NCBI GenBank assembly: GCA_017853275.1
Contig: JAFMJV010000006.1
Location: forward strand, 1 to 64,000
From: Chloroflexota bacterium
GTDB taxonomy: Bacteria; Chloroflexota; Limnocylindria; Limnocylindrales; CSP1-4
Direction: 5' to 3'
Length of the DNA: 64,000 nucleotides
Shown one piece after another: positions 1 through 64,000 of this stretch. Within the stretch, counting starts at the first letter, position 1. Each line of letters starts with the position of its first letter. The translations under genes and the position numbers were made by a program. The notes under the pieces were generated by a model. The model was not told the origin of the DNA, searched no databases, and was given only the letters and a program-made list of their open reading frames with translations.

Positions 1-48
1 GAGGCCTCCGAGGTCGTGGTGGCCGCGCGGCGGGCCTGCGGAGCATGA
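1..48 (+). CDS. 3' end of an upstream gene (partial)
   Basis: Frame 1 is open from the window edge for 15 codons and stops with TGA at 46-48. That stop overlaps the ATG of the next gene as ATGA, the same coupling used throughout the window, so this is probably the end of a real upstream gene in one operon with the phosphotriesterase-like gene. The visible tail is alanine/valine/arginine rich and is too short to identify the protein. Confidence 0.5.
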   Translation, partial: EASEVVVAARRACGA

Positions 49-1034
49 ACGCCGGCAGCCCCCAGGTCGTCACCGTCCTCGGGCCGATCGCCCCCGAGGC
101 GATGGGCAACACGCTCACCCATGACCATGTCCTCATCGACGCCTTCGGGCTCTTCGGGGATTCGTCCTATGCCTGGATCCTCGATGACGAGGATGTGATG
201 GCGCGGGAGCTGGAGCTCTTCCGGGCGGCAGGCGGCGGGACGATCATCGACCCCACCTGCATCGGCCTGAAGCGGCAGCCGGCCGGGATGCGCCGGCTCG
301 CGGAGCGGACCGGCCTCAACCTCGTCATGGGGACCGGCTGGTACCGCGAGCGCTGCTACCCCACCTACATCCGCGAGGAGATGCCGGACCAGCTGGCGGA
401 CCGGATGGTCCGGGACCTCGTCCTCGGCCAGGACGGGACGGACGTGCGGGCGGGCTTCATCGGGGAGATCGGGACGGAGCGCGACTTCATCACGCCCGCC
501 CAGGAGCGCGTCTTCCGGGCCGCCGGCCGCGCCCACCGGCGGACGGGCGTCCCGATCCTCACCCATACGACGCACTTCGGCGAGCTCGCCGTGGAGCAGC
601 TCGCCCTTCTCCGCGAGGAAGGCGTTCCGTCCGACCGGGTCGTCGTCTCGCACCTCGGCGACCGGGTGGGGATCCACTGGTGGCTCCCGATCGCGGAGAC
701 CGGCGCCTACCTGAACATCGACAACCTGGCCTTCGTGGGCGGCTACGCCCCGCTCGAGGTCCGGGCGGACAACGTGGCCGCCTTCTGCGCGGAAGGGCTC
801 GTGGACCAGGTCATGCTGTCGAACGACATCTGCCTCCTGGACCAGCTCGCGCAGTACGGCGGACCGGGCTACGCGAACGTGATCCAGAGCTTCCTGCCGC
901 TCCTGCGGGCGCGCGGCGTCACCGAGGCGCAGATCCACCGGATGACGGTGGAGAACCCGGCGCGCGCCTTCTCCTACGATGCGGAGGGGGCGCGGCAGCG
1001 CGCGCTCGCCGCATGGGGGATGCGCGCGGGCTGA
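45..1034 (+). CDS. Phosphotriesterase-family metal-dependent hydrolase
   Basis: A 329-residue TIM-barrel amidohydrolase of the phosphotriesterase/lactonase group. The metal-binding HxH lies near the N-terminus (T-H-D-H, about residues 25-28), followed by GEIG near residue 141, an HTTH block near 173-176, SHLGD near 203-207 and SND near 260-262. The residue bridging the two metals is Glu (GEIGT) rather than a carboxylated Lys, as in E. coli PHP-type members. Members hydrolyse lactones, esters or phosphotriesters; given the sugar-catabolic surroundings a sugar lactonase is a reasonable guess, but the substrate cannot be read from sequence. Start ATG 45 overlaps the upstream stop. A second relative lies at 53352-54410. 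Confidence 0.85.
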   Translation: MNAGSPQVVTVLGPIAPEAMGNTLTHDHVLIDAFGLFGDSSYAWILDDEDVMARELELFRAAGGGTIIDPTCIGLKRQPAGMRRLAERTGLNLVMGTGWYRERCYPTYIREEMPDQLADRMVRDLVLGQDGTDVRAGFIGEIGTERDFITPAQERVFRAAGRAHRRTGVPILTHTTHFGELAVEQLALLREEGVPSDRVVVSHLGDRVGIHWWLPIAETGAYLNIDNLAFVGGYAPLEVRADNVAAFCAEGLVDQVMLSNDICLLDQLAQYGGPGYANVIQSFLPLLRARGVTEAQIHRMTVENPARAFSYDAEGARQRALAAWGMRAG

Positions 1035-1056
1035 ACGCCCGGCCCGACCCCCGGGC

Positions 1057-2091
1057 CTACCAGGAGATCGAGGTCGAGCGGCCCCACGCGTCCACGATCC
1101 GGACCGTGGTCCGCACGCGCACGCCCGCGACACCGCTCCACCACGAGGCGGGGAGGACGAGGGCGGTCGTCCAGGTCGACGTGCTGCCGAAGGGGACCGG
1201 CGAGAGCCACGGCCGGGAGGTGTCCGGGGTATCCAGCGCCGCCGTCGTGCGGGCGTCGTAGCCGATCCGCTCGTCCAGGTCGAGGGTGTGGCCCTGGAGG
1301 AGGCGTCCGTCCGAGCGGCGGACCACGCGCACCTCCACCCGGTCGAGGAGCGGGTCGTCATCGCTCGTCGCGATGCGCACGAGCCCGTCCGCCGTGGGGG
1401 TGGGCTTCGTGGTGACCGAGAGGCTCATCCCGTGGGAGGAAGGGGGCGGGACGAGGAGCATCGGGTGGACGTGGGGGTCGAACCCGAAGGCATCCGCGCC
1501 GTAGCGCGAGCCGGGGTTCGCGAGCTGCCACTCGAGCGAGTAGGGGGTCCCGACCCGCAGCTCCCAGTGGAGGTGGTCGCTCAACGCGTTCCCGGTATGA
1601 CCGACGCGGCCGATCCGCTCGCCGCGGGCGACGGCCGGCGTCTCGCCTGCGGCGGCCGCGGCGGCGAGCGCGGGCTCGATCTCCGAAAGATGCATATGGA
1701 AGGTGTAGAAGAGGGTGAGCGAGCGCCCCTGGAAGAGGACCGGCTCCGGGAAGGCGTGGCGGAGGATGACGGTCAGCCCACCGTCCGCGTAGTCACGGAC
1801 CCCGAAGAGCTCGCCGGCGAGCGCGGCCACGACCGGCGTCCCCTCCGGGGCGTGGAGGTCGATCCCGCGATGCCAGTCATAGGCATCCGTGGCGGCACGG
1901 ATGCGCGGGCCGAGGGTGCTCGTGATCGCGTCCCGCGTCCCACCCTGGACGGGCCAGACGGTCCCGCCGCGGATCGCCGTGAAGGCCGCCGCCAGGCCGT
2001 CCGTGGCGGCGCCCACGCGGGCGGAGGGGACGGCGACACCGACGATCGCGAGCGCCATCGCCGCGCTGAGAAGCGTTCGTCCGAACCGCAT
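1057..2091 (-). CDS. Secreted M23-family (LytM-like) metallopeptidase
   Basis: A 344-residue protein with an N-terminal signal peptide (MRFGRTLL followed by a hydrophobic stretch ending VGA). The peptidase core has HRGIDLHAP (first zinc His and Asp), HMHL and HLHWEL, the HxH metal motif of peptidase family M23. A beta-rich tail of about 130 residues, with no recognised domain, follows the catalytic core. M23 enzymes cut peptidoglycan cross-bridges outside the membrane. The start at 2091 is chosen over upstream in-frame Met codons because a strong GGAGGGAGAGGGAGA purine run precedes it and the signal peptide begins there. It faces away from the following gene and appears to be a single-gene unit. 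Confidence 0.85.
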   Translation of the reverse strand: MRFGRTLLSAAMALAIVGVAVPSARVGAATDGLAAAFTAIRGGTVWPVQGGTRDAITSTLGPRIRAATDAYDWHRGIDLHAPEGTPVVAALAGELFGVRDYADGGLTVILRHAFPEPVLFQGRSLTLFYTFHMHLSEIEPALAAAAAAGETPAVARGERIGRVGHTGNALSDHLHWELRVGTPYSLEWQLANPGSRYGADAFGFDPHVHPMLLVPPPSSHGMSLSVTTKPTPTADGLVRIATSDDDPLLDRVEVRVVRRSDGRLLQGHTLDLDERIGYDARTTAALDTPDTSRPWLSPVPFGSTSTWTTALVLPASWWSGVAGVRVRTTVRIVDAWGRSTSISW

Positions 2092-2245
2092 CGTCTCCCT
2101 CTCCCTCCGCGACCCGTGAGGTGGGCCGGTCTGCAGGGAGGATGCCGGGACGCGTGGGCCCCCTCCATCCCCCGAACGGACCAGACCGCAGCAGCCGTCG
2201 ACCGGCCGAAGGTCCGGGGCGCGCACGGGACCTGCGGCGGGCCGC

Positions 2246-2251
2246 TATCGT
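2246..2251 (+). promoter_or_regulatory. Candidate -10 element (TATCGT)
   Basis: TATCGT in a very GC-rich spacer, 10 bases before the ATG at 2262, of the form TAnnnT that recurs in intergenic regions of this window. The leader would be only a few bases, and no ribosome binding site is seen. No clear -35 hexamer is visible. Confidence 0.35.
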
Positions 2252-2261
2252 CCGGGACGAG

Positions 2262-3002
2262 ATGCGCGACGACCAGGACCCCTTCGCCCTCCCGCTCCAC
2301 GACCACCTCCACGGCGCCTTCTTCTTCCGCACGAGCGGCGCCTTCGACCACACGCCCCGGATGCAGCTGGCCGCCTCGATCCGCGTGGAGCGCCCGGGCG
2401 AGCCGCCGGTGGAGGCGTGGCTCACCCACCCCTGCATCGCCGAATCGATGTACCGCCCGGCCGGCCTGATCCAGGAGCCGGTCGCGACCTTCACCGCGAT
2501 CGTCATCCACGATCGCGAGACCGCCTTCCTGCGCCGGACGGTGGCGGACGGACGGGAGTCCCGGAGCACGATCGCGCTCGGTGCGGAGATGCCCACGCAC
2601 AGCGGGATCCCGGCGCGCATGCTGGAGCTGCGGATCGTCTCGGTCCGGGCGGAGCGGCTGGAGGCCCTGGCGGATCACCGAGCGATCCGGTCAGCGGCGC
2701 TCGCCGGGCGGCGGATCGCGGGACGGACCCGCTGGACCGAGGACGGGACGACCTACACGCTGGAGTACCCGGTCACGACGATCAACGTCTCCAACGACGA
2801 CGCGCGCTGGCAGGTGGATGCCGGGCCCGTCCTCCTGCCGGGGCGTGACCCCGGGGCCTCACCCTTCGCGGTGGACCGGCTCGAGCCCGGCTACCTCGTC
2901 TTCAACGAGCCGGGCTGGGCGGAGGTCGCGGGGCTCGCCGGTGACGGCACCACGCAGCCACGGCGGATCGACGCGGAGAGCCGCCTCTACGCGATCGCCT
3001 GA
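2262..3002 (+). CDS. Protein of unknown function (246 aa)
   Basis: I do not recognise this family. The 246-residue protein has no signal peptide and no membrane segment. It starts with an acidic, His-containing segment (LHDHLHGAFFF) and appears mainly beta-stranded, with regularly spaced hydrophobic and charged residues (THPCIAESMY, TLEYPVTTINVSNDD). Start ATG 2262 is chosen because it sits just after a candidate -10 element and the residues upstream of it are low-complexity and Pro/Arg rich, typical of out-of-gene translation. It is divergent from the M23 peptidase and convergent with the oxidoreductase at 3040-4128. Confidence 0.65.
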   Translation: MRDDQDPFALPLHDHLHGAFFFRTSGAFDHTPRMQLAASIRVERPGEPPVEAWLTHPCIAESMYRPAGLIQEPVATFTAIVIHDRETAFLRRTVADGRESRSTIALGAEMPTHSGIPARMLELRIVSVRAERLEALADHRAIRSAALAGRRIAGRTRWTEDGTTYTLEYPVTTINVSNDDARWQVDAGPVLLPGRDPGASPFAVDRLEPGYLVFNEPGWAEVAGLAGDGTTQPRRIDAESRLYAIA

Positions 3003-3043
3003 CCCGGGCGGAGCGGACGGGGCCGCCCCGGATCGGGGGTCAG
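2999..3043. terminator. Possible bidirectional terminator between convergent genes
   Basis: Outer arms CTGACCC (2999-3005) and GGGTCAG (3037-3043) can pair, with an inner GGGG-ccg-CCCC stem. The stop codons of both convergent genes lie inside the arms. No U-tract is present, so function as a terminator is uncertain. Confidence 0.35.
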
Positions 3044-4128
3044 GCCGGGCGGCGGTCGAGGGTGGCGACGCTCTCCAGGCGCCCGCTCTTCGCGCTGCGG
3101 TAGGAGGCCTCGAGGATCTCCACCGTCCGCGCCCCGAGCTCGGCGGGCGAGTTGTTCGCGGGCTTCCGGCCGAGGGCCGCGTCCACGACGGCATCGATCG
3201 GGCCCTGGCAGTTGTAGAGGCCGGCGTCCGACGCGAGCGGGACGCGGGTCTCCGTGCCGCCGGCGAGGTACTTCCAGAGGACGTTGTCGCGCAGGTCGAG
3301 GTGGAACTGGCCCCGGCTGCCCATCGCACGCAGCTCCACCGCGTGCCGGTTGCCCGCGGAGCCGAGGTGGCCGGATGCACCCGCCATCGTGCCGATCGCC
3401 CCGTTCGTGAAGCGGATCGTCACCGCGTCGTGGAGCTCCACCTTCGCCCCGAGCGGCGCGCTCATGAGGGCGAAGGCCGCCTCCCCACGCAGGTCCGTGA
3501 GCCACAGCGCGACACCGAGCGCGTGGGTCAGCTGCGCCTGCCCGTAGCCGCCGCCGGAGGTCTCCGGCCGGCTCCACGAATCGGGCTGCGGGACGGTCTC
3601 CGGGTCTGCATCGGGATAGGCGCCCGTCTCCGAGAGGAGCTCCCGGGTGACGGAATCCATGTGGATCGAGATGTGCTCGATCTCGCCGATCCCGCCCTCC
3701 TCGTGCATCAGGCGGTGCGCCTGGACGACCATCGGGCGGTAGTTCCAGCCGTACGCCACGAAGAGCTGGTTCCCCGTGCGCTTCGTGGTCGCGTCCAGCT
3801 CCCAGGCATCGGCAGGGTTCAGGGTGAAGGGCTTCTCGCACATCACCTGGGCGCCCGCCTCGAGGGCCGCCTTGCTCTGCGCGAAGTGGTAGCCGGGCGG
3901 GCTCCCCACCACGACGATATCCGGCCGCTCGGCGATCACGTCCTCCCAGCGGGTCGTGGCCTTCTGGAAGCCGAACTTGCTGCGGACCTTCTCGAGGAGG
4001 ACCGGGTCGCGCCGGTTGACGATGACGAGCTCGACCTCGCCCATCTCCTGGCGGCGGACGAGGTTGGGGAGGTGCGAGCTCACGGTCCATGAACCCGCTC
4101 CGATGACACCGACGCGCAGCTTGGCCAT
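3040..4128 (-). CDS. Gfo/Idh/MocA-family oxidoreductase
   Basis: A 362-residue NAD(P)-dependent oxidoreductase. The N-terminal Rossmann motif is GVIGAGSW (residues 6-13), the conserved E-K-P motif is CEKPF near residue 95, and the C-terminal alpha/beta substrate domain contains SGGGYGQAQLTHA. The family oxidises or reduces sugars, inositols and related polyols. It closely resembles the gene at 55763-56818: both have KFGF followed by ATT-x-W-x-(D/E)VIA, and both have the SGGGYGQ block. Start 4128 (MAKLRVG) is chosen because GGAGGGGCAGAGG lies just upstream and the Rossmann fold begins at once; an ATG 15 bases earlier is possible. Confidence 0.88.
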   Translation of the reverse strand: MAKLRVGVIGAGSWTVSSHLPNLVRRQEMGEVELVIVNRRDPVLLEKVRSKFGFQKATTRWEDVIAERPDIVVVGSPPGYHFAQSKAALEAGAQVMCEKPFTLNPADAWELDATTKRTGNQLFVAYGWNYRPMVVQAHRLMHEEGGIGEIEHISIHMDSVTRELLSETGAYPDADPETVPQPDSWSRPETSGGGYGQAQLTHALGVALWLTDLRGEAAFALMSAPLGAKVELHDAVTIRFTNGAIGTMAGASGHLGSAGNRHAVELRAMGSRGQFHLDLRDNVLWKYLAGGTETRVPLASDAGLYNCQGPIDAVVDAALGRKPANNSPAELGARTVEILEASYRSAKSGRLESVATLDRRPA

Positions 4129-4169
4129 CCTCTGCCCCTCCATCTCCGTACCTCGCGACCGACGGCGGG

Positions 4170-4175
4170 ATGATA
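4170..4175 (-). promoter_or_regulatory. Candidate -10 element (TATCAT)
   Basis: Read on the minus strand this is TATCAT, 41 bases upstream of the oxidoreductase start at 4128, and of the same TAnnnT form as other intergenic elements here. Confidence 0.35.
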
Positions 4176-4251
4176 CGCCCCGGGCGCGCCCGCCGGACCA
4201 CCGTGGCGCGACGGCATCCGGACCGGGATTCCCGTGTCGTGGTCGACGGCC

Positions 4252-4257
4252 TATCCT
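4252..4257 (+). promoter_or_regulatory. Candidate -10 element of a leaderless gene (TATCCT)
   Basis: TATCCT ends seven bases before the ATG at 4265. With normal -10 to start-site spacing, transcription would begin at or next to the A of the ATG. No ribosome binding site is present. Confidence 0.45.
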
Positions 4258-4264
4258 GTCGCGC

Positions 4265-4876
4265 ATGCCCAGCCGACACGCACGACTCGACCGAGCCTTC
4301 CCCCGCGACGCGACCGACGGCCGGACCGAGGTGCGGATGCGGATCGCCGGCTACGACGACCTCTTCGATCCGCTCGATGCGGGTCCGGACGACCTCCGGC
4401 GCGTGAGCCAGGACGTGGAGGACTACCTGGAGGGCGCCCTGGACGTCCTCCCGGCGAAGGAGCCGCTCCGGATCGTGGTGATGCTCTCGGCCGAGTCCCT
4501 CGACCCGGCGCGCGAGCCGGGGATCACGACCGCGCTCCGGGCAGGATTCGAGCTGCGGCGGGCGTCGCTCGCCGATGAGATCGCCGCCAATCGCCGCCGG
4601 ATCTTCGGGCTCCTCTTCGCCGGCCTGCTGCCGCTCATGATCGGGCACCTCATCCCGATCATCCTCGGCCACCACCGCTCCGATGGACCCGTCTTCGGCG
4701 ACTTCGAGTGGCTGATCGACAACGTCCTCGTGATCGCCTCGTGGGTCTTCATCTGGGAGGCGGTCTCCGCCTTCGCGTTCGGGCGCCGCGAGCTCGCGTC
4801 ACGGGACCGGCGGCTCGTCCGGCTCGAGCAGGCACCGGTCGCCTTCCGCGCCGCGGACGGACCCCGGACCGCCTGA
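4265..4876 (+). CDS. Predicted two-pass membrane protein of unknown function
   Basis: A 203-residue protein with a charged N-terminal cytoplasmic domain (residues 1-112, rich in Asp/Arg) and two hydrophobic helices at about 113-134 (IFGLLFAGLLPLM) and 149-172 (LVIASWVFIWEAVSAF), then a short basic tail. I do not recognise the family. Start ATG 4265 is favoured because a candidate -10 element lies seven bases upstream, implying a leaderless mRNA; Met 25 is an alternative. It is divergent from the oxidoreductase and convergent with the secreted protein at 4943-5752. Confidence 0.65.
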   Translation: MPSRHARLDRAFPRDATDGRTEVRMRIAGYDDLFDPLDAGPDDLRRVSQDVEDYLEGALDVLPAKEPLRIVVMLSAESLDPAREPGITTALRAGFELRRASLADEIAANRRRIFGLLFAGLLPLMIGHLIPIILGHHRSDGPVFGDFEWLIDNVLVIASWVFIWEAVSAFAFGRRELASRDRRLVRLEQAPVAFRAADGPRTA

Positions 4877-4909
4877 CGGGCTCGCCGCCCACCGGGGACG
4901 GCGAGCCCG
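4877..4909. terminator. Likely bidirectional terminator hairpin
   Basis: Perfect 11-bp inverted repeat: CGGGCTCGCCG at 4877-4887 and its complement at 4899-4909, with an 11-base loop, starting directly after the stop codon of the membrane protein gene and between two convergent genes. No U-tract. Confidence 0.6.
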
Positions 4910-4942
4910 CTCCGAGGAAGCGCCGGCCGTGGGGCCCGGCGG

Positions 4943-5752
4943 TCAGCCGGCGGGCGAGGGGATCGGCGCGGGGACCTCACCGGGCACGACGATCGTGGCG
5001 ATCAGGTCGTCCAGGCTGGACAGGCTCGGCGTGAAGGCGTCGGGGGTCGCTTCCTCCAGCGTCGTCCGGCTCTCCGCGATGTACGCGTCGTACGCCTGCT
5101 CGGTGCGCGTGATCCGGCGGACCGCCTTCCTCTGGGCGGCCATCCCGTACGTGGGGAGGAGCTCGGTCTTCGGGGAGATGGACGCCTTGACGTACCAGCG
5201 GCCGTCGTCGCTGAGACCGTGGAAGACGTACGCGAAGAGGTCGGGGTCCAGCAGGTCCGCGACGAGACTGTCATACCCGAGGTAGACGACCCCGGAAAGC
5301 CCGGGCTGGTCCACGTAGGCGACCCGGGCACGCAGCGCCGGGGAATCCGGATCGCCCATCTTCGGAAGCTGCTGCGGGTCGTCCGCAAGGACCGCCGGGT
5401 CCGGCCGTCCGGCAAGGAGGGTGCGCAGGCGCTCGACCGTCGCCATCGTCTCCGGCGCATCCGCCAGCTGGGAGATCTCGTAGAACTCCACCGTGGCGAT
5501 CGTCCTGGCCTTGCGAGGAGCGACGTAGGTCGTGAGACGGAGGTGTTCGGGGACCGCAGGGTCCATGGATCCCTCCACCGCCGCCACGAACGGGACCCGC
5601 GACGCCGCGACGCCGTCCCCGAGGGCGGCGTCGAAGGTGAACCCGACACCGTCGAAGAGGACGCTGCTCGTGGCCGGCTCCTGCGCGGCGGCGGGCGGCG
5701 CCAGAAGCGCGAAGGAGAGTGCGACGATCGCGGCAGAACGAAGCTTCACCAC
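4943..5752 (-). CDS. Secreted protein of unknown function
   Basis: A 269-residue protein with a clear Sec signal peptide (MVKLRSAAIVALSFALLAPPAAAQ; cleavage predicted after AAA). There is no lipobox Cys, so it should be free outside the membrane. The mature part is acidic with alternating beta and helical stretches (RTIATVEFYEISQLADAPE, RRITRTEQAYDAYIAESRTTLEEA) and no motif I recognise. It is transcribed away from the dehydratase operon at 5972 and has its own candidate promoter. Confidence 0.7.
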   Translation of the reverse strand: MVKLRSAAIVALSFALLAPPAAAQEPATSSVLFDGVGFTFDAALGDGVAASRVPFVAAVEGSMDPAVPEHLRLTTYVAPRKARTIATVEFYEISQLADAPETMATVERLRTLLAGRPDPAVLADDPQQLPKMGDPDSPALRARVAYVDQPGLSGVVYLGYDSLVADLLDPDLFAYVFHGLSDDGRWYVKASISPKTELLPTYGMAAQRKAVRRITRTEQAYDAYIAESRTTLEEATPDAFTPSLSSLDDLIATIVVPGEVPAPIPSPAG

Positions 5753-5827
5753 GGGACCCCCGCCGATTCCGCCCGGCGCCGGTCCAGTGTGCCGACCATC
5801 GGCGCACCGCCCGCCGGGACCGCCGGA

Positions 5828-5833
5828 AATCTA
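5828..5833 (-). promoter_or_regulatory. Candidate -10 element (TAGATT)
   Basis: Minus-strand TAGATT, 75 bases upstream of the secreted protein start at 5752, inside the 219-base divergent spacer 5753-5971. Confidence 0.3.
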
Positions 5834-5901
5834 GCACCGGGTGCCCGTCCGCCGGCGGCAGGCCCTGCGCCGGGGCCCCGCCCGCGGCTCGGCGGGTGCC
5901 C

Positions 5902-5907
5902 TACACT
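5902..5907 (+). promoter_or_regulatory. Candidate -10 element (TACACT)
   Basis: TACACT, 64 bases before the ATG at 5972, the predicted promoter of the dehydratase operon. A CGTTTGCAG motif related to the shared operator candidate lies 13 bases downstream, at 5921-5929. Confidence 0.4.
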
Positions 5908-5920
5908 CGCGGCCCAGAAC

Positions 5921-5929
5921 CGTTTGCAG
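5921..5929 (+). promoter_or_regulatory. Operator-like motif CGTTTGCAG
   Basis: One mismatch from the CGTTTCCAG found upstream of three other catabolic operons (14756-14768, 49560-49575, 62728-62740). It sits a few bases downstream of the predicted transcription start, where a repressor could block transcription. Weakest of the four sites. Confidence 0.3.
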
Positions 5930-5971
5930 CGCGGGCCCCGGCCGCAGCCACCGTGGGGACGAGGAGGATCG

Positions 5972-7138
5972 ATGGACAGGATCGTCAAGGTCGAGCCGAT
6001 CCCGGTCAGCTACCCGGAGCCGAACGACTTCAACGCGCTCCGCCATCTCTGCCTCGTGAAGATCACGACCGCGGACGGTGTGGTGGGCTGGGGCGAATCG
6101 ATCACCCAGTTCCCGGAGGCGAACTTCGCGACGAAGGCGATCATCGAGGGGATGGCCGAGCGGGTCGTGGGGAAGGACCCCCTCGGGAACATCGCGATCT
6201 GGCACCAGCTGCGCGACAAGAAGTGGTGGTACGGCTACCGCGGCGGGATCGCCAGCTACGCGGTCGCCGCGATCGACATGGCGCTCTGGGACATCAAGGG
6301 GAAGATCCTCGGCGCGAGCGTCCTCGACCTGCTCGGCGGCGCGGTCCACGAGAAGCTCCCCGTGATCGCCTCCTGCCACGCGCACTACGAGGATATCGGT
6401 GCGATGGTGGAGGAGGCCCAGGAGTGGGTCGCCCCCGGCCTCCACGGCGTGAAGGTGGGCCTGGGCAAGCGCGGCAACGCGCGCCTGGGCTATGAGCACG
6501 ACCGGGACGTGGAGTACATGCGCCGGATGCGCGAGGGCCTCGGCGAGAAGGCGATGATCATGCTCGACTGCGGTTGGGCGATCAAGTGGGACGTGATGAC
6601 CGCGGTCCGTCGCGTCCAGGCCTTCGAGGAGTTCGGGCTCCACTGGATCGAGGAGCCCCTCATGGAGTGGGACCCGGAGGGCTACCGGAACCTGCGCGGG
6701 AAGACGACCTCGCTCATCGCCTACGGCGAGAAGGAATGGGACCTGCGCGGCTTCGAGGAGGTCCTCGCGACCGGGACCGTGGACGTGGTCGGCATCGACC
6801 CGGGCCGTGCCGAGGGGATCACCGGCTTCAAGAAGGCGACCGAGCGGGTCGAGTTCTACAAGCGCCAGAGCAACGCGCACGCGTGGTCGAGCGCGATCTG
6901 CTCCGCGGCGAGCCTCGCGGTCAGCTTCAGCACCCCGTCCGCGAAGCTCTTCGAGTTCAAGCCGCTCCGCAACCCGATGCAGCATGACCTCGTCAGCGAG
7001 CCCTTCGAGCACGTGAACGGCTGGGTCTACCCGCCCACGAAGCCGGGGCTGGGCATCGAGATCATCGAGGACGTCGTCCGTCACTACGACAGCGCGACCG
7101 TCCTCGCCGACCCCAAGAAGTTCGGCGCGCTCGCCTAG
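5972..7138 (+). CDS. Mandelate racemase/enolase-superfamily sugar-acid dehydratase
   Basis: A 388-residue enolase-superfamily enzyme of the mandelate racemase subgroup. Metal ligands are Asp199 (MLDCGW), Glu227 (WIEEPL) and Glu253 (GEKEW). General base candidates are Lys161 (GVKVG) on one barrel face and His303 (NAHAW) on the other, the Lys/His pair of the MR subgroup. These enzymes abstract the proton alpha to a carboxylate; bacterial members mostly dehydrate aldonic acids such as rhamnonate, fuconate or galactarate. Exact substrate unknown. The start is well supported by GAGGAGGA just upstream. It heads an operon with two SDRs, a Rid protein and a zinc dehydrogenase, consistent with a sugar-acid pathway. 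Confidence 0.88.
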   Translation: MDRIVKVEPIPVSYPEPNDFNALRHLCLVKITTADGVVGWGESITQFPEANFATKAIIEGMAERVVGKDPLGNIAIWHQLRDKKWWYGYRGGIASYAVAAIDMALWDIKGKILGASVLDLLGGAVHEKLPVIASCHAHYEDIGAMVEEAQEWVAPGLHGVKVGLGKRGNARLGYEHDRDVEYMRRMREGLGEKAMIMLDCGWAIKWDVMTAVRRVQAFEEFGLHWIEEPLMEWDPEGYRNLRGKTTSLIAYGEKEWDLRGFEEVLATGTVDVVGIDPGRAEGITGFKKATERVEFYKRQSNAHAWSSAICSAASLAVSFSTPSAKLFEFKPLRNPMQHDLVSEPFEHVNGWVYPPTKPGLGIEIIEDVVRHYDSATVLADPKKFGALA

Positions 7139-7164
7139 CCCGCCGCGATCAGGAGGAGAGCGAG

Positions 7165-7932
7165 ATGACCTGGAGTGTGGGCGCCGGGCTGGACGGCAAG
7201 GGCGTCATCGTCACGGGTGCGGCGGGCGGCATCGGCCGTGCCGTCGCGGAGGCCTTCGCCCAGACCGGGGCGAAGGTGATGGCCGTCGATCTCGACCAGG
7301 CGAAGGTGGACGAGGTCGTCGCCGGCCTGGCCGGAAGCGGCCACATCGGGGTGGCGGCGAACCTCGGCGACCTCGCGGGGCACGCGGGGCTCGTGGCGCA
7401 GGCGCGCGCGGCCTTCGGGAACCTTTACGTCCTCGCCCACACGGCGGCCGTCCTCCGGCGCCGGAAGAGCCTGGACGAGGTGACCGAGGAGGACTGGGAC
7501 TTCCAGAACGACATCAACGTGAAGGCGACCTTCTTCCTCTGCCGGACCGTGGCGAACGCGATGGTGGAGCAGGGGAACGGCGGCCGGATCATCCTCTTCA
7601 GCTCCCAGGGCTGGTGGACGGGCGGCTTCGGCGGGTCGCTCCCCTACGCGGCCACCAAGGGCGGCGTGACCACGATGAGCCGCGGCCTGGCCCGGACCTA
7701 CGGACCGCACCGGATCACCGTGAACTGCATCTCGCCCGGCCAGATCCACACCCCGATGCTCCTCACCGACCTCCCCACCGAGGTCTACGAGAACATGAAG
7801 AAGCAGACCCCGCTCGGCTACGTGGGCGAGCCGGCGGACTGCGCGGGGCCGGTCGTCTTCCTCGCCTCGGACCACGCCGCCTACATCACCGGGTCGACGA
7901 TCAACGTCTCCGGCGGCTTCCTCATGTACTGA
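7165..7932 (+). CDS. Short-chain dehydrogenase/reductase (SDR)
   Basis: A 255-residue classical SDR. The cofactor motif TGAAGGIG lies near residues 13-20. The catalytic Ser is in LFSSQGWW and the Tyr/Lys pair is YAATK. The C-terminal NVSGGFLMY is the usual SDR ending. It would oxidise or reduce a hydroxyl of a sugar or sugar acid using NAD(P). The ATG is preceded by AGGAGAGCGAG. It lies directly after the dehydratase gene and 7 bases before a second SDR, so the three are likely co-transcribed. Confidence 0.9.
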   Translation: MTWSVGAGLDGKGVIVTGAAGGIGRAVAEAFAQTGAKVMAVDLDQAKVDEVVAGLAGSGHIGVAANLGDLAGHAGLVAQARAAFGNLYVLAHTAAVLRRRKSLDEVTEEDWDFQNDINVKATFFLCRTVANAMVEQGNGGRIILFSSQGWWTGGFGGSLPYAATKGGVTTMSRGLARTYGPHRITVNCISPGQIHTPMLLTDLPTEVYENMKKQTPLGYVGEPADCAGPVVFLASDHAAYITGSTINVSGGFLMY

Positions 7933-7939
7933 GCCGCGG

Positions 7940-8692
7940 ATGACCGCCGCGGAGCTCGAGGGGCGCCGGATCGTCGTGACCGGCGCGGGATCCGGCATCG
8001 GCCGCGCCACGGCCCGTCTCGCGGTCGCGCGCGGGGCGGTGGTGATCGGCGTGGCGCGCTCCGCGGAGGGCAGCGCGGCGATCGCGGCGGAGGGGGCGAT
8101 CCCCTTCCGCGGCGACATGACCCACGCGGCGGACCGCGAGCGCCTCGTCCGGGAGGGCGGGGCGGTGGACGGCCTCGTCATCGCGCACGGCGAGACGCAG
8201 GGCCAGCCGATCGCGGCGGTGACGGAGGCGGACTGGGACCGGCTCCTGGACGCGAACCTCCGCTCCGTCTTCTTCCTCCTCCAGGCCTTCACGCCCCGCC
8301 TCCCGGACCACGGGTCGGTGGTCACCCTCACGTCGGTCGCCGGGAAGACCGGCGCGATCCCGGAGGTGACCGTCTATGCCGCCGCCAAGGCGGGGGTGAT
8401 GTCCCTCACGCGCTCCTTCGCGACCGCGAACGCGGCGCGCGGGATGCGGGTCAACGCGGTCCTGCCGGGGATCATCGATACCCCGATGCAGGAGCGCTTC
8501 CTCGCGCTCAACGCACCGATCCGGGGGATGTCGCCCGCCGCCCTGAACGCGGAACGGCTCGCGATGACCCCGATGCGGCGCGCCGGGACCCCGGAGGAGG
8601 CCGCCGAGGTCATCTGCTTCCTCCTCTCGGACCGCGCGTCCTATCTCACCGGCCAGACGATCAACGTCGCAGGAGGGTTCGTCACGTGGTGA
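7940..8692 (+). CDS. Short-chain dehydrogenase/reductase (SDR)
   Basis: A 250-residue classical SDR with TGAGSGIG near residues 14-21, catalytic Ser in LTSVAGKTG and YAAAK as the Tyr/Lys pair, ending NVAGGFVTW. It is not especially close to the preceding SDR, so the two probably act on different intermediates of one pathway. The last codons overlap the start of the Rid gene (GTG at 8686). No strong ribosome binding site precedes it, suggesting coupling with the gene before. Confidence 0.9.
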   Translation: MTAAELEGRRIVVTGAGSGIGRATARLAVARGAVVIGVARSAEGSAAIAAEGAIPFRGDMTHAADRERLVREGGAVDGLVIAHGETQGQPIAAVTEADWDRLLDANLRSVFFLLQAFTPRLPDHGSVVTLTSVAGKTGAIPEVTVYAAAKAGVMSLTRSFATANAARGMRVNAVLPGIIDTPMQERFLALNAPIRGMSPAALNAERLAMTPMRRAGTPEEAAEVICFLLSDRASYLTGQTINVAGGFVTW

Positions 8693-9099
8693 AGCCCAAG
8701 GTCACGAGCTTCGCGTTCCCCTGGCAGGGGGCGCTCCACTTCAGCCAGTCCGTACGCGTGGAGGACCTCGTCTTCTCCTCCGGCCAGGCGGGCTTCCTGC
8801 CGGAGGGCGGCTTCCGCGCGCCGGACTTCGAGACGCAGTGCCGGCAGGCCTTCGAGAACCTCGACCGGGTCTTCCGGGAGCAGGGCGCCTCCCTCGATTC
8901 CATGGTCCGGCTCAATGCCTATCTCTCCGACGCCGCCCAGTACGCGGACTTCAAGCGGATCCGGGCGGACTATCTGAAGGAGCCCTACCCGGCCTCCACC
9001 GCGGTCGTCGTGGGCTTCGTCTTCCCCGGCATGCTCGTGGAGCTGGAGGGGGTCGCGGTGCGCGGTGGCGCGGTGCGGACCCCGGACGACGGCGCATAG
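8686..9099 (+). CDS. Rid-family protein (YjgF/YER057c/UK114), non-canonical
   Basis: A 137-residue chorismate-mutase-like-fold Rid protein: SQSVRVEDLVFSSGQAGF, then FENLDRVFREQGASLDSMVRLNAYL and the C-terminal VELEGVAV strand. Canonical RidA uses an Arg in the segment reading VARLPKD to bind the enamine/imine; here that stretch reads VVGFVFPG, so the Arg is missing and classical imine deaminase activity is doubtful. It may belong to one of the Rid4-7 type groups linked to catabolic operons. The start is GTG 8686, 9 bases after AGGAGG; it overlaps the end of the SDR gene by seven bases. Confidence 0.85.
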   Translation: MVKPKVTSFAFPWQGALHFSQSVRVEDLVFSSGQAGFLPEGGFRAPDFETQCRQAFENLDRVFREQGASLDSMVRLNAYLSDAAQYADFKRIRADYLKEPYPASTAVVVGFVFPGMLVELEGVAVRGGAVRTPDDGA

Positions 9100-9109
9100 G
9101 GTGCCCACG

Positions 9110-10132
9110 ATGCGTGTCGCCGAGCTGCCGGGGGTGGGGCAGCCGGCACGGATCGCGACCCGTCCGGTCCCCGAGCCGGGCCCCGGCGAGGTCCGCGTCC
9201 GGGTGGAGGCGTGCGGCGTCTGCGGATCGGACCACTTCCTCCAGGAGGGGGGCTTCGGGGCGAAGGTCCCGTGGCCGATCGTCCCCGGCCACGAGGCCGC
9301 CGGGCGGATCGACGCGCTCGGGGACGGGGTGACCGGCTATGCCGTGGGCGACCAGGTCGCGCTCTACTACATCTCCACGCCACCGGGAGACCGCTGGGCG
9401 GCTGCGGGGCGGCCGAACATCAGCCCCCACGTGACGCGGATGGGCGTGGACGTGGACGGCGCCTTCGCGGAATACGTCCTGCGCCCCGTCAGCTCGCTCG
9501 TCCGGCCCCCCGCGCCGGTCCCGCCCGCGGTCCTCGCCGTCCTGACGGACGCAGTCGCCACCCCGCTCCACGGGTTGAAGCGGGTCGCCCACCTCCAGGC
9601 CGGGGAGACGCTCGTCGTCCTCGGGGTCGGCGGGCTCGGATCGTCCGCGGTCCAGCTGGGGAAGGCGATGGGCGCGCGGGTGATCGCGGTGACGCGGTCC
9701 GCGGCCAAGCAGCAGCTGGCGCGGGAGCTGGGTGCAGACCTCGTCATCGGCGCGAACGATGGCGATGTGGTGGCGGCCGCGCGGGAGGCGGCGGGTGGCT
9801 ACGGGGCGGATGTCGTGATCCAGTGCGTGGGCGATGCGCGGGTGGACGAGCAGGCGATCGCGATCGGCGGCCCGGGCGGACGGGTCGTCCTCATCGGCGG
9901 CGCGCTCGAGCCCTTCTCCGTCCGCGCCGCGGAGATCTTCTGGCGCGAGCTCTCCGTCCTCGGCTCACGGGGCTTCATCCCGGAGGACATCCGGGATGCG
10001 ATCGACCTGTGGCTCGCCGGGACGATCTCCGTGGACCACCTCGTCGCCCACACCCGGCCGCTCGTGGAGGCGGATGCCGCGCTCGGCGATCTGCGGGAGG
10101 GCCGGGTCTTCCGGACCGTCCTTCTCCCCTGA
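9110..10132 (+). CDS. Zinc-type medium-chain alcohol/polyol dehydrogenase
   Basis: A 340-residue medium-chain dehydrogenase. The catalytic zinc site is GVCGSDH plus PGHEAAG. The Rossmann motif is VLGVGGLGSSAVQ near residue 175. The lobe that normally carries four structural-zinc cysteines is replaced by a Tyr/Pro-rich segment without Cys (ALYYISTPPGDRW), so the structural zinc is absent. It likely oxidises a secondary alcohol of a sugar or sugar acid with NAD. ATG 9110 is chosen because family homology begins there; GTG 9101 in the same frame is possible. Confidence 0.87.
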   Translation: MRVAELPGVGQPARIATRPVPEPGPGEVRVRVEACGVCGSDHFLQEGGFGAKVPWPIVPGHEAAGRIDALGDGVTGYAVGDQVALYYISTPPGDRWAAAGRPNISPHVTRMGVDVDGAFAEYVLRPVSSLVRPPAPVPPAVLAVLTDAVATPLHGLKRVAHLQAGETLVVLGVGGLGSSAVQLGKAMGARVIAVTRSAAKQQLARELGADLVIGANDGDVVAAAREAAGGYGADVVIQCVGDARVDEQAIAIGGPGGRVVLIGGALEPFSVRAAEIFWRELSVLGSRGFIPEDIRDAIDLWLAGTISVDHLVAHTRPLVEADAALGDLREGRVFRTVLLP

Positions 10133-10190
10133 CGGGGTGCCGCCGGAGACGGCATCATCTGCGCGGGTCCGCAAGGCAGGGAGGAAGGTC

Positions 10191-13142
10191 GTGTCTCGCC
10201 ATCGATCGATCACCGTGGGCATCGCCGCTCTGATGCTCGTCTCCGTGCCGGCCGGCACGCTCGGCGCCGCGCGACCGCCGGCCGCCCGACCCGTGACCGC
10301 CCCTGCGGTGGCGGCCGGCGCGATCGAGCTCCCTGCGGACCCCGCCGCACCCGCCGTCCAGCCGCCGAGCGCTCCGCTCCAGCTCCCCACGACCTTCGAG
10401 AGCCGGAACGGGGTCCTCCACCTGCGGGTGAAGGCCTCCGAGCAGCTCTCCACGATCAACGACGTCCTCTACAAGGGGATGCTGATCTACGACGAGGAGC
10501 TGGTGGACGGGAAGGGGGAGATGACCAAGGGCGACACGAGCCCCTACGTGGCGCCCACCTGGATCATCCACCCCGGCGACACGCTGATGGTGGACTACAT
10601 CAACGACCTCCCCCCGATCCTCTTCAAGGGGGTGGGCGAGACCGAGGCGTCCACCCTGGACCAGCCCCTCAACCTGCACCTCCACGGGCTCTCCGTCTCA
10701 CCCTCCGGGAACAGCGACAACGTCCTGCTCGCGATCCCCCCGGGCCGCTCGAACGCGTACCGCTACCGGATCCCCGCGGACCAGGAGCACGGCCTCTACT
10801 GGTACCACCCGCACATCCACGGGATCACGGACGACCAGGTCTACGAGGGGCTCGCCGGCCATATCGTGGTGGGCCGGCCGGACGGCGACTACCTGGAGCT
10901 GGACGGCCTCCCGATCTACCCGATGATGATCCGCTACAACGTCCAGGAGCCCACGGACGGCCGCCTGATCGACGCCTCCGCCTACCTCCACACCGGGACG
11001 GCGATGCCGCCGCGCGGACAGATGATCTACACCGTGAACGGCCGGAAGATGCCGAGCATCCGGATCAACGCCGCGGACCCGGAGCGGGGCCTGCCGCCCG
11101 AATCGCAGGTCTGGGCCTTCTCGAACATCACCGGCAGCGCAAGCTACGTCCTCGCCCTGGAGGAGGTCCCGGCGGACCAGGCCCGGAACAGCGAGCTCGT
11201 GGGGACCCCCGTGGCGATGACGGTCGTCTCGTATGACGGGACGGCGATGCCCGCACCCCACGTGATCGAGGGCGAGGCCGGCCGCGGCGTCCTCCTCGGC
11301 CAGGGTGGCCGGATGGCGATCCTCGTCCAGGGTGCCTCAACGCCGGGGAACGTGATCCGCCTCATCCAGGTGGAGAACCGCTCCGGGACGGGCGACGCGA
11401 GCGCCTACTACTGGCAGGAGGAGAAGGCGATCCCGGGCTGGCGCGACTACACGCGCACGGTCCTCGCGATCGGCTACACGGACCGCCGGGTGGCCGGGCT
11501 CCACGTCCCCACCCCGCCCCAGCTGACGACCCGTTCCCAGCTCCCGGAGCCGATCCCGGTGACCGGTCCCGCGGAGCGCACCCGGGGCTTCGTCTTCGGG
11601 AGCGTCCTGCCGGCCACCGCCGAGCAGCCGAACAACTTCCCCATCGATGACGGGCTCTTCCCCTACAACCGGATGGATCAGCCGCGCGTGGGGTCGGTGG
11701 AGGACTGGGTGATCGCGAACGCCTCCAGCCTCCATCACCCGTTCCATGCGCACGTCCAGGACGCGGTCCTCCTGGAGGCGATCGCGCCACTCGATCCGGG
11801 CACCACGACCGACCCCGGCGAGTACCCCACGGTCCAGGCCGTGGCCGACCTCGGCCGGGCGACCCCGGACGACCACGAACAGGACATCTTCAACATCCCG
11901 CCCGCGCTCACCGGACCGGGCGGTGACCCGCTCATCGGTCCGGACGGCTCCGTGGTGGAGCCGGGGCGGGTCACCCTGCGCGTGCGGATCCGGAGCTATC
12001 TCGGGGTCTACGTGGAGCACTGCCACCGGCTCCCCCACGAGGACCGCGGGATGATGACCCTCATCCGCTCGATCCCGGACGAGACGATCTTCGTCGTGAG
12101 CGGGCCGAGCCCCGAGGGCACGGCGGTGACCGTCATCCGCGGCGACGACCTGCGGGTCCTGTCGCAGGTGGTCCCCTTCCCCGGCTACCAGGGGCGACTC
12201 CTCACGGCGGTCGGCGATGTGGACGGAGACACCCTGCCGGATATCGCGGTCGCAGGAGCGGAGGGGAGCTCCCGGCCGTGGGCGACCTTCCGGGGCAGCG
12301 CGGCGTGGAAGACGCCGATCGCCTCGGGGGCGGACCTCCCCCTCTGGGGTCCGGTCGGGTCGCTCGCCCTGGGCGACCTGAACGCGGACGGCTATGACGA
12401 CCTCGTGGTGGGTGCCGGAGTCGATGCGGAGCCGCGCGTCCTCCTCCTGGACGGCCGGAACGGCAAGGTCCTCTTCGACCGGCTCGCCTACGACGAGAGC
12501 TTCCGGGGCGGCGTCAACGTCGCCGTCGGCATGCTGCGCGAGGGCGGGCGGAACACGCTCGTCACCGGGAGCGGGCCGGGGATGCCGGCCACGATCCGGA
12601 CCTGGGACTTCGATCTCTTCGGGGATGCCGAGGGCGTGATGCCGGACCTCCACGACCGCCTCGACCCCGTCCAGACGGGCGAGCACGTGATCCCCGAGAT
12701 CACCGGCGGCGTGGACGTGGCGCTCGGCTTCCCCTACGCCATGACCGGCGGGTTCGCCGCGATCGCCGTGAGCGCGCTGGCCGGGCCGGGAGAGGTGATC
12801 CTCCTCCGCGAGGCGGTCCACCACGGTCCGGGGAGCTTCAGCGTCTCGGGCGTCGCCCGGCCGCCGGATCCGAACCCCCACCGCGAGCTCCCGCTGGAGG
12901 AGGTCGACCGGCTCGAGCTCGCGGACGCGGGCTACCCGGCCGGCGCCGATGCCGCCTTCGTGAGCACCCCCACGGGGGCGCGGATGGTCGTCGTGGCGCC
13001 GGACGGAGGCCTGGTGACGGTCTGGGACCGGCCGCTCTCCGAGGAGGCGCTCGCCGCCGGGACGGTCCCCCAGCCGGCGGACGCGCCCTTCGTCCTCGGC
13101 CCGACGCTGGATATCCAGGGAGCGGAGGTCTCCGGCATCTGA
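10191..13142 (+). CDS. Secreted multicopper oxidase fused to FG-GAP repeats
   Basis: A 983-residue exported protein. A signal peptide covers roughly residues 1-26 (GTG start, strong GGGAGGAAGG upstream). The cupredoxin part carries all four copper motifs: HLHG near 163-166, YHPHIHG near 204-210, HPFHAH near 516-521 and HCH-x3-H-x3-GMM near 610-621, so type 1 and trinuclear sites look intact. From about residue 670 there are FG-GAP/VCBS-like calcium-binding repeats (GDVDGDTLPDIAV, GDLNADGYDDLVV), a beta-propeller module usually found in integrin-like surface proteins. The substrate may be phenolics, metals or polysaccharide; it cannot be told. It follows the dehydrogenase by 58 bases and may be the last gene of the 5972 operon. 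Confidence 0.85.
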   Translation: MSRHRSITVGIAALMLVSVPAGTLGAARPPAARPVTAPAVAAGAIELPADPAAPAVQPPSAPLQLPTTFESRNGVLHLRVKASEQLSTINDVLYKGMLIYDEELVDGKGEMTKGDTSPYVAPTWIIHPGDTLMVDYINDLPPILFKGVGETEASTLDQPLNLHLHGLSVSPSGNSDNVLLAIPPGRSNAYRYRIPADQEHGLYWYHPHIHGITDDQVYEGLAGHIVVGRPDGDYLELDGLPIYPMMIRYNVQEPTDGRLIDASAYLHTGTAMPPRGQMIYTVNGRKMPSIRINAADPERGLPPESQVWAFSNITGSASYVLALEEVPADQARNSELVGTPVAMTVVSYDGTAMPAPHVIEGEAGRGVLLGQGGRMAILVQGASTPGNVIRLIQVENRSGTGDASAYYWQEEKAIPGWRDYTRTVLAIGYTDRRVAGLHVPTPPQLTTRSQLPEPIPVTGPAERTRGFVFGSVLPATAEQPNNFPIDDGLFPYNRMDQPRVGSVEDWVIANASSLHHPFHAHVQDAVLLEAIAPLDPGTTTDPGEYPTVQAVADLGRATPDDHEQDIFNIPPALTGPGGDPLIGPDGSVVEPGRVTLRVRIRSYLGVYVEHCHRLPHEDRGMMTLIRSIPDETIFVVSGPSPEGTAVTVIRGDDLRVLSQVVPFPGYQGRLLTAVGDVDGDTLPDIAVAGAEGSSRPWATFRGSAAWKTPIASGADLPLWGPVGSLALGDLNADGYDDLVVGAGVDAEPRVLLLDGRNGKVLFDRLAYDESFRGGVNVAVGMLREGGRNTLVTGSGPGMPATIRTWDFDLFGDAEGVMPDLHDRLDPVQTGEHVIPEITGGVDVALGFPYAMTGGFAAIAVSALAGPGEVILLREAVHHGPGSFSVSGVARPPDPNPHRELPLEEVDRLELADAGYPAGADAAFVSTPTGARMVVVAPDGGLVTVWDRPLSEEALAAGTVPQPADAPFVLGPTLDIQGAEVSGI

Positions 13143-13181
13143 CGGGGCGATCCGCGGCCGGGAACGGTCCCGGGGCGGCGC

Positions 13182-13844
13182 TCAGAGGACCTTGAAGCGC
13201 TCCCAGGCATCCCGGAGGTAGGCGCCCGATTCCAGGAGGAGGCGTGCCCGGTCCTCGGTCTCGGCCTTCTCCACGACCGTGGCGGTGACCGCGGCGGCCG
13301 CATCCGCGGGGACGATGACGATCCCGTCCCGGTCCGCGACGACGACGTCGCCGGGATGGACGAGCACGCCCCCCACCTCGACGGGGAGATCGACCGCGTC
13401 GATCGAGAGGCGCCCGTGGCAGTCCGTGGGGTGGCCGCCACGGACGAAGGCCGGGAAGCCCATCGCGAGGATCCGGGACTGGTCGCGGATCCAGCCGTCG
13501 ATGACGATCCCGGCGGCACCGCGGGCGCGGGCGGCGGTCGAGAAGAGCTCGCCCCAGAAGGCGGTCGGCGCATCGACCTTCCCCACCACGACGTCGTCCG
13601 GGCGGAGCGAATCGACGAAGGCGATCTCCGCGCCATAGGGCGGATCGGACGGGACGGTGACGACCCCGCTGTGGACCGGGCGCGCCCGCCCCACGAGGAC
13701 GGGACCCGCCGGGTCGAGCGGGAGGATCCCCGGGGCCAGCGTCTGGGCGCGCAGCCCGGCCCGGTCGCAGGCGTCCGAGACGACCGCGCTGTAGCCGAGC
13801 CGGCGGAGGGTGGAGACGATCGGGTCGGGGTTCGGTCCGGTCAT
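13182..13844 (-). CDS. RraA/HMG-aldolase-like family protein
   Basis: A 220-residue protein of the RraA-like fold. Diagnostic blocks are GAEIAFVDSLRPDDVVVGKVD, GAAGIVIDGWIRD (the conserved Asp/Arg region) and HPGDVVVADRDGIVIVP near the C-terminus. Relatives are class II pyruvate aldolases (4-hydroxy-4-methyl-2-oxoglutarate or oxaloacetate cleaving) or, rarely, RNase E inhibitors. In this catabolic setting an aldolase or decarboxylase of a 2-keto acid is the better guess. The start ATG 13844 overlaps the stop of the SDR upstream (ATGA), so the two are translationally coupled. Confidence 0.85.
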   Translation of the reverse strand: MTGPNPDPIVSTLRRLGYSAVVSDACDRAGLRAQTLAPGILPLDPAGPVLVGRARPVHSGVVTVPSDPPYGAEIAFVDSLRPDDVVVGKVDAPTAFWGELFSTAARARGAAGIVIDGWIRDQSRILAMGFPAFVRGGHPTDCHGRLSIDAVDLPVEVGGVLVHPGDVVVADRDGIVIVPADAAAAVTATVVEKAETEDRARLLLESGAYLRDAWERFKVL

Positions 13845-14605
13845 GCGTAGAGCTCCGAGCGGATGCCGCCATCGATGAGGATGTCCGAGCCGGTGATGAA
13901 GCCGGCGCGGGGGGAGGCAAGGAAGAGGATCGTCTCGGCGACCTCCTCGGCGGTCCCGAGCCGGTTCACCGGGTGGGCCGCCGCCCATGCCCCGAGGACC
14001 GTCTCGGTCTCGCCGAAGCCGCTCGCCACGTGGCGCACGAGCGGGGTGTCGATCGTGCCGGGGGAGATGCTCACGCAGCGGATCCCCTCGGTGGCGTGGT
14101 CGATCGCGATCGTCCGGGTCAGGCCCTGGATCCCCGCCTTGGCCGCCGCATACGAGGCGGTCGTCTTCTGCGAGGCGTGCCCGAGGATGGACGAGGTGTT
14201 GACGATCACGCCGCCGCCCCGGGCCCGGAGGCGCGGGATCGCGTGGTGGGCGGAGACGAAGTGGGCGGTCAGGTTCACCCGCAGCGAGTAGTCCCAGTCC
14301 TCGAGCGAGAGGACGTCCACCGTGCCGTAGCGGGTGATCCCCACGTTATTGAGGACGATATCCACCCCGCCGAAGGCCGCGTCCGCGGCGCGGTAGGCGG
14401 CCTCGATCGCCGCCGCGTCCGCCACATCGCAGCGGACGTACCGGGCGCGCTCCCCGAGCTCGGCCGCGAGGGCGCTCCCCTCGGCGTCCAGGACGTCACA
14501 GACCACGACGGACGCGCCCTCGCGGTGGAAGCCGCGCGCCGCCGCCGCTCCGATGCCCCGCGCCGCCCCGAAGAGGATCGCGACCCTCCCCTCGAACTCA
14601 CCCAT
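13841..14605 (-). CDS. Short-chain dehydrogenase/reductase (SDR)
   Basis: A 254-residue classical SDR. The cofactor motif is GAARGIG with Phe in place of the usual Thr just before it (LFGAARGIG). NNVGIT is the NAG-like motif, the catalytic Ser is in NTSSILGH, and YAAAK provides Tyr/Lys. The tail LIDGGIRSELYA is typical. It heads a two-gene minus-strand operon with the RraA-like aldolase, divergent from the sugar ABC operon at 14803. A common substrate or regulator is plausible. Confidence 0.9.
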   Translation of the reverse strand: MGEFEGRVAILFGAARGIGAAAARGFHREGASVVVCDVLDAEGSALAAELGERARYVRCDVADAAAIEAAYRAADAAFGGVDIVLNNVGITRYGTVDVLSLEDWDYSLRVNLTAHFVSAHHAIPRLRARGGGVIVNTSSILGHASQKTTASYAAAKAGIQGLTRTIAIDHATEGIRCVSISPGTIDTPLVRHVASGFGETETVLGAWAAAHPVNRLGTAEEVAETILFLASPRAGFITGSDILIDGGIRSELYA

Positions 14606-14693
14606 CGTCCACGCTCCCTCTCACCGGCGGATCGGCCCGGCCGCGGTCCGGAGCGCCATGGACGGCGATGCCGGTGACCGGGGATCCGGGGCG

Positions 14694-14699
14694 AGAGTA
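14694..14699 (-). promoter_or_regulatory. Candidate -10 element (TACTCT)
   Basis: Minus-strand TACTCT, 88 bases upstream of the SDR start at 14605, in the 197-base divergent spacer 14606-14802. Confidence 0.3.
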
Positions 14700-14754
14700 C
14701 CGGCTCGGGCGGCCCCGACGCAGCCCGGCCGCGACACGGGCTTGCGCGGTCGCG

Positions 14755-14760
14755 TATCGT
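14755..14760 (+). promoter_or_regulatory. Candidate -10 element (TATCGT)
   Basis: TATCGT 42 bases before the GTG start of the sugar permease at 14803. It overlaps the operator-like motif at 14756-14768. Confidence 0.45.
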
Positions 14761-14768
14761 TTCCAGAC
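14756..14768 (+). promoter_or_regulatory. Operator-like motif shared with the second sugar ABC operon
   Basis: ATCGTTTCCAGAC; its reverse complement GTCTGGAAACGAT occurs identically at 62728-62740 upstream of the other ribose-type ABC operon. The TGGAAACG core resembles half-sites of LacI-family operators (known for that family). It overlaps the predicted -10 and start of transcription. Confidence 0.5.
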
Positions 14769-14802
14769 CGGGCGACGACCCGATGGAGGAGGAAGGAAGG
14801 AC

Positions 14803-15837
14803 GTGACCGACGCCGGCGTAGCCACGCCCCCCGGGGGTTCGGCGCCGACCGCCCGCCGCCGCTCGTGGCGCAGCCGCCTGCCGGAAGAGGCGGGTGTGAT
14901 CATCGCGCTCGTCGCCCTGATCGCCCTCATCGGCACGGCGAACCCGCTCTTCCTCCAGCCCAAGAGCCTCTTCCAGCTCCTCTCCAGCGGCGCCTTCATC
15001 GGGATGCTCGCGGTCGGGATGGTCTTCGTCATCGTCATCCGGGACATCGACCTCTCCGTGGGCTGGATGTTCAACTTCTCCGCGGTCGTCGCCGGCAAGC
15101 TGATGGTCATGGGCCTCGAGCCCTTCCTCGCGGCGCTGTGCGGGATCGCCTTCGGCGCCTTCCTCGGGCTCATCAACGGGGTCCTCTCCGTGGGCCTGAA
15201 GATCCCCGTGATCATCATCACGCTCGGGACCCTCTCCGCCTTCCGGGGCCTCTCGCTCATCGTCAACGAGTCGAAGCCGATCCTCGCCCCGGACAAGGAA
15301 GCCCCCTTCTTCACGATCTGGGACGGGAAGCTCTTCGATGTCATCCCGAGCGTGGCGGTCGCCTTCGTCCTCCTCGCCGTCGTCCTCCACATCCTCCTTC
15401 AGCGGACCCGCTTCGGGTACCGCGTCCAGGCGATGGGGAGCAACCCGGATGCCGCGCGGCTCGCCGGGATCCCGGTGGACCGGACGCGGATCCTCGTCCT
15501 CGTCCTCATGGGCGCGGTCTCCGGTCTCGCGGGTGTCATCTTCTTCGGCTTCCGCGGCGCGATCGACACGAACTCCGGGGAGAGCTTCCTCCTCCCGGTC
15601 GTGGCCGCGGTGATCATCGGCGGGACGCCGCTCTCGGGCGGCCGGGGGACGATCCTCGGGGCCGTCCTCGGCGCGGTGATCATCCAGGCGATCCAGAGCG
15701 GGATCCTCTTCCTGGGGATCGACGCCAAGTGGTCGATCTTCGTCACCGGCGCGGCGATCATCGTCGCGGTGACGGTCGACCAGCTCGTCCGGCGCCAGCG
15801 CACCCGCAGGGCGCGCGACGTCGTCGACGCGGGGTAG
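14803..15837 (+). CDS. Sugar ABC transporter permease (RbsC/RhaP type)
   Basis: A 344-residue inner-membrane permease of the BPD_transp_2 family. Multiple hydrophobic helices start near residue 30 (VIIALVALIALIGTANPLF). It has the family blocks AVGMVFVIVIRDIDLSVG, IPVIIITLGTLSAFRGLSLI, GSNPDAARLAGIPV (the ATPase-coupling loop) and GGTPLSGGRGTILGAVLGA. It forms the channel for a monosaccharide importer together with the binding protein and ATPase that follow; two permease copies per complex are expected. The GTG start is preceded by a strong GGAGGAGGAAGGAAGG. The unusual gene order is permease first, then binding protein, then ATPase. Confidence 0.92.
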   Translation: MTDAGVATPPGGSAPTARRRSWRSRLPEEAGVIIALVALIALIGTANPLFLQPKSLFQLLSSGAFIGMLAVGMVFVIVIRDIDLSVGWMFNFSAVVAGKLMVMGLEPFLAALCGIAFGAFLGLINGVLSVGLKIPVIIITLGTLSAFRGLSLIVNESKPILAPDKEAPFFTIWDGKLFDVIPSVAVAFVLLAVVLHILLQRTRFGYRVQAMGSNPDAARLAGIPVDRTRILVLVLMGAVSGLAGVIFFGFRGAIDTNSGESFLLPVVAAVIIGGTPLSGGRGTILGAVLGAVIIQAIQSGILFLGIDAKWSIFVTGAAIIVAVTVDQLVRRQRTRRARDVVDAG

Positions 15838-15855
15838 CGCCCGCCCACCAGACGT

Positions 15856-15879
15856 GCCCGGGCGAGGTCCGCGCCGGGC
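15856..15879 (+). other. Intercistronic hairpin before the binding protein gene
   Basis: GCCCGG (15856-15861) pairs with CCGGGC (15874-15879) across a 12-base loop in the 73-base gap between permease and binding protein. Such hairpins often stabilise or separately regulate binding-protein mRNA; that role is inferred only. Confidence 0.3.
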
Positions 15880-15910
15880 GTAGAGCCATCCATCCATCGA
15901 GGAGGAAGGA

Positions 15911-16999
15911 ATGTCGAAGACGATGAGGCTGACGGCCCTTAGCGGCGCCGTCGCCCTCACGGTGGCCGCGCTCGGAGCGCCGGTCGCCGCCCAGGAGCCG
16001 ATCAAGCTCGGCTTCGTCACCCACGTCCTGGGGAACCCGTTCATCCAGCAGATCGTGGACGGGGCCGAGGCCGCCGCCGCCGATCTGGGGATCGAGCTCC
16101 AGGTCACCGGTCCGGAGGACGGCTCCGCCGAGTCCCAGCTCGCGCTCATCCAGGGCCTCGCGGACAGCGGTGTCCAGGGGATCGCGACCTCGGTCCCGGG
16201 CGCCACGCTCGCCGAGCCGCTGAACGCGATCATCGACAGCGGGATCCCGATCGTCCAGTTCAACCTCCTCGACACGGGCGTCAAGGCGCCCTACGTCGGC
16301 GAGCGCTCCACGAACAGCGGCCGGATGCTCGGCATGGCCGTCATCGAGAAGATGGGTGGCGCAGAGGCCGCCGAGGGCAAGGTCGCCGTCGGCAACTGCT
16401 TCCCCGGCTTCCCGGTCCTCGAGAACCGCCAGGCCGGCGTCCTCGAGGCGCTCGCCACCGCCCCCGGCATCACCGTCGTCGGCCCGTCCGACGTCAAGGC
16501 GACCACGACCGACAACTACGCGGCGTGGGAGGCGATCCTCACCGCCAACCCGGACATCAAGGCGATGATCGGCCTGTGCGCGTTCGACGTGAACAGCCTC
16601 GGCCAGCTCCAGGCCGCGAACCCGGACATCCCGTTCATCTCGGCCGGCTATGACCTGACCGCGGAGAACCTGACCCAGCTGAAGGAAGGCAACGCCTACA
16701 TCAGCCTCGGCCAGACCCCGTTCATGCAGGGCTACCTGCCGATCCGCATGCTCCACGACGTGATCACCGGCGCGGTCGATGTCGACCTCTCCGCCGGCGG
16801 CTTCGTCGATGCGGGCACGGAGATCGTCACCGCGGACAGCGTCACGGAGCCCTATGGCCTCCCGGCGCTCTCGTTCGACGAGCTCCTCGCGATCTCGGCC
16901 GACCCGGCCGGTGCGCGGGCCTACTACCAGCCCCTCATCGACGGCGTCATCTCGAACTGGGCCTCCGCGCTCGAGCCGATCGAGAACGAGGCGCAGTAG
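15911..16999 (+). CDS. Sugar ABC transporter substrate-binding protein (periplasmic-binding-protein-1 type)
   Basis: A 362-residue exported binding protein. The signal peptide (MSKTMRLTALSGAVALTVAALGAPVAA) ends without a lipobox Cys, so it is not a lipoprotein by sequence. The mature fold matches the ribose-binding group: KLGFVTHVLGNPFIQQIVDGAEAAAADLG at the N-terminus and a hinge-like SAGYDLTAENL. The ligand is probably a pentose or deoxyhexose; the mutarotase and aldo/keto reductase downstream favour rhamnose, fucose or similar. A strong GAGGAGGAAGGA precedes the ATG. Confidence 0.9.
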   Translation: MSKTMRLTALSGAVALTVAALGAPVAAQEPIKLGFVTHVLGNPFIQQIVDGAEAAAADLGIELQVTGPEDGSAESQLALIQGLADSGVQGIATSVPGATLAEPLNAIIDSGIPIVQFNLLDTGVKAPYVGERSTNSGRMLGMAVIEKMGGAEAAEGKVAVGNCFPGFPVLENRQAGVLEALATAPGITVVGPSDVKATTTDNYAAWEAILTANPDIKAMIGLCAFDVNSLGQLQAANPDIPFISAGYDLTAENLTQLKEGNAYISLGQTPFMQGYLPIRMLHDVITGAVDVDLSAGGFVDAGTEIVTADSVTEPYGLPALSFDELLAISADPAGARAYYQPLIDGVISNWASALEPIENEAQ

Positions 17000-17005
17000 C
17001 AAGCG

Positions 17006-18646
17006 ATGGAGACGGGCGGCGGCACCGGGACGATGGACCGGTCGTCGCCGTCCGCCCTGCCCGGGACGGCGGCCGCGCACCCCGCGGTCGCCGTCTCCGG
17101 ACTCTCGAAGTCCTACGGGGGCATCCGTGCCCTGGTGGAGATGGACCTCGCGGTCGAGCCCGGCACCGTCCACGCGATCATCGGCGAGAACGGGGCGGGC
17201 AAGTCCACCCTCATGAAGATCCTCGCGGGCGCGGTGCGCGCGGACGCGGGGACGATCGCGATCGGCGGTGTGCCGGTCAGCCTCTCCTCCCCCCAGGACG
17301 CCCGTCGCGCCGGGGTGGGGATCGTCTACCAGGAGCTGAGCCTCTTCCCCGAGCGCTCGATCCTCGCGAACCTCTTCCCCGATACGCAGCCCACCCGCGG
17401 TGGCCTCGTGGACACGGATGCGATGCGCCGCGCGGCGCTCCCCGTCCTCGAGCGGATCGGGCTCAACGCGGACCCGGACCGGCTCGTCGGCGACCTCGAC
17501 CTGGATGAGCGCCAGCTCGTGGAGATCAGCCGCGTCGTCCTGGAGCGGCCGCGCGTCCTCATCCTGGATGAGCCGAACTCCGCGCTCAACGAGCGCGAGA
17601 CCGCGCGGCTCTTCGCCGTCCTCCGCGACCTGAAGGCGGAGGGGATGACGATGCTTTATGTCTCCCATCGGCTGGAAGAGGTCTTCGACATCTCCGACCG
17701 GATCACCGTCATGCGCAACGGACGGCTCGTCTGGACGCGCGACCGGGCCGGTCTCACGATCCCGGACGTCGTGAACGCGATGGTCGGGGGGAGCCAGGGC
17801 GACCTCTACCCTCCCCGGCGCACGGCGCAGGAGCGGAGCGCGGTGGCCGTGACCGCCGCGGACGGGACGCCGGCCGGCAGCCTCGAGGTCCGTGACCTGA
17901 CGGTCGGGGACGAGCTCCGGGAGGCCACCTTCACCGCCCGGCCGGGCGAGATCATCGGGCTCGCCGGCCTGGAAGGCTCGGGCGTCGCCACGCTCCTCGG
18001 CGTCCTCTTCGGCACCCGGCAGGCGACCACGGGGAGCGTCAGCTACCCGGACGGGGGCGGCCTCCCCGGCTCCCCCACCGCGGCCTCCCGGCGCGGCGTG
18101 GCGCTCGTCCCGGCGGACCGGCGCCACCAGGGGCTGATGCTCGACCGCAGCATCGTCCGGAACGTGAGCCTCGTCTCCGTGGGGACCCTCCCCTCCCGGA
18201 CCCCGTGGCTCCGGCCCGCGGAGATGCTCGGTGCCGCCCGGCGCCAGATCGAGCGGCTGCGGATCAAGGTCGGCCACCCGGAGGACCCGGCGGGGAGCCT
18301 CTCCGGCGGCAACCAGCAGAAGGTCGTGATCGGGAAGTGGCTCGAGGTGGCCCCCCGGATCCTCCTCCTGGACGACCCCACGCGCGGCGTGGACGTGGGC
18401 GCCAAGCGGGAGATCTACCTCCTCGTCCGGGCCCTTGCGGACGAGGGCCGGATCGTCCTCTTCCGCTCCACGGAGCTCCCCGAGCTCGTGGGCCTCGCGG
18501 ACCGGATCCTCGTCTTCTACCGTGGTGCGCTCACCGAGGAGCTGGACGGGGCCGCCACGAGCGACACCGAGGTCCTGCACGCGATCAACACCGGGCGCCG
18601 CGCGGACGGACCGGACGGCGCCCAAGAGAAGGAGGCGGAACGATGA
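17006..18646 (+). CDS. Sugar ABC transporter ATP-binding protein (RbsA type, two ABC domains)
   Basis: A 546-residue double ATPase. Domain 1 has Walker A GENGAGKST at residues 60-68 and Walker B LILDEPNSAL. Domain 2 has a degenerate Walker A (GLAGLEGSGVATLL), signature SLSGGNQQKVVIGKWL and Walker B LLLDDPTRGVDVGAK, the normal asymmetry for sugar importers. The first signature motif is replaced by DERQLVEISRVV. It powers import by the permease at 14803. The N-terminal 25 residues are low-complexity, so a later start (ATG 17033) is possible. The last codon overlaps the mutarotase start as ATGA. Confidence 0.92.
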   Translation: METGGGTGTMDRSSPSALPGTAAAHPAVAVSGLSKSYGGIRALVEMDLAVEPGTVHAIIGENGAGKSTLMKILAGAVRADAGTIAIGGVPVSLSSPQDARRAGVGIVYQELSLFPERSILANLFPDTQPTRGGLVDTDAMRRAALPVLERIGLNADPDRLVGDLDLDERQLVEISRVVLERPRVLILDEPNSALNERETARLFAVLRDLKAEGMTMLYVSHRLEEVFDISDRITVMRNGRLVWTRDRAGLTIPDVVNAMVGGSQGDLYPPRRTAQERSAVAVTAADGTPAGSLEVRDLTVGDELREATFTARPGEIIGLAGLEGSGVATLLGVLFGTRQATTGSVSYPDGGGLPGSPTAASRRGVALVPADRRHQGLMLDRSIVRNVSLVSVGTLPSRTPWLRPAEMLGAARRQIERLRIKVGHPEDPAGSLSGGNQQKVVIGKWLEVAPRILLLDDPTRGVDVGAKREIYLLVRALADEGRIVLFRSTELPELVGLADRILVFYRGALTEELDGAATSDTEVLHAINTGRRADGPDGAQEKEAER

Positions 18647-18969
18647 TCCGACGCGCGTTCACGATGCGGCTCAAGCCCGGCGGTCTCGCGGAGTACAAGC
18701 GCTGGCACGACGAGATCTGGCCCGAGCTCGTGGCGGAGATCGAGAAGCAGGGGATCGGCCAGATCACGATCTTCGAGGCGGACCCGGTCCTCTTCCTCTA
18801 CTCCGAGATCACGGACGAGGACGCGTGGGACCGGCTCTGGCACACCCAGATCCATGACCGCTGGGGCGAGCTGATGGCGCCGCTCATGAACTACAACGCG
18901 GACGGGATCGTCGATTCGTCGATCGTCAACGAGGTCTTCCACCTCGAGACGAAGGCCGGGAAGGGCTGA
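18643..18969 (+). CDS. L-rhamnose mutarotase family protein
   Basis: A 108-residue dimeric alpha/beta barrel protein. The family signature YKRWHDEIWPELVAEI carries the His proposed as catalytic in RhaM, followed by LFLYSEITDEDAWDRLW and a C-terminal EVFHLE. RhaM interconverts alpha and beta anomers of L-rhamnose, supplying the form that the isomerase or dehydrogenase uses. It overlaps the ATPase gene by four bases and a GGAGGCGGAACG site precedes it. Direct coupling to the importer supports L-rhamnose or a related 6-deoxyhexose as transported sugar. Confidence 0.88.
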   Translation: MIRRAFTMRLKPGGLAEYKRWHDEIWPELVAEIEKQGIGQITIFEADPVLFLYSEITDEDAWDRLWHTQIHDRWGELMAPLMNYNADGIVDSSIVNEVFHLETKAGKG

Positions 18970-18974
18970 CCGCG

Positions 18975-19802
18975 ATGGCCGACCAGGCAGGGCGGATCGC
19001 CGTCGTCACCGGCGGCGGGCGCGGGCTGGGACGGGCGGCCGCGCTCGCCCTCGCGGCGCGCGGCGCCACGGTCATCGCCGTGGCGCGCAGCACGGAGCAG
19101 CTCCGCGAGGCGGAGCGGATGGCGGCCGGCAGCGCGGGATCGCTCACCGGGATCGCCTGCGACGTGGGGAACGTGGACGCGGTGATGGCGCTCGGTGACG
19201 AGGTCCGCCGGCGCTTCGGCGACCCCACGATCCTCGTCAACGCGGCGGGGGTCTTCGGGCCGATCGCGCTCATCCGCGAGGGCGACCCGAAGGCGTGGGT
19301 GGAGACGGTGATGATCGATGCGATCGCGCCCTACCTCACCGTGCGTGCCTTCCTGGACGGGATGCTCCGCGCCGGCTGGGGGCGGATCGTCAACGTGACC
19401 TCCGCCGCCTCGCTCCATCCGCCCGGGCCGCTGAACAGCGCCTACGGGACGTCGAAGGTCGCCCTCAACCAGCTCACCCGCCACCTCGCCGCGGAGATCG
19501 CGGGGAGCGGTGTCGTCGCGAACGTCATCCACCCCGGGGACGTGAAGACGGAGATGTGGGCGGATATCCGCGACAAGGCGAACGCGATGGGCCCGGAGGC
19601 CGAGGCCTACCGGGCCTGGGTCCGCTGGGTCGAGGAGACCGGGGGCGACCCGCCGGAGAAGGCGGTCGATCTCATCGTGGAGCTAACCTCCGATGCGGGC
19701 GGCGCACGGAACGGCGAGTTCTGCTGGGTGAAGGACCCCCTCCAGGCGCCGATCCCGAGCTGGGAGAAGCCGACCGACGCCCGCCCCTGGGTGAAGGAGT
19801 GA
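18975..19802 (+). CDS. Short-chain dehydrogenase/reductase (SDR)
   Basis: A 275-residue SDR with TGGGRGLG near residues 12-19, catalytic Ser in NVTSAASLHPPG and YGTSK for Tyr/Lys. It is longer than most SDRs here, with a C-terminal segment (FCWVKDPLQAPIPSWEKP) replacing the usual glycine-rich ending. It starts five bases after the mutarotase stop and its own stop overlaps the next SDR's start, so it belongs to the sugar operon and probably oxidises the imported sugar or its lactone/keto product. Confidence 0.88.
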   Translation: MADQAGRIAVVTGGGRGLGRAAALALAARGATVIAVARSTEQLREAERMAAGSAGSLTGIACDVGNVDAVMALGDEVRRRFGDPTILVNAAGVFGPIALIREGDPKAWVETVMIDAIAPYLTVRAFLDGMLRAGWGRIVNVTSAASLHPPGPLNSAYGTSKVALNQLTRHLAAEIAGSGVVANVIHPGDVKTEMWADIRDKANAMGPEAEAYRAWVRWVEETGGDPPEKAVDLIVELTSDAGGARNGEFCWVKDPLQAPIPSWEKPTDARPWVKE

Positions 19803-20548
19803 GCGAGCCGGCCGCGCCGCTCGCGGGTCGCGTCGCGCTCGTCACCGGGGGGACCCGCGGCCTCGGCCGTGCGATCGCCCTCCGGCTCGCACGCGAGGGT
19901 GCCTCGGTCGCGATCCTCGGGCGGGACGTGGCGGCGGCGCGGGCGCTCGCGCTCGAGATCTCCGGGCTCGGCGTCCCTGCCGCGGGCGTGGGCGCCGATG
20001 TCAGCTCCTGGGAGGAGACGCAGCGCGCGGTCGCCAAGGCGCGCGGGATCCTCGGGCCCTTCGACATCGTGGTCGCGAACGCGGGGATCGGGATCATCGG
20101 TCCGGTCATGGACGCGGACCCCGCGGACTGGAAGCGGATGTCCGAGGTGAACTACCTGGGCACGGCGCACGCGGTGAAGGCGGTCCTCCCCGGGATGCTC
20201 GACGCAGGCTTCGGGGATGTCGTGGCGGTCGCGAGCGCGGGCGGGACGAAGGGCTACCCCGACTGGTCCGGCTACTGCGCCACGAAGTGGGCAGTGGTCG
20301 GCTTCATGGACTGCCTCGGCCAGGAGGTGAAGGACCGCGGGATCCGCGTCTCCACCCTCTGCCCCGGGGGGATCGACACCCCCTTCTGGGACGACCTGAA
20401 CGCGGAGATCAACCGCAGCGGGACCGCGAGCCGGGCCGCGCTCATGGCGCCCGAGGATGTGGCGGAGGCGCTCATGCTCCAGCTCCGTCTGCCGCGCGGC
20501 GTGATCGTGAAGCAGACGCTCTTCTTCCCCACGAGCGAGTGGCACTGA
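19799..20548 (+). CDS. Short-chain dehydrogenase/reductase (SDR)
   Basis: A 249-residue SDR starting with GTG that overlaps the previous stop. TGGTRGLG lies near residues 17-24, NAGIGIIG is the NAG motif, the catalytic Ser is in AVASAGGTKG and the Tyr/Lys is YCATK. The C-terminus (VIVKQTLFFPTSEWH) differs from the usual one. It has an NADP-friendly basic residue after the first strand (GRDVAAAR). It lies fourth after the sugar transporter genes. Confidence 0.88.
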   Translation: MSEPAAPLAGRVALVTGGTRGLGRAIALRLAREGASVAILGRDVAAARALALEISGLGVPAAGVGADVSSWEETQRAVAKARGILGPFDIVVANAGIGIIGPVMDADPADWKRMSEVNYLGTAHAVKAVLPGMLDAGFGDVVAVASAGGTKGYPDWSGYCATKWAVVGFMDCLGQEVKDRGIRVSTLCPGGIDTPFWDDLNAEINRSGTASRAALMAPEDVAEALMLQLRLPRGVIVKQTLFFPTSEWH

Positions 20549-20571
20549 TCCAAGGAAGGGACGGGAGGACG

Positions 20572-21597
20572 ATGGACCCCAGGCAGACCCGCAAGCTCGG
20601 TCGGAGCGACGTGCAGGTGACCCAGCTCGGCCTGGGTGGCGCCTCGTATGGCTCCCTCTTCCACGACGTCCCGGAGGCGGACGCGCACGCGGCGCTCCAT
20701 GCGGCGTGGGAGAACGGGATCCGCTTCTTCGATACCGCGCCGTGGTACGGGCGCGGCCTCTCGGAGCTGCGCACCGGGGCCGGCCTCCGCCACTTCCCGC
20801 GCGAGGAGTACGTCCTCTCCACGAAGATCGGGCGCTATCTGACCGCGCAGCTGCGCGGCTCGAACACCGATCTCTCGCCGTGGACCGCGCCGACGAAGTT
20901 CGACGTCGTCTTCGACTACACCTACGACGGGATCATGCGTGCCTACGAGCAGAGCCAGCTCCGGCTCGGCCTGCCGTGGTACGACGTGGCGGTCATCCAC
21001 GACCTGGACGATCTCTACCACCAGCCGGAGACGAAGCTCCAGGCCTACTTCGACCAGCTCTCCACGAGCGGCTGGCGGGCGATCACGGAGCTGCGCGCCC
21101 ACGGCCTGATCCGGGCGATCGGCGCCGGGATCAACGGGAAGGGGCTGATCCCCCGCTTCCTCGAGATCGTGGACCTGGACTTCTTCCTCCTCGCGATGCC
21201 CTACACGCTCATGCAGCAGGACATCCTGGACGCGGAGATGCCCGCCTGCGATGCGCGCGGCATCGGCTACATCATCGGGGCGCCCTACCAGTCCGGCATC
21301 CTGGCGGCAGGCTCGGCGAGCGCGAAGAAGACGAACTACGCGGACGCCACGGAAGAGCAGCTCGCCCACGTCCGGAAGCTGGAGGCGGTCTGCGCCCGCC
21401 ACGGCGTCCCGCTCGCTGCGGCGGCGATCCAGTTCACCCTCGGCCATCCCGGGGTCGCCTCGGTCATCCCCGGCGCCCGGGGCGCGGACCAGGTGCGGCG
21501 GACGGTGGAGGCCTTCCGGCACCCGATCCCGGCCGCCCTGTGGGCGGAGATGAAGCACGAGGGCCTGATCCACGAGGCGGCCCCGGTCCCCGCATGA
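20572..21597 (+). CDS. Aldo/keto reductase (D-threo-aldose 1-dehydrogenase/L-fucose dehydrogenase type)
   Basis: A 341-residue AKR. The N-terminus RKLGRSDVQVTQLGLGGASYG is standard. The catalytic tetrad is visible as FDTAPWYG (Asp, Tyr), STKIGR (Lys) and AVIHDLDD (His). The phrase WYGRGLSELRTG matches the aldose 1-dehydrogenase subgroup, which oxidises L-fucose, L-galactose or D-arabinose to the lactone. This fits a non-phosphorylating pathway after sugar import: mutarotase, dehydrogenase, lactonase, dehydratase. GGGAGGACG precedes the ATG. Confidence 0.87.
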   Translation: MDPRQTRKLGRSDVQVTQLGLGGASYGSLFHDVPEADAHAALHAAWENGIRFFDTAPWYGRGLSELRTGAGLRHFPREEYVLSTKIGRYLTAQLRGSNTDLSPWTAPTKFDVVFDYTYDGIMRAYEQSQLRLGLPWYDVAVIHDLDDLYHQPETKLQAYFDQLSTSGWRAITELRAHGLIRAIGAGINGKGLIPRFLEIVDLDFFLLAMPYTLMQQDILDAEMPACDARGIGYIIGAPYQSGILAAGSASAKKTNYADATEEQLAHVRKLEAVCARHGVPLAAAAIQFTLGHPGVASVIPGARGADQVRRTVEAFRHPIPAALWAEMKHEGLIHEAAPVPA

Positions 21598-22070
21598 CCG
21601 TCCCGATGACGGGCCGCGCGCCCGCCGCGGACGACCCGTTCTACGCCCGGCTCATCGGGTGCTGGCGCCTCCTGCGCTGGGACTCGATCGGCGAGGATGG
21701 CTCGGTCGAGCATCCGATGGGCGACCCGCCGGAGGGGCTCCTCGCCTACACGCCGGACGGGACGATGGTCACGAACATCGGCCGGGCCGGCCGGCCACCG
21801 ATCTCCGCGGGCGACCTCCTCGAGGGACCCGCGGACGAGCGGAACGCGGCCTTCGGCACCTTCATCGCGTACGCGGCGCGGGTCGCCCTGGAGGGCGAGA
21901 CGGTGGTCCACGAGGTCGTGATGAGCCTCTACCCGAACTGGGTGGGAAGCCGGCAGCGCCGCCACGCCACGCTCCGGGACGGTGACCGGATCCTCGTCCT
22001 CACCGCCGATCCCTTCCCGATGCGCGGGCGGATGAGCACCCAGCGCCTCACCTGGGAGAAGGTGGGATGA
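21594..22070 (+). CDS. Lipocalin-like domain protein
   Basis: A 158-residue small beta-barrel protein. The N-terminal LIGCWRLLRWDSIGEDGSVEHPMGDPPEGLLAYTPDGTMVTNI is the pattern of the lipocalin-like_5 type domain. It has no signal peptide. Function in the family is largely unknown. It overlaps the aldo/keto reductase stop by ATGA and its own stop overlaps the lipoprotein start, so it is firmly inside the sugar operon. Confidence 0.75.
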   Translation: MTVPMTGRAPAADDPFYARLIGCWRLLRWDSIGEDGSVEHPMGDPPEGLLAYTPDGTMVTNIGRAGRPPISAGDLLEGPADERNAAFGTFIAYAARVALEGETVVHEVVMSLYPNWVGSRQRRHATLRDGDRILVLTADPFPMRGRMSTQRLTWEKVG

Positions 22071-22696
22071 GGGTGCGCGCGCCGATGACACCAGGGCTGC
22101 TCGCCGGTGCGCTCGCGGCCCTCCTCCTCGCCGCGTGCGGCGGAACGGCGGCACCCACGACAGCCCCCGCGTCCGCGGACCCCGTGACCTCACCCGGGGC
22201 ACCTGCCGCGGAGAGCGCCGCACCGGATCCCTCGCCCGCGGCGAGCCCGGCGGTGGCGCGCGAGGCGCTCGGGCGGGGATCGCGGGTCTGCGTCAGCAAC
22301 GAGACGAGTGAGGTCCTCACCGTCTGGAGCGTGAACAGCCGCGGCTACGACATGGAGGGTGCCCTCTTCCCCGAGAGAATGGGGTGTCAGTGGGGGAACT
22401 TCCAGCGCGATCCGTTCCAGATCATCGACAGCGTGTTCGGGAGCCAGTACTACGAGGTCCGCGGCACCGTCGGCGTGCACCCGAGCGGACCGTTCCTCGC
22501 CGAGTTCTGGGCCTTCAACCCGTGGGTCGGATCCCCCTGGCTCCGCGTGGACAGCCGCGGCGGGGAGTTCACGGACCACACCTGGTCCGTGGGCGATCGC
22601 TGGACGATCACCGCGCACGGGTACACGCTCTCCACGGAACGGATCGATGACAGCTCCGACTACAAGGAGTGGGTCATCCACGTGACCCGGCCCTAG
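22067..22696 (+). CDS. Lipoprotein of an unrecognised family (paralogue 1 of 5)
   Basis: A 209-residue lipoprotein. A hydrophobic signal ends in LLAAC with lipid-accepting Cys24, followed by an Ala/Pro/Ser linker of about 40 residues. The folded part starts at RGSRVCVSNETSEVLTV, has a second Cys (MGCQWGNF), the block AFNPWVGSPWL, then HTWSVGDRWT, and ends SDYKEWVIHV. These blocks recur in the genes at 26112, 26872, 28819 and 42644; the closest is 42644, which shares the FNPW(V/I)GSPWL and HTWSV stretches. I do not recognise the family. It is coupled by ATGA to the lipocalin-like gene, so it is expressed with the sugar transporter. Confidence 0.8.
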   Translation: MRVRAPMTPGLLAGALAALLLAACGGTAAPTTAPASADPVTSPGAPAAESAAPDPSPAASPAVAREALGRGSRVCVSNETSEVLTVWSVNSRGYDMEGALFPERMGCQWGNFQRDPFQIIDSVFGSQYYEVRGTVGVHPSGPFLAEFWAFNPWVGSPWLRVDSRGGEFTDHTWSVGDRWTITAHGYTLSTERIDDSSDYKEWVIHVTRP

Positions 22697-22703
22697 AGCG
22701 CAC

Positions 22704-24950
22704 GTGGGCGCGACCGGGTCCGGCGCCGTCTCCGGGCGCGGTGCAGCTCGCGATCTCCCCGTCCGTGGCGGGACGATCGTCGTGGACCCGCGATCCGCGA
22801 TCGTCCGGGCGTGGCAACCGCACGAGTCGCGGCGCTCGCTCGTGGACGGCCGGCCCGGCGATGCGCTCCTTGAGCTCGGGTGGGTGGACGCGGCGGGCGA
22901 GCTGCGGACGGCGGACGATCGTGGGGCGAAGCGATCGGTCGCGATCGCGGGCACGGACAACGGGTGGACGGTGGAGACGGAGGTCCGGCAGCCCGGTGGG
23001 CTCCCGCTCGATGCCACGCTCACCCTCGCCGGGAGCGCGGACGATCCCGGGGTCGAGTGGCGCCTGGCGCTCACGCTCCACGGACCGGTCCGGCTCGTGG
23101 ACGCGCGCTTCCCGGTCCTCCGGATGCCCCTCGGGCTCGGCCGGACGGGACGCGGCCGGAGCGATGCGCTCGTCCAGCCGCGCGGGACCGGCCGGCTGAT
23201 CGAGCGTCCACGCCCCACGGACCTGGAGCCGGATGACCCGTTCCCGCTCCAGCTCCGGCCCGAGACGCTCGACCCGCTCCACTACCCGGGGCTCACCTTC
23301 GCCCAGATGCTCGCCTACCTGGACGGCGACGCGGGTCTCCTGCTCTGGGCGATGGACACGGACGGACGCCCCAAGGTGATCAAGCCGCTCGCGTCGGGGA
23401 GCGACCGGGTCCGGCTCGCCTTCGCCCACACGCTCGGGGGCCCGGATGGCCCCGTGCCGATCGGCTACCCGGTCCGTGCCGAGCCGGTCCGCGGCACCTG
23501 GGAGGACGCGGCGGAGCGCTACCGCAGCTGGTCGCTCGGGCAACCGTGGGCGGAGCGGCCGATCCGTGACCGGGGCGTCCACCCGGCGATCGCCGCCGCG
23601 CCGGTCCCGGTGATGATCCGCGTCCAGGGGGTCCATGACGAGGGCCCGGCCGACCCGATCGCGGCGTTCCTCCCGTGGGAGCGGACGCTGCCGATCCTCG
23701 ACCGGCTTGCGGAGCGGCTCGCTGCCCCGCTCCTCCCCTTCGTCATGGCCTGGGAGCAGCACGGCCCGTGGACCTACCCGGAGAGCCTGCCACCCGTGGG
23801 CGGGACGGGCTCCTTCGCCGCCTTCACCGCCGGCGTGGCGGAGCGGGGCTGGTCGCCCGGGACGCTCGCGAACGGGACCCGCTGGGTGACCGCGCATCGC
23901 TGGACCGGATGGGATGGCCGCGACGCGTTCGCGCGGGACGGCGGCCCGGAGAGCGTCTGCCGGACCGCGGACGGCGGGATCTGGCACGAGCCGTGGGACG
24001 CCGCGTGGCGCGCGAGCATGCCCGCCTGCCTCGGCGTGACGCGCACGCGGGAGATCGCGACCACCTTCATGCACGACCTCGGCCACCTCGGGATCCGGAC
24101 CTTCCAGCTCCTGGACCAGAACCTCGGTGCCGTCACCTTCCCGTGCTACGCCACGGATCACGGCCACCCCGATACCCCGGGACCCTGGATGACCGATGCG
24201 ATGCGGAGCTTCCTCCCCGAGGTGCGCGCCGCGGCCGTCGCGGGTGCCATCGGTGCACCGGTCGTCCTCTCGGTGGAGGCGACGCTCGCCGAGCCGCATC
24301 TCGCCGCGCTCGACCTCGTCGACCTCCGCTCCGTCCCGGACGGGCACGCCGCGCCGCACCCGCTCTGGACCGGATCGATCCCGCTCTTCGCCTTCCTCTA
24401 CCACGAGCTCGTCCCGCTCTCCGGGGGCTTCTCCTTCGGCCCGGAACCCTTCCACCTCGAGAGCGCGACCGCGGTCTCGCTCGTCAACGGGGCGCTCCCG
24501 GGCGGCGTGCTCCAGGGCGATGGGCGGCTGATGGCGCGCGATTCGGTGAACTTCGGCGACTGGGACCCGTATCCCGCCGACTGGGAGGCGGCGGCCGGGA
24601 TGCTCCGCGCTGCGGTGGCGCTCCGGCGCGACGTGGCGGAGCCGTGGCTGCTGCACGGCCGGATGGAGCGCTCCGCGACGATCCACGGGATCCGGACGCG
24701 GCGATGGAGCTGGGGCGGGCGGGTCCACCGGCTTCCGGCGGTCCTCCACCGGACGTGGCGGGCGCCGGACGGCCGCCTCGCGCTCGTCCTCGCGGCCTGG
24801 GACGACCGGCGATCGCGCATCAGGGTCACCGATCCGCGCCTCGCGGACGCGTCCCGGCTCACGATCGCGACCGCCGACGGGATCGAGGAACGGGTCGTCG
24901 TGGACGGCAGCCTGGAGCTGCCGCCGCGGAGCGTGGCGCTCGTTCGCTGA
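22704..24950 (+). CDS. DUF6259-like protein, probably glycoside-hydrolase-like
   Basis: A 748-residue protein without a clear signal peptide. The order of features resembles proteins with a DUF6259 domain: a beta-rich N-terminal half (LLELGWVDAAGELR), the block TFAQMLAYLDGDAGLLLWAMDTDG, the block WEDAAERYRSWSLGQPWAERP, then a TIM-barrel-like region with FVMAWEQHGPW, FQLLDQNLGAVTFPCY and LSVEATLAEPHL, and a beta-sandwich tail. Acidic residues in the barrel strands (VEATLAEP) could be catalytic, suggesting action on glycosides. It starts 8 bases after the lipoprotein and is the last gene of the run. DUF6259 assignment is from memory of conserved blocks. Confidence 0.7.
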   Translation: MGATGSGAVSGRGAARDLPVRGGTIVVDPRSAIVRAWQPHESRRSLVDGRPGDALLELGWVDAAGELRTADDRGAKRSVAIAGTDNGWTVETEVRQPGGLPLDATLTLAGSADDPGVEWRLALTLHGPVRLVDARFPVLRMPLGLGRTGRGRSDALVQPRGTGRLIERPRPTDLEPDDPFPLQLRPETLDPLHYPGLTFAQMLAYLDGDAGLLLWAMDTDGRPKVIKPLASGSDRVRLAFAHTLGGPDGPVPIGYPVRAEPVRGTWEDAAERYRSWSLGQPWAERPIRDRGVHPAIAAAPVPVMIRVQGVHDEGPADPIAAFLPWERTLPILDRLAERLAAPLLPFVMAWEQHGPWTYPESLPPVGGTGSFAAFTAGVAERGWSPGTLANGTRWVTAHRWTGWDGRDAFARDGGPESVCRTADGGIWHEPWDAAWRASMPACLGVTRTREIATTFMHDLGHLGIRTFQLLDQNLGAVTFPCYATDHGHPDTPGPWMTDAMRSFLPEVRAAAVAGAIGAPVVLSVEATLAEPHLAALDLVDLRSVPDGHAAPHPLWTGSIPLFAFLYHELVPLSGGFSFGPEPFHLESATAVSLVNGALPGGVLQGDGRLMARDSVNFGDWDPYPADWEAAAGMLRAAVALRRDVAEPWLLHGRMERSATIHGIRTRRWSWGGRVHRLPAVLHRTWRAPDGRLALVLAAWDDRRSRIRVTDPRLADASRLTIATADGIEERVVVDGSLELPPRSVALVR

Positions 24951-24970
24951 CGCTCCCGGCAACGGGCTGG

Positions 24971-24976
24971 TAGGGT
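24971..24976 (+). promoter_or_regulatory. Candidate -10 element (TAGGGT) of beta-helix gene 1
   Basis: TAGGGT, 90 bases before the GTG at 25067. The second beta-helix gene has TATCGT 92 bases before its GTG, so the leader length is conserved between copies. Confidence 0.4.
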
Positions 24977-24989
24977 GCGGCCACGCGGA

Positions 24990-25066
24990 GTCGCACGAAC
25001 GTGATGCAGCCGGGGCACTGGTTCCCGGAACGGGCGCAGTGGACGGTCGCGGGAGGGATCCCCACC
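24990..25066 (+). promoter_or_regulatory. Conserved leader with hairpin, copy 1
   Basis: The 5' leader aligns base by base with 27758-27834 upstream of the paralogue. Both contain the 19-base hairpin CCGGG ... CCCGG (25010-25028 here) with a 9-base loop that differs between copies, then CGGAACG and a ribosome binding site CGGGAGGGA. Differences between copies are not concentrated at third codon positions, arguing that this stretch is untranslated. Confidence 0.45.
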
Positions 25067-25996
25067 GTGTCTATCGCCCGCCGCCGCGGTCGCATCGCGA
25101 TCGCCGCCGCCGCCCTGATCTCGCTCGCCGTCTCCCTGCCGGCTGCCGCTCCCGTCGCGGCGACCTCGGCATCCGGGCTCCGGATCCCGGCCTGCACGGT
25201 GACGAACCAGACCCGTGGCGGGACGAAGGGATCGCTCGCGGCCGCGCTGAAGGCGGCGCGGGCCGGCGACACGCTCCAGGTCAAGGGCACCTGCTTCGGT
25301 TCCACGACGATCGCGAAGGACATCTCGATCGTGGGGAAGAAGACGCCGGCGACCGGTGTCCCCACGCTCGATGGGAACAACGACGGTTCCGTGATCCGCA
25401 TCCGGGAAGGGGCCACGGTCTCGATCAAGGGCCTGGTGATCGCGCACGGGAATGCGAACGGGACATCGTGGCCGATGAACACCGGCGGTGGGATCTTCAG
25501 CGCCGGACGGCTCACCCTGCGGCGCGTGACGGTCGCCGAGAACGTCGCCCGCGACAGCGGTGGTGGGATGCGCCTGACCGGACCCACGACGCTCATCCAG
25601 TCCAGGGTGAGCTACAACATCGTCTCGTTGAGCGGAGACGGCTGCGGGATCGCGACGGAGGGGCGCCTGACGATCCGCGGCGGATCGGTGAAGGGTAACG
25701 TCACCCTGGGGGACACGTGCTTCGGCGCGGGGATCGTGATCTGGAACGGCAACGTCACCCTCGAGGGCGCCGCGACGGTTCAGGACCACAGCGCGGGCGT
25801 GGGGGACGGCGGCGGGATCGCCGTTTGGCAAGGGGCGTCGCTCACGATGCTCGACACGAGCACGGTGACCGCGAACACCGCCTCGTCGGGAGGCGGCGTC
25901 TGGGTCAAGTGCACGGGGAGCGTCACCTTCGAGGGGGGCGAGGCCGCGCACGTCTTCGGGAACACGTCCGATGACGTCGTCCGGGAGCCCTGCTGA
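25067..25996 (+). CDS. Secreted right-handed beta-helix repeat protein, copy 1
   Basis: A 309-residue exported protein. The signal peptide (VSIARRRGRIAIAAAALISLAVSLPAAAPVAA) is followed by ACTVTNQTRGGTKGSLAAALKAARAGDTLQVKGTC, the usual entry to a parallel beta-helix. Rungs follow such as LTLRRVTVAENVARDSGGGMRLTG and GGGIFSAG, as in pectate-lyase-like polymorphic repeat proteins. No pectate lyase active-site Asp cluster is evident. The chain ends in a C-terminal Cys (REPC). Start GTG 25067 is preferred over an in-frame GTG at 25001 because of a well-placed GGGAGGGA and the conserved untranslated leader. Its paralogue is at 27835-28767. Confidence 0.8.
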   Translation: MSIARRRGRIAIAAAALISLAVSLPAAAPVAATSASGLRIPACTVTNQTRGGTKGSLAAALKAARAGDTLQVKGTCFGSTTIAKDISIVGKKTPATGVPTLDGNNDGSVIRIREGATVSIKGLVIAHGNANGTSWPMNTGGGIFSAGRLTLRRVTVAENVARDSGGGMRLTGPTTLIQSRVSYNIVSLSGDGCGIATEGRLTIRGGSVKGNVTLGDTCFGAGIVIWNGNVTLEGAATVQDHSAGVGDGGGIAVWQGASLTMLDTSTVTANTASSGGGVWVKCTGSVTFEGGEAAHVFGNTSDDVVREPC

Positions 25997-26051
25997 GCAC
26001 GGGCGGACGGTGCGAGGCGCGTCGATCGTTCGCCCGCCCGTCGCGGCTGGC

Positions 26052-26057
26052 TACCAT
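26052..26057 (+). promoter_or_regulatory. Candidate -10 element (TACCAT)
   Basis: TACCAT within TACCATCATC, 54 bases before the ATG at 26112. The same ten bases occur at 26807-26816 upstream of the next lipoprotein gene, at nearly the same distance. Confidence 0.4.
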
Positions 26058-26111
26058 CATCGCCACCCATCGGAGCAGAGGATGATGGCCGGCGGGGAGA
26101 AGGAGGATGGC

Positions 26112-26774
26112 ATGATCGGGAGATGGCGGATGCGGGCAGACATGATCGGTCGCTTCCGGGGACCGCTGCGGCTGGGGACGATCGCCCTTCTCGTCGTCGC
26201 GATCGCCGCGTGCGGCGCACCGGCCACCCCGCCATCCGCACCCGCGGCGTCACCGGCTCCGGCAGGCTCTGTCGCCCCGTCCTCGGCCCCCGCGGGCTCG
26301 CCCACGGCGGCAGGCTCACCCGGCGCGGACCGGGATGCCTCCATCCGGGGGTCGAAGGTGTGCATCGAGAATGCGACCTCGGCCGCGATCTCGGTCCAGG
26401 CGGCGACGCAGCTCGACCGGGGCCGGATGCCCTCGGAGGCCGCGTGGACGTCGCTCGGGGCCGGGCAGACCTGGTGCACCGCCGGCTACAACGAATGCAC
26501 GGCGGAGGACCTCAACGGCGGGGATCCGTACACCCGGGACACCTGCGGCTACGTCCGCGTCCCGGATGGGGGCCCCACCTTCTGGTTCTTCGCGGTCAAC
26601 CCCTGGGATGCCTCCCCGCGGCTCGGGGCTTCGGTGGACGCACAGACCTTCTTCAACGAGGCGTTCAAGGAAGGGGGTTCCCACTCGATCACCGCGAACG
26701 GGATCACGATCGCCGGGAAGCGCGGGCTTGACAGCGACGCGTACAAGGAGTTCACGATCAAGGTCTCGGGCTAG
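26112..26774 (+). CDS. Lipoprotein of an unrecognised family (paralogue 2 of 5)
   Basis: A 220-residue lipoprotein: basic N-terminus, hydrophobic stretch LGTIALLVVAIAAC with Cys34 as lipid site, and a long Ala/Pro/Ser linker. The core begins RGSKVCIENATSAAISV and continues with SEAAWTSLGAGQTWCTAGYNEC, DTCGYVRVPDGGP, FFAVNPWDASPRL and the end SDAYKEFTIKV. It is closest to the paralogue at 28819: the stretch from SEAAW through VPDGGP is nearly shared. ATG 26112 is chosen because AGGAGG lies five bases upstream; ATG 26083 and 26142 are alternatives. It follows beta-helix gene 1, and the pair is duplicated at 27835-29493. Confidence 0.8.
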   Translation: MIGRWRMRADMIGRFRGPLRLGTIALLVVAIAACGAPATPPSAPAASPAPAGSVAPSSAPAGSPTAAGSPGADRDASIRGSKVCIENATSAAISVQAATQLDRGRMPSEAAWTSLGAGQTWCTAGYNECTAEDLNGGDPYTRDTCGYVRVPDGGPTFWFFAVNPWDASPRLGASVDAQTFFNEAFKEGGSHSITANGITIAGKRGLDSDAYKEFTIKVSG

Positions 26775-26806
26775 CGGGGAGCGCCGGTCCGCTGCCCGTG
26801 TCGCGG

Positions 26807-26812
26807 TACCAT
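26807..26812 (+). promoter_or_regulatory. Candidate -10 element (TACCAT)
   Basis: TACCAT within TACCATCATC, 59 bases before the ATG at 26872; same decamer as at 26052-26061. Confidence 0.4.
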
Positions 26813-26871
26813 CATCCGCGCAACGCCGGACCGATCCCTCCGGCCTCCGGGAGAGAGGAGCCCACCGAACC

Positions 26872-27636
26872 ATGACCGCGCCCGTTCGGCCCGTCCGATC
26901 GATCCTCCGGCCGCCGACCATGGTCCTGGTCGCGGTCCTCGCCCTCGCGGCATGTGCGCCGGCCGCGGCACCCACACCCGTACCCACGGCCGAGCCCACG
27001 GCGGCTCCGACCGCGGAACCGACAGCGCAGCCCACCGCCGAGCCGACCGCAGCTCCGACGCCCGAGCCGACCGCTGCGCCCACGGTCGCACCGACGGCCG
27101 CGCCCACCCCGGCGCCCACGGCCGCACCGGCCGCCTCGGCTGCCGCCACGACCGGATCGGGTCCCTCGCCTTCCGTGGACCGGCTCGCGTTCGGCGTCAA
27201 GGGGAGCCGCCTGTGCGTGGTGAACGAGATGAACGTGGCCGTCTCGGTGGGCGCCACGACCTCCCTCTACTACGGGGACTGGACGCCGGTCACGCCGACG
27301 GAGGTGGCTCCCGGCAAGACCTGGTGCCAGGAGGGCTACAACGATTGCAGCGCGGCGATCGATGGCCGCTCAACGAAGGCGGCCATGCGGGATGTCTGCG
27401 CCTTCGTCAGCATCGGCGGGACCCGGAGCGTCGCGGTGGTCGTCCACAATCCATGGCAGACCGACCCGTGGGCATGGTTCCAGCGGAACAACGACGCGCT
27501 GGGGTTCAAGGCCTACTACCAGCGGACGAACGATCCGACGATCTTCTACCTTGACCGCAGCAGGCTCTCGCTCGACCGGGTGGCGGACACCAGCGGGTAC
27601 AAGGAGTTCCGGCTCACGATCACCCCGTTCGGCTGA
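26872..27636 (+). CDS. Lipoprotein of an unrecognised family with PT-rich linker (paralogue 3 of 5)
   Basis: A 254-residue lipoprotein. The lipobox is LALAAC with Cys28. A Pro-Thr tetrapeptide repeat linker of about 55 residues follows, of the kind that spans a cell wall. The core starts KGSRLCVVNEMNVAVSV, then KTWCQEGYNDC, RDVCAFV, VVHNPWQTDPW and the end SGYKEFRLTIT. It lacks the PDGG block of its two neighbours, so it is the most divergent of the three here. It has its own promoter-like element and ribosome site (GAGAGAGGAG). A surface role anchored to the outer face of the membrane is inferred from lipobox plus linker. Confidence 0.8.
   Translation: MTAPVRPVRSILRPPTMVLVAVLALAACAPAAAPTPVPTAEPTAAPTAEPTAQPTAEPTAAPTPEPTAAPTVAPTAAPTPAPTAAPAASAAATTGSGPSPSVDRLAFGVKGSRLCVVNEMNVAVSVGATTSLYYGDWTPVTPTEVAPGKTWCQEGYNDCSAAIDGRSTKAAMRDVCAFVSIGGTRSVAVVVHNPWQTDPWAWFQRNNDALGFKAYYQRTNDPTIFYLDRSRLSLDRVADTSGYKEFRLTITPFG
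26971..27132 (+). repeat. Degenerate 12-bp tandem repeat coding for a PT-rich linker
   Basis: About thirteen imperfect 12-base units, each coding roughly Ala-(Glu/Ala/Gln)-Pro-Thr, form the linker of the lipoprotein. Third-position changes between units suggest an old expansion rather than a recent slippage tract. The opposite strand is open and looks like a Gly-Ala-Val-rich protein, which is an artefact of the repeat. Confidence 0.8.
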
Positions 27637-27736
27637 GGTCGGGTGCCGGCCGAGGCTCCAGGCAAGGACGGGGCCCGCGGCATCGGGGCATCAGCGAGAA
27701 GGTCCAGCCCTGGCACACGCGGGTCCCGTGGTCCGC

Positions 27737-27742
27737 TATCGT
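27737..27742 (+). promoter_or_regulatory. Candidate -10 element (TATCGT) of beta-helix gene 2
   Basis: TATCGT 92 bases before the GTG at 27835, in the 198-base spacer 27637-27834; matches the position of the element before copy 1. Confidence 0.4.
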
Positions 27743-27757
27743 CGGGCGCGATGCGGG

Positions 27758-27834
27758 GCCGCACGGCCGTGACGGAACCGGGGCTGGGTCTCCCGGAACG
27801 AGCGGGGTGGGCGATCGCGGGAAGGGACGTCATC
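27758..27834 (+). promoter_or_regulatory. Conserved leader with hairpin, copy 2
   Basis: Aligns with 24990-25066. The hairpin CCGGG ... CCCGG is at 27778-27796, again 19 bases with a 9-base loop of different sequence. The ribosome site is CGGGAAGGGA. Conservation of the stem with a changed loop suggests RNA structure is under selection. Confidence 0.45.
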
Positions 27835-28767
27835 GTGACCAACGTTCTCCGCCGGCCGCGGGCAGGCACCGCCGGCGTCCTGGTCCTCGCCCTTGTCGCG
27901 AGCCTCGCCAGCGCGCTCCCCGCGTCGGCGACCGCGCCCACGCAATCAGCCCCCGAGTGCAAGGTGACGAACCTGACCCGCGGCGGGACCCGGGGATCGC
28001 TCTCCGAGGCCGTCCTTGCGGCCCGCGCAGGCGACACCCTCCAGGTCCGCGGGACCTGCTTCGGGAACACGCGGATCGGCAAGGACCTCACGGTGGTCGG
28101 GCGGGCGTCGGCCGCGAGCGGGACGCCGACCCTGGACGGCGAGTACGACGGGAGCGTCCTCCACATCGAGCGCGGGACCACGGTCGTCATCGACAACCTG
28201 GTCATCGCGCACGGAAGCGCGAACGGCCTCACCTGGCCGCGCCAGTCCGGCGGCGGGATCTGGAGCGCAGGCCGGCTCACCCTGAAGGACGTGGCCATCG
28301 TGGAGAACAGCGCGCGCGACTCCGGCGGCGGGCTCCGGCTGGAGGGACCGACGACGCTCATCGACACGGACGTGAGCTACAACGTGGTGACCGAGAACGG
28401 GGACGGGTGCGGGATCGCGACGAGCACCCGCCTCACGATCCGCGGCGGGCGCGTGATGGGCAATATCCACCAGGCGGACGCGTGCTGGGGGGCCGGGATC
28501 GCGGCGTGGGCCGGGGCCCGGGTCACCCTCCTCGGCAACGCGCGAGTCCGGGAGAACGACGCCGGCATCGGCAACGGCGCGGGGATCTTCATCAACGACG
28601 GTGCATCGGTCGCGTTGCAGGATGCGAGCACGGTCACCGCGAACACAACGACGGGAACCGGTGGCGGCATCCTTGCCGAATGCTCCGCCACGGTCACCTA
28701 CGAGGGGTCCAAGGGGGACCACGTCTTCGGCAATACCCCGAACCAGGTCGTGAAGCTGCTCTGCTAG
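27835..28767 (+). CDS. Secreted right-handed beta-helix repeat protein, copy 2
   Basis: A 310-residue exported protein with signal peptide (TAGVLVLALVASLASALPASATA) and the same architecture as the gene at 25067-25996: ECKVTNLTRGGTRGSLSEAVLAARAGDTLQVRGTC, LDGEYDGSVLHIERGTTVVIDNLVIAHGSANG, GGGIWSAGRLTLKDV, ARDSGGGLRLEGPTTLIDTDVSYNVV and the C-terminal Cys (KLLC). Identity with copy 1 extends along the whole length, so this is an old tandem duplication including the leader. Role unknown; beta-helices of this kind bind or cleave polysaccharide in many families, but no active site is recognisable. Confidence 0.8.
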   Translation: MTNVLRRPRAGTAGVLVLALVASLASALPASATAPTQSAPECKVTNLTRGGTRGSLSEAVLAARAGDTLQVRGTCFGNTRIGKDLTVVGRASAASGTPTLDGEYDGSVLHIERGTTVVIDNLVIAHGSANGLTWPRQSGGGIWSAGRLTLKDVAIVENSARDSGGGLRLEGPTTLIDTDVSYNVVTENGDGCGIATSTRLTIRGGRVMGNIHQADACWGAGIAAWAGARVTLLGNARVRENDAGIGNGAGIFINDGASVALQDASTVTANTTTGTGGGILAECSATVTYEGSKGDHVFGNTPNQVVKLLC

Positions 28768-28818
28768 ACCCTGCGTGGTGAGCGTGGGGAGAGCCGCGAG
28801 GATGAGGGAGATGAGACC

Positions 28819-29493
28819 GTGAAGATGTTCCGTGGCGCACAGGGGGCCGCGATCGTCGCCGTCGTGGCGATCGTGGCCTCCGCATGCAGCGCCCCCGCCG
28901 CCCCGTCGCCGGAACCGGTCGTCACGCCGGAACCGGTCGCGTCGGCCATCCCCACCGCTGCACCCGTGGTGGCCTCGCCGGAGCCTGCGGTCGCGTCCGT
29001 GGCGCCCGCCGGATCGCCCACGGCGCTGGGCTCCCCCGGCGCGGCACGGGAGGCGAGCATCCGCGGCTCGAACGTGTGCGTCGTGAACTCCACGGGGTCC
29101 GCGGTCTCGGTCCAGCCGGCCGCGGATGTGGGGCATGGCCAGACGCCGAGCGAGGCCGCGTGGATCACGCTCGAGCCGGGGGCCTCCTGGTGCACCGCCG
29201 GCTACAACGGCTGCACGCGCTATTTCAGCGCGCGGGGCCTGGATCCCGCGACCGAGGATGCCTGCGGCTTCATCCGCGTCCCGGATGGCGGACCGAGCCT
29301 CTGGTTCGCCGCGGTGAACCCGTGGTACCAGGCACCGCGGATCGCGGCCGAGGCGACGAGCGGCCCCTCCTTCGCCTCGGGTCTCGACGTGGACGACTCG
29401 ATCTCGATGACCGCGAACGGTGTCACGATCACCGGCAAGCGCGCGGGTGACAGCGATGCGAACAAGGAGTTCACGCTCACGCTCTCGCGGTAG
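28819..29493 (+). CDS. Lipoprotein of an unrecognised family (paralogue 4 of 5)
   Basis: A 224-residue lipoprotein with GTG start, lipobox IVASAC (Cys23) and an Ala/Pro/Val linker. The core is RGSNVCVVNSTGSAVSV, then SEAAWITLEPGASWCTAGYNGC, DACGFIRVPDGGP, FAAVNPWYQAPRI and the end SDANKEFTLTLS. It is the partner of beta-helix copy 2 (51-base gap) as the 26112 gene is of copy 1. Four Cys in the exported core are conserved between these two paralogues and could form two disulfides. Confidence 0.8.
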   Translation: MKMFRGAQGAAIVAVVAIVASACSAPAAPSPEPVVTPEPVASAIPTAAPVVASPEPAVASVAPAGSPTALGSPGAAREASIRGSNVCVVNSTGSAVSVQPAADVGHGQTPSEAAWITLEPGASWCTAGYNGCTRYFSARGLDPATEDACGFIRVPDGGPSLWFAAVNPWYQAPRIAAEATSGPSFASGLDVDDSISMTANGVTITGKRAGDSDANKEFTLTLSR

Positions 29494-29572
29494 GGCCGGG
29501 ACCCCGGGGATGCCACGCCGAAGCCCGCGGTCGTGGTGCGCGGAGAGCGTTCGGGCGTCCTCCCCCATCTGC

Positions 29573-29578
29573 TAGGGT
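29573..29578 (+). promoter_or_regulatory. Candidate -10 element (TAGGGT)
   Basis: TAGGGT 67 bases before the ATG at 29646, predicted promoter of the PotD-like transporter operon. Confidence 0.4.
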
Positions 29579-29645
29579 GCCCGCGTCGGTCCTGCCCCCG
29601 GGATGCCCGCCGGTCGGCCATCCGCAGGGCCGCGAGGAGGCATCC

Positions 29646-30845
29646 ATGGACGATCGGATCCGGCAGCTTCTGAACGCGCGGCTGAACGCGGACGTGACGC
29701 GCCGCCAGCTCCTCCAGGGGCTCGGCGGGATGGCCGCTATCACCGTGGTCGGTGCCGGCGGCGTGCGCGCCGCGAGCCGGCCGGGCAGCGCGGCGGCGGC
29801 CCGCGGCCACCAGCAGACGCTCGGCGGCCCGCTCAACTTCCTCGGCTACGAGGGGGAGGAGGCGCCGAACGTGGCCGCCGACTTCCTCGCGAGCAACGGG
29901 ATCACGATGCAGCCCTCGTACGTGGGCGCCGCGGATGAGGCGCTCACGCGCTTCCAGACCGGCGGCCGCGGCCAGATGGACCTGATGGCCGCGAACAAGG
30001 ACTTCCAGCGCTCGGTGCTCGATGCGGGGATCGAGTTCATGATGCCGCTGGACCCGGCGCGCATCCCGAACGCGGCGGGCCTCTGGCCGGCCTTCCGGGT
30101 GGCCCCGTGGGTCGTCCGCGACGGCGTCCAGTACACGGTGCCGCTGATCTGGGGCGACGAGCCGTGCATCTACGACCCGGCGAAGTGGCCGGAGGGACCG
30201 CCCGCGAAGTACACCGACTTCGCCGATCCCAAGTGGGCGGGTGAGCTCGTCTGGCTGGACGACCCGTTCACGAACATCTGGCTCTACGGCCAGTCGCTCG
30301 GCTACGCGGACCCGAGCAAGATCACCCGCGAGCAGCTGGACGCGGTCGTCCAGGCGATGCTCGCCTCCAAGCCGAACGTCGTGGCCTACGGCGCCTCGCT
30401 CGGGGACATGGTGGACATCATGGTCCGCGGCGAGGCGTCCATGGGGATCGGCGGCTGGGCCGGCCAGCTCACGATCGCCCGCGAGAAGGGGAAGGAGTTC
30501 GCCGTCAAGTCGCCCGAGATCGACGGCACCTTCTACTGGTCGGACGCCTACGCGATCGCGCTCGACGCCCCGAACCTGGACAACGCCTACGCGTTCATCG
30601 ACTTCATGATGTCGCCGGAGGCGAACGCCCAGATCGCGACGGAGCTCGGCTCCGCGTGCACGATCGAGGCCGCCTTCGACATCCTCGACGCCGAGACGCA
30701 GGCGATGTTCCCCTATGACGTGGTCCGGGCGGAGGACGGCGGGGTGCTCAACACCCAGGTCGTCATCCCGCCGCAGGAAGACGAGGGCGACATCGTGGGT
30801 GCCGGCGCCTGGTCCGAGGCGTGGCAGGAGTTCAAGCTCTCCTGA
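29646..30845 (+). CDS. Spermidine/putrescine-type ABC transporter substrate-binding protein
   Basis: A 399-residue exported binding protein of the PotD/PotF group. The N-terminal TRRQLLQGLGGMAAITVVGAGGVRA has a twin-arginine motif, so export through Tat is likely, and there is no lipobox. The mature part has LNFLGYEGEEAPNVAADFLASNGI, PLIWGDEPCIYDPAKW and a DAYAIALDAPNLDNAYAFIDFMMSPE block typical of this family. The ligand may be a polyamine or another cationic or small organic molecule; the downstream deaminase-like amidohydrolase suggests a nitrogenous ring or amine. GAGGAGGC precedes the ATG. Confidence 0.88.
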   Translation: MDDRIRQLLNARLNADVTRRQLLQGLGGMAAITVVGAGGVRAASRPGSAAAARGHQQTLGGPLNFLGYEGEEAPNVAADFLASNGITMQPSYVGAADEALTRFQTGGRGQMDLMAANKDFQRSVLDAGIEFMMPLDPARIPNAAGLWPAFRVAPWVVRDGVQYTVPLIWGDEPCIYDPAKWPEGPPAKYTDFADPKWAGELVWLDDPFTNIWLYGQSLGYADPSKITREQLDAVVQAMLASKPNVVAYGASLGDMVDIMVRGEASMGIGGWAGQLTIAREKGKEFAVKSPEIDGTFYWSDAYAIALDAPNLDNAYAFIDFMMSPEANAQIATELGSACTIEAAFDILDAETQAMFPYDVVRAEDGGVLNTQVVIPPQEDEGDIVGAGAWSEAWQEFKLS

Positions 30846-30914
30846 CCCCCGGCCGGCGGGGGCCGGGATCTCCCGTGCCCCCGCCGCCGAGCCCACCGTG
30901 AGGAGCAGGGAGTC

Positions 30915-31772
30915 GTGACAGCGCGTCCGTCCACCGCGGCGGTCCGCCAGATCGGTCCGGCGACGGGGTTCTTCCTCGTCTTCTTCGTGGTGCCCCTCGC
31001 GATCCTCTTCGCGATGAGCTTCTGGACCCAGGACGGCTTCGAGCGGATCCCGGGCTTCGACCTCGCGAACTACCTGAAGGCGACCACGAGCCGGCTCTAC
31101 CCCGCGGTCCTCCTGCGGACGATCCTCGTCGGCTTCGTCACCGCGGCGATCGTCGTCCCCGTCGCCTACGCGCTGGCATGGCTGATGCGCTTCACCTTCG
31201 AGCGCCGCGGGCGGCTCATCCTCGGCGTCGTCCTCATCTCGCTCTTCAGCGGCTACCTCGTCCGGATCTACGCCTGGCGCACGATCCTCGGCACCGAGGG
31301 CCTCCTCAACGCGGCGCTCCTCCAGCTCGGCCTCATCTCCGAGCCGATCACGGCGCTCATCTTCAGCCCCTGGGCGGTGATGATCGTCCTCGTGGGGCTC
31401 CTCCTCCCGCTCGCCGTCCTGCCGATCTGGTCGGCGATGACGAACGTGGGGCGCGACCACGTGGAGGGGGCGCGGGACCTGGGCGCCACCGGGCTCCGCC
31501 TCCACCGCACGATCATCCTGCCGATGGTCCTCCCCGGCGTGGGGACCGCCTTCGCGCTCTCCTTCGTCCTCGCGGCGGGGGACTTCGTGGTCCCCACGAT
31601 GGTCGGCGGTGCGCAGGGCGGGACGATGGTCGGGAACCTCATCGCGAACGAGTTCCGCGGATCCGGGGCGGACTGGCCGATGGGTGCCGCCCTCGCCTTC
31701 GTGATCATGGGCCTCCTCGTCCTCGTCCACCTCGTGACGACCCGGCTCCTCCGCGTGGTGACCCGGTGGTGA
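30915..31772 (+). CDS. Spermidine/putrescine-type ABC permease (PotB-like)
   Basis: A 285-residue membrane protein with six predicted helices. The first is at about residues 16-38 (TGFFLVFFVVPLAILFAMSFW). The EAA coupling loop reads HVEGARDLGATGLRLHRTIILPMVLPGV, matching the PotB family. GTG start with GAGGAGCAGGGAG upstream. The stop overlaps the start of the second permease. Confidence 0.9.
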   Translation: MTARPSTAAVRQIGPATGFFLVFFVVPLAILFAMSFWTQDGFERIPGFDLANYLKATTSRLYPAVLLRTILVGFVTAAIVVPVAYALAWLMRFTFERRGRLILGVVLISLFSGYLVRIYAWRTILGTEGLLNAALLQLGLISEPITALIFSPWAVMIVLVGLLLPLAVLPIWSAMTNVGRDHVEGARDLGATGLRLHRTIILPMVLPGVGTAFALSFVLAAGDFVVPTMVGGAQGGTMVGNLIANEFRGSGADWPMGAALAFVIMGLLVLVHLVTTRLLRVVTRW

Positions 31773-32590
31773 GCGCCGTGCGGCCGGCCCGGGACGATGC
31801 CGGGAGCGCGGGAGGCTCGCGTGCGGGGCGGATCGTCGCTGCGCTCTTCGTGGCCGTCGTCCTCCTCTACCTCTTCGCCCCGGTCGTGGTCACCGTCCTC
31901 TTCTCGCTCACGACCTCGCCACGCCTCAGCCTCCCGATCGAGGGGCTCACCCTGGACTGGTACCGGGAGGCGTTCGCGAACCCGATCTTCACGATCGCCC
32001 TCACGAACAGCCTCCTCCTCGCGGCGATCACGGCGCTCGTCTCGGTGGGGCTCGGTGTCCCCTTCGCCTTCGGGCTCCTCCGGCTCCGGGGACGGACGCG
32101 CGGGACGCTCGTGACGGCGAGCCTGCTCCCCGCGGCGGTCCCCGCGCTCGTGCTGGGGATCGCGCTCGCCGTCTTCTTCAGCGGGATCGGGGTCGCGCAG
32201 GGGCTCCCGAACGCGGCGATCGGCCACATCCTCGTCGCCCTCCCCTTCGTCATCCTCACGCTGAACGCGCGGCTCGAGACCTTCGACCTCTCCTGCCTGG
32301 AGGCCGCCCGGGACCTGGGGGCCTCGCCGTGGCAGACCTTCCGGGACATCACCTTCCCGCTCATCCGCCCCTCGGTCCTCGGGGCGGCGCTCCTCGCGGC
32401 GGCGCTCTCCCTGGACGAGTTCGTCGTCACCTGGTTCAACGTGGGGAACCAGCAGACCCTCCCCGTCCTCATCTGGGGGCTCCTCCGGCGCGGCATCGAC
32501 CCCACGGTGAACGCGCTCGCGACCGTCGTCCTTCTCTCCCTCACCGGGCTCGTCCTCGGTGCGGCCCTCATCGCCCGGAGGCGCGCATGA
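31769..32590 (+). CDS. Spermidine/putrescine-type ABC permease (PotC-like)
   Basis: A 273-residue membrane protein. The first helix is near residues 22-45 (IVAALFVAVVLLYLFAPVVVTVLFS), then SLPIEGLTLDWYREAFANP, a typical PotC segment, and the coupling loop CLEAARDLGASPWQTFRDITFPLIRP. The start is GTG 31769, overlapping the previous stop by four bases; GTG 31766 is also possible. With the partner at 30915 it forms a heterodimeric channel. Its own stop overlaps the ATPase ATG. Confidence 0.9.
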   Translation: MSAVRPARDDAGSAGGSRAGRIVAALFVAVVLLYLFAPVVVTVLFSLTTSPRLSLPIEGLTLDWYREAFANPIFTIALTNSLLLAAITALVSVGLGVPFAFGLLRLRGRTRGTLVTASLLPAAVPALVLGIALAVFFSGIGVAQGLPNAAIGHILVALPFVILTLNARLETFDLSCLEAARDLGASPWQTFRDITFPLIRPSVLGAALLAAALSLDEFVVTWFNVGNQQTLPVLIWGLLRRGIDPTVNALATVVLLSLTGLVLGAALIARRRA

Positions 32591-33690
32591 CCGCTCCCAT
32601 CGCCGTCGAGATCACGGGTGTCGAGAAGCGCTTCGGCGACCACGCGGTCCTCCACGGGATCGACCTCGCGATCGGGGAGAACGAGTTCGTCTCCCTCCTC
32701 GGCCCGAGCGGCTGCGGGAAGACGACCCTCCTGCGGATCGTGGCGGGCTTCGAGCACGCCACCGCAGGGAGCGTCCGGATCCGGGGCGAGGATGTCACCG
32801 GGCTGCCGCCCCACCGGCGCCCCACGAACCTCGTCTTCCAGCGCGGCGCCCTCTTCCCGCACATGAGCGTGGCGGAGAACATCGGGTACAGCCTGAAGCT
32901 GCGCGGCTGGCCCAAGGCACGGATCGCGGCCCGCGTGGATGAGCTCCTCCACCTCGTGAAGCTGGACGGCCTCGGCGGACGCGGCCCGACCCAGCTCTCC
33001 GGCGGCCAGATCCAGCGCGCGGCGCTCGCCCGCGCGCTCGCCCCGGAGCCGAGCGTCCTCCTCCTGGACGAGCCGCTCTCCGCGCTCGACCTCAAGCTCC
33101 GCCAGCACATGCAGCTGGAGCTCCGGGCGATCCAGCGTGCGCTCGGTGCGACCTTCATCTACGTCACCCACGACCAGACGGAAGCGCTCGTGATGTCCGA
33201 CCGGATCGCGATCATGAACGCGGGCCGGCTCGTCCAGGTGGGGACGCCGCGGGAGATCTACACGCGGCCGGCCTCGATCTTCGCCTCCGACTTCATCGGC
33301 GAGACGAACCTCGTGACCGGGTCCGTGGCGGGCGTGGAGGAAGGGGTGGTGACGCTCGTCACGCCCGGTGGGCTCCGCGTCCGCGGCAGCGCATCCGTGC
33401 CCCTGGCGGCAGGGAGCACCGCGACCCTCTCGGTCCGGCCGGAGGCGGTCCGGCTCCGGAAGGGGGATCCGGCGGACGCGACCCCGGACGAGATCGGCGG
33501 CACGATCGCGGAGGTCGTCTACCTCGGCAGCCGGGTCCGGATCGAGGTGGCGGCGCCGGACGGGACGCTCCTCTGGGCGGACCTCCGGGACGCGGAGACC
33601 ACCGGGCTGGAGCGCGGCATGGTGGTCCTCCTCGGCTGGCCGGCGGACGCCGCCGGCGTCTGGCCGGGGAGCGAGGGAGCGGAGGGATGA
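32587..33690 (+). CDS. Spermidine/putrescine-type ABC ATPase (PotA-like)
   Basis: A 367-residue ATPase with Walker A GPSGCGKTT (about residues 39-47), signature LSGGQIQRAALARAL, Walker B VLLLDEPLSALD and switch His in YVTHDQTEA. The C-terminal TOBE_2 domain begins near residue 275 (SVRPEAVRL). It energises the permease pair upstream. Its start overlaps the permease stop (ATGA) and its stop overlaps the amidohydrolase start, so five genes 29646-35162 form one operon. Confidence 0.93.
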   Translation: MTAPIAVEITGVEKRFGDHAVLHGIDLAIGENEFVSLLGPSGCGKTTLLRIVAGFEHATAGSVRIRGEDVTGLPPHRRPTNLVFQRGALFPHMSVAENIGYSLKLRGWPKARIAARVDELLHLVKLDGLGGRGPTQLSGGQIQRAALARALAPEPSVLLLDEPLSALDLKLRQHMQLELRAIQRALGATFIYVTHDQTEALVMSDRIAIMNAGRLVQVGTPREIYTRPASIFASDFIGETNLVTGSVAGVEEGVVTLVTPGGLRVRGSASVPLAAGSTATLSVRPEAVRLRKGDPADATPDEIGGTIAEVVYLGSRVRIEVAAPDGTLLWADLRDAETTGLERGMVVLLGWPADAAGVWPGSEGAEG

Positions 33691-35162
33691 CGATGCGCAT
33701 GGACGGGCCGGGCGGGCCGGAGACGGTGGACCTGCTCGTCCGCCACGGGCACCTCCTCGTGATGGATGACGCCGAGACCCGGATCGCGGATGGCGCGGTC
33801 GCGATCCGCGGCCGGACGATCGTGGCCGCGGGTCCGGATGCGGAGATCGCCGCGCGCTTCCGGGCCGCCCGGGAGATCGATGCGCGCGGTGCGCCGGTCC
33901 ACCCCGGTCTCGTGGAGACCCACCTCCACGCCTCCTTCCACACCTACCGCTGCGTCGTGCCGGACCACATGGCGGAGGAGGCGGTCTTCGATGCCATCGA
34001 GGCGCGCTTCTACAACACGGTGACGGACGAGGAGGAGGAGCTCGCCGTCCTCCTCGCCTCGCTGGAGATGATCCGCAACGGGACCACCTGCTTCCTGGAG
34101 GCCGGGACCGTCCTCGCCCCGGAAGCCGCCGCGCGTGCCGCGCAGACAGTGGGGATCCGGGCGATCCTCGGGGACACCTTCATCTGGGACCGGCCGGTCG
34201 GGCTTCAGATGGGCCAGGCCACGGGCGATGGTGCGCGCGGCGTCCCGAGCCGGCTCGTGCGGACGCCCGCGAGCCGGGAGGAGGCGCTCGCCGCGCTCGG
34301 CGGGGAGCTGCGCCGGAACGCCGATCCCGATGCGCTCGTGACCGGCCATGTCGCCGTCCTCGGGCTGGGCACCGCGAGCGAGGAGCTCCTCCTCGCCGCG
34401 AAGGCGGCCGCGGACGCTGCGGGCGTCGTCCTCAACTTCCACCATGCCTACAGCCCCGCGGATACCGCCGCGGACCGCGAGCGCTACGGAAAGGACCCGC
34501 TCCTCCACCTCGCGGAGATCGGCGTCCTCGGCCGGAACGTCACCCTGGGCCACGCGAACCACCTCACGGACGCGGAGTGCGAGGTCCTCCTCGCCACGGG
34601 GACGAGCCTCGCCTGGGCGCCCGCGGCGAGCATGGTCTGGGGCCACGGCGGCTCCCGCCACGGGCGTCATGCGGAGCTCTGGCGGCGGGGCCTGAACGTG
34701 GGGCTCGGCTCGGATTCCGCGAACTGGTCGAACGAGTTCGACCTCTTCCGCCAGGCGAACCTCGCGATACTCGCCACGCGGGAGGGGAAGGAGGACCGGA
34801 TGGCGCTCATGCCCGAGGAGGTCCTCGGCATGGCGATCCGCGGCGGCGCGCGCGCGGCGGGGATGGAGGACCGGATCGGGACGCTCACCGCCGGGAAGCG
34901 CGCCGACCTCGTCATCCACACCCCGGACCGGCCGGAGGCGATCCCCACCGGCGATCCGGTCCGGATGCTCATCGGGTCCGCACGCTCGCGGACCGTCCAC
35001 ACGGTGATCGTGGACGGGCGGGTCATCCTGGACGGCGGCCGCTTCCCGCACCTGGACGAGCCCGCGCTCCTGCGCCGGATCGATGCGGCGTCCCACGCGC
35101 TCCTCGCCCGGATGGGCGTGACGGTGGAGCGGAACCGGGTCCCGCCGCGGCGCGCCGTCTGA
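33687..35162 (+). CDS. Amidohydrolase, AtzA/TrzN/cytosine-deaminase-like
   Basis: A 491-residue metal-dependent hydrolase. A small beta domain at the N-terminus (VDLLVRHGHLLVMDDAETRIADGAVAIRGRTI) is followed by the metal HxH in VETHLHASFH, further ligands LNFHH and LGHANHLTD, and the catalytic Asp in GLGSDSANWSNE. Chlorohydrolases and deaminases of this group act on triazines, guanine, S-adenosylhomocysteine or hydroxyureas. It is coupled to a polyamine-type importer, so the imported compound is probably its substrate. It resembles the gene at 36390: shared NTVTDEEE, RNGTTCFLE and AELGVL/AEIGVL blocks. Confidence 0.88.
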   Translation: MTMRMDGPGGPETVDLLVRHGHLLVMDDAETRIADGAVAIRGRTIVAAGPDAEIAARFRAAREIDARGAPVHPGLVETHLHASFHTYRCVVPDHMAEEAVFDAIEARFYNTVTDEEEELAVLLASLEMIRNGTTCFLEAGTVLAPEAAARAAQTVGIRAILGDTFIWDRPVGLQMGQATGDGARGVPSRLVRTPASREEALAALGGELRRNADPDALVTGHVAVLGLGTASEELLLAAKAAADAAGVVLNFHHAYSPADTAADRERYGKDPLLHLAEIGVLGRNVTLGHANHLTDAECEVLLATGTSLAWAPAASMVWGHGGSRHGRHAELWRRGLNVGLGSDSANWSNEFDLFRQANLAILATREGKEDRMALMPEEVLGMAIRGGARAAGMEDRIGTLTAGKRADLVIHTPDRPEAIPTGDPVRMLIGSARSRTVHTVIVDGRVILDGGRFPHLDEPALLRRIDAASHALLARMGVTVERNRVPPRRAV

Positions 35163-35181
35163 CCGCGCGCGCCGGCCGCGC

Positions 35182-36342
35182 CTAGGCGGGGAGCGGCCGC
35201 GTCATCAGGTCGAGGTAGAGCTCCGCGGCCGTCTCCAGCTCCGCCACCGGGACCCACTCGTCCGCGGTGTGCGCCTGCTCGATCGAGCCGGGCCCGAGGA
35301 CGACCGCGGGGATCCCCGCCGCCGCGAAGGCGCTCGCGTCCGTCCCGTAGCCCGTCCCGACCGGCTCGCCGGGAAGACCGTACGCCTCCAGGGTGGCGCG
35401 GACGTGCGCCGCGAGCGGCCGGCCGATCGCCGGATCGAGCGTGGGATGGAGGACCTCCGCCACGACCTCCGCATCCACGCGCGGGTCCGCCGCACGGAGC
35501 TCCGCGAGAAGGGCACGGATCTCCGCCGCCACCGCGTGGACATCCTCGCCCGGCGCCACCCGCCGGTCGATCTCGATCTCGCAGACCGCGGGGATGATGT
35601 TCACCTGCTCGCCGCCGCGGATGACGTTCACGCTCCCCACGGCGGGACCGGTGAGCGGGTGGCTCGCGCGGAGGGAGGGGAGGTAGCGCTCCTCGAACGC
35701 GGTGAGGACGGGGAGCATCGCCCGGATCGCGGAGCGGCCGCGCGTGGGATCGGAGGAGTGCGCGGCCACCCCGGTCGTGCGGATCGTCTGGCGGACCACG
35801 CCGGTGTGGGCGATCACCGCGCGCAGCCCCGTGGGCTCCCCCACGATCGCGGCGGCGGGCGCGCCGGGAAGGAGCCCAAGACCGTCCGCGATGAAGGCAT
35901 CGATCCCCGCCCGCGCGATCTCCTCGTCCACGCTGAAGAGAAGCGCGACGGCCGGCGATCCCTCCACCGGGGCCGCAGCGCGCCGGGCGAGCGCGTGGAG
36001 CATCGCGGCGCCGGAGCCCTTCGTGTCGCACGCGCCGCGGCCGAAGATCCGGTCCCCCACCCGGGTCGCGGCGAAGGGCGGGACGGTCATCCCGGCCACG
36101 CCCACGGTATCCAGGTGGCTCTCGAAGACGATCGTCCGGGCACCGGGGGCGCCCGGGACGATGAGCAGGAGATCGTCCGCGTGACCGGCGACCGGGAAGC
36201 GGCGGACCGGGAGCCCGAGACGGCCCGCGAGCGCGGCGATCGCATCCCCAAGCGGCGCCTCTGCGCGGGCGCGCCCGGAGATCGCACCGTTGACGGAATC
36301 GACCGTCATCATCTCTGCCAACAGGTCGGTCACCGGGATCAT
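35182..36342 (-). CDS. M20-family peptidase/deacylase (ArgE/DapE type)
   Basis: A 386-residue zinc hydrolase. Metal ligands are FESHLDTVG (His, then catalytic Asp), GRGACDTKG (bridging Asp), SVDEEI (catalytic and metal Glu) and GYGTDASAF. The dimerisation domain contains VGSVNVIRGGEQVNIIPAVCEIEIDRR. Family members hydrolyse N-acyl amino acids or small peptides. Start ATG 36342 is chosen because a minus-strand TACGCT lies seven bases upstream, implying a leaderless mRNA, and no ribosome site is present; an ATG at 36387 would leave only 2 bases to the divergent gene. Confidence 0.88.
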   Translation of the reverse strand: MIPVTDLLAEMMTVDSVNGAISGRARAEAPLGDAIAALAGRLGLPVRRFPVAGHADDLLLIVPGAPGARTIVFESHLDTVGVAGMTVPPFAATRVGDRIFGRGACDTKGSGAAMLHALARRAAAPVEGSPAVALLFSVDEEIARAGIDAFIADGLGLLPGAPAAAIVGEPTGLRAVIAHTGVVRQTIRTTGVAAHSSDPTRGRSAIRAMLPVLTAFEERYLPSLRASHPLTGPAVGSVNVIRGGEQVNIIPAVCEIEIDRRVAPGEDVHAVAAEIRALLAELRAADPRVDAEVVAEVLHPTLDPAIGRPLAAHVRATLEAYGLPGEPVGTGYGTDASAFAAAGIPAVVLGPGSIEQAHTADEWVPVAELETAAELYLDLMTRPLPA

Positions 36343-36349
36343 CGGTGGC

Positions 36350-36355
36350 AGCGTA
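36350..36355 (-). promoter_or_regulatory. Candidate -10 element of a leaderless gene (TACGCT)
   Basis: Minus-strand TACGCT, seven bases upstream of the ATG at 36342, in the 47-base divergent spacer. The spacing fits transcription starting at the ATG itself. Confidence 0.4.
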
Positions 36356-36389
36356 GCGGCCGCGGACGCGGCGGAGGGAACGAGCACGC

Positions 36390-37817
36390 ATGGTGGACCA
36401 GGCGCCCGGCGCCCCGGAGGCTGCCGATCTCGTCATCCGGGACGCGTGGCTGATCACGATGGATGCGGAGCGGCGGATCTTCACGGACGGCGCGCTCGCG
36501 ATCCGCGGCCGGACGATCGTGGCGGCAGGGCCGGCGCGCGAGGTCCTCCCCCGGTTCACGGCGGCACGGACGATCTCCGCGCGGGGGGCGGTCGTCCACC
36601 CGGGCTTCATCGAGTGCCACAACCACGCCACGCTGCACACGATCCGCGGCGCGATCCCGGACACGATCTCCTGGGATGACGTCTCCCAGGACTTCTACGT
36701 CCCCTACTGGAACACGGTGACGGACGAGGAGGAGCACGCCGGGACCCTCCTCGCCTGCCTCGAGATGCTCCGCAACGGGACGACCTGCTTCCTCGAATCG
36801 GGGACCGCCTTCGAGCCGGACGTGGTGGCGCGGGCGGCGACCGCGCTCGGGATCCGCGCGCTCGTGGGCGACCCCTTCCTGTGGGACGTCGGCGGCTTCC
36901 ACGCCGACGCCCCGGAGGTCCGCCGCGCGCCGGCCACCACGGAGCGCGCGCTCCGGCTCCTCGGCGGGCAGCTGTGGCGGAACGCGGACCCGGATGCGCT
37001 CGTCCGGGGTCACATCGCGATCGTGGGGATGGGCTCCGCCAGCGATGAGCTGGAGCTCGCCGCCAAGACGGCCGCCGATGCCGCGGGCGTCGTCCTCAAC
37101 CAGCACCAGTCCTACTGCGCCACGGATGCCGCGGACGACGACCGGCGTCATGGGCGCCACCCGCTCGTCCACCTCGCGGAGCTCGGCGTCCTCGGCCCGA
37201 ACGCGATGTTCGCGCACATGAACGTCATCCGCGAGGACGAGGTCGCGCCGATCGTGGAGAGCGGGATGGCGATCAGCTGGAACGCGCCCGCCTCGATGAT
37301 GTGGGGCGTGGGCGGCGCGACCGGCGGCCGGCACGCGGAGCTCTACCGGGCGGGCGTCACCGTGGGTCTCGGCTCGGATTCCTCGAACTGGGCGAACAGC
37401 TTCGATATCGGCCGCGCGGCGACCCTCGCGATCCTCGCCGCCCGGGATGGCCGGCGCGACCGGTCGATCCTCACCGCGGAGGATGGCCTGACGATGGCGA
37501 CCGTGGGCGGGGCGCGCGCGACCGGTCTCTCCCACCTCATCGGCTCGCTCGAGCCGGGGAAGCGCGCGGACCTCGTCATCCGCACGGACGATCTCCCGGA
37601 GGCGCATCCGCCGACCGACCCGATCGCCGCGATCCTCTACGCGAGCGGGTCGAAGAGCGTGCGCACGGTCGTGGTGGATGGCCGGGTCGTCATCGAGGAC
37701 GGCCGGCCGGTCCTCCTGGACGCGGAGACCATCTACCGCGGGGCGGATGCCGCCGCGTCCGCCGTCCTCGGCCGGATGGGCTACCGGGCCCCGGCGCGCT
37801 GGCCGCGGATCGGCTGA
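36390..37817 (+). CDS. Amidohydrolase, AtzA/TrzN/cytosine-deaminase-like
   Basis: A 475-residue paralogue of the gene at 33687. The HxH is in IECHNHATLH, with later ligands FAHMNVI and the catalytic Asp in GLGSDSSNWANS. Conserved stretches shared with the paralogue include IRGRTIVAAGP, YWNTVTDEEE/FYNTVTDEEE and LRNGTTCFLE. It probably works on a related substrate. GGAGGGAACGAG lies upstream of the ATG. The gene converges with the mutarotase at 37825, and the two stop codons lie in a short palindrome. Confidence 0.88.
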   Translation: MVDQAPGAPEAADLVIRDAWLITMDAERRIFTDGALAIRGRTIVAAGPAREVLPRFTAARTISARGAVVHPGFIECHNHATLHTIRGAIPDTISWDDVSQDFYVPYWNTVTDEEEHAGTLLACLEMLRNGTTCFLESGTAFEPDVVARAATALGIRALVGDPFLWDVGGFHADAPEVRRAPATTERALRLLGGQLWRNADPDALVRGHIAIVGMGSASDELELAAKTAADAAGVVLNQHQSYCATDAADDDRRHGRHPLVHLAELGVLGPNAMFAHMNVIREDEVAPIVESGMAISWNAPASMMWGVGGATGGRHAELYRAGVTVGLGSDSSNWANSFDIGRAATLAILAARDGRRDRSILTAEDGLTMATVGGARATGLSHLIGSLEPGKRADLVIRTDDLPEAHPPTDPIAAILYASGSKSVRTVVVDGRVVIEDGRPVLLDAETIYRGADAAASAVLGRMGYRAPARWPRIG

Positions 37818-37828
37818 GGGCCCCTCAG
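37814..37828. terminator. Short palindrome holding both convergent stop codons
   Basis: CTGAGGGCCCCTCAG can fold as a 6-bp stem with a 3-base loop. It contains the TGA of the plus-strand amidohydrolase and the TGA of the minus-strand mutarotase in its two arms. Termination role is weakly supported because the stem is short and lacks a U-tract. Confidence 0.3.
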
Positions 37829-38136
37829 TCGAGCCGGAAGATCTCCGGCATCCAGGTCACGCCCTCGGTGGCGAGCTCGGGGACGAAGAGCTCGCGCATC
37901 GCCGCCCGCCAGCGCTCGGTCGCCTCGGACGCCGCCTCGGTCCGGAGGGCCTCCGCGTGGTCGCCGTCCAGCTCGTACTGGGCGAAGACCCGGTCCTGGA
38001 AGAGCCAGATCGAGTAGTCCCGGATCCCTGCCGCCCGGATCGCGTCCAGGACCTCCGGCCAGACGTTCGCGTGGGCCTCCACGTACTCGTCCACCTTCCC
38101 CGGCCGGAGCTGGGCCGTCCACGCGTAGCGTGCCAT
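37825..38136 (-). CDS. L-rhamnose mutarotase family protein
   Basis: A 103-residue RhaM-like protein: YVEAHANVWPEVLDAIRAAGIRDYSIWLFQDRVFAQYELDGD, with the His and WPE of the family, and C-terminal MPEIFRLD. It would equilibrate anomers of a 6-deoxy or related sugar. GGGAGGACGAG lies upstream. It follows the VOC-YCII fusion gene by 10 bases and is probably co-transcribed with it. Confidence 0.87.
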   Translation of the reverse strand: MARYAWTAQLRPGKVDEYVEAHANVWPEVLDAIRAAGIRDYSIWLFQDRVFAQYELDGDHAEALRTEAASEATERWRAAMRELFVPELATEGVTWMPEIFRLD

Positions 38137-38146
38137 CTCGTCCTCC

Positions 38147-38911
38147 CTACGCCGATGCGACGCGCCCGAAGGGGCGCACCTCGATGCCGGTCCAGATCCC
38201 CCGGACCGTGTAGATATCCTCCGCCGCCACCCGGCGGGCGGCCTCCGCATCCTCCGCACGGACGAGGAGGACGGAGCCGTCCAGCTGGTCGAGGAAGGCC
38301 CCCGCCTCGATGATCGTGCCCGCGCGCCGGAGCGCGGCGACCCGCTCCAGGTGCTCGGCGCGGACGGGGGTCCGGCGCTCGGCGGCATCGGGGGCATAGG
38401 TGCAGCGGACGAGCCAGACCGCCTCCGTGACGACCGGGTGCGGCGCGCTCGCGCCGGCGGGCCCGCGCTGGACGAGCTCCACGCGGATCCCATCCGGGTC
38501 GATGAGGTAGACGCTCCGGCCGCCGGTCCAGCGCCCGGCCGTGGGCTCCACCGGCGGGTTCACCGCGGCGCGGCCGGCGGCGATCGCGCGGGCGTGGATC
38601 GCATCGACGTCATCCACCTGGAAGCAGACGTGCGCCGTGCCGGGGTTCGCGGTCGCGGGGTCCACCGGCGTCCCCGCCGTGCCGCGGTACTCGAGGAGCT
38701 CGAGGAGCGTCCCGCTCGCGGGCTCGGCGAGGACGGCGATCGCGAGCGTCACCCCCGGGTAGCCGGTGACCGTGCGCAGGTAGGCATCGTCGCGGACCCC
38801 CTCTTCCAGGAGCCGGAGCCCGATGATGTCGCGGTAGTAGGCGACCGAGCGCGCAAGGTCCGCCACCTGGAGCCCGGTATGCCCGAAGGCGACCGTCCGG
38901 CCCGTTCCCAT
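38147..38911 (-). CDS. VOC (glyoxalase-like) domain fused to a YCII-related domain
   Basis: A 254-residue two-domain protein. Residues 1-160 are a vicinal-oxygen-chelate fold: GHTGLQVADLARSVAYYRDIIGLRL, TLLELLEYRG, AHVCFQVDDVDAIHARAIAAG and YLIDPDGIRVELVQ. Residues about 165-254 match the YCII type: HLERVAALRRAGTIIEAGAFLDQLDGSVLLVRAEDAE with a PFGR tail. VOC enzymes use metal to isomerise, epimerise or open rings; YCII domains may be lactone-isomerising or dehalogenase-like. The fusion suggests consecutive steps. Start ATG 38911 follows GGAGGTGG; a GTG six bases earlier is possible. Confidence 0.82.
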   Translation of the reverse strand: MGTGRTVAFGHTGLQVADLARSVAYYRDIIGLRLLEEGVRDDAYLRTVTGYPGVTLAIAVLAEPASGTLLELLEYRGTAGTPVDPATANPGTAHVCFQVDDVDAIHARAIAAGRAAVNPPVEPTAGRWTGGRSVYLIDPDGIRVELVQRGPAGASAPHPVVTEAVWLVRCTYAPDAAERRTPVRAEHLERVAALRRAGTIIEAGAFLDQLDGSVLLVRAEDAEAARRVAAEDIYTVRGIWTGIEVRPFGRVASA

Positions 38912-38967
38912 CTCCACCTGCAGCCACCTCCGCACGTCGCCACCGGCCCGAACGCCGGGGTCGAACG

Positions 38968-38977
38968 ATGCTAGGTT
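38968..38977. promoter_or_regulatory. Overlapping divergent -10 elements
   Basis: The plus strand carries TAGGTT at 38972-38977, ending six bases before the ATG at 38984. The minus strand carries TAGCAT at 38973-38968, 56 bases upstream of the ATG at 38911. The two share the central TA step, giving a symmetric AnnnTAnnnT element that could fire in both directions. Confidence 0.4.
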
Positions 38978-38983
38978 AGGGCG

Positions 38984-39727
38984 ATGGAGACCCCCCGCGT
39001 GCCGAGCATCCTCATCACCGGCGGAGCGTCCGGGATCGGCCGCGCCACCGCCCTCCTCCTCGCCCGCCGGGGCGCCCGCGTCCTCGTGGCGGACGTGGAC
39101 GATGCCGCGGCAGCCTCGCTCATCGCCGAGGCGGGGGAGGCCGCGGACCGGATCCGCTACCGGCGGACGGACGTGACGGACGAGGCGCAGGTCCGCGCCG
39201 CGGTGGCGGATGCGCTCGCCGCGCACGGAGGTCTGGATGCGCTCATCGCCGTCGCGGGCGTCATGCGCGGCCAGATGGTGGAGATCGGCGCGTTGGATGA
39301 GGCGACCTGGGATCTCGTCGTGGATACGAACCTGAAGGGCGCCTTCCTCGCCGCCAAGCACGCCGCGATCCCGATGCTCGCCGCCGGCCAGGGGACGATC
39401 GTCCTCGTCGGCTCCAAGGCCGGCGTGACCGCGGGGAGCGGCTCCTTCGCCTATGGCGCGAGCAAGGGCGGGACGCACGGGCTCGCGATGACCCTGGAGC
39501 GCCACCTGGGACCGAAGGGGATCCGGGTGAACGACCTCTGCCCGGGGGACGTGGATACCCCGCTCATGCGGCGCTCCCTGGACGAGGCGATCCGGAACGG
39601 CGCGGACCCCGTGGCGATCGAGCGGATCCGGGCCGGCCTCACGCCGCCGGCCGCGGTCGCCGACGTGATCGCCTTCCTCGTCTCGGACGCGGCGGCCGCG
39701 GTCCGCGGGACGGTCTTCACGGCATGA
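38984..39727 (+). CDS. Short-chain dehydrogenase/reductase (SDR) with shortened C-terminus
   Basis: A 247-residue SDR with TGGASGIG near residues 11-18, catalytic Ser in LVGSKAGVTAG and YGASK for Tyr/Lys. The chain ends at VRGTVFTA, about ten residues short of the glycine-rich tail (xDGGxxx) found in the other SDRs. The stop overlaps the next ATG as ATGA, and no DGG coding appears in other frames beyond it. The mRNA is probably leaderless: TAGGTT lies six bases upstream and no ribosome site is seen. It heads an operon of five genes to 43243. Confidence 0.85.
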   Translation: METPRVPSILITGGASGIGRATALLLARRGARVLVADVDDAAAASLIAEAGEAADRIRYRRTDVTDEAQVRAAVADALAAHGGLDALIAVAGVMRGQMVEIGALDEATWDLVVDTNLKGAFLAAKHAAIPMLAAGQGTIVLVGSKAGVTAGSGSFAYGASKGGTHGLAMTLERHLGPKGIRVNDLCPGDVDTPLMRRSLDEAIRNGADPVAIERIRAGLTPPAAVADVIAFLVSDAAAAVRGTVFTA

Positions 39728-40908
39728 GCGCACCGGAGACCCCCGCGCATCTCGTGGAGCTCCGGCGCCGGCTCCACCGGGAGCCCGAGCTGCGCTTCGC
39801 GGAGCACCGGACGGCGGCGCTCATGGCGGAGCGGGTGGCCGCGGCGGGCTACCGGGTCCGGACCGGCGTCGGCGGCACGGGGGTCGTGGCCACGCTGACC
39901 GGGAGCGCGCCCGGTCCCCATCTCCTCCTGCGCACGGACCTGGACGCGCTCCCGGTCCAGGACGCGAAGACCGTCCCCTGGGCCTCGGTCCACCCGGGCG
40001 TCACCCATGCCTGCGGCCACGACGTCCACATGACGGTCATCCTCGGGGTCGCGGAGCGGATCGCCGCGGAAGGGCTCCCCGCCGGCCGGCTCACCGTCGT
40101 CTTCCAGCCCGCCGAGGAGCGCCCATTCGGGGAGCCGAGCGGCGCGGAGGCGATGCTCGCGGACGGGGCGCTCGCGGACGGGACCCCGGACGCGATCCTC
40201 GGCCTCCACGCGTGGCCGGACCTGCCGGCCGGGACGATCGGCGTGGACGAGCGGATCGCGATGGCCTCCAAGGACGCCTTCTCCATCGGCCTGCGCGGGA
40301 AGGGCGGCCATGCGGCCACGCCGAGCCGGGGACGGGACGCGATCCTCGGCATCGCGGAGCTCGTGAGCGGGCTCCACGCGGCGATCGCACGGAGCGTGGA
40401 TGCGGGCGACCTCATCGCCTTCAACATCGGGACGGTCCATGGCGGCGCCTCCCAGAGCGTGGTGGCGGGCTCCGCGGAGGTGACCGGGACGCTGCGGACG
40501 GTCGATGCCGCGGTCCGCGCACGGCTCCGCGCGGTGATCGAGCGGGTCGCGGCAGGGATCGCGGCGGCCGGCGAGCTCGGGCTCGACCTGCGCTGGGCGG
40601 ACGAGATGCCCGCGATCGTGAACGACGCGCGCCTCGTCCGGCGGGCGCATGCGGTGGGTGCCGCCACGCTCGGCGCGGAGAACGTGCGCGCGATCGCGGT
40701 GCCGCCGATGACGGCGGATGACTTCGCGCGCTTCGCGGAGCTCGGCCCCGCCCTCTATCTCAAGCTCGGCGTGGCGGGCGGCGACCCCTGGCCGCCGCTC
40801 CACGCGAGCACCTTCGACGTGGATGAGCGCTGCATCGGGACGGGGGTGGCAGCGCTCCATGCGCTCGTGCGCGACCTCCTTGCCCGGCCGCTCGGGGAGG
40901 CCGGCTGA
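39724..40908 (+). CDS. M20-family amidohydrolase (hippurate hydrolase/IAA-amino acid hydrolase type)
   Basis: A 394-residue metal amidase. HLVELRRRLHREPELRF is the standard N-terminus; metal ligands are in HACGHDVHM, QPAEERP and the later HAWPD. The dimer domain holds KGGHAATPSRGRDAI. The family removes acyl groups from amino acids or opens amides. It overlaps the SDR by four bases, and its stop shares a base with the next ATG, so translation of SDR, amidase, oxidoreductase and MBL genes is chained. Confidence 0.9.
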   Translation: MSAPETPAHLVELRRRLHREPELRFAEHRTAALMAERVAAAGYRVRTGVGGTGVVATLTGSAPGPHLLLRTDLDALPVQDAKTVPWASVHPGVTHACGHDVHMTVILGVAERIAAEGLPAGRLTVVFQPAEERPFGEPSGAEAMLADGALADGTPDAILGLHAWPDLPAGTIGVDERIAMASKDAFSIGLRGKGGHAATPSRGRDAILGIAELVSGLHAAIARSVDAGDLIAFNIGTVHGGASQSVVAGSAEVTGTLRTVDAAVRARLRAVIERVAAGIAAAGELGLDLRWADEMPAIVNDARLVRRAHAVGAATLGAENVRAIAVPPMTADDFARFAELGPALYLKLGVAGGDPWPPLHASTFDVDERCIGTGVAALHALVRDLLARPLGEAG

Positions 40909-41894
40909 TGGGGAACGTGCGGATCGGGATCATCGGTGCCGGTGCGATGGGCGAGGCGCACGCGGGGGCGCTCGCGCAGCTGCCGGACGTGACGCTCGCG
41001 GGGATCGCCACGCGGACCCGGGGGCGCGGCGAGGAGCTCGCGGCGCGCTACGGGATCGGTGCGGTCCACCCGGATGCCGCGGCCCTCCTGGATGCGGGGG
41101 TGGACGGCGTCGTCATCGCGACGGGAGACAACGACCACGTCGCGCCCACCTGCCTTGCGCTCGAGCGCAGGGTCGCCGTCCTCCTGGAGAAGCCGATCGC
41201 CGGCGATGTCGCGGGCGCGGAGACGATCGCCGCGACCGTGGCGCGGACGGGCGGGATCCTCGTCCCGGGCCACATCCTCCGCTTCACCCTCCCCTACCAG
41301 CGGCTCCGCGCGGAGGTGGCGGCAGGGGCGCTCGGCGAGATCGTGGGCGTGGCGGCGCGGCGCGATCGGACGCGCGCGATCCACGAGCACTACACCTGGA
41401 TCCACCCCGCCTTCCTCACCTGCGTCCATGACATCGACCTCGCGCTCTGGATGACCGGCTCCCGCGTCGTGCGCGTCCGCGCCCTCGAGCACCGGGTGGC
41501 GGGCGATCCGCAGCCGGATATCGTCTGGGCCCAGGCGGAGCTCGCATCGGGCGCCCTCGCGACCTTCGCCACCGCCTACCTCCACCCCTCGGACGTGCCG
41601 GTCCCCACCTCGGACCGCTTCGAGCTCTTCGGGACGGGCGGCGTGGCCGCGGTCGATCTCACCCAGCCCGCGCTCGTCGTCCACGGCGCGCCGACCCGGG
41701 CCCCGGACTGGCTGATCGGGCTCGGGGACGGGACGGGGGCGATGGCGGAGGAGGCGCGCCACTTCGTCGCCTGCGTCCGCGCCGGCCGGCCCTCGCCGGT
41801 CATCGGCGTGGAGGACGCGCTCGCGGGGATCCGCGTGGCGGACGCGATCGTCCGCTCCGCGGCCTCGGGCGGCGGCGATATCCTCCTCCCCTGA
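40908..41894 (+). CDS. Gfo/Idh/MocA-family oxidoreductase
   Basis: A 328-residue dehydrogenase with Rossmann motif GIIGAGAMGEAHAGAL at residues 6-21, E-K-P motif in LLEKPIAGD, and the C-terminal domain containing HYTWIHPAFLTCVHDIDLALW. The His-Asp pair in that last block is typical of inositol and sugar dehydrogenases. It is less like the two other members in the window (3040, 55763). Its start shares base 40908 with the preceding stop. Confidence 0.9.
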   Translation: MGNVRIGIIGAGAMGEAHAGALAQLPDVTLAGIATRTRGRGEELAARYGIGAVHPDAAALLDAGVDGVVIATGDNDHVAPTCLALERRVAVLLEKPIAGDVAGAETIAATVARTGGILVPGHILRFTLPYQRLRAEVAAGALGEIVGVAARRDRTRAIHEHYTWIHPAFLTCVHDIDLALWMTGSRVVRVRALEHRVAGDPQPDIVWAQAELASGALATFATAYLHPSDVPVPTSDRFELFGTGGVAAVDLTQPALVVHGAPTRAPDWLIGLGDGTGAMAEEARHFVACVRAGRPSPVIGVEDALAGIRVADAIVRSAASGGGDILLP

Positions 41895-42634
41895 TGCAGC
41901 TCACCCGCCGGATCCACCTCGTGGGGAGCGGGGTCTGGGGCTTCGGCCTCAGCCACGCGTCGGACTGCCATGTCTACCTCGTGGACGGCGGGACGGAGGC
42001 GGCGCTCATCGATACCGGAGCGGGCGTGGATGACGCCGCGATCCTCGCCCTCATCGATGCCTCCGGGATCTCCCGGGAGCGGATCCGCCATGCCTTCGTC
42101 AGCCACGCCCACGCGGACCATGCGGGTGGGGCGGCCGGGCTCCGGGAGGCGCTCGGCCTCACCGTCCACGCGGCTCCCGAGGTGGCCGAGATCCTCGAGA
42201 CCGGGGATGAGGCGAAGGCGAGCGTGCCGGTGGGCCGTGCCCAGGGGACCTACACGCCCGATTACGTCTACCGCGCGGTCGATCGCGTGGAGCGGACCCG
42301 CGACGGGAGCCGGGTGCGGATCGGGTCGCTGGAGATCGAGACGGTCGCGACCCCCGGCCACGCCGCGGGGCACAACGCCTACCTCCTCCACCGGGAGGGC
42401 GGCGCGGACCTCTTCACCGGCGACACCCTCCTCTTCGGCGGGATGATCATCCTCCAGAGCAGCTGGGACTGCGACCTGCACGCCCATCTCGATTCGCTGC
42501 GCCGGCTCGCGACCCACGCGCACGACGGGTTCTTCCCCGGCCACCTCACCTTCTCGGTCACGGACGGGGCACGCCACGTCCGGGCGGCGGTGGAGGCGAT
42601 CGAGCGCGGCGGGATCCCCAGGACGCTCTTCTAG
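41894..42634 (+). CDS. Metallo-beta-lactamase-fold hydrolase
   Basis: A 246-residue MBL-fold protein. The binuclear metal motif is SHAHADHAGG, with further ligands in TPGHAAGHN, FTGDTLL and FPGHLT, a complete set for two zinc or iron ions. Members hydrolyse thioesters, lactones or phosphodiesters. Co-translation with an amidase and a sugar-type dehydrogenase suggests a lactone or thioester intermediate. The ATG shares a base with the preceding stop codon. Confidence 0.88.
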   Translation: MQLTRRIHLVGSGVWGFGLSHASDCHVYLVDGGTEAALIDTGAGVDDAAILALIDASGISRERIRHAFVSHAHADHAGGAAGLREALGLTVHAAPEVAEILETGDEAKASVPVGRAQGTYTPDYVYRAVDRVERTRDGSRVRIGSLEIETVATPGHAAGHNAYLLHREGGADLFTGDTLLFGGMIILQSSWDCDLHAHLDSLRRLATHAHDGFFPGHLTFSVTDGARHVRAAVEAIERGGIPRTLF

Positions 42635-42643
42635 GACACCCCC

Positions 42644-43243
42644 GTGACCCTGAGGCGCCTCCCTGCCCTCCTCGTCGCCGCGCTCATCGCCGCCGCCGTG
42701 GGCGGCTGCTCCTCCCCCGCGGACCGCGACCCCTGGACGCCGCCCCCGGGGCCGGCCGTCTCGCCGGACCCCGCGGACGCGGCCCAGGTCCGGCAGGCAT
42801 CCGTCCGGGGCAGCCGGCTCTGCCTCAGGAACGGCACGACCGACGAGCTCCACGTTCTCTCCTGGGGCGATGGCGCGGATGGCGGCACCCAGCCGTTCGC
42901 CCCCGCGCAGACGACCTGTATCAGCGGCTCGACACGGCGCGGGACGGTGGGCGAGGACGACCATCCCTGGGAGGTGATGGCGCTGATCGCGCGGCTCGAG
43001 CAGAGGAACGGCCGGCAGGTCACGATCGTGGTCGCGAAGGCCTGGGCGTTCAATCCGTGGATCGGCTCCCCATGGCTCGCGTTCCAGGTGGAGTCGCCCG
43101 CGTGGGGGAACGCGGTGAACCACACCTGGAGCGTGAAGGACACCTGGACGTCGGAGAACGCGGCGCTCCGCCTCGTGGGCACGCGGCTCCCGGACAGCGA
43201 CGACCACAAGGAGTACACGCTGGAGCTCCTGCCGGCCGGCTGA
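42644..43243 (+). CDS. Lipoprotein of an unrecognised family (paralogue 5 of 5)
   Basis: A 199-residue lipoprotein (GTG start) with lipobox AVGGC (Cys22) and a short Pro-rich linker. The core is RGSRLCLRNGTTDELHVLSWG, then QTTCISGS, AFNPWIGSPWLAFQVE, NHTWSVKDTWT and the end SDDHKEYTLELL. It is nearest to the gene at 22067. As there, it sits last or near-last in a catabolic operon, 9 bases after the MBL gene. Function unknown. Confidence 0.78.
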   Translation: MTLRRLPALLVAALIAAAVGGCSSPADRDPWTPPPGPAVSPDPADAAQVRQASVRGSRLCLRNGTTDELHVLSWGDGADGGTQPFAPAQTTCISGSTRRGTVGEDDHPWEVMALIARLEQRNGRQVTIVVAKAWAFNPWIGSPWLAFQVESPAWGNAVNHTWSVKDTWTSENAALRLVGTRLPDSDDHKEYTLELLPAG

Positions 43244-43261
43244 GCCGCGCGGGACGGGACG

Positions 43262-44686
43262 CTAGACGATGACCGCCTCGATGCCGAGGAGGCGGGCGAC
43301 CGCGCTCACCGGGCCGGAGAGGTCCCCGGGCGTGGCGGACGAATGGTGGTTGACGCCGCTCGCGGCCCAACGCGCCCAGGCCTCCTCCACCGTCCCGTCG
43401 CGGAAGCGGAAGGCGCCGTTCGCGGTCCCCGTCTCGGAGAAGCGGCGCGCCGTCAGCTCGCCGCGCGCCACCACGTAGCGGAAGCCGCCGCGCGCATCCG
43501 GATGCGGCGTGAACCCGACGAGGCTGGCAGGGCCCACGGGCGGCTCGAGGACGGCGCAGACCCCGCAGTGGGCGTCCTTGCCGCAGAACCAGCCATTCCG
43601 GCGCATCCGCGGGCGGACGCCGGGCTCGAGCCACGCGAGATCATGCTCGCCGCTGTTCGCGATGACGACCTCGCCCGTCGCGTAGTCGATCGCCTCGATC
43701 TCGTGGTAGAGCGCCGCCGCGCCGAGCCGCTTCGTGGTGAGCATCGCGACCGCGGTGAGGATGTCCCCGGTGCAGGTGAAGGGCTTGCCGGCCGTGGTCA
43801 GGCGCCCGAGCCCCCAGCAGGGCGCGATCCCGATCGTCTCCCCGAAGCGGAACTGGGGGAGATGGCAGTTGAAGGCCCCGCCATCGAGCCCGTGGCGCTC
43901 CACGACCGCGTCCAGGGCGAGCGCCACGCGCAGGCTGCGCTCGAGGGACTCGCCGCTCTCCAGCTCCTCCTCGAAGGTCCAGCCCGCACGGACCTCCGCG
44001 TCGAGCGCGGCGAGCGGTCCCGCGCCCACGGAGCGATAGGCGTCCACGACCTCCTCGGGGTCCACGGTCACCGCGGTGATCCCCGTCCCGGCATGCAGCT
44101 CCGCATCCGGGACGTCCACGTGGAGATAGCCCTCCACCTTCGGGCCGATCCGGCCGAGCCGCGCGCGGCGGATCCCGGATGCGACCGTGGCGACGCGGAG
44201 CGCCTCCCGGACCCGCTCCACGGTGACCGGATCGCTGCGCCGGCCGAGGACCATCTCGAAGGGCCGGCGCGTCCGGGCGAGCATGTTCGTGAGCATCGGG
44301 GCGCCCACGGTCGCCCCCTGGGTCGTGATCCCGCCGTGATCGAAGTCCCCACCCACGAGCCCCTGCTCGTGGAGCGCCCAGATGACGACCGGGACGCCGG
44401 GGAGGGCATCGGTCACCCCGAGCGCATAGGCCGAGGGGACCGCCATCGTCTGGAGGACGAGGACGGCATCCACGCCGCGGGCGGCGAGCGCAGCACCCAC
44501 GCGCCGGCCGTCCTCGATCGAGGCGACCTCCTCGACCGCGACCGGGTCCCAGGCATCCGCGAGGGAGGCGGCGACCCCGCGCGCGAGCGCCATCCGGTCC
44601 GACCGGAAGGTCGGACCGGCGGTGTGCTCCCAGAGCGTCCAGTAGGGGTGGAGGACCGCGATCGGCGGCCGGGGGAGCGCGCGCAT
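43262..44686 (-). CDS. L-fucose/L-arabinose isomerase-family protein
   Basis: A 474-residue protein of the FucI/AraA superfamily. The N-terminal Rossmann-like domain has VLVLQTMAVPSAYALG and VVIWALHEQGLVGGDFDHGG. The C-terminal part has the metal-site type residues: NCHLPQFRFGETIGIAPCWGLGRL, YHEIEAIDYATGEVVIANSGEHD and NHHSSATPG. Two Glu (DAELHAGTG region and YHEIEA) and His near the end could bind Mn. It would interconvert aldose and ketose forms of a deoxyhexose or pentose. It follows the tandem mutarotase gene by 19 bases on the same strand, so anomer supply and isomerisation are coupled. Confidence 0.82.
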   Translation of the reverse strand: MRALPRPPIAVLHPYWTLWEHTAGPTFRSDRMALARGVAASLADAWDPVAVEEVASIEDGRRVGAALAARGVDAVLVLQTMAVPSAYALGVTDALPGVPVVIWALHEQGLVGGDFDHGGITTQGATVGAPMLTNMLARTRRPFEMVLGRRSDPVTVERVREALRVATVASGIRRARLGRIGPKVEGYLHVDVPDAELHAGTGITAVTVDPEEVVDAYRSVGAGPLAALDAEVRAGWTFEEELESGESLERSLRVALALDAVVERHGLDGGAFNCHLPQFRFGETIGIAPCWGLGRLTTAGKPFTCTGDILTAVAMLTTKRLGAAALYHEIEAIDYATGEVVIANSGEHDLAWLEPGVRPRMRRNGWFCGKDAHCGVCAVLEPPVGPASLVGFTPHPDARGGFRYVVARGELTARRFSETGTANGAFRFRDGTVEEAWARWAASGVNHHSSATPGDLSGPVSAVARLLGIEAVIV

Positions 44687-44705
44687 CGGCGGGAGGCCTC
44701 CCGGA

Positions 44706-45356
44706 TCAGTCCTGGTGATAGACCTCGTCCATCGTGATCAGGTTCCCGTCCGCGCCGGTGATCGTGGTGATCACGCCCTCGAAGGCCTTCCCCCAGCGGG
44801 CGGTCACCTCGAACTCCGCCATCTTCCGGGAGACGGCCGCGATGTCCGGGTGGTACTCGCCGTAGTAGACGACGTGCGCACCACGCCGGAAGCCGGTGTA
44901 GTTCCGGTAGCCCGCGGCCGCGATCGCCTCGATCATGTCCGGCCACGGGTTCGCGTGGAGATCGTCGTAGTAGGCGGCCTTCTCGGGGTCGATGACGATG
45001 CTGATCATCGCCCGCTTCATCGGCCCGGGGAGGGCGGGGCCGGCGTTCGTGTGGAAGACCTCGTCGTAGCGGATCAGCTCACCGGAATCCGTGGTGATCT
45101 GCCCGATGACGTCCCGGAAATAGCGGTTCCACTCCTGGTTGCGCGGCTTGGGGCCGTTCACGGCCATCGCCGTCTTCATGTCCGGGTGGTATTCGCCGTA
45201 GTACCAGACGTCGCAGCCGCGCCGGAAGCCGGAGAAGTTCCGGATGCCCGCCGAGCGGATGTCCTCCACGAGCTCGGGCCAGATCTCCGCGTGCCGGCGG
45301 TCGTACTCCGCCTCCGTGCCCGGGAAGATCCGAAGATAGAAGAGACCGCGCTCCAT
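44706..45356 (-). CDS. Tandem-duplicated L-rhamnose mutarotase-like protein
   Basis: A 216-residue protein made of two RhaM-type domains. Repeat 1: GLFYLRIFPGTEAEYDRRHAEIWPELVEDIRSAGIRNFSGFRRG, ending RYDEVFHT. Repeat 2: ISIVIDPEKAAYYDDLHANPWPDMIEAIAAAGYRNYTGFRRG, ending TMDEVYHQD. Normal RhaM is a homodimer of about 104 residues, so this is a covalent dimer. Both halves keep the His and WP(E/D). Start ATG 45356 is chosen where similarity begins; the upstream in-frame residues are basic and low-complexity. It is the first gene of the operon with the isomerase. Confidence 0.85.
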   Translation of the reverse strand: MERGLFYLRIFPGTEAEYDRRHAEIWPELVEDIRSAGIRNFSGFRRGCDVWYYGEYHPDMKTAMAVNGPKPRNQEWNRYFRDVIGQITTDSGELIRYDEVFHTNAGPALPGPMKRAMISIVIDPEKAAYYDDLHANPWPDMIEAIAAAGYRNYTGFRRGAHVVYYGEYHPDIAAVSRKMAEFEVTARWGKAFEGVITTITGADGNLITMDEVYHQD

Positions 45357-45422
45357 CCGGGTGCCCTCCAGCGTCGCCGGCCGCTCGTCGCGGGCCTTTC
45401 TGCCCGCCGGCCACGTTGCGCC

Positions 45423-45428
45423 ATCGTA
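45423..45428 (-). promoter_or_regulatory. Candidate -10 element (TACGAT)
   Basis: Minus-strand TACGAT, 66 bases upstream of the tandem mutarotase start at 45356. Confidence 0.35.
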
Positions 45429-45464
45429 GCGGCCGGCCACCCCGGGCGAGGGGCCGCCGCGGCG

Positions 45465-46289
45465 TCAGCCGGCGAGGACGATCGCGACGCCGGCGACCAC
45501 GAGGAGAGCGGCGGCGATCGCGCGCCGGGGCGGCATCGTCCGGCTCCGCCACGCCTCGATGCCGAGCGCGAAGAGCGGCGTGGTGGCGACGAGCGTCTGG
45601 ACCACGACCGGGCTCCCCTGCTGGACGCCGAGGATGATGAAGACGAAGGAGACGGTCGTGAGGAGGGAGCGGAAGAGGAGGCGCGGCGTGGCCCGGAGCG
45701 GGATGTTCCGGGGCGGGAAGAGCGCGAGACAGACGACGGCCGCGAGCGCGGTCCGGACCACGTAGGTCTCCACGAGCCCGACCCCTTCGTCGTAGAGCAT
45801 CCGGGTGGCGATCGTGAGGAGGCCGTTCCCCGCGGCTGCGGCGATCGTCCGCCACAGGACGCCGCTCCGGCCCATCTCCCCGAAGGCGCCCTGGAGCGCC
45901 CAGATGACCCCCACGGAGACGACGACCGCGGCGACTGCCTGGCCGGGCTGGAAGACCCCGGGGAGGACGATCGCGGCCGCCACCGCCGCCACGATCGGTG
46001 CGAGCGCGGAGGCGGTCGTCGTCGAGGAGGCCGCGCCGGCGTCGAAGAGGTCCCAGACGGCGATCGCGGTGATGACCATGAGCGCCACCGAGACGAGGTG
46101 GAGGACGACGATCCAGGGGCTCCAGACCCACGCCACGAAGGGCGCGAAGGGGAGGAGGATCAGGCAGTTCGTGACGTAGAGCGCACCGATCAGCTGGCGC
46201 GCCGGGTAGCGCGCGGTGAGCCCCTTGTTGATCACCGCCTGCGCCGCGTTCGTGACGGAGGCGAGGAGGCCGAAGAGGACGGCGATCAT
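45465..46289 (-). CDS. EamA/DMT-family transporter
   Basis: A 274-residue membrane protein with about ten helices in two EamA-like halves: LFGLLASVTNAAQAVINKGLTARYP at the N-terminus and LLTTVSFVFIILGVQQGSPVVVQTLVATTPLFALGIEAWR near the C-terminus. The family exports or imports metabolites such as amino acids and sugars. Start ATG 46289 is chosen because the first helix begins there; upstream in-frame residues are Pro/Ala-rich. It is divergent from the gene at 46442 and shares a symmetric promoter-like element with it. Confidence 0.82.
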   Translation of the reverse strand: MIAVLFGLLASVTNAAQAVINKGLTARYPARQLIGALYVTNCLILLPFAPFVAWVWSPWIVVLHLVSVALMVITAIAVWDLFDAGAASSTTTASALAPIVAAVAAAIVLPGVFQPGQAVAAVVVSVGVIWALQGAFGEMGRSGVLWRTIAAAAGNGLLTIATRMLYDEGVGLVETYVVRTALAAVVCLALFPPRNIPLRATPRLLFRSLLTTVSFVFIILGVQQGSPVVVQTLVATTPLFALGIEAWRSRTMPPRRAIAAALLVVAGVAIVLAG

Positions 46290-46365
46290 CGCGCCGGTGG
46301 TGCGGCGGGCCGGGGCCGGCGGGGGCGGGCGGTGCGCATGGGGTGCCTCGAACGGGGTTGGCGAG

Positions 46366-46375
46366 ATGCTACCCT
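46366..46375. promoter_or_regulatory. Overlapping divergent -10 elements
   Basis: Plus-strand TACCCT at 46370-46375 (66 bases before ATG 46442) and minus-strand TAGCAT at 46371-46366 (76 bases upstream of ATG 46289) share the central TA. The left half, ATGCTA, is identical to that of the element at 38968-38977. Confidence 0.4.
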
Positions 46376-46397
46376 CGCCGCGAGGCGGCTGGTCACG

Positions 46398-46431
46398 GCT
46401 CCCGGCACCGGCCGGGGCTGCAGCCGGGAGC
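46398..46431 (+). promoter_or_regulatory. Leader hairpin next to the ribosome site
   Basis: GCTCCCGG (46398-46405) pairs with CCGGGAGC (46424-46431), ending six bases from AGGGG and ten before the ATG at 46442. An internal GGCTGCAGCC palindrome lies in the loop. It could limit ribosome access; function not shown. Confidence 0.3.
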
Positions 46432-46441
46432 GAGGCAGGGG

Positions 46442-47557
46442 ATGAGCGAGACACAGATCGCGTTCACCGAGCTGCTCGGCCGGCGCGTCCGGCTCGGCCG
46501 CTGGGAGGACCAGAAGATCTCCACGTGGCGGAAGATCCACGAGGCGATCGACGAGCGGCGCTGGGACGACGCCGCGGAGCTCGGTGCCTACTTCATCGAC
46601 GAGGCGTCCGTCTGCTTCGCGATCTACCGCCAGTGGATCCCGGACCTGAACGGGTTCCTCAAGGATCGCGGGGTGGACGCGGCGATCATCAAGGCCCGCA
46701 ACGACCAGGCGGTCGCGGTGGCGCGCCACCCGGACGGACGCGCGTGGCACCCGCGCCGCCAGTGGGACCGCTTCCTGTCGGAGATGCAGGCCTTCACTGC
46801 CGCGGTCTACCGCGAGCAGGCGGACCTCGCGAAGGAACGGATGGCCACCGCCAAGGAGACCTGGCGGCAGTGCCATGACCGCGACGTGGACCACACGTAC
46901 GGGCTCATGTCGCTCGTCAAGGAGCAGCTCGGCGAGCCCGCGATCCGCGACATGTACGACCGGGTCCTCCTGCCGCTCTTCGCGTGGCGCTACGAGAAGT
47001 TCGACATCGACAAGCACCCCTGGGACGAGGCGCTCGAGACGCTCATGCTCGTCGCCTGCGAGGCGATGCGCGGCCACCTCGTGGGGCCGGAGCGGACCGG
47101 CGACTTCGAGCTCATCGAGACCGAGGACCGCTACATCCTCCGCTTCGATCCCTGCGGGTCCGGCCAGCGCACGATCCGGGGCGACTGGATCGAGGGGACG
47201 CCGGACCGGACGCAGCCGCCCTACAGCTGGACGGTGAGCACCGAGCCCGCGCCGATGAACCACTTCCAGAAGGGCGTCTGCCTCTACTGCATCCACTGCA
47301 TCGTCCTCATGGAGGAGATGCCGATCGACCGCTTCGGCTACCCGGTGCGGGTGGTGGACCCGCCGCTCTACCCGGATACGGACCGGGACCCGAACGTGCG
47401 CCAGAAGTGCCAGTGGACGATGTTCAAGGATCCCACCGCGGTCCCCGAGGAGTTCTACACCCGGGTCGGCCGCACGAAGCCCGCCGCCTTCGGCAGCCGG
47501 GCCCAGGGGGCGAAGGAGCTCCCGGTGGTCAACGTGGGGATGCCCGGCGCCGGCTGA
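46442..47557 (+). CDS. Cys-rich protein of unknown function, paralogue of 57894-59000
   Basis: A 371-residue cytoplasmic-looking protein, no signal or membrane segment. The N-terminal 200 residues look helical (FTELLGRRVRLGRWEDQ, DEASVCFAIYRQWIPDLNGFL, LETLMLVACEAMRGHL). The second half has two motifs shared with the paralogue: FDPCGSGQRTIRGDWIEGT and CLYCIHC followed by VRVVDPP and KCQWT, with a final GRTKP. The clustered Cys and His residues suggest a metal or redox site. I do not recognise the family. The downstream convergent neighbour is a fuconolactonase-like hydrolase, as in the second copy's operon, so a shared pathway is likely. Confidence 0.75.
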   Translation: MSETQIAFTELLGRRVRLGRWEDQKISTWRKIHEAIDERRWDDAAELGAYFIDEASVCFAIYRQWIPDLNGFLKDRGVDAAIIKARNDQAVAVARHPDGRAWHPRRQWDRFLSEMQAFTAAVYREQADLAKERMATAKETWRQCHDRDVDHTYGLMSLVKEQLGEPAIRDMYDRVLLPLFAWRYEKFDIDKHPWDEALETLMLVACEAMRGHLVGPERTGDFELIETEDRYILRFDPCGSGQRTIRGDWIEGTPDRTQPPYSWTVSTEPAPMNHFQKGVCLYCIHCIVLMEEMPIDRFGYPVRVVDPPLYPDTDRDPNVRQKCQWTMFKDPTAVPEEFYTRVGRTKPAAFGSRAQGAKELPVVNVGMPGAG

Positions 47558-47578
47558 GCCCCTCCCGCGCAGGAACGA

Positions 47579-47614
47579 CGAAGCCCCCCGTGCCGGCCGG
47601 CACGGGGGGCTTCG
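47579..47614. terminator. Perfect 36-base palindrome, bidirectional terminator
   Basis: Two exactly complementary 18-base arms (beginning CGAAGCCCCCCG) meet at a central CCGG|CCGG between convergent genes 46442-47557 and 47624-48493. The stem would be very stable, and runs of C and G flank an A/T-containing base. There is no U-tract. The strongest hairpin in the window. Confidence 0.75.
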
Positions 47615-47623
47615 CTTCCCGGG

Positions 47624-48493
47624 TCAGATCCGGAAGATCCGCTCCGCGTTCGCGCTGAAGAGCTTCACCTGGTCGTTCTCGGAGAAGTCGCGGATGATCT
47701 CCGCGTACGCATCCAGGACGTCCGGGTAGGAGCTGTAGAGGCGGTCCACCGGCCAGTTCGTGCCGAAGAACGAGCGGTCGATCCCGAAGGTCTCGATGCA
47801 GTAGAGGACCCACGGGCGCCAGCTCTCGACCGTCCACTTCGGGTCGCACATCCCGAGCCCGGAGATCTTGATCACCACGTTCGGCGCCTGGGCGAGGTTC
47901 GCCAGCTCGCGCTTCCACATCGCGAAGTACTCGGCATCGCGCTTGCGCGGGAAGCCCGCGTGGTCGAGCGAGATGACGATGTCGGGGAAGGCCTGCGCGA
48001 GGTCCTTGATCGAGGCGTAGGACTCCGGCGAGGAGTCGAGGCAGGCGACGAGATCGTGCTTCCGGAGGTGCTTGTACCCCGCCCGCCAGGCGGGATCGCG
48101 CGGGTAGTCACCCGCTCCGAAGTCGCGGATCCCGCGCATGTTCCGGAACTGCATGTGGCGCTCGATCACCTCCTCGGCGTCGGGCTGCGCGAGATGGCAC
48201 TCGGCCACGATCCCGTGCGGATGGCCGAGCCGGTCCGCGAAGGCCTGGAGCCACTTCGTCTCCTCGACCGGGTCCGCGATGCCGAGCGCGGCCTGGACGT
48301 GGATCGACTTCTTCACGTTCGAGAAGCGGGTCTCCGCGACGTACTCGTCCGCCCAGTAGCGCTGCGCCTGGATCCCCTCGATGTCGCCGAGGATCGGGTG
48401 CTTCCAGCCCGGCTCCAGCCAGACGTAGCGGAGGTTCGGGTTCTGCATATCCGAGAAGTGGATGTGGGTATCGACGAACGGGAGTCGGGCCAT
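47624..48493 (-). CDS. Amidohydrolase 2 family (L-fuconolactonase-like) hydrolase
   Basis: A 289-residue TIM-barrel hydrolase. Metal HxH is in FVDTHIHFSD at the N-terminus, then AECHLAQPD, ISLDHAG (His-Asp) and FFGTNWPVDRLYSSYPDV with the catalytic Asp, as in fuconolactonases. Family members open sugar lactones or decarboxylate aromatic acids. It is a paralogue of 56851-57810: both share VHVQA/VHIEA, VEET, and ISGLGM followed by WTVES/WTVDS. GAGGAGGAAGAGG precedes the ATG. Confidence 0.87.
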   Translation of the reverse strand: MARLPFVDTHIHFSDMQNPNLRYVWLEPGWKHPILGDIEGIQAQRYWADEYVAETRFSNVKKSIHVQAALGIADPVEETKWLQAFADRLGHPHGIVAECHLAQPDAEEVIERHMQFRNMRGIRDFGAGDYPRDPAWRAGYKHLRKHDLVACLDSSPESYASIKDLAQAFPDIVISLDHAGFPRKRDAEYFAMWKRELANLAQAPNVVIKISGLGMCDPKWTVESWRPWVLYCIETFGIDRSFFGTNWPVDRLYSSYPDVLDAYAEIIRDFSENDQVKLFSANAERIFRI

Positions 48494-48539
48494 CCTGATC
48501 CTCTTCCTCCTCTGGTGCGGGTGGCGTGCGGCTGGCGTG

Positions 48540-48545
48540 AGGGTA
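48540..48545 (-). promoter_or_regulatory. Candidate -10 element (TACCCT)
   Basis: Minus-strand TACCCT, 46 bases upstream of the amidohydrolase start at 48493, suggesting this gene has its own promoter separate from the isomerase gene upstream. Confidence 0.35.
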
Positions 48546-48560
48546 GCGCCGCGGACGGCG

Positions 48561-49427
48561 TCAGGGAAGGTTCGCGCGCAGCCAGCGGACGCTGCGCTCG
48601 ATCATGCCCAGCTCGTCCACGTCCGCGCCGCCGAGCGAGGCGAGCTCCACCGCCACCGGGCCGTCATAGCCCGCGGCGGCGAGGATCGCGACGATCTCGC
48701 CGAGCGGCGCGACCCCCTCACCGAGCGCGACGGAGAGCGGCCCGCCCCAGACGGTGGGGTCCGGCGTGGGCGGATGGTCCTTGAGCTGGACGAGGAGGGT
48801 CCGCGGGGCAAGGAGCCGGGTCCCCTCCAGCATCTCGTCCCCGACCCGGATGAGGTTCACGTTGTCCAGGGTGATGCCGAGGTTGGGGAGGCCGGCCCGC
48901 GCGATGACCTCGAGGAGATCCTCCGCGCGCAGGTCGCCGTGGTTCTCGATCGCGAGCGCGAGCCCGACCGCGCCGGCGCGCTCCGCCGCCCGGCGGGTGG
49001 GCGCCACGAGCCGGTCCACGAGGAGGGCGGCGGGCTCCGTCCCGCGCGAGGCGGGGCTGCCGAGGGTGATCCTCATCACCCGGTGGCCGAGCCGCGCGGC
49101 GAGCGCGATCCAGCGCGCGAGGTGGTCCTCCGCGGCCGGGGTCCGGCCGCCATCGAGGCCATGGAAGGCGCCCTCCGGCCAGGGATGCCCCCACGAGAAG
49201 CCGATCGCGAGGTCGCCCGCCTCGGCGAAGGTCGCAGCGTCGATCGTCTCCGGCTCGGGCAGGTAGCAGGTCTCGAGCCAGATCTCCGCCGCGCCGGTCG
49301 TCCGCGCGTGGGCGAGGGCGGGCGCCGGGACGAGCGGCCACGGGGCGTGGCCCGCGTGCGGGACCTCGCCGGAGCGGATCTCGCCGTAGCGGCGGTGGTA
49401 GGAGTAGCTGTCGATGCCGGCGCGCAT
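48561..49427 (-). CDS. Sugar phosphate isomerase/epimerase-family TIM-barrel protein
   Basis: A 288-residue xylose-isomerase-like TIM barrel (AP endonuclease 2 fold). It starts MRAGIDSYSYHRRYGEIR, with metal-site residues in ALAIENHGD (Glu), LGITLDNVNL (Asp), VQLKDH (His) and AVELAS (Glu). The family includes epimerases, 2-keto-myo-inositol dehydratases and ribulose isomerases. The likely substrate is a keto sugar. GAGGAGCC lies just before ATG 49427; upstream in-frame residues are unlike the family. Confidence 0.83.
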   Translation of the reverse strand: MRAGIDSYSYHRRYGEIRSGEVPHAGHAPWPLVPAPALAHARTTGAAEIWLETCYLPEPETIDAATFAEAGDLAIGFSWGHPWPEGAFHGLDGGRTPAAEDHLARWIALAARLGHRVMRITLGSPASRGTEPAALLVDRLVAPTRRAAERAGAVGLALAIENHGDLRAEDLLEVIARAGLPNLGITLDNVNLIRVGDEMLEGTRLLAPRTLLVQLKDHPPTPDPTVWGGPLSVALGEGVAPLGEIVAILAAAGYDGPVAVELASLGGADVDELGMIERSVRWLRANLP

Positions 49428-49476
49428 GGCTCCTCGCGGGTGACGGATCCGGAGCGGCGGGGTCCGCCGCCCGCCC

Positions 49477-49482
49477 ATCCTA
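49477..49482 (-). promoter_or_regulatory. Candidate -10 element (TAGGAT)
   Basis: Minus-strand TAGGAT, 49 bases upstream of the sugar isomerase start at 49427. Confidence 0.35.
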
Positions 49483-49550
49483 GCGAGCCGGGCCGGCCGC
49501 CCCGCCCTCCCCCGCGCACCCGGGCCGCGCCGGGCCCCCGGAGCCTGTGC

Positions 49551-49556
49551 TAGCGT
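49551..49556 (+). promoter_or_regulatory. Candidate -10 element (TAGCGT)
   Basis: TAGCGT 48 bases before the ATG at 49605; the operator-like palindrome starts four bases downstream. Confidence 0.4.
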
Positions 49557-49559
49557 CCT

Positions 49560-49575
49560 CTGGAAACGTCACCAG
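49560..49575 (+). promoter_or_regulatory. Operator-like palindrome CTGGAAACGTCACCAG
   Basis: Imperfect palindrome CTGG-nn-ACGT-nn-CCAG spanning the predicted start of transcription. Its left half, with the preceding T, is the TCTGGAAACG also found at 14756-14768 (reverse) and 62728-62740. A CG centre is typical of LacI-family operators. Confidence 0.5.
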
Positions 49576-49604
49576 TCGGACCGGGGCAGGAGGAGGCGCG
49601 GACG

Positions 49605-50315
49605 ATGATCCAGGTGCAGGGGCTCGCAGGCCGCGTGGCGGTGGTCACCGGCGGCGGTCGCGGGATCGGCAAGGCGACCGCGGCGGCCCTCGTCGCGAAC
49701 GGCGCCCGGGTGGCGGTCATCGACATCGTCCCGCCCACCACGCCGGACGTCCTCAACCTCACCTGTGACGTCTCGGACCCCGCGCAGGTGGAGGCCGCGA
49801 TCGGGCGCGTGGAGGCGGAGCTCGGGCCGGTCTCCGTGGCCGTGATGGCGGCGGGGATCTTCCCCACCGCGCCGATCGAGGAGACCACGCTCGAGAGCTG
49901 GCAGCGCTGCCTGGACGTGAACCTGACGGGGAGCTTCCTCGTGGCGAAGCGTCTCCTCCCCGCGATGCGCGAGGCAGGTTACGGCCGGCTCATCTTCCTC
50001 GGCTCGTCCGCGGGGAAGGCAGGCGGCGCACGGGCGATGTCCTCGTACGCCGCCTCCAAGGCGGGCGTGATGACGCTCGCCAAGGCGATCGCCAACGAGT
50101 ACGCGAAGACCGGCGTCACCTCGAACGCGCTCGCGCCCACGATGATCGACACGCCGATGATCGACGGCCAGCGTGAGCTCGTCTCCCGGATCCCCGTGGG
50201 CCGGCTCGGCAAGCCGGAGGAGGTGGCGGCGCTCATCTGCTTCCTCGCCTCGGAGGACGCGGGCTACATCACCGGCGAGATCACGGATATCAACGGCGGC
50301 TTCTTCGTCGACTGA
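49605..50315 (+). CDS. Short-chain dehydrogenase/reductase (SDR)
   Basis: A 236-residue classical SDR with TGGGRGIG near residues 13-20, catalytic Ser in FLGSSAGKAGG, YAASK for Tyr/Lys and a typical end DINGGFFVD. It is the first gene of a plus-strand operon reaching 54410. AGGAGGAGG lies upstream of the ATG. The substrate is likely a sugar-derived alcohol. Confidence 0.9.
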   Translation: MIQVQGLAGRVAVVTGGGRGIGKATAAALVANGARVAVIDIVPPTTPDVLNLTCDVSDPAQVEAAIGRVEAELGPVSVAVMAAGIFPTAPIEETTLESWQRCLDVNLTGSFLVAKRLLPAMREAGYGRLIFLGSSAGKAGGARAMSSYAASKAGVMTLAKAIANEYAKTGVTSNALAPTMIDTPMIDGQRELVSRIPVGRLGKPEEVAALICFLASEDAGYITGEITDINGGFFVD

Positions 50316-50330
50316 TCGGGAGGACGGACG

Positions 50331-51098
50331 ATGGGACCGGAGCGCCGGATCGCGGTCGTCACCGGGGCGGCGAGCGGGATCGGCCACGCGACCGCGGCGC
50401 TCCTGCTGGCGCGCGGCCATGCCGTCCTCGCCACGGACCTCGTGGCGGCCGGTCTTGCGCCGCTCGCCGCCGCCGGCGCCCGGACGCTCGCCGCGGACCT
50501 TGCCACGGATGCCGGCCGCGCGGCCGTGGTGGCGGCAGCGGACGCGCTGATCGCCGCGGAGGGCGCGCCGCTCGACTGGCTCGTGAACGCCGCCGGGCTG
50601 ATCGTGCTCAAGCCGATCGGCGAGGTGACGGGGGACGATCTGCGCCATGTCTTCGATGTGAACGTGGGCTCCGCCTTCGTCCTCACCCAGCGGCTCGGCG
50701 AGCGGATGCGCGACGGCGGTGCGATCGTCTCCTTCAGCTCGCCGTCCGCGAAGTTCGTGGCCACCCCGGAGGCCGCCGCCTACGCGCTCACGAAGGCCGC
50801 GGTCTCCCAGGTCACCCGCTCGTTCGCGAAGGCGTACGCGCCGCGCGGCATCCGGGTGAACGCGCTGAGCCCGGGGATCACGGATACGCCGATGCAGGCG
50901 CGCGTCCTGCGCGAGGTCTCCGCGCGCCGGGGGATCCCGGAGGAGCAGCTCGCGGCCGAGCGGCTGGCGAGCGTCCCGATGGGCCGGAGCGCGCCGCCGG
51001 AGGAGATCGCGGGCGTCGTCGCATGGCTCCTCTCGGACGAGGCGGCCTACATGACGGGCCAGGTGGTGAACGTGGATGGCGGGATGGTGATGTGGTGA
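50331..51098 (+). CDS. Short-chain dehydrogenase/reductase (SDR)
   Basis: A 255-residue SDR with TGAASGIG near residues 11-18, Ser in SFSSPSAKF, YALTK for Tyr/Lys and end NVDGGMVMW. It resembles the SDR at 7940 in the long loop before the C-terminal helix (RVLREVSARRGIPEEQLAAERLASVPMGR). GGGAGGACG precedes the start, and its stop overlaps the GTG of the creatininase gene. Confidence 0.9.
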   Translation: MGPERRIAVVTGAASGIGHATAALLLARGHAVLATDLVAAGLAPLAAAGARTLAADLATDAGRAAVVAAADALIAAEGAPLDWLVNAAGLIVLKPIGEVTGDDLRHVFDVNVGSAFVLTQRLGERMRDGGAIVSFSSPSAKFVATPEAAAYALTKAAVSQVTRSFAKAYAPRGIRVNALSPGITDTPMQARVLREVSARRGIPEEQLAAERLASVPMGRSAPPEEIAGVVAWLLSDEAAYMTGQVVNVDGGMVMW

Positions 51099-52210
51099 GC
51101 GACGTGGAGGTCCGGATCGACCGGCTGCGGCCGCGCGAGGTCGCGGAGCGGATGGCGGCAGGGCCCGTGGCCTGGATCCCGCTCGGGGCGGTGGAGTACC
51201 ACGCCGAGCACCTCCCCTTCGGCACGGACGGCTTCACCGCCACGGCCGTGGTGGAGCGGGCGGCACGGATCGCGGGCGGGGTCGTCCTCCCGTGGTCCGC
51301 GCTCACGATCGGCACGCTCGCGCTCCCCTGGAGCCTGCGCTACGACGCGGACCTCGTGGAGCGCGCGCTCCGCTCCACGATCGAGCAGGCGGCGGCCCAC
51401 GGGGCGCGCGTCGTGGTGGTCCATACCGGCCACGGCCCGCTCGACCTCAACCACCTGATCAAGCGCGTCTGCGCGGATACGGAGGCGCGGATCGGCGCGA
51501 CCCCCGGGAACGCGGGCTTCCGCGCCTACGGCCTCTGCTACCTGGAGCTGAACGCGGCGCGCGGGGTCCAGCTGGGGACGGACTGGCCGGTGGCGGTGGA
51601 TCACGGCGCGGTCATGGAGACGAGCTGGACGCTCGCGGTGGCGCCGGAGCTCGTCCGGCTGGAGCGGCTCCCGGAGGACCCGGACGGGACGATGCTCGCG
51701 GTCTACGGCCCGAACCCCCGCACGCGCGCCTCCGCGGAGACGGGCGAGGCGCAGGTCCAGGGGGCGGCGGAGCTCCTCGCCGCGCGCGTCCAGGAGCTCC
51801 TCGCCGGGGGCCGGATCGATCCGCTCGCGGACCTGCGCGGCTTCGTGGCGCGCTACTGGCCGGAGCCGCTGGAGCTGGGTGCGCGCGCGGGGATGGCGGG
51901 GAGCGCCGCGATCACGCTGCGCAACGTGGGACCCGTCTCGCGCTACGTGACCGGGTGCGCCCTGCGCATCGATGGGGTCCCGGTCGATCCGGCGGGGATG
52001 GTCCTCTCCAACCCCACGGTCGGTGAGACCGGGGTCCCCTTCCCGGTGACGACGCTCGGGCCGGAGGCGGGCTTCTACGTGCGCCGGCTCCAGGAGGCCG
52101 AGCTGCGGATCCCGGTGGCGCTCGGGCCAGGGCCGGTCGCGGTGGAGCTGACGCTCGGCCTCGGCGGGGTGACGGAGACGACGCTCCGGGCGACCCTCCG
52201 GCCCGCGTGA
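51095..52210 (+). CDS. Creatininase-family amidohydrolase with extra C-terminal domain
   Basis: A 371-residue protein. Residues 1-250 match the creatininase fold: IPLGAVEYHAEHLPFGTDGFTA (metal Glu, His, Asp), VVVVHTGHGP and DHGAVMETSWTLAVAPELV. Typical members have about 250 residues; here about 110 residues follow, beta-rich (AITLRNVGPVSRYVTGCALRIDGVPVDP, VAVELTLGLGGVTETTLRATL), resembling a small beta-sandwich. The family hydrolyses cyclic or linear amides. GTG start overlaps the SDR stop, and its stop overlaps the deacetylase start (GTGA). Confidence 0.82.
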   Translation: MSDVEVRIDRLRPREVAERMAAGPVAWIPLGAVEYHAEHLPFGTDGFTATAVVERAARIAGGVVLPWSALTIGTLALPWSLRYDADLVERALRSTIEQAAAHGARVVVVHTGHGPLDLNHLIKRVCADTEARIGATPGNAGFRAYGLCYLELNAARGVQLGTDWPVAVDHGAVMETSWTLAVAPELVRLERLPEDPDGTMLAVYGPNPRTRASAETGEAQVQGAAELLAARVQELLAGGRIDPLADLRGFVARYWPEPLELGARAGMAGSAAITLRNVGPVSRYVTGCALRIDGVPVDPAGMVLSNPTVGETGVPFPVTTLGPEAGFYVRRLQEAELRIPVALGPGPVAVELTLGLGGVTETTLRATLRPA

Positions 52211-53355
52211 GGCACGACCTCGTCGTCACCGGCGGGACGGTGATCGACCCCGCATCCGGCCTTCACGGGCCGGCGGATGTCGCGATCGCGGGCGGCCGGA
52301 TCGCGGCGGTGGGGCCGGGGATCGGGACCGCGGATGCGGCGGATGCGATCGATGCCACGGGCTGCCTCGTGGTCCCCGGGCTCGTGGACCTTCACGTCCA
52401 CGTCTACTGGGGCGTGGCCGATCTCTCGATCCGGCCCGGCCCGAACGACCTGGAGCGCGGCGCCACGACGATCGTGGACGCGGGCTCGTCCGGCGCGAAC
52501 ACCTTCCCGGGCTTCCGGCGCTACGTCATCGAGCCGTTCGAGGGACGGATCCTCGCGCTCCTGAACATCAGCGCGATGGGCCAGATCGACCCCTTCCTCG
52601 GCGAGCTCCACGACGCGCGCTACCTGATCGCCGAGCGGGCCGCGGAGGTCGCGCTCGCGCACCCGGACCGGATCGTGGGCTTCAAGGTCCGGCTCACGGA
52701 GACGCTCACCGGCCCGAACGGCCGGATCGCCCTGGAGCGCGCGGTGGAGGCGGGGACGATCGCGAACCTCCCCGTCATGGTCCACGTCGGCGGCTCCACC
52801 ACGACGACGGACGAGATCATGGGGATGCTCCGCCCGGGCGACATCGTCACCCACGCCTTCACGGACCGCCCGAACGGGATCTTCCGCGATGACGGGCGGG
52901 TCCATGACGCGGCGCTGGACGCACGGCGGCGCGGCGTCCGCTTCGACGTGGGCCACGGCGCGGGCTCCTTCCGCTTCCGGCGCGCGGAGGCGGCGCTCGC
53001 GGACGGCTTCCCGCCGGACACGATCAGCTCCGACCTCCACCGCTTCAACGACGAGGGGCCGGTCTTCGACCTCGTCACGACGCTCTCCAAGCTCCTCCAC
53101 CTCGGCCTGCCGCTCGAGACCGTGATCGCGATGGCCACCAAGGCACCCGCCGCCGCGATCGGCCGGAGCGGCGCCTTCGGCACCCTCGCACCGGGGGCGG
53201 AGGCGGACGTCGCGGTGCTCCGGCTCGACGAGGGACCGGTCACCTTCTCCGACGCCTACGGCGACACGATCGAGGGTCGCCGGCGGCTCGTCCCGGTGGT
53301 GACGCTCCGCCAGGGCCGGAGGGTGATCGTGGGCAGCCACGGCAGCGCCCGGTGA
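52207..53355 (+). CDS. Amidohydrolase/deacetylase-family metallohydrolase
   Basis: A 382-residue enzyme of the dihydroorotase/deacetylase branch. It has HDLVVTGGTVIDPASGL at the N-terminus, HxH in GLVDLHVHVYWG, Lys in IVGFKVRLTE (the bridging carboxylated Lys position), VMVHVGG, IVTHAFTDRPNG and the catalytic Asp in TISSDLHRF. Related enzymes act on N-acetyl or cyclic imide substrates. Coupled by four-base overlaps to creatininase upstream and phosphotriesterase-like gene downstream. Confidence 0.85.
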   Translation: MRHDLVVTGGTVIDPASGLHGPADVAIAGGRIAAVGPGIGTADAADAIDATGCLVVPGLVDLHVHVYWGVADLSIRPGPNDLERGATTIVDAGSSGANTFPGFRRYVIEPFEGRILALLNISAMGQIDPFLGELHDARYLIAERAAEVALAHPDRIVGFKVRLTETLTGPNGRIALERAVEAGTIANLPVMVHVGGSTTTTDEIMGMLRPGDIVTHAFTDRPNGIFRDDGRVHDAALDARRRGVRFDVGHGAGSFRFRRAEAALADGFPPDTISSDLHRFNDEGPVFDLVTTLSKLLHLGLPLETVIAMATKAPAAAIGRSGAFGTLAPGAEADVAVLRLDEGPVTFSDAYGDTIEGRRRLVPVVTLRQGRRVIVGSHGSAR

Positions 53356-54410
53356 GCGCACCCGGCGGGATCACCGAGCCGGGGATGGCGCTCACGGTCC
53401 TCGGGCCCGTCCCGGTCTCCTCGCTCGGGATCACGCTCACCCACGAGCACCTCCGGATGGATGCAACGCCGCTGCGCATCCTCCACGGCGCGAGCGGGAC
53501 GGCGAGCGGGCCCTTCGACCTCGCCGCGGCGGCGGAGGCACGCTGGGATCCGGCGAGCCACCCGGACAACTATCGATTCACCCGGGACGATCTCGTGGCG
53601 GACGAGCTGCGCGAGATCGCGGCGCTCGGGGTCGGCTGCGTCGTCGATCTCACGCCGCCCGCGCTCGGCCGCAGCGCCCGCTCGCTCGTCGGCCTCTCCC
53701 AGGCCACGGGGGTCCACGTCGTCATGGGGACGGGGCTCTATCTCGCGGCCACGCACGCGCCGTGGGTCGCGCGGGCGAGCATCGCGGAGATCGCGGATGC
53801 GCTCATCGCCGAGATCCGGGACGGTGAGGCGGAGACGGGCGTCCGGCCGGGGATCATCGGGGAGATCGGGACCTCCGACCCGGTCGATCCGGCGGAGCTG
53901 AAGGTCCTCGATGCCTGCGCGATGGCGGCCTGGCAGACCGGGCTCGCGATCTCCATCCACCTCCACCCGTGGGGCCGGACCGGGCTCACGGTCCTCGACC
54001 GGCTGATCGGCGCCGGGGTCCCGCCGGCGCGGATCGTCCTCGGGCATCTCTCCCCGGCCTGGGACGACGCGCGCTACCTGGGCACGCTCCTCGCGAGCGG
54101 CGTCTTCCTCGGCTTCGACCTCTTCGGCTTCGACCACTCCCTCCTCGGGCCGGGACGATGGCCGCCGGGAGATGCCGCCGTCGCCGGGACGGTCGCCCGG
54201 CTCGTGGCGGAGGGATACGCGGACCGGATCCTCCTCTCCGGGGATGTGGGGGTCCGGACGCGCCTGCGCGCCTACGGCGGCTGGGGATACGGCCACCTCC
54301 TCCGCCATGTCGTCCCGCTCCTCCGCGGGCTCGGCACGTCCGTGGCGGACCTGGAGACGATCCTCGCGGGGAACCCCGCCCGGCTCCTCGCAGTGGGCGG
54401 GCCGGTCTAG
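53352..54410 (+). CDS. Phosphotriesterase-family metal-dependent hydrolase
   Basis: A 352-residue relative of the first gene in the window. Metal HxH in LTHEHLRMD near residues 29-36, bridging residue Glu in IIGEIGTSD, then SIHLHPWG, LGHLSPAWDD and LLSGDVGV (catalytic Asp). As in the first gene, Glu replaces the carboxylated Lys. It probably hydrolyses a lactone or ester made by the operon's other enzymes. GTG start overlaps the deacetylase stop. It is the last gene of the operon and converges on the MFS gene. Confidence 0.86.
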   Translation: MSAPGGITEPGMALTVLGPVPVSSLGITLTHEHLRMDATPLRILHGASGTASGPFDLAAAAEARWDPASHPDNYRFTRDDLVADELREIAALGVGCVVDLTPPALGRSARSLVGLSQATGVHVVMGTGLYLAATHAPWVARASIAEIADALIAEIRDGEAETGVRPGIIGEIGTSDPVDPAELKVLDACAMAAWQTGLAISIHLHPWGRTGLTVLDRLIGAGVPPARIVLGHLSPAWDDARYLGTLLASGVFLGFDLFGFDHSLLGPGRWPPGDAAVAGTVARLVAEGYADRILLSGDVGVRTRLRAYGGWGYGHLLRHVVPLLRGLGTSVADLETILAGNPARLLAVGGPV

Positions 54411-54417
54411 CCGGGGC

Positions 54418-55743
54418 TCAGGCAGCGGCCCCGGCGGGCGGAGCAGACGGCGTGACGGGGCCGGCCGCCCCGGCCCGCACGAAGAGGAGGAGACCGGCGA
54501 TCCCCACCGCCACGCCCACGAGGACCCCCGCCTCGATCCCCACGAGCGAGGCGACCGTGGCGCCGAGGAGCGGGGCGACGATCCCGGCGAGGTTCGTGGC
54601 GGAGGAATCGAGGCCGGAGAAGGTCGCGATCCGGTCGCGCGGGATCCGCCCCATCAGCTCGTCGAAGAGCGCGAGGTCCGCACCGGAGCCGAAGAACGAG
54701 CCGACGATCGAGAGGAGGACGACGAGCTCCAGGCTCCGGGTCGCCACGACGAGCGCGGGGGCGGCCGCCGCGACCGCGAGGGAGACGAGGAGGACGGTCC
54801 GGCCCCCGAGGCGTCGTGCGGCTCGCCGCCACCAGGCATAGCCGATCACCGTCGCGAAGGCGTTGATCATCGCGAGGCTTCCGATCCAGGCGTCCGAGGC
54901 GTCCAGGATCCGGACGTAGAAGAGCGGCAGGAGCGCGGCGACCATGCGCAGGCTGCCGGAGTAGAGCCCCTTGCGGAGGACGAAGCCGAGGAAGGGCCGC
55001 CGGTCCGGCGCAGCCCCCGGGGCCCGTCCGGCGCTCGCCACCCCGGAAGCGGGGGTCCGCGGGGCCGGGGCGGCGAGGACGAGCCGCCCGCACAGCCACC
55101 AGCTCGCGATCCCCGAGATGCCCGCGGCGAGGAAGAGGAGCTGGTAGCCGAGCGGGAAGACGAGGGCGTCGAGGAGGATCCCGGCGAGGCCGGTGAGGAC
55201 CGCGGTGGCGAGACCCATGAGCGCCCAGCGGCGGCCGAGAAGATCGAAGCGCCCGCGGGGGCCGGCCACGCCGTCCATGACGAGCGGGAAGACGACCTGG
55301 GTGAGCGTCTGCGGGACGGTGGCGAGGAGGATGAGGGCGAGGCAGGCGGGGATCACCCAGGCCGGCGCGACGACCGCGATGACGAGCGCGAGCGCCCCGT
55401 AGAACGCGTTCGTGAGGAGGCGTGAGCGCGCCCACCAGGTCACCTTCCGCGCGCTCGGCTCGAGGAGCCGGCCGAAGGGCATGGCGAGGACGAGCCCCCC
55501 GATCGCGGGGAGCGTGGTGATCAGGCTCACCTCGAGCGGCGTCGCCCCGGCCCGGACGAAGAAGACCGGGACGAAGGTCATCGCCGCCACGATCAGCCCG
55601 GAGACGACCGAATCGGCCTGGAGGAGCTCGTAGTTCCTGCGCTCCACGGGGCCCGCCGCCCGGGGTGCCGCGAGGCGGCGCCAGCCACCGGCCGCCCGCC
55701 ACGCGACGCGCGGCAGGCCGTGCCCCGGGCTCCCTCCGTCCAT
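54418..55743 (-). CDS. MFS transporter
   Basis: A 441-residue membrane protein with twelve predicted helices in two halves. The first helices follow DSVVSGLIVAAMTFVPVFFVRAGAT and GGLVLAMPFGRLLEP (the loop 2-3 region); the second half includes VLLSIVGSFFGSGADLALFDELMGRIP. The basic loop PSARKVTWWARSRL matches the family's cytoplasmic loop. Substrate unknown; it may be an exporter or uptake system for a pathway intermediate. It is last in the minus-strand operon, 19 bases after the oxidoreductase. Confidence 0.84.
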   Translation of the reverse strand: MDGGSPGHGLPRVAWRAAGGWRRLAAPRAAGPVERRNYELLQADSVVSGLIVAAMTFVPVFFVRAGATPLEVSLITTLPAIGGLVLAMPFGRLLEPSARKVTWWARSRLLTNAFYGALALVIAVVAPAWVIPACLALILLATVPQTLTQVVFPLVMDGVAGPRGRFDLLGRRWALMGLATAVLTGLAGILLDALVFPLGYQLLFLAAGISGIASWWLCGRLVLAAPAPRTPASGVASAGRAPGAAPDRRPFLGFVLRKGLYSGSLRMVAALLPLFYVRILDASDAWIGSLAMINAFATVIGYAWWRRAARRLGGRTVLLVSLAVAAAAPALVVATRSLELVVLLSIVGSFFGSGADLALFDELMGRIPRDRIATFSGLDSSATNLAGIVAPLLGATVASLVGIEAGVLVGVAVGIAGLLLFVRAGAAGPVTPSAPPAGAAA

Positions 55744-55762
55744 CGCCCGGTCCGGGCTCAGG

Positions 55763-56818
55763 TCAGCGGATGCGGATGATCGTCCCCGTCTGCGCGCTCC
55801 GCTCCATCGCGTCCAGGACGTCCACGACGCGCGCGCCGAGCTCGCCCGGCGAGCGGTTCTCCTGCGTCTTCCCGGCCACGAGGTCGACGAAGCGGTCGAT
55901 CACCGCGGCGAAGGACCACTCGCCGTGGGGGATCTCGCGGATGATGTCCTCGCCGGAGGCCTTGGAGCGGCGGACGGTGTTCCGGTCCATGTCGATCTGG
56001 AGCTGCCCCTCCGAACCGGTGACGGTGAGGACGACCTGGTGGTGGTAGCCGAAGGTCGCGGGCGGGAAGGCGGCCCCGGAGACCGTGCCGGTGATCCCGT
56101 TCTCCAGCTTCAGCGCGATCGCGTCGTGGAGCTCCACCGCCTCGCCGTCGCCATGGTTCGTGAAGGCGGCCACCTGGGTCGGCTTCTCGTCGATGAGGCG
56201 GAAGAGGAGGCCGAGGCCGTGGGTGAGCTGCCCCTGGCCGTAGCCGCCGCCGCTGATCTGCGGGTCACCCCAGGTCTCGGCGCGGGGCGGGGAATCGGTG
56301 GAGGAGCCCGGGTAGGCGCGCCCGGAGGTGAGGAGGTCGCGGACGCCCGAGGCCATCACGCAGGTGACGTGCTCCAGCCGGCCCACGCCGCCATCCTCGC
56401 GCAGGAGCCGGCGCGCGGTCTCCACCGCCTCCGTCTCGTTGTAGCCGTAGCAGACCATGAGGACGAGCCCGCGCTCCCGGGCGAGCGCCTCCAGCGCCCA
56501 CGCGTCCGCGGGATCCTTGACGAAGGGCTTCTCCGCGAGGACGTGGATGCCCGCCTCCAGCGCGGCGCGGATCTGCTCCGCACGCGGCCCCACGGGACCC
56601 GGGATCGAGACCATGTCCGGCTTCGCGGCGATCACCTCGCGCCAGTCCGTGGTGGCCCGGGCGAAGCCGAACTTCGTGCGGGCGAGCTCGAGGAGCTCCG
56701 GGTCGCGGCGGCAGACGATGAGCGGCTCGACGTCGTCCCGGCGGACGAACCAGGGGAGGTGGTGGCCGATCCCCCACGTCCCTGCGCCGATCATCCCGAG
56801 GGTGAGCTTCCGATCCAT
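55763..56818 (-). CDS. Gfo/Idh/MocA-family oxidoreductase
   Basis: A 351-residue dehydrogenase with GMIGAGTWGIGHHLPWF at residues 8-24, the E-K-P motif in LAEKPFVKDPADAW, and SGGGYGQGQLTHGLGLL in the C-terminal domain. It is the close paralogue of 3040-4128, sharing block order and KFGFARATTDW/KFGFQKATTRW. It follows the fuconolactonase-like hydrolase by 32 bases, so it likely takes the product of that hydrolase or precedes it in the pathway. Confidence 0.88.
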   Translation of the reverse strand: MDRKLTLGMIGAGTWGIGHHLPWFVRRDDVEPLIVCRRDPELLELARTKFGFARATTDWREVIAAKPDMVSIPGPVGPRAEQIRAALEAGIHVLAEKPFVKDPADAWALEALARERGLVLMVCYGYNETEAVETARRLLREDGGVGRLEHVTCVMASGVRDLLTSGRAYPGSSTDSPPRAETWGDPQISGGGYGQGQLTHGLGLLFRLIDEKPTQVAAFTNHGDGEAVELHDAIALKLENGITGTVSGAAFPPATFGYHHQVVLTVTGSEGQLQIDMDRNTVRRSKASGEDIIREIPHGEWSFAAVIDRFVDLVAGKTQENRSPGELGARVVDVLDAMERSAQTGTIIRIR

Positions 56819-56850
56819 CCGTGGTCTCCGTGCTGTGGGCTGGGTGGGGT

Positions 56851-57810
56851 TCAGATCCGGTAGAGGCGGCGGGCGTTCCCGGAGAGCATCGCCTCCTGCT
56901 CCGCCCGGGAGAAGCCGGCGCGGGCGATCACCCAGCGCCATGCGTCCACCTGGCGGATGTAGGAGGAGAAGACGAGGTCGACCGGCCAGTTCGTGGCGAA
57001 CATGATCCGATCCGTCCCGAAGGCCTCGATCGCGTGGAGGACCCAGGGGGTGATGGAGTCGACCGTCCAGCCGTGCTCGTACATCCCGAGGCCGCTCACC
57101 TTGCAGGCGACGTTCGGCTCCTTCGCGATCTCCGTCATCTCCGCGCGCCAGTGGGCGAAGTGCTCCGCGTCGCGCCGGATCGGGATCCCGGTATGGCCGA
57201 GGATCATCTGCGTGCCGGGGAAGGCGCGGGCCGCGTCCCGGGCGCCGAGGAGGGCGCCCGGCGAGGCGGTGATCTCGTAGGAGAGGTCGCGCGCGCCGAG
57301 GCCGGTCATCGCCTCCGTGAAGGCCGGGGTCCGCCAGTCGGCCGGGTGCACCCGGGGGCGGAGCCCACGGACGCGGCCGGAGGCGGCGAGGTGGCGATCG
57401 AGCTGCGCGGCCACCCCCGGACGGGTGACGTCGGCGTAGACGACGATCGCGTCCGGCATCCCGACCCGCTCGGCGACCTCCTCGAGCCAGACCGTCTCCT
57501 CGACCGGGTCGTCCGCGCCGCAGTCGGCCTCGATGTGGACGGAGCCCACCACGTTCGCGCCGTAGAACTCCCGGAGGAGGCGCTCCATCGTCCAGTCCTG
57601 GCGGAGGATCTTGTATTCGCCCAGGGTCGCCGTGGCATCCACGACCGGGGCGATCGAGCCGTCCGGCTTCACCTCGTCGCGGATCCAGCGGTAGGGGAAG
57701 CGGGCGAGCTCCCAGATGTGGTGGTGGGCCTCGATGAAGGGGATGGAACGATCGACCTCGCGGGCGATCGCCTCCTCGAGCGCGCGGTCGTCGTCCATCG
57801 TCCGGCTCAT
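56851..57810 (-). CDS. Amidohydrolase 2 family (L-fuconolactonase-like) hydrolase
   Basis: A 319-residue TIM-barrel hydrolase, paralogue of 47624-48493 with about 30 more N-terminal residues. The metal motif is FIEAHHHIWELARF, followed by VHIEADCGADDPVEE, ILGHTGIPI and MFATNWPVDLVFSSY with the catalytic Asp. Probable sugar-lactone hydrolase. GGAGGAGGAGG lies before ATG 57810. It is preceded by the Cys-rich protein gene, the same partner type as near 47624. Confidence 0.87.
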   Translation of the reverse strand: MSRTMDDDRALEEAIAREVDRSIPFIEAHHHIWELARFPYRWIRDEVKPDGSIAPVVDATATLGEYKILRQDWTMERLLREFYGANVVGSVHIEADCGADDPVEETVWLEEVAERVGMPDAIVVYADVTRPGVAAQLDRHLAASGRVRGLRPRVHPADWRTPAFTEAMTGLGARDLSYEITASPGALLGARDAARAFPGTQMILGHTGIPIRRDAEHFAHWRAEMTEIAKEPNVACKVSGLGMYEHGWTVDSITPWVLHAIEAFGTDRIMFATNWPVDLVFSSYIRQVDAWRWVIARAGFSRAEQEAMLSGNARRLYRI

Positions 57811-57893
57811 CTGGGTCCTCCTCCTCCATCCCGGCCCCGCCCGGGGGTCCGCGTCACGGTGCAGTCTGCCCGAGCCGCGGGCGCCGTGCGGGC

Positions 57894-59000
57894 TCAGGCG
57901 GGCCGGCCGTCCCGGTCCACCATGGGCAGCTGCGGCTTCGTGTGACCGATCCGTGCATACGCGCTCTCGGGGATCGCGTCGAGCGACTTGTAGACGGTCC
58001 AGCTGCAGCGCTTCCGCGTGGACTCGGCGTCCGCGCTGCCACCCCAGATCGGCGGGTCCACGACCCGGACCGGGTGACCCCAGCGCTCGGCGGGGAGCTT
58101 CTCCAGCGCGAAGCAGCAGTGTGCGCAGTAGTAGCAGATCCCCTCCTCGTTCCAGGCCCAGTCGTGGCGCTCCTGCGTGACACCGAACGCGTAGGGGGCG
58201 AGGACGCGCGAGCCGGTCCCCTCGATCTCGTCGCCGCGCATCGAGCGGCCGCCGGAGCCGCAGGGATCGAAGCTCACGACGTAGCGGTCCTCGTGCTCCT
58301 GGACGTCGAGCGACCCGTCCCGCTCCGGCCCGCACAGGTGGGCGCGCATCGCCTCCAGGACGAGGTAGAGGTTCCGGTCCACCGTGCTCTCGTAGGGCTG
58401 GAGGCGGACATCGAAGGCCATGTAGCGCTCCTGGATGTAGGGCTCCAGGACGGCGCGATAGCAGTCCTCCAGGCGCGCCTCGCCGAAGCGCGCCGCCACG
58501 AAGGCGAGGATCCCGGCCATCAGGTCCGCCGAGCGGTCATGGAGACGGCGCCAGTGCTCGGAGAGCGCATCCAGGAGCGGGTCCGCCTCCGCCACCGTCA
58601 CCTCGTAGGCACGGATCCGGTTCCCGATCCGGCCGGCCATCGCGCCGAGCTCCTCCCAGCGCGTGACCGGGTCGTGGGGAAGCCCGTCCGGCCAGGCGAG
58701 GAGCTGCGCGAGCCGCGCGATCTCCGCGGCCCGCTCCGCCTCCGGGACGCCGTTCGCCCCGAGCCAGTCGAGGAAGCCCGCCGTCCAGACCTTGTAGATG
58801 ACGTGGACGACCTTCGCCTCCTCCATGAAGGAATCGACGAGCTGGGCCGCGGCCTCGCGCCGGCCGGCCTTCAGGCCGAAGTCATCCCCGGCCTCCGCGA
58901 GCGCGGCGCGCGCGGCATCCAGGGTGGGGACGGCCTGCTCGGCCCACGTCCCGGTCCGGACCCGCTTGCCGATCGCGGCCGACCACTCGAGGCGGGTCAT
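57894..59000 (-). CDS. Cys-rich protein of unknown function, paralogue of 46442-47557
   Basis: A 368-residue protein, no signal or membrane segment. It shares with the paralogue FDPCGSGGRSMRGDEIEGT, CYYCAHCCFALEKLPAERWGHPVRVVDPP, RCSWT and the ending GHTKP; both also have the helical first half (TRLEWSAAIGKRVRTGTWAEQ, VLEAMRAHLCGPERDG). The conserved C-x2-C-x-H-C cluster is suggestive of metal or iron-sulfur binding. It starts 31 bases after the sugar permease and precedes the hydrolase gene, inside the sugar ABC operon. No family name is offered. Confidence 0.77.
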   Translation of the reverse strand: MTRLEWSAAIGKRVRTGTWAEQAVPTLDAARAALAEAGDDFGLKAGRREAAAQLVDSFMEEAKVVHVIYKVWTAGFLDWLGANGVPEAERAAEIARLAQLLAWPDGLPHDPVTRWEELGAMAGRIGNRIRAYEVTVAEADPLLDALSEHWRRLHDRSADLMAGILAFVAARFGEARLEDCYRAVLEPYIQERYMAFDVRLQPYESTVDRNLYLVLEAMRAHLCGPERDGSLDVQEHEDRYVVSFDPCGSGGRSMRGDEIEGTGSRVLAPYAFGVTQERHDWAWNEEGICYYCAHCCFALEKLPAERWGHPVRVVDPPIWGGSADAESTRKRCSWTVYKSLDAIPESAYARIGHTKPQLPMVDRDGRPA

Positions 59001-59031
59001 CGCGCTCCCCTCCCCGGCCGGCGCCTGACGG

Positions 59032-60111
59032 TCAGGCGGCGGACTTCGTGAGCCGGATGCGGAGCTGGTCCGCGCCGACGGCGATAAGCAGAAGGGCGCC
59101 CGTGGCGACCTCGATCCAGAACTGCTGGACGCCGAGCTGGACGAGCCCGTTCTTCAGGACGCCGACGATGAGCACGGCAAGGATCGTGCCCACGATGCTT
59201 CCGCGACCACCCGCGAGGGAAGCGCCACCGAGGACGACCGCGGTGACGACATCGAGCTCCAGACCGCTCGCGGCGGTGATCGCGGCCGCTCCCACCTGGG
59301 AGAGGAGGATCATCCCGGCGAGCCCGGCGAGGGCCGCGGAGAGCATGAAGCCGATGAAGATCGCGCGGTTCGTCCGGATCCCGGCGAGCCGCGCGGCCGT
59401 GGGGCTCGCCCCGATCGCGTACATCGACCGTCCGTAGGTCGTGTAGCGGAGGATGACGAAGAAGAGGATCGTCACCGCGAAGAGGATGAGGATCGTGATC
59501 GGGATCCCCGCGATCTGACCGAGACCGAGCGTCTCGAAGCCATCGATGTTGATCGTCTGGCCATTGCCGAGGACCTTCGTGAGGCCGCGGAAGATCGCGA
59601 GCGTGCCGAGCGTGGTGATCAGGGCGTTGATCCGGAAGGTGGTCACGCAGACCGCGTTGACGGTGCCCACGAGGAGGGCGCCGATGATCGCGATGAGGAT
59701 CCCTGCCTCCAGGGGAAGGCCGAGCGCGAAGGGCGTCTTGGCGGCTTCCGGGCTCGCCGTCGCCACCGCGAGGAGCATCCCCGTGAACGCGGCGATCGAC
59801 GCCACGGAGAGGTCGAACTGGCCGGAGATGAGGAGGAGCGTGGCAGGCGCGGCCACGATCCCGATCCGCACGACCTGCTGGAGGATGACGATGAGGTTCC
59901 GGTCGTTGAAGAAGTAGGGCGAGGTGATCGAGAAGAAGATGAAGAGGCCGACGAGGACGATCGCGAGGGCCGCCGTGTCCGGCACGACGAACCGTGAGCG
60001 GCGGCGGGGGACCGCCGCCGTGGCGGCCTCCACGGCACCCGCCCCCGTCTCGAGCGCAGGCGGTGCCGCCCGCCCGGGCGCTCCGCCGAGATCCTCGTCC
60101 GCCACGGTCAC
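59032..60111 (-). CDS. Sugar ABC transporter permease (RbsC type)
   Basis: A 359-residue permease of the BPD_transp_2 family with about nine helices from residue 47 onward. Blocks include PATLLLISGQFDLSVASIAAFTGML, INALITTLGTLAIFRGLTKVL, GASPTAARLAGIRTNRAI and GGASLAGGRGSIVGTILAVLIV. GTG start overlaps the ATPase stop (GTGA). It completes the second sugar importer with 60108 and 61644. Confidence 0.92.
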   Translation of the reverse strand: MTVADEDLGGAPGRAAPPALETGAGAVEAATAAVPRRRSRFVVPDTAALAIVLVGLFIFFSITSPYFFNDRNLIVILQQVVRIGIVAAPATLLLISGQFDLSVASIAAFTGMLLAVATASPEAAKTPFALGLPLEAGILIAIIGALLVGTVNAVCVTTFRINALITTLGTLAIFRGLTKVLGNGQTINIDGFETLGLGQIAGIPITILILFAVTILFFVILRYTTYGRSMYAIGASPTAARLAGIRTNRAIFIGFMLSAALAGLAGMILLSQVGAAAITAASGLELDVVTAVVLGGASLAGGRGSIVGTILAVLIVGVLKNGLVQLGVQQFWIEVATGALLLIAVGADQLRIRLTKSAA

Positions 60112-61619
60112 CCTCCTGCGGCAGCAAGGAGGCTGCCACTCTCGATCCCATCGCCCGTGAGGGCCGCGACCACGGCCCCCTTCGACATCACATAGACCCG
60201 GTCGGCGACCTGGACCGCCTCCTCGTAGTCCGAGGTCACCGCGACCACCGCCACGCCCTGCGCGGCGAGCTCGCGGAGCGACCGGTAGATATCCGCGCGG
60301 GCACCCACGTCCACGCCGCGCGTCGGCTCCAGGAGGACGAGGACGCGCGAGTCCCGCTCGAGCCAGCGAGCGAGCAGGACCTTCTGCTGGTTCCCGCCGG
60401 AGAGCGTGCCCATCGTCTGGCGCGGATCGTTCCGCGAGCGGATCGCGAGGCGCTCCTTCCAGCGCGAGAAGGCACCGGCCTCCGCGGCATCCGTGATCAC
60501 CCCACCGCGGGAGAGCTGCGGCCAGCTGACGATCGCGACGTTCTCCGCGATCGGCCGGACGAGGAAGGCGCCACCGGCCTTGCGGTCCGCGGGCAGGAAG
60601 CCCACGCCGCGATCGATCGCGGCCACCGGACCGGAGATCGCGTCGTCCTTGCCCATCACCGTCAGCGTCCCGGCATCCAGGGTCCGGATCCCGAAGGCGG
60701 TCTCACCGACCTCCGCAGCCCCCGATCCGAGCTTGCCGAAGATCGCGACGACCTCGCCCGGGCGCGCCTCGATCGTGACGTCATGGAAGGCACGTCCGGA
60801 GGACGCTCCCTGCCAGGCGATCGCGGGGGTCTCGCCGATCGGGTGGGTGGGGGCGGCAGGCCGGCCCACGGCATCCATGCGCCGTCCGATCATCGCCTCG
60901 ACCATCTCCCGGCGGTTCGTCTGCGCCACGTCGGTGAGGAGCGAGGTCTGGCCGTCCCGGAGGACCTGGACGCGATCGGCGATCTCCGTCACCTCGTCCA
61001 GGCGGTGGGTGATGTAGATGAGGGCCACGCCCTGCGACCGCAACCGGCGGATGAAGTCGAAGAGGACCTCCGCCTCGTGATGCGAGAGCGCGGCGGTCGG
61101 CTCGTCCAGGATGAGGAGGCGCGCCGATCCGGACAGCGAGCGCGCGATCTCGACGATCTGCCGCTCACCCACCCGGAGCGATCCCACGGTGGCGTCCGGG
61201 TCGATCTCCACGCCGAGCTGATCGAGGACGCGGCGCGCACGGGCGCGCATCTCGCTCCAGCTCACGAACCCGCGCCGCGCGGGGAGCCGGCCGAGCGAGA
61301 TGTTCTCCGCCACGGTCAGCGTGGAGGCGTCCTGGAACTCCTGGAAGATGATCGCGACGCCGAGGTCACGGGCCTGGCGCGGCGTGAGGGCGGCGTAGGC
61401 GGCGTCGTCGATCGCGATCTCGCCGGCGTCCGCCTGGTAGTCGCCGGCGATGATCTTGACCATCGTCGACTTGCCGGCTCCGTTCTCCCCGAGGAGGGCG
61501 AGGACGGAGCCGCCGGTCACGTGGAGGTCCACCCCATGGAGGACCTCCACGCCCCCGAACGATTTACGGATCCGACGTGCCTCCAGCCGGAAAGGCTGGG
61601 ACACGCCGGATCCGTCCAT
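60108..61619 (-). CDS. Sugar ABC transporter ATP-binding protein (RbsA type)
   Basis: A 503-residue double ATPase. Domain 1: Walker A GENGAGKST near residues 44-52, signature replaced by RVGERQIVEIARSL, Walker B LLILDEPTAALS. Domain 2: GKLGSGAAEVGE as degenerate Walker A, TLSGGNQQKVLLARWL signature and Walker B VLVLLEPTRGVDVGAR, where the usual Asp is replaced by Leu (VLLEP rather than VLDEP). The normal asymmetry of the family applies. It sits between the binding protein and the permease. Confidence 0.92.
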   Translation of the reverse strand: MDGSGVSQPFRLEARRIRKSFGGVEVLHGVDLHVTGGSVLALLGENGAGKSTMVKIIAGDYQADAGEIAIDDAAYAALTPRQARDLGVAIIFQEFQDASTLTVAENISLGRLPARRGFVSWSEMRARARRVLDQLGVEIDPDATVGSLRVGERQIVEIARSLSGSARLLILDEPTAALSHHEAEVLFDFIRRLRSQGVALIYITHRLDEVTEIADRVQVLRDGQTSLLTDVAQTNRREMVEAMIGRRMDAVGRPAAPTHPIGETPAIAWQGASSGRAFHDVTIEARPGEVVAIFGKLGSGAAEVGETAFGIRTLDAGTLTVMGKDDAISGPVAAIDRGVGFLPADRKAGGAFLVRPIAENVAIVSWPQLSRGGVITDAAEAGAFSRWKERLAIRSRNDPRQTMGTLSGGNQQKVLLARWLERDSRVLVLLEPTRGVDVGARADIYRSLRELAAQGVAVVAVTSDYEEAVQVADRVYVMSKGAVVAALTGDGIESGSLLAAAGG

Positions 61620-61643
61620 GAGCGGGGTCCTGTGCCTACGCGG

Positions 61644-62669
61644 TCAGGCGCAGGCCGGGGTCTCGGGATAGACCTCGCGGATGTTGTCCTTGTTGATCGC
61701 CTGGTGGGGCGTGTAGAGCGCCTCGGGGAGCTCGCCACCCGTGAGCAGGTCGATCATCGCGGGGACGACCGTCCGGCCGTACGCCTCGGGGAAGTACGCG
61801 GCATCGGCGAGCCAGTTCGGGTTGCAGGCGATCTCCTGCCACGCCGACGGATCGGCACCCTGCGCACCGATCCGGATGTCGGCCTCGCGGCCGGCGGTCC
61901 GGGCGGCGGCGAGCGCGCCGAGGCCCATGTCGTCGTTGAGCGAGAGGAAGACCGTGATGCTGCCGGGCGCGAGCGTCGGGAGCAGGTTGTTCACGATCTC
62001 GAGCGCGAGATCGGTGGTGCCACCGACCTCCTGCCGGATGACGTTCGCCTCGTCGAGCTCGCCGCAGATGCTGGCGAACCCGTCGAGCATCCCCTGGACG
62101 CGATCGGTGTTCACGACGCCCGCGGAGGCGGACTCGAGGGTGACGATCTTGTCGTACTTGCAGCCGTTCTCGGCCATCAGGGCCTCACCGGCGCCGATGC
62201 CACCGATCTCGCCGGCGCGGTAGTTGTTCGCGCCGAAGAAGGTGACCTGGCAGGGCGGCTGGTTGATGTCGATCGCGATCGTGGGGACGTTCCCGTACGC
62301 GTTGCAGATCTCCGGCGAGCTGTCACCGAAGAGGTTGAAGTTGATGACGCCCTGGACGCCCTGGACGCCGAGCTGCTGGCCGCACTCGAGCGACTTCGCG
62401 GCGTCGACCTGCGAGTCGCAGGCGACGAGCTCGGCGCCGGCGATCGCAGCCTGGGCGGCGATGCTGTCCGAGACGAGCTTCACGAACGGGAGCTGGTCCC
62501 CGAGCGAGATGTAGCCGATCTTCAGGCCCGCGCCGGAGCCCTCGACCGCGCCGGTCTCGAAGTAGGGGTTCTCCTCCGCATCCTGCGCGAGGGCCGGGAC
62601 GGCCGCGACCGCGAGGATCGCCACCGCACCCATGGCAGCGGCGAACCGGGAAAGACGGGAACGCTTCAC
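61644..62669 (-). CDS. Sugar ABC transporter substrate-binding protein
   Basis: A 341-residue exported binding protein of the ribose-binding group. Signal peptide MKRSRLSRFAAAMGAVAILAVAAVPALAQ, no lipobox. Mature part: KIGYISLGDQLPFVKLVSDSIAAQAAIAGAELVACDSQVDAAKSLECGQQLGVQGVQGVINFN, and NNLLPTLAPGSITVFLSLNDDMGLGALAAARTAGR. Several Cys are present, unusual for this family. GTG start with GAGGAGGAAGC upstream. First gene of the operon that runs to 54418. Confidence 0.9.
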   Translation of the reverse strand: MKRSRLSRFAAAMGAVAILAVAAVPALAQDAEENPYFETGAVEGSGAGLKIGYISLGDQLPFVKLVSDSIAAQAAIAGAELVACDSQVDAAKSLECGQQLGVQGVQGVINFNLFGDSSPEICNAYGNVPTIAIDINQPPCQVTFFGANNYRAGEIGGIGAGEALMAENGCKYDKIVTLESASAGVVNTDRVQGMLDGFASICGELDEANVIRQEVGGTTDLALEIVNNLLPTLAPGSITVFLSLNDDMGLGALAAARTAGREADIRIGAQGADPSAWQEIACNPNWLADAAYFPEAYGRTVVPAMIDLLTGGELPEALYTPHQAINKDNIREVYPETPACA

Positions 62670-62686
62670 GCTTCCTCCTCATCGGG

Positions 62687-62702
62687 CCGGGCACCTGCCC
62701 GG
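62687..62702 (-). other. Leader hairpin before the binding protein gene
   Basis: CCGGGC (62687-62692) pairs with GCCCGG (62697-62702) over a 4-base loop, 17 bases upstream of the GTG at 62669. A comparable hairpin precedes the other sugar binding protein gene (15856-15879). Confidence 0.3.
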
Positions 62703-62727
62703 GCCTCCACTCCTCTGGCCGACGATC

Positions 62728-62740
62728 GTCTGGAAACGAT
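62728..62740 (-). promoter_or_regulatory. Operator-like motif shared with the first sugar ABC operon
   Basis: GTCTGGAAACGAT on the plus strand, identical to the reverse complement of 14756-14768. It lies inside a GATCGT-6-ACGATC inverted repeat (62724-62741). Relative to a possible minus-strand -10 (TAGAGT, 62765-62760) it is just downstream of the transcription start. Confidence 0.5.
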
Positions 62741-62762
62741 CATCAGTCCACCGGAGGCGACT

Positions 62763-63902
62763 CTAGGCCGCGGGATCCGCCGGTGTCAAATCGGTTTTGG
62801 AATGCGGCAGGAGCGCGAGCGCCGCCCGGCGCAGGCCATCGCACACCACGAGGAGCGAATCGGCGACCGCGAAGAGGGCCAGGAGCTCGACGGCGTCCGC
62901 ACCGGGGGTCACGTTCCGGGTGCGCATCGCCTCGATCGCCGCGGCGACCTCCGCGTCCGCATCCGCAAGGGCGGCGATGGGAGCACCGAGCGTGCCGGCG
63001 CCCGCCGCGCCCACGAGGACCGCGCCGATCGCATCCCCGAGGCTGGCCGCCCGCTCCTCCAGCGATGCGGTCGCCGGTCGCAGGTGGCGCGCGAGACGGG
63101 CGGGTCCGGGCGCACCGGATCGGGCGAGCCGGTCCGCGGCCCGGACCGCCTCCGCGATCCCGTCCAGGACGGCCGCGTACGCCTCCGCATCCGGTCCCTC
63201 CCCATGCGGCTCGTGGCGGATCTCGGCGAGAAGAGCGCGGAGGCCCGTGACGCGGGCGGTGAGGGTGGCGGGGACCGGCGGGAGCTCCACCGTGGCGCCG
63301 CCCGGGCCGGGCTCCGGCGGGTCCCAGCGGACAAGGCAGGCCGCCACGGACGCGCGCAGGTCGGCGAGGACGGCAGCGATCCCCTCGTTCAGCTTCGCGC
63401 GCGAGGAGCCGGGCCAGAGGAGGACGCTGACGAGGAGCGCGATCCCGATCCCGATGAGCGTGGAGAGGAGGCGCCAGCCGACCATCGAGAGCTCGTCCGC
63501 GCCGGGGATGAAGACGAAGAAGCCGGCAAGGGCGATGCCCAGCCGGAGCCCCGCACCCACGCGGAGGAGCCGGCCCACCACGACGCACAGGAGGACCGCG
63601 AGCGCGACGAGGATCGGGAGCCAGAGGCCACCGAGGAGGAGCTGGACGACCGCCCCGGAAAGGACCCCGATGATCGTCCCCTGGACGCGGCTGAGGGAGG
63701 CCGCGACCGACTGCCCGGTCGTCTCCCCGAGGACGACGACGAGCGCGACGACGGACCAGGCGGCCGGCTCGCGCGGGAGCCCGAGGAGGAGGACGACCGC
63801 CGCGGTGAGGAACGCGCCCACGACGAAGCGGCCGAGCGTCCGCAGCCACGCCTGCCGGGGCGGCTGTGGCGCATCGAGCCCGACGCGGGCAAGGATCCCC
63901 AT
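62763..63902 (-). CDS. FUSC-family membrane protein (aromatic acid exporter-like)
   Basis: A 379-residue membrane protein. The N-terminal half has five or six helices (GRFVVGAFLTAAVVLLLGL, AAWSVVALVVVLGE, GTIIGVLSGAVVQLLLGGLWLPILVALAVLLCVVVGRLL, LLSTLIGIGIALLVSVLLW), and the family block VQGTIIGVLSGA. The C-terminal half is a soluble helical domain rich in Ala and Glu. FUSC proteins export aromatic carboxylates or similar anions. It lies nine bases after the VOC gene stop on the same strand. Confidence 0.8.
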   Translation of the reverse strand: MGILARVGLDAPQPPRQAWLRTLGRFVVGAFLTAAVVLLLGLPREPAAWSVVALVVVLGETTGQSVAASLSRVQGTIIGVLSGAVVQLLLGGLWLPILVALAVLLCVVVGRLLRVGAGLRLGIALAGFFVFIPGADELSMVGWRLLSTLIGIGIALLVSVLLWPGSSRAKLNEGIAAVLADLRASVAACLVRWDPPEPGPGGATVELPPVPATLTARVTGLRALLAEIRHEPHGEGPDAEAYAAVLDGIAEAVRAADRLARSGAPGPARLARHLRPATASLEERAASLGDAIGAVLVGAAGAGTLGAPIAALADADAEVAAAIEAMRTRNVTPGADAVELLALFAVADSLLVVCDGLRRAALALLPHSKTDLTPADPAA

Positions 63903-63911
63903 CCGGGCGGA

Positions 63912-64000
63912 CTAGGCTCCCGGCTTCTTCTGGAAGAGCTCGACCCAGTAGCCGTCCGGGTCGGCCATGTAGCAGCTGCGGGCGCCGGCGTTCGGGCCTT
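63912..64000 (-). CDS. VOC (glyoxalase-like) protein, C-terminal end (partial)
   Basis: The minus-strand frame entering from the right edge encodes 28 residues then TAG. It reads AGARSCYMADPDGYWVELFQ, the classic last beta-strand of a vicinal-oxygen-chelate domain with the metal-binding Glu in WVELFQ. The N-terminus lies beyond the window, so enzyme type (glyoxalase I, dioxygenase or other) cannot be told. Confidence 0.75.
   Translation of the reverse strand, partial: GPNAGARSCYMADPDGYWVELFQKKPGA

Follow-up and report, generated by a model that had tools for sequence, protein, structure and literature searches.

Laccases and related multicopper oxidases (MCOs) are represented by the Thermus thermophilus laccase (2xu9) and E. 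coli CueO (1kv7), proteins of about 440-520 aa. FG-GAP propellers are found in integrin alpha chains, whose propellers have seven blades, and in CRTAC1, with DxDxDG-type Ca2+ loops. In the accessible portions of the open-licence full-text literature, no paper was found in which an MCO is joined to an FG-GAP or propeller domain, or in which such a protein is paired with a molybdenum hydroxylase: in PMC3557214 and PMC10455693 the two terms occur, but apart, and in a survey of bacterial laccases (PMC3192119) none of the terms looked for occur.

We describe an MCO fused to an FG-GAP-type propeller in a window of 64,000 nucleotides, the whole stretch of DNA that was analysed, from a Chloroflexota bacterium (contig JAFMJV010000006.1). 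The window protein (P0001) has the same four copper motifs and overall fold as the Thermus laccase and CueO, to which it is about 20-26% identical on structure alignment, and differs from them in its length of 983 aa and in having the C-terminal propeller. Features of the gene and its surroundings are listed in Table 1. GC content by codon position (0.72/0.49/0.95) is coding-type for frames in this DNA. Judging from its sequence the protein is apparently exported; residues 1-52 have low confidence in the AlphaFold2 model, and neither a lipobox nor a recognised wall anchor was found in the protein by sequence inspection or Pfam. Artefact or contamination was considered and set aside, so far as this could be tested, on account of the open frame, a composition like that of the neighbours (GC 0.70-0.74 over 10001-13000) and flanks that both match a single contig of a same-genus genome, G001, at 76-81% DNA identity.

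Table 1. Positions of the MCO-propeller gene, its parts and the adjoining operon in the window
Feature	Residues	Position	Strand	Basis
Sugar-acid type operon, upstream		5969..10132	+	Pfam; order partly conserved without the MCO in G001 and G005
Shine-Dalgarno-like GGAGGAAGG 5' of the GTG start		10180..10188	+	direct sequence reading
MCO-propeller fusion gene	1-983	10191..13142	+	open frame, 983 aa, GTG start
Signal-peptide-like N-terminal segment	1 to ~26	10191..10268	+	sequence; boundary is the authors' reading
Three-domain multicopper oxidase part	60-630	10368..12080	+	Pfam; VIA-align to 2xu9
Copper motif 1, HLHG	163-166	10677..10688	+	sequence
Copper motif 2, WYHPHIHG	204-211	10800..10823	+	sequence
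Copper motif 3, HPFHAH	516-521	11736..11753	+	sequence
Copper motif 4, HCHRLPHEDRGMM, axial Met at 621	610-622	12018..12056	+	sequence
C-terminal beta-propeller, read as six blades	631-983	12081..13139	+	Pfam FG-GAP, model, fold matches
Blade-2 Ca-binding-type loop, DVDGDTLPD	676-684	12216..12242	+	alignment
Blade-3 Ca-binding-type loop, DLNADGYDD	729-737	12375..12401	+	alignment

The original prediction had called all four copper motifs intact, and all four, which between them serve one type-1 and one trinuclear copper site, are present in the window protein. Pfam models Cu-oxidase_3 (1.4e-11) and Cu-oxidase_2 (1.1e-09) both scored over their curated cut-offs. A full-length AlphaFold2 model, built from an alignment of 64 rows (the window protein and 63 of the 80 loci described below), had a mean pLDDT of 75.8 and a pTM of 0.81, with low-confidence stretches in the MCO part at residues 264-274, 398-406 and 415-419. 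VIA-align returned the Thermus laccase as the top match to this model (Z 33.2, rmsd 2.7, 420 residues aligned over a model range of 60..628), and CueO structures also matched the MCO part at Z about 29-30 (29.1 for 1kv7). The model thus fits a three-domain cupredoxin-type laccase fold. Compared with the plasmid-borne relatives, the oxidase has a shorter middle part.

A fold search with the full-length model returned MCO folds only, and the propeller was therefore folded separately as the C-terminal 358 residues, using an alignment of 79 rows (the window and 78 of the 80 loci, with L045 and L047 omitted). The resulting model (m9c064078ef7d; pLDDT 79.3, pTM 0.83) has 23 strands, whose order we read as six blades: a b-c-d unit at the N-terminus, then four full units and an incomplete last one. 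Pfam matched both FG-GAP (PF01839; 2.1e-08, 34.3 bits against a cut-off of 22.1) and FG-GAP_3 (PF13517; 5.3e-07, 30.6 bits against 26.9) to the window protein. Sequence profile and strand order together therefore make the C-terminal region FG-GAP-like by sequence and six-bladed in the model, so that its approximately 350 aa read as a six-bladed propeller. The nearest matches to the 79-row profile were CRTAC1 (9etn, E 2e-9) and, at E about 3e-8, integrin alpha-V. By VIA-align the best structural match was the LDLR propeller 3p5c (Z 21.5, rmsd 3.2, 260 residues aligned), with LRP6 (8dvn, Z 20.2), Bacillus phytase (3amr, Z 20.1) and kelch KLHL20 (8cia, Z 19.7) behind it, all four of which we take to be six-bladed propellers; integrins scored about Z 18-19.6. 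Single Foldseek rows mean little for this fold, since the top row, rhamnogalacturonan lyase YesX, had a TM of 0.37 and an rmsd of 13.7.

Pfam scores over cut-off, with profile and fold matches to integrins, bear out the original prediction of an FG-GAP-type propeller fused to an MCO, and the structure prediction that it had proposed as a check does model the region as a propeller, the blade count reading six. The likeness to integrin propellers that it had drawn holds for profile and fold, but strand order gives six blades, not seven. As for the D-x-D/N-x-DG repeats that it had described, the repeat fold is there, but the calcium motif is canonical in two loops only and the other blades are degenerate. 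In this, and in being fused to an oxidase, the window propeller differs from the integrin and CRTAC1 propellers with which it shares the profile match, the DxDxDG-type loops and, for integrins, the fold match. The blade-2 loop is near-invariant in the 79-row alignment (D676 in 79/79, D/N678 in 78/79, D680 in 77/79 and D684 in 79/79); in the blade-3 loop, canonical in the window, D occurs at position 733 in just 4 of the 79 rows. DNA repeats in the propeller region are short two-copy families only, which marks the blades as old and diverged.

The full architecture recurs in three plasmid-borne proteins of about 1050 aa, from Methylocella tundrae (WP_134493131.1), Mycobacterium gallinarum (WP_163738987.1) and Ancylobacter polymorphus (WP_244451221.1), which are 30-32% identical to the window protein end to end and which RefSeq labels generically as 'multicopper oxidase domain-containing protein'. 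They differ from the window protein in an axial Leu, a longer oxidase middle and a non-canonical blade-3 calcium loop. A four-row alignment of these proteins and the window served as the query for a genome scan, in which tblastn confirmed 138 of 210 pattern matches; the family statistics given here rest on the best 80 of the 138 confirmed loci. All four copper motifs are present in 77 of these 80 (in the frames picked), the exceptions being two partial genes (L066, L068) and one picked frame without the motifs (L045), and at least 280 aa follow motif 4 in 78/80. Because architecture and motifs are conserved in 77/80 loci, the observation lies far beyond chance. By phylum label the 80 loci comprise Actinomycetota (40), Pseudomonadota (24), Cyanobacteriota (4, including a mislabelled Rhodococcus record), Melainabacteria (4), Vulcanimicrobiota (Eremiobacterota; 4), Acidobacteriota (3) and Binatota (1). 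Relatives with the same architecture are both plasmid-borne and chromosomal, and none was found on a phage or viral contig. A simple pattern picked out a lipobox-like N-terminus, with its cysteine behind the signal segment, in 25 of 77 relatives, many of them actinobacterial (e.g. L043, L048, L054, L070). The original prediction had named, as one outcome that would refute it, a fusion that is common and already described; with 138 loci it is common, but no prior description was found, and as far as our searches go it is widespread over several bacterial phyla without description in the open-licence literature searched. Multicopper oxidases thereby gain an apparently exported type with a putative built-in module for binding a protein or a surface, hitherto under a generic database name.

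Phylogeny was inferred from the MCO part with a quick maximum-likelihood tree of 83 rows, comprising the window, the three plasmid proteins, 76 loci and three ordinary MCOs as outgroups (L045, L047, L066 and L068 were left out). The window and three proteins of actinobacterial metagenome-assembled genomes (MAGs), L008-L010, to which it is 45-49% identical, formed one clade with an SH-aLRT of 99, apart from the other 76. The type-1 axial position is Leu in 75 of 79 readable loci and Met in L008, L009, L010 and L036; it is Met in the window protein as well. In general MCO chemistry, Met at this position is expected to lower the redox potential relative to Leu. Met may be ancestral and Leu derived, since all three outgroup MCOs carry Met. 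The program warned of long branches at the junction of the window with L008 and close to the base of the clade; with these in a quick tree, the root, the donor and the direction are unsure.

When the flanking frames of the 80 loci were clustered, the dominant neighbour by Pfam was a molybdenum hydroxylase of the xanthine-dehydrogenase (XDH) family, which occurs in the flank of 53/80 loci; an ABM-domain protein occurs in 33/80 and one or the other in 56/80, and many flanks end at contig ends, so that not all absences are real. In M. tundrae the hydroxylase lies directly downstream of the MCO-propeller gene. Three forms were seen. In L026 it is one chain of 1334 aa, in L044 a chain of 907 aa accompanied by an FAD subunit of its own, and in L014 a MoCoBD protein of two domains, whose homologues at L023, L032, L068, L080 and L083 bear twin-arginine N-termini; the forms are mutually dissimilar, mostly at 22-28% identity. 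As a control, 12 genomes drawn from loci having the hydroxylase partner, about 70 Mb in all, were found to contain 74 matches to MoCoBD_1, split genes among them; at this density the 80 loci, which together amount to 1.32 Mb, would be expected to have about 1.4 such matches. The same 12 genomes have 25 ordinary MCO genes, counted after same-gene rows had been merged by hand and the 12 long frames excluded, and 1 of these has a MoCoBD_1 match within 10 kb. That single case is in G529, the genome of L057 (contig C8, 112574-119080), where a second MCO with a 658-aa frame lies about 3 kb from the MoCoBD_1 match beside the MCO-propeller gene. The genome of Mycolicibacterium tusciae (L054) has a single MoCoBD_1 gene, and this one is the MCO-propeller neighbour, about 5 kb away.

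Among 65 loci labelled on the tree (those with the partner or with >12 kb of sequence), the partner label requires at least 6 changes. The 53 loci are not independent, because related mycobacterial loci share ancestry, and the dissimilarity of the partner forms is a better argument for the link than the 53/80 count. The association with molybdenum hydroxylase is the most useful new lead from this work: a recurrent neighbour that gives a concrete handle on function, testable in ordinary soil actinobacteria. Around the window MCO itself no XDH-family or ABM gene was found, the window containing no match better than E 0.095, and no hydroxylase neighbour was seen in the window clade (the window and L008-L010). 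The window's own genome has four MoCoBD_1 genes, all on other contigs, and the MAG containing L008 showed none. With the window clade lacking the neighbour and its own MoCoBD_1 genes elsewhere, the family link is not simply transferable to the window.

The window gene starts 58 nt after a zinc alcohol dehydrogenase (ADH) gene, the last of an upstream series that runs mandelate racemase/enolase-family (MR_MLE), SDR, SDR, RidA and ADH. Downstream, at 13185-18646, minus-strand RraA-like and SDR genes are followed by an ABC transporter (permease, binding protein and two-domain ATPase), which G001 and G005 conserve. The MCO-propeller was found in 1 of 177 genomes at class level, the window's own. 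At phylum level, 3 of 400 genomes matched, namely its own and G345 and G354, whose open frames of 470 and 409 aa led us to take them as ordinary MCOs by length. Three weak matches besides the own genome among 61 relatives covered <100 residues each. For the neighbourhood, window positions 5900-15900 were compared by DNA search with 41 genomes, several of which showed parts of the operon, G001 and G005 matching best: in each of these two, a single contig carries MR_MLE, SDR and ADH together with the permease, binding-protein and ATPase genes from further downstream, with no MCO between ADH and permease by tblastn. Their ADH-permease gaps, of about 6.4 and 4.6 kb respectively, are filled with other sequence. 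In G024 and G010 just the MR_MLE and SDR part is equally similar within the stretch examined. Since relatives keep the operon without the MCO, the gene appears to be a lineage-specific insertion beside a conserved operon, and is best read as an insertion in one sampled genome, not an old operon member. The original prediction had remarked on the unexpected place at the end of a sugar-acid operon; the location is real, but the relatives speak against old membership of that operon. Co-transcription with the operon is plausible from the sequence, the 58-nt gap being the one feature that points to it; a promoter and terminator scan was uninformative (0 found, with 0.1 and 0.3 expected from shuffles). 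The window thus offers an example of a gene of scattered occurrence, probably moved by horizontal transfer, that has been inserted next to a conserved catabolic operon.

Our preferred reading, to which we give a probability of roughly 0.72, takes the protein as a laccase-type oxidase that is exported and docks by way of its propeller; its gene, of a divergent Met-axial branch, would have been acquired and set beside a sugar-acid operon. Its directly observed parts are the sequence, the motifs, the predicted fold, the distribution of the family and the absence of the gene at the matching place in relatives. Counting against it are the shorter middle part of the oxidase, the low-confidence stretches in the MCO model, the long branches of the quick tree and, for co-transcription, the empty promoter and terminator scan. 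The exported, copper-dependent enzyme, of the three-domain laccase/CueO type, would reduce O2 to water with electrons drawn singly from a small donor outside the cytoplasm, perhaps a phenol-like compound or a reduced metal ion. The six-bladed propeller, presumably held together by two Ca2+ loops, of which one is family-wide and the other less common, would most likely offer a face on which a partner protein or a surface polymer docks, and not act as a further catalytic centre. Horizontal acquisition is probable for the window copy, which would have entered behind the ADH gene of a sugar-acid operon already in place and is perhaps co-transcribed with that operon.

As the original prediction supposed, the propeller might instead be a surface or matrix tether; by binding a polymer of the cell wall or of a biofilm, it would hold the oxidase at the cell surface. 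Such a role, which we consider unlikely, would suit the signal-like N-terminus of the window protein and the lipobox-like relatives, some of which are probably membrane-held, and FG-GAP/integrin-type propellers are adhesive in animals; however, relatives with a lipid anchor would need no second one, the window protein has neither lipobox nor recognised wall anchor, and conservation of the propeller over phyla with differing envelopes fits a protein partner at least as well. Another account makes the MCO-propeller a pathway partner of the XDH-family hydroxylase, which would handle the product or the electrons of an extracytoplasmic oxidation, with the window copy acting in trans with one of the four in its genome. 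The excess of hydroxylase neighbours over the control and over ordinary MCOs, the three dissimilar forms (one-chain, with separate FAD subunit and Tat-exported) and the four genes themselves all argue for it. We nevertheless find it rather unlikely, given that the window clade has no such neighbour (though L008 is on a 4.4-kb contig and the L009 contig is also short), that the MAG of L008 showed no MoCoBD_1 gene, and that the one-chain and FAD-type forms carry no export signal, which makes direct electron transfer unlikely for these partners. Quite improbable, in our judgement, is a copper-defence enzyme, that is, a CueO-like cuprous oxidase with an incidental propeller. The fold similarity to CueO, which also has an axial Met, and the plasmid copy of M. 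gallinarum within 10 kb of metal transporters would be in keeping with it, but the CueO equivalog model (NCBIfam NF008205) gave the window protein 53.2 bits, far under its cut-off of 525, and no copper-resistance gene was present among the ten window neighbours scanned.

A wider proposal about the family is possible but on balance doubtful: MCO-propellers may make up the extracytoplasmic side of a hitherto undescribed oxidation system, with a molybdenum hydroxylase, recruited from at least three dissimilar types, as its other side and often an ABM-domain membrane protein besides, and the window clade would be a detached, oxidase-alone branch that changed or retained its axial Met and moved into new operons. 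Within this clade the L009 gene sits in a cell-division/murein cluster with Mur ligase and FtsQ genes. The L010 gene is likewise in such a cluster (MurG-type glycosyltransferase, Mur ligases and FtsZ), where it adjoins genes for a periplasmic binding protein, an ABC ATPase and an FtsX-like permease. In the taxonomic family of the L010 genome, 14 of 85 genomes gave matches. Ten loci were examined there: L110 and L111 are repeats of L010 and L009, L112-L115 are Leu-type relatives in which the sequence examined ends within the propeller, and the open frames of the MCOs L116-L119 span 468-544 aa.

Follow-up and report, generated by a model that had tools for sequence, protein, structure and literature searches.

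An unnamed family of bacterial proteins, labeled FAM here, holds two proteins encoded in the window, which is the whole 64,000-nucleotide stretch of Chloroflexota DNA that was analyzed. These proteins, FAM-A and FAM-B, are the only FAM copies in their 2.89-Mb genome. Members of the family occur in gene clusters for the oxidation of sugars and of other organic acids. Computation establishes that the family exists, which of its residues are conserved, and that it is linked to a Zn-dependent MDR alcohol dehydrogenase (ADH), lactonases, SDRs, and dehydratases. The ADH, which the original prediction for this DNA overlooked, is the closest partner of FAM. FAM probably represents a new type of metal-dependent enzyme, and we infer its enzyme status, metal, histidine role, substrate, and reaction in what follows. 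The best explanation that we can offer, and we hold it tentatively, is that FAM-A and FAM-B may be cytoplasmic enzymes in clusters that oxidize sugars without phosphorylation.

Uncultured Chloroflexota and Actinobacteriota of soil and marine origin carry clusters for nonphosphorylative sugar use. In known reconstructions, the final cleavage has been attributed to FAH hydrolases or aldolases. A conserved family that has no database model and is tightly coupled to one dehydrogenase would represent a step overlooked by current annotation.

The two FAM genes and their surroundings

FAM-A and FAM-B are 34% identical over 360 columns (E value, 2e-75); they are homologous along their length, far beyond chance, as was predicted for these two open reading frames on the basis of shared motifs. 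Common to both are FDPCGSG..R..RGD.IEGT, C-x2-C-x-H-C, VRVVDPP, and G.TKP. The relevant genes of the window are as follows.

5972..7138 (+), enolase-superfamily sugar-acid dehydratase-like, same catabolic island (Pfam MR_MLE, E 1.8e-48)
9110..10132 (+), Zn-dependent alcohol dehydrogenase, MDR (Pfam; 51% identity to the ADH of locus L019)
43262..44686 (-), sugar isomerase-like protein (remote NCBIfam match to sulfoquinovose isomerase, 52 bits; L-arabinose isomerase 9vf5, E 9e-5)
44706..45440 (-), L-rhamnose mutarotase-like, two rhaM domains in a single open reading frame (Pfam rhaM, E 5.7e-33)
45465..46289 (-), EamA/DMT-type transporter, divergent from FAM-A (PF00892)
46442..47557 (+), FAM-A, 371 aa, clade A (translation, alignment, AF2 model, tree)
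47624..48493 (-), Amidohydro_2 lactonase-like, convergent with FAM-A, 66-bp gap (PF04909, E 1.5e-34)
48561..49427 (-), xylose-isomerase-like TIM barrel, AP_endonuc_2 (Pfam, E 1.7e-22)
55763..56818 (-), Gfo/Idh/MocA oxidoreductase, last in the FAM-B operon (Pfam)
56851..57810 (-), Amidohydro_2 lactonase-like, in the FAM-B operon, 83 bp downstream of that gene (PF04909, E 6.5e-33)
57894..59000 (-), FAM-B, 368-aa paralog, clade B, in an ABC transporter operon (translation, identity to FAM-A, tree)
59032..60111 (-), sugar ABC permease, 31 bp upstream of FAM-B (open reading frame, cluster)
60108..61619 (-), sugar ABC ATP-binding protein whose sequence shows two ATPase domains (open reading frame, cluster)
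61644..62669 (-), periplasmic sugar-binding protein of the FAM-B transporter operon (open reading frame list, cluster; position and sequence)

FAM-B, encoded on the minus strand, is codirectional with the flanking permease and lactonase genes in an operon that runs binding protein, ABC ATPase, permease, FAM, lactonase, and MocA. FAM-A and its lactonase-like neighbor converge on opposite strands across a 66-bp gap and therefore do not form one operon. The EamA/DMT-type transporter keeps the same place in loci L013, L014, L015, L027, and L127, and the isomerase-like family of 43262..44686 adjoins clade-A FAM in other genomes. The window also encodes an RraA-like aldolase at 13182-13844.

The paralogy seen around the two genes is real. 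The Gfo/Idh/MocA gene at 55763-56818 (-) is 43% identical to 3040-4128 (-), and the hydrolases at 47624-48493 (-) and 56851-57810 (-) share 37% identity (E 5e-61), both as predicted. Nevertheless, the idea of a module duplicated and kept does not survive phylogenetic analysis. The FAM tree resolves two ancient clades, of 24 rows (support, 100/98) and 11 rows (100/99), both with members in Chloroflexota and Actinobacteriota. The lactonases have been reshuffled between them: in L013 and L014, the lactonase next to FAM of the 46-kb type falls in the clade of the 57-kb lactonase. The trees therefore speak against duplication of FAM and lactonase as a block.

The two lactonase-like neighbors match Amidohydro_2 over the whole profile with 120.6 and 115.2 bits, above the Pfam gathering score of 26.4 bits, and in this they resemble L-fucono-1,5-lactonase (NF052480), itself an Amidohydro_2 protein. 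However, their scores against that NCBIfam model are 71.6 and 90.6 bits, far under the equivalog cutoff of 400 bits, and so they are relatives rather than certified members, and the match does not establish their substrate.

A conserved Cys/His core

Searches of Pfam, NCBIfam, and PDB sequences with single FAM sequences and with profiles returned no match, in keeping with the prediction that family and function were unknown, and we found no named homolog in open-access papers. The AlphaFold (AF2) model of FAM-A has a pLDDT of 90.1 and a pTM of 0.88; a core-domain model, listed for FAM-B, has a pLDDT of 78. Foldseek against the PDB gave nothing at an E value of ≤0.001 (best E, 0.91 for the full model and 1.0 for the core model), and a search of the viral structure library BFVD gave no fold match either. 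One tandem relative has a B12-binding_2 match (E 0.0008, below the cutoff), which we judged to be a resemblance between helical repeats.

Relatives occur in Chloroflexota, in Actinobacteriota, in metagenome-assembled genomes labeled Acidobacteria, and on Rhodococcus plasmids, where RefSeq calls them hypothetical, and the wider superfamily includes 220-aa and tandem-domain forms. What they retain, in FAM-A numbering, is a core of Cys238, Cys283, Cys286, Cys323, His285, Tyr282, Glu226, and Lys329. Among aligned members, Cys238 is kept in 51/51, Cys323 and Tyr282 in 52/52, Cys286 and His285 in 51/52, and Lys329 in 50/52, while Glu226 is near-invariant. Both window copies show the resulting pattern, i.e., an upstream helical region followed in order by Cys238, Y-C-x-H-C (282-286), and Cys323, each position of which is found in 50 to 52 of about 52 aligned members. 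The CxxCxHC cluster that drew attention to these proteins is present in both copies, but its first cysteine is poorly kept: Cys283, His285, and Cys286 persist in 50 to 51 of the 52 members, compared with Cys at position 280 in 40/52.

A metal or active-site role for the Cys and His residues is plausible given this conservation. In four degenerate second domains, all four Cys residues, Glu226, and Lys329 are retained and the His is lost, a pattern suggestive of a putative Cys4 site for a metal, with the His in a catalytic role. There are exceptions to the Cys4 set among the aligned sequences: one relative, L117, is without Cys283 and Cys286, and one, L118/L040, has Asn at 283.

The alcohol dehydrogenase and other gene neighbors

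At 13 loci, several of which are near relatives, the MDR ADH gene comes straight after FAM, at a spacing of -4 to +6 bp. The orthologue of this downstream gene of Actinobacteriota is the ADH at 9110..10132 in the window; in Chloroflexota, the ADH lies on the same island as FAM but 17 to 37 kb away. ADH and FAM co-occur almost perfectly. In the window's class, ADH orthologues (at least 48% identity) are present in only 4 of 177 genomes (G000, G062, G059, and G085), each of which also carries clade-A FAM (hypergeometric P, 1e-7). Likewise, the 4 of 396 actinobacteriotal genomes with ADH orthologues (G451, G445, G442, and G452) are all FAM-A carriers. Such co-occurrence would also be expected from the cotransfer of whole islands.

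The predicted sugar or sugar-acid context holds up, as evidenced by lactonases, dehydrogenases, and enolase-type dehydratases near FAM in several phyla. For instance, the Salinibacterium soli operon reads dehydratase-SDR-FAM-ADH-SDR-SDR-dehydratase-lactonase-PTE, and a distant member from another Chloroflexota family sits in the cluster MocA-SDR-MetE-like-FAM-fuconolactonase-RhaM-ABC. Within about 10 kb of FAM at the 21 clade-A loci, a lactonase (Amidohydro_2 or PTE) is found in 17, ADH in 16, and the isomerase-like gene in 16. The expectation that a hydrolase accompanies homologues elsewhere therefore fails for Amidohydro_2 in particular, which is absent at many loci that have a phosphotriesterase-family (PTE) enzyme (L017-L021, L024, and L033), although a lactonase of one kind or the other is present at most clade-A loci.

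The usual cleaving enzymes, FAH, DHDPS, and HpcH, are absent from the 7 kb on either side of FAM in all 19 genomes examined. At less than 20 kb there are only three cases: a 22-bit HpcH match at 7.7 kb, another HpcH at about 14 kb, and DHDPS at about 16 kb. Against C-C cleavage by FAM, TPP-dependent E1 alpha/beta and lipoyl-domain genes, present in 7/21 loci, offer an alternative carbon-cleaving step, and the window has the RraA-like aldolase mentioned above. In the wider superfamily, the neighbors are acyl-CoA dehydrogenases, thiolases, PyrK/PyrD-like and EutA-like genes, or glutamine-synthetase-like genes, and so the FAM reaction cannot be specific to sugar acids.

Candidate reactions for FAM

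We propose, as a possibility rather than an expectation, that FAM is a metal-dependent enzyme acting on a keto or diketo acid made by the ADH, and that it would probably cleave a C-C bond in place of an FAH-family hydrolase. In this scheme, an SDR or MocA enzyme would oxidize the imported sugar at C1, and a lactonase of the Amidohydro_2 or PTE type would open the lactone. An enolase-superfamily enzyme would remove water from the aldonate, giving a 2-keto-3-deoxy acid, and the partner ADH would turn this acid into a diketo acid by oxidation, probably of C4. FAM would then act on the keto or diketo acid, most likely through hydrolytic C-C cleavage to pyruvate and a hydroxy acid, at the position where known pathways use an FAH-family hydrolase. 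In the putative site, Cys238, Cys283, Cys286, and Cys323 may bind the metal, either as Zn or as an iron-sulfur cluster. Water or substrate may be activated by His285 together with Glu226, perhaps with help from Tyr282 or Lys329.

For KDR, KDF, and KDP acids, one known reaction order has an MDR or SDR dehydrogenase act first and an FAH hydrolase next (PMC6336799, PMC10444878). Route III, the nonphosphorylative pathway for L-rhamnose, L-fucose, and pentoses, combines a 4-dehydrogenase with an FAH-superfamily 2,4-dioxo-acid hydrolase (PMC6336799). FAM loci share with Route III the mutarotase, 1-dehydrogenase, lactonase, enolase-type dehydratase, SDR/MDR dehydrogenase, and sugar ABC transporter; however, they are without the FAH-family hydrolase, and FAM is Cys rich and has no sequence relation to FAH that we could find. 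FAM-A, FAM-B, and their relatives have no Pfam match to the FAH superfamily (PF01557), and the invariant His285 and near-invariant Glu226 would be the candidate residues for any counterpart of the FAH catalytic pair, in which His and Glu act with water and a divalent metal. A bolder version, which we consider rather improbable, is that FAM represents a new superfamily with a new fold, whose members would be Cys4-metal, His-dependent C-C hydrolases or lyases for beta-keto or diketo acids and would take the place of FAH hydrolases and aldolases across many clusters for oxidative catabolism in Chloroflexota and Actinobacteriota.

A metal or iron-sulfur (de)hydratase or isomerase could also account for a Cys-rich site assembled from three separate segments around an invariant His. 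In such an enzyme, three Cys residues would hold a cluster with an open site, and water would be removed from or moved within a sugar-acid or acyl intermediate with no C-C cleavage; relatives do adjoin acyl-CoA dehydrogenases and thiolases, a setting that involves hydration steps. We think this unlikely, given that sugar loci with enolase-type dehydratases already own one or two dehydratases, that most carriers appear to be aerobic, and that HMM searches found no Fe-S family signature. An electron-transfer or redox protein, with a Cys-bound Fe-S center or a redox disulfide serving the cluster dehydrogenases, is a distinctly poor prospect: FAM of genome G278 sits between an EutA/arylmalonate-decarboxylase-like gene and PyrK/PyrD-like flavoprotein genes, but the sugar-locus partners belong to NAD(P)-dependent families, which can do without a carrier of this kind, and ferredoxin-like motif spacing is absent from FAM.

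Translational coupling to the ADH would also suit a nonenzymatic zinc protein, whether a metabolite sensor, a chaperone, or a partner subunit of the adjacent dehydrogenase, as would the small zinc-ligand-like C-x2-C motif and the weak resemblance of the N-terminal helical region to TPR or B12-cap helices. This, too, seems improbable. FAM has no DNA-binding or signaling domain, His285, Tyr282, Glu226, and Lys329 are kept across very large divergence, the loss of His is specific to duplicated second domains, and members accompany many unrelated enzymes, with ADH not always present. Very unlikely, finally, is a highly divergent V4R- or ATC-hydrolase-like domain. The likeness, from a rough comparison of secondary structure alone, is a Cys-lined site in a small alpha/beta domain, with the modeled elements (a Cys strand, a helix started by C-x2-C, and two strands, the second of which opens with Cys) in an order similar to that of V4R. 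Neither V4R (PF02830) nor ATC_hydrolase (PF14196) has a Pfam match in FAM, hhalign probabilities are 0.02 to 0.2% and about 0.1%, respectively, i.e., 0.2% or less with both, and no V4R structure is among the best Foldseek matches, none of which reaches an E value of ≤0.001. Compared with each other, V4R and ATC_hydrolase show weak similarity (hhalign probability, 48.6%).

The role of FAM can be tested directly, as cultured Salinibacterium soli WY-16 is a carrier and there are plasmid copies in Rhodococcus. The "hypothetical proteins" WP_011600302.1 (R. jostii RHA1 pRHL3), WP_226949923.1 (R. pyridinivorans SB3094), and WP_065493512.1 (R. opacus 1CP) belong to the same superfamily and have the same Cys/His core. 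Unlike FAM-A and FAM-B, the RHA1 form is without the N-terminal region, and its gene neighbors encode a 2-oxoacid dehydrogenase complex, an ADH, and lpdA.

Two copies of an unnamed protein family

The window encodes two members of a Cys/His protein family that we call FAM:

46442-47557, plus strand, FAM-A, 371 aa
57894-59000, minus strand, FAM-B, 368 aa

The two proteins are 34% identical over 360 columns (E 2e-75) and have in common the motifs listed in the original prediction, and a third copy is absent from the 2.89-Mb assembly. The observation behind that prediction holds in its other parts as well. Each copy is flanked by a fuconolactonase-like Amidohydro_2 gene (47624-48493 and 56851-57810), and these are paralogues with 37% identity; the Gfo/Idh/MocA oxidoreductase (MocA) gene at 55763 has a paralogue at 3040 (43% identity). 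FAM-A and its lactonase are convergent, and FAM-B lies within a sugar ABC operon, SBP-ABC-PERM-FAM-lactonase-MocA, in the same direction as its neighbors.

FAM is a real, unnamed protein family, found in a kind of gene cluster that is already known. Searches of Pfam-A and NCBIfam with single sequences and profiles, very distant relatives included, gave nothing above noise, and a PDB sequence search gave no match. An AlphaFold2 run with 26 input sequences produced a confident model (pLDDT 90.1, pTM 0.88). Its N-terminal region is helical and its C-terminal domain is alpha/beta; in the latter, a strand precedes FDPC, a long helix starts at YCxHC, and another strand starts at the last Cys. Foldseek found no match at E <= 0.001 for the full model against the PDB and viral models or for the core model against the PDB. 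V4R and ATC_hydrolase were considered as kin, and profile-profile comparison was negative for both.

Distribution and conserved residues

One scan of genome contigs recovered 25 FAM loci, hosted by Chloroflexota, Acidimicrobiia, Solirubrobacteraceae, Euzebyaceae, Salinibacterium, and MAGs labelled Acidobacteria. FAM occurs in 6 of 177 genomes of the window's class, and four of these, not counting the window's genome, have both types. Members also occur on Rhodococcus plasmids, labelled hypothetical in RefSeq. Two copies are interrupted, by an in-frame TGA (locus L013, 17370-18194, minus strand) or a frameshift (L036, 9992-11115, plus strand), and represent either sequencing errors or decaying genes. 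Wider profiles added diverged full-length members (genomes G425 and G368), 220-aa forms (G278, G589, G480, G507, and G715), and double-core proteins roughly 500 aa long, found three times in G663 (L108, L109, and L110) and once in G545 (L111). Two of the three G663 proteins adjoin pairs of acyl-CoA dehydrogenase-like genes.

Across about 52 aligned members (FAM-A numbering), the conserved core comprises Cys238 (51/51), Cys323 (52/52), Cys286 (51/52), Cys283 (50/52), His285 (51/52), Tyr282 (52/52), Lys329 (50/52), and Glu226 (49/52, otherwise Asp or Arg). The predicted C-x2-C-x-H-C cluster stands for its last three positions, but its first residue, Cys280, is present in only 40 of 52. Exceptions to the Cys set are L117 (Arg283 and Val286) and L118 (Asn283). 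In all four tandem proteins, the second domain retains the four Cys, Glu226, and Lys329 but has Phe or Leu in place of His285. Because the core is kept and these second domains retain the Cys but lose the His, we infer that the four Cys may bind a metal and that the His may be catalytic; a new metal enzyme, as originally proposed, is plausible on these alignments.

The FAM tree separates clade A (24 rows, support 100/98) from clade B (11 rows, support 100/99). Both clades contain Chloroflexota and Actinobacteriota members, so they diverged long ago. The lactonases adjoining clade-A FAM in L013 and L014 cluster in their own tree with the window's 57-kb lactonase; the FAM neighbors have been reshuffled. 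For these reasons, the proposal of a module duplicated and kept as a block is unsupported.

Gene neighborhoods and co-occurrence

Neighboring genes were called with a codon-usage script and clustered. Within about 10 kb of clade-A FAM, the 21 loci encode a Zn-dependent MDR alcohol dehydrogenase (ADH; 16/21), a lactonase of the Amidohydro_2 or phosphotriesterase (PTE) family (17/21), an isomerase-like protein of the same family as the window's 43262-44686 product (16/21), RhaM (10/21), an enolase-type dehydratase (7/21), and a TPP-dependent E1 (7/21). At 13 loci, near relatives among them, ADH comes directly after FAM, separated by -4 to +6 bp. Sugar ABC transporter genes precede clade-B FAM in L013, L015, L122, L125, L126, and L129 as well as in the window. 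In Salinibacterium soli, FAM sits inside an almost complete catabolic operon, and the distant G425 member likewise lies among genes for MocA, SDR, fuconolactonase, RhaM, and ABC proteins. Glyoxalase genes recur (L028, L030-L032, and L035). Three loci (L032, 4682-6958; L037, 14049-16278; and L121) encode 2-oxoacid dehydrogenase E1 alpha/beta and a free-standing lipoyl-domain protein of 75-79 aa; an E2 core is absent beside these genes.

An ADH orthologue (at least 48% identity) occurs in 4 of the 177 window-class genomes, all among the five clade-A carriers (P 1e-7). In Actinobacteriota, 4 of 396 genomes have one (E <= 1e-70), all clade-A carriers (P 2e-7, computed on a 296-genome sample). This co-occurrence supports a common pathway rather than direct contact, because transfer of a shared island could yield the same pattern.

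Putative reaction and the catabolic island

In Route III pathways, an SDR or MDR dehydrogenase oxidizes a 2-keto-3-deoxy acid at C4, and an FAH-family hydrolase splits the 2,4-dioxo acid into pyruvate and glycolate or lactate (PMC6336799). In 19 carrier genomes, many with short contigs that limit the search, no FAH, DHDPS, or HpcH enzyme lay within 7 kb of FAM; the only matches within 20 kb were HpcH at 7.7 kb (22 bits) and about 14 kb and DHDPS at about 16 kb. Our best guess is that FAM itself cleaves the ADH product. Confidence is low because the wider superfamily adjoins genes for acyl-CoA dehydrogenases, thiolases, and PyrK/PyrD-like and glutamine-synthetase-like proteins, and because carbon cleavage at some loci could fall to E1-lipoyl systems and an RraA-like aldolase. 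Computation establishes the family, its core residues, and its links to ADH, SDR, lactonases, and dehydratases; its putative enzymatic role is testable but unproven.

The window reads as a single large catabolic island (45-62633), with several lactonases (PTE and Amidohydro_2), an enolase-type dehydratase, an RraA-like aldolase, amidohydrolases, three MocA genes, many SDRs, the MDR-ADH, and several sugar ABC systems. On its minus strand are an ORF with the L-rhamnose mutarotase domain twice (two rhaM stretches; 44706-45440), the isomerase-like gene (43262-44686), whose product has no Pfam match and a remote likeness to sulfoquinovose/L-arabinose isomerases, and a glyoxalase-YCII domain fusion (38147-38917). 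On the plus strand, a gene adjoining ADH (10215-13142) encodes 975 aa that match multicopper oxidase and FG-GAP repeats, odd company for a sugar-acid cluster. Consecutive creatininase, amidohydrolase, and PTE genes (51092-54410, plus strand) lie between the two FAM modules and may be an operon of their own that acts on a cyclic amide or lactone.
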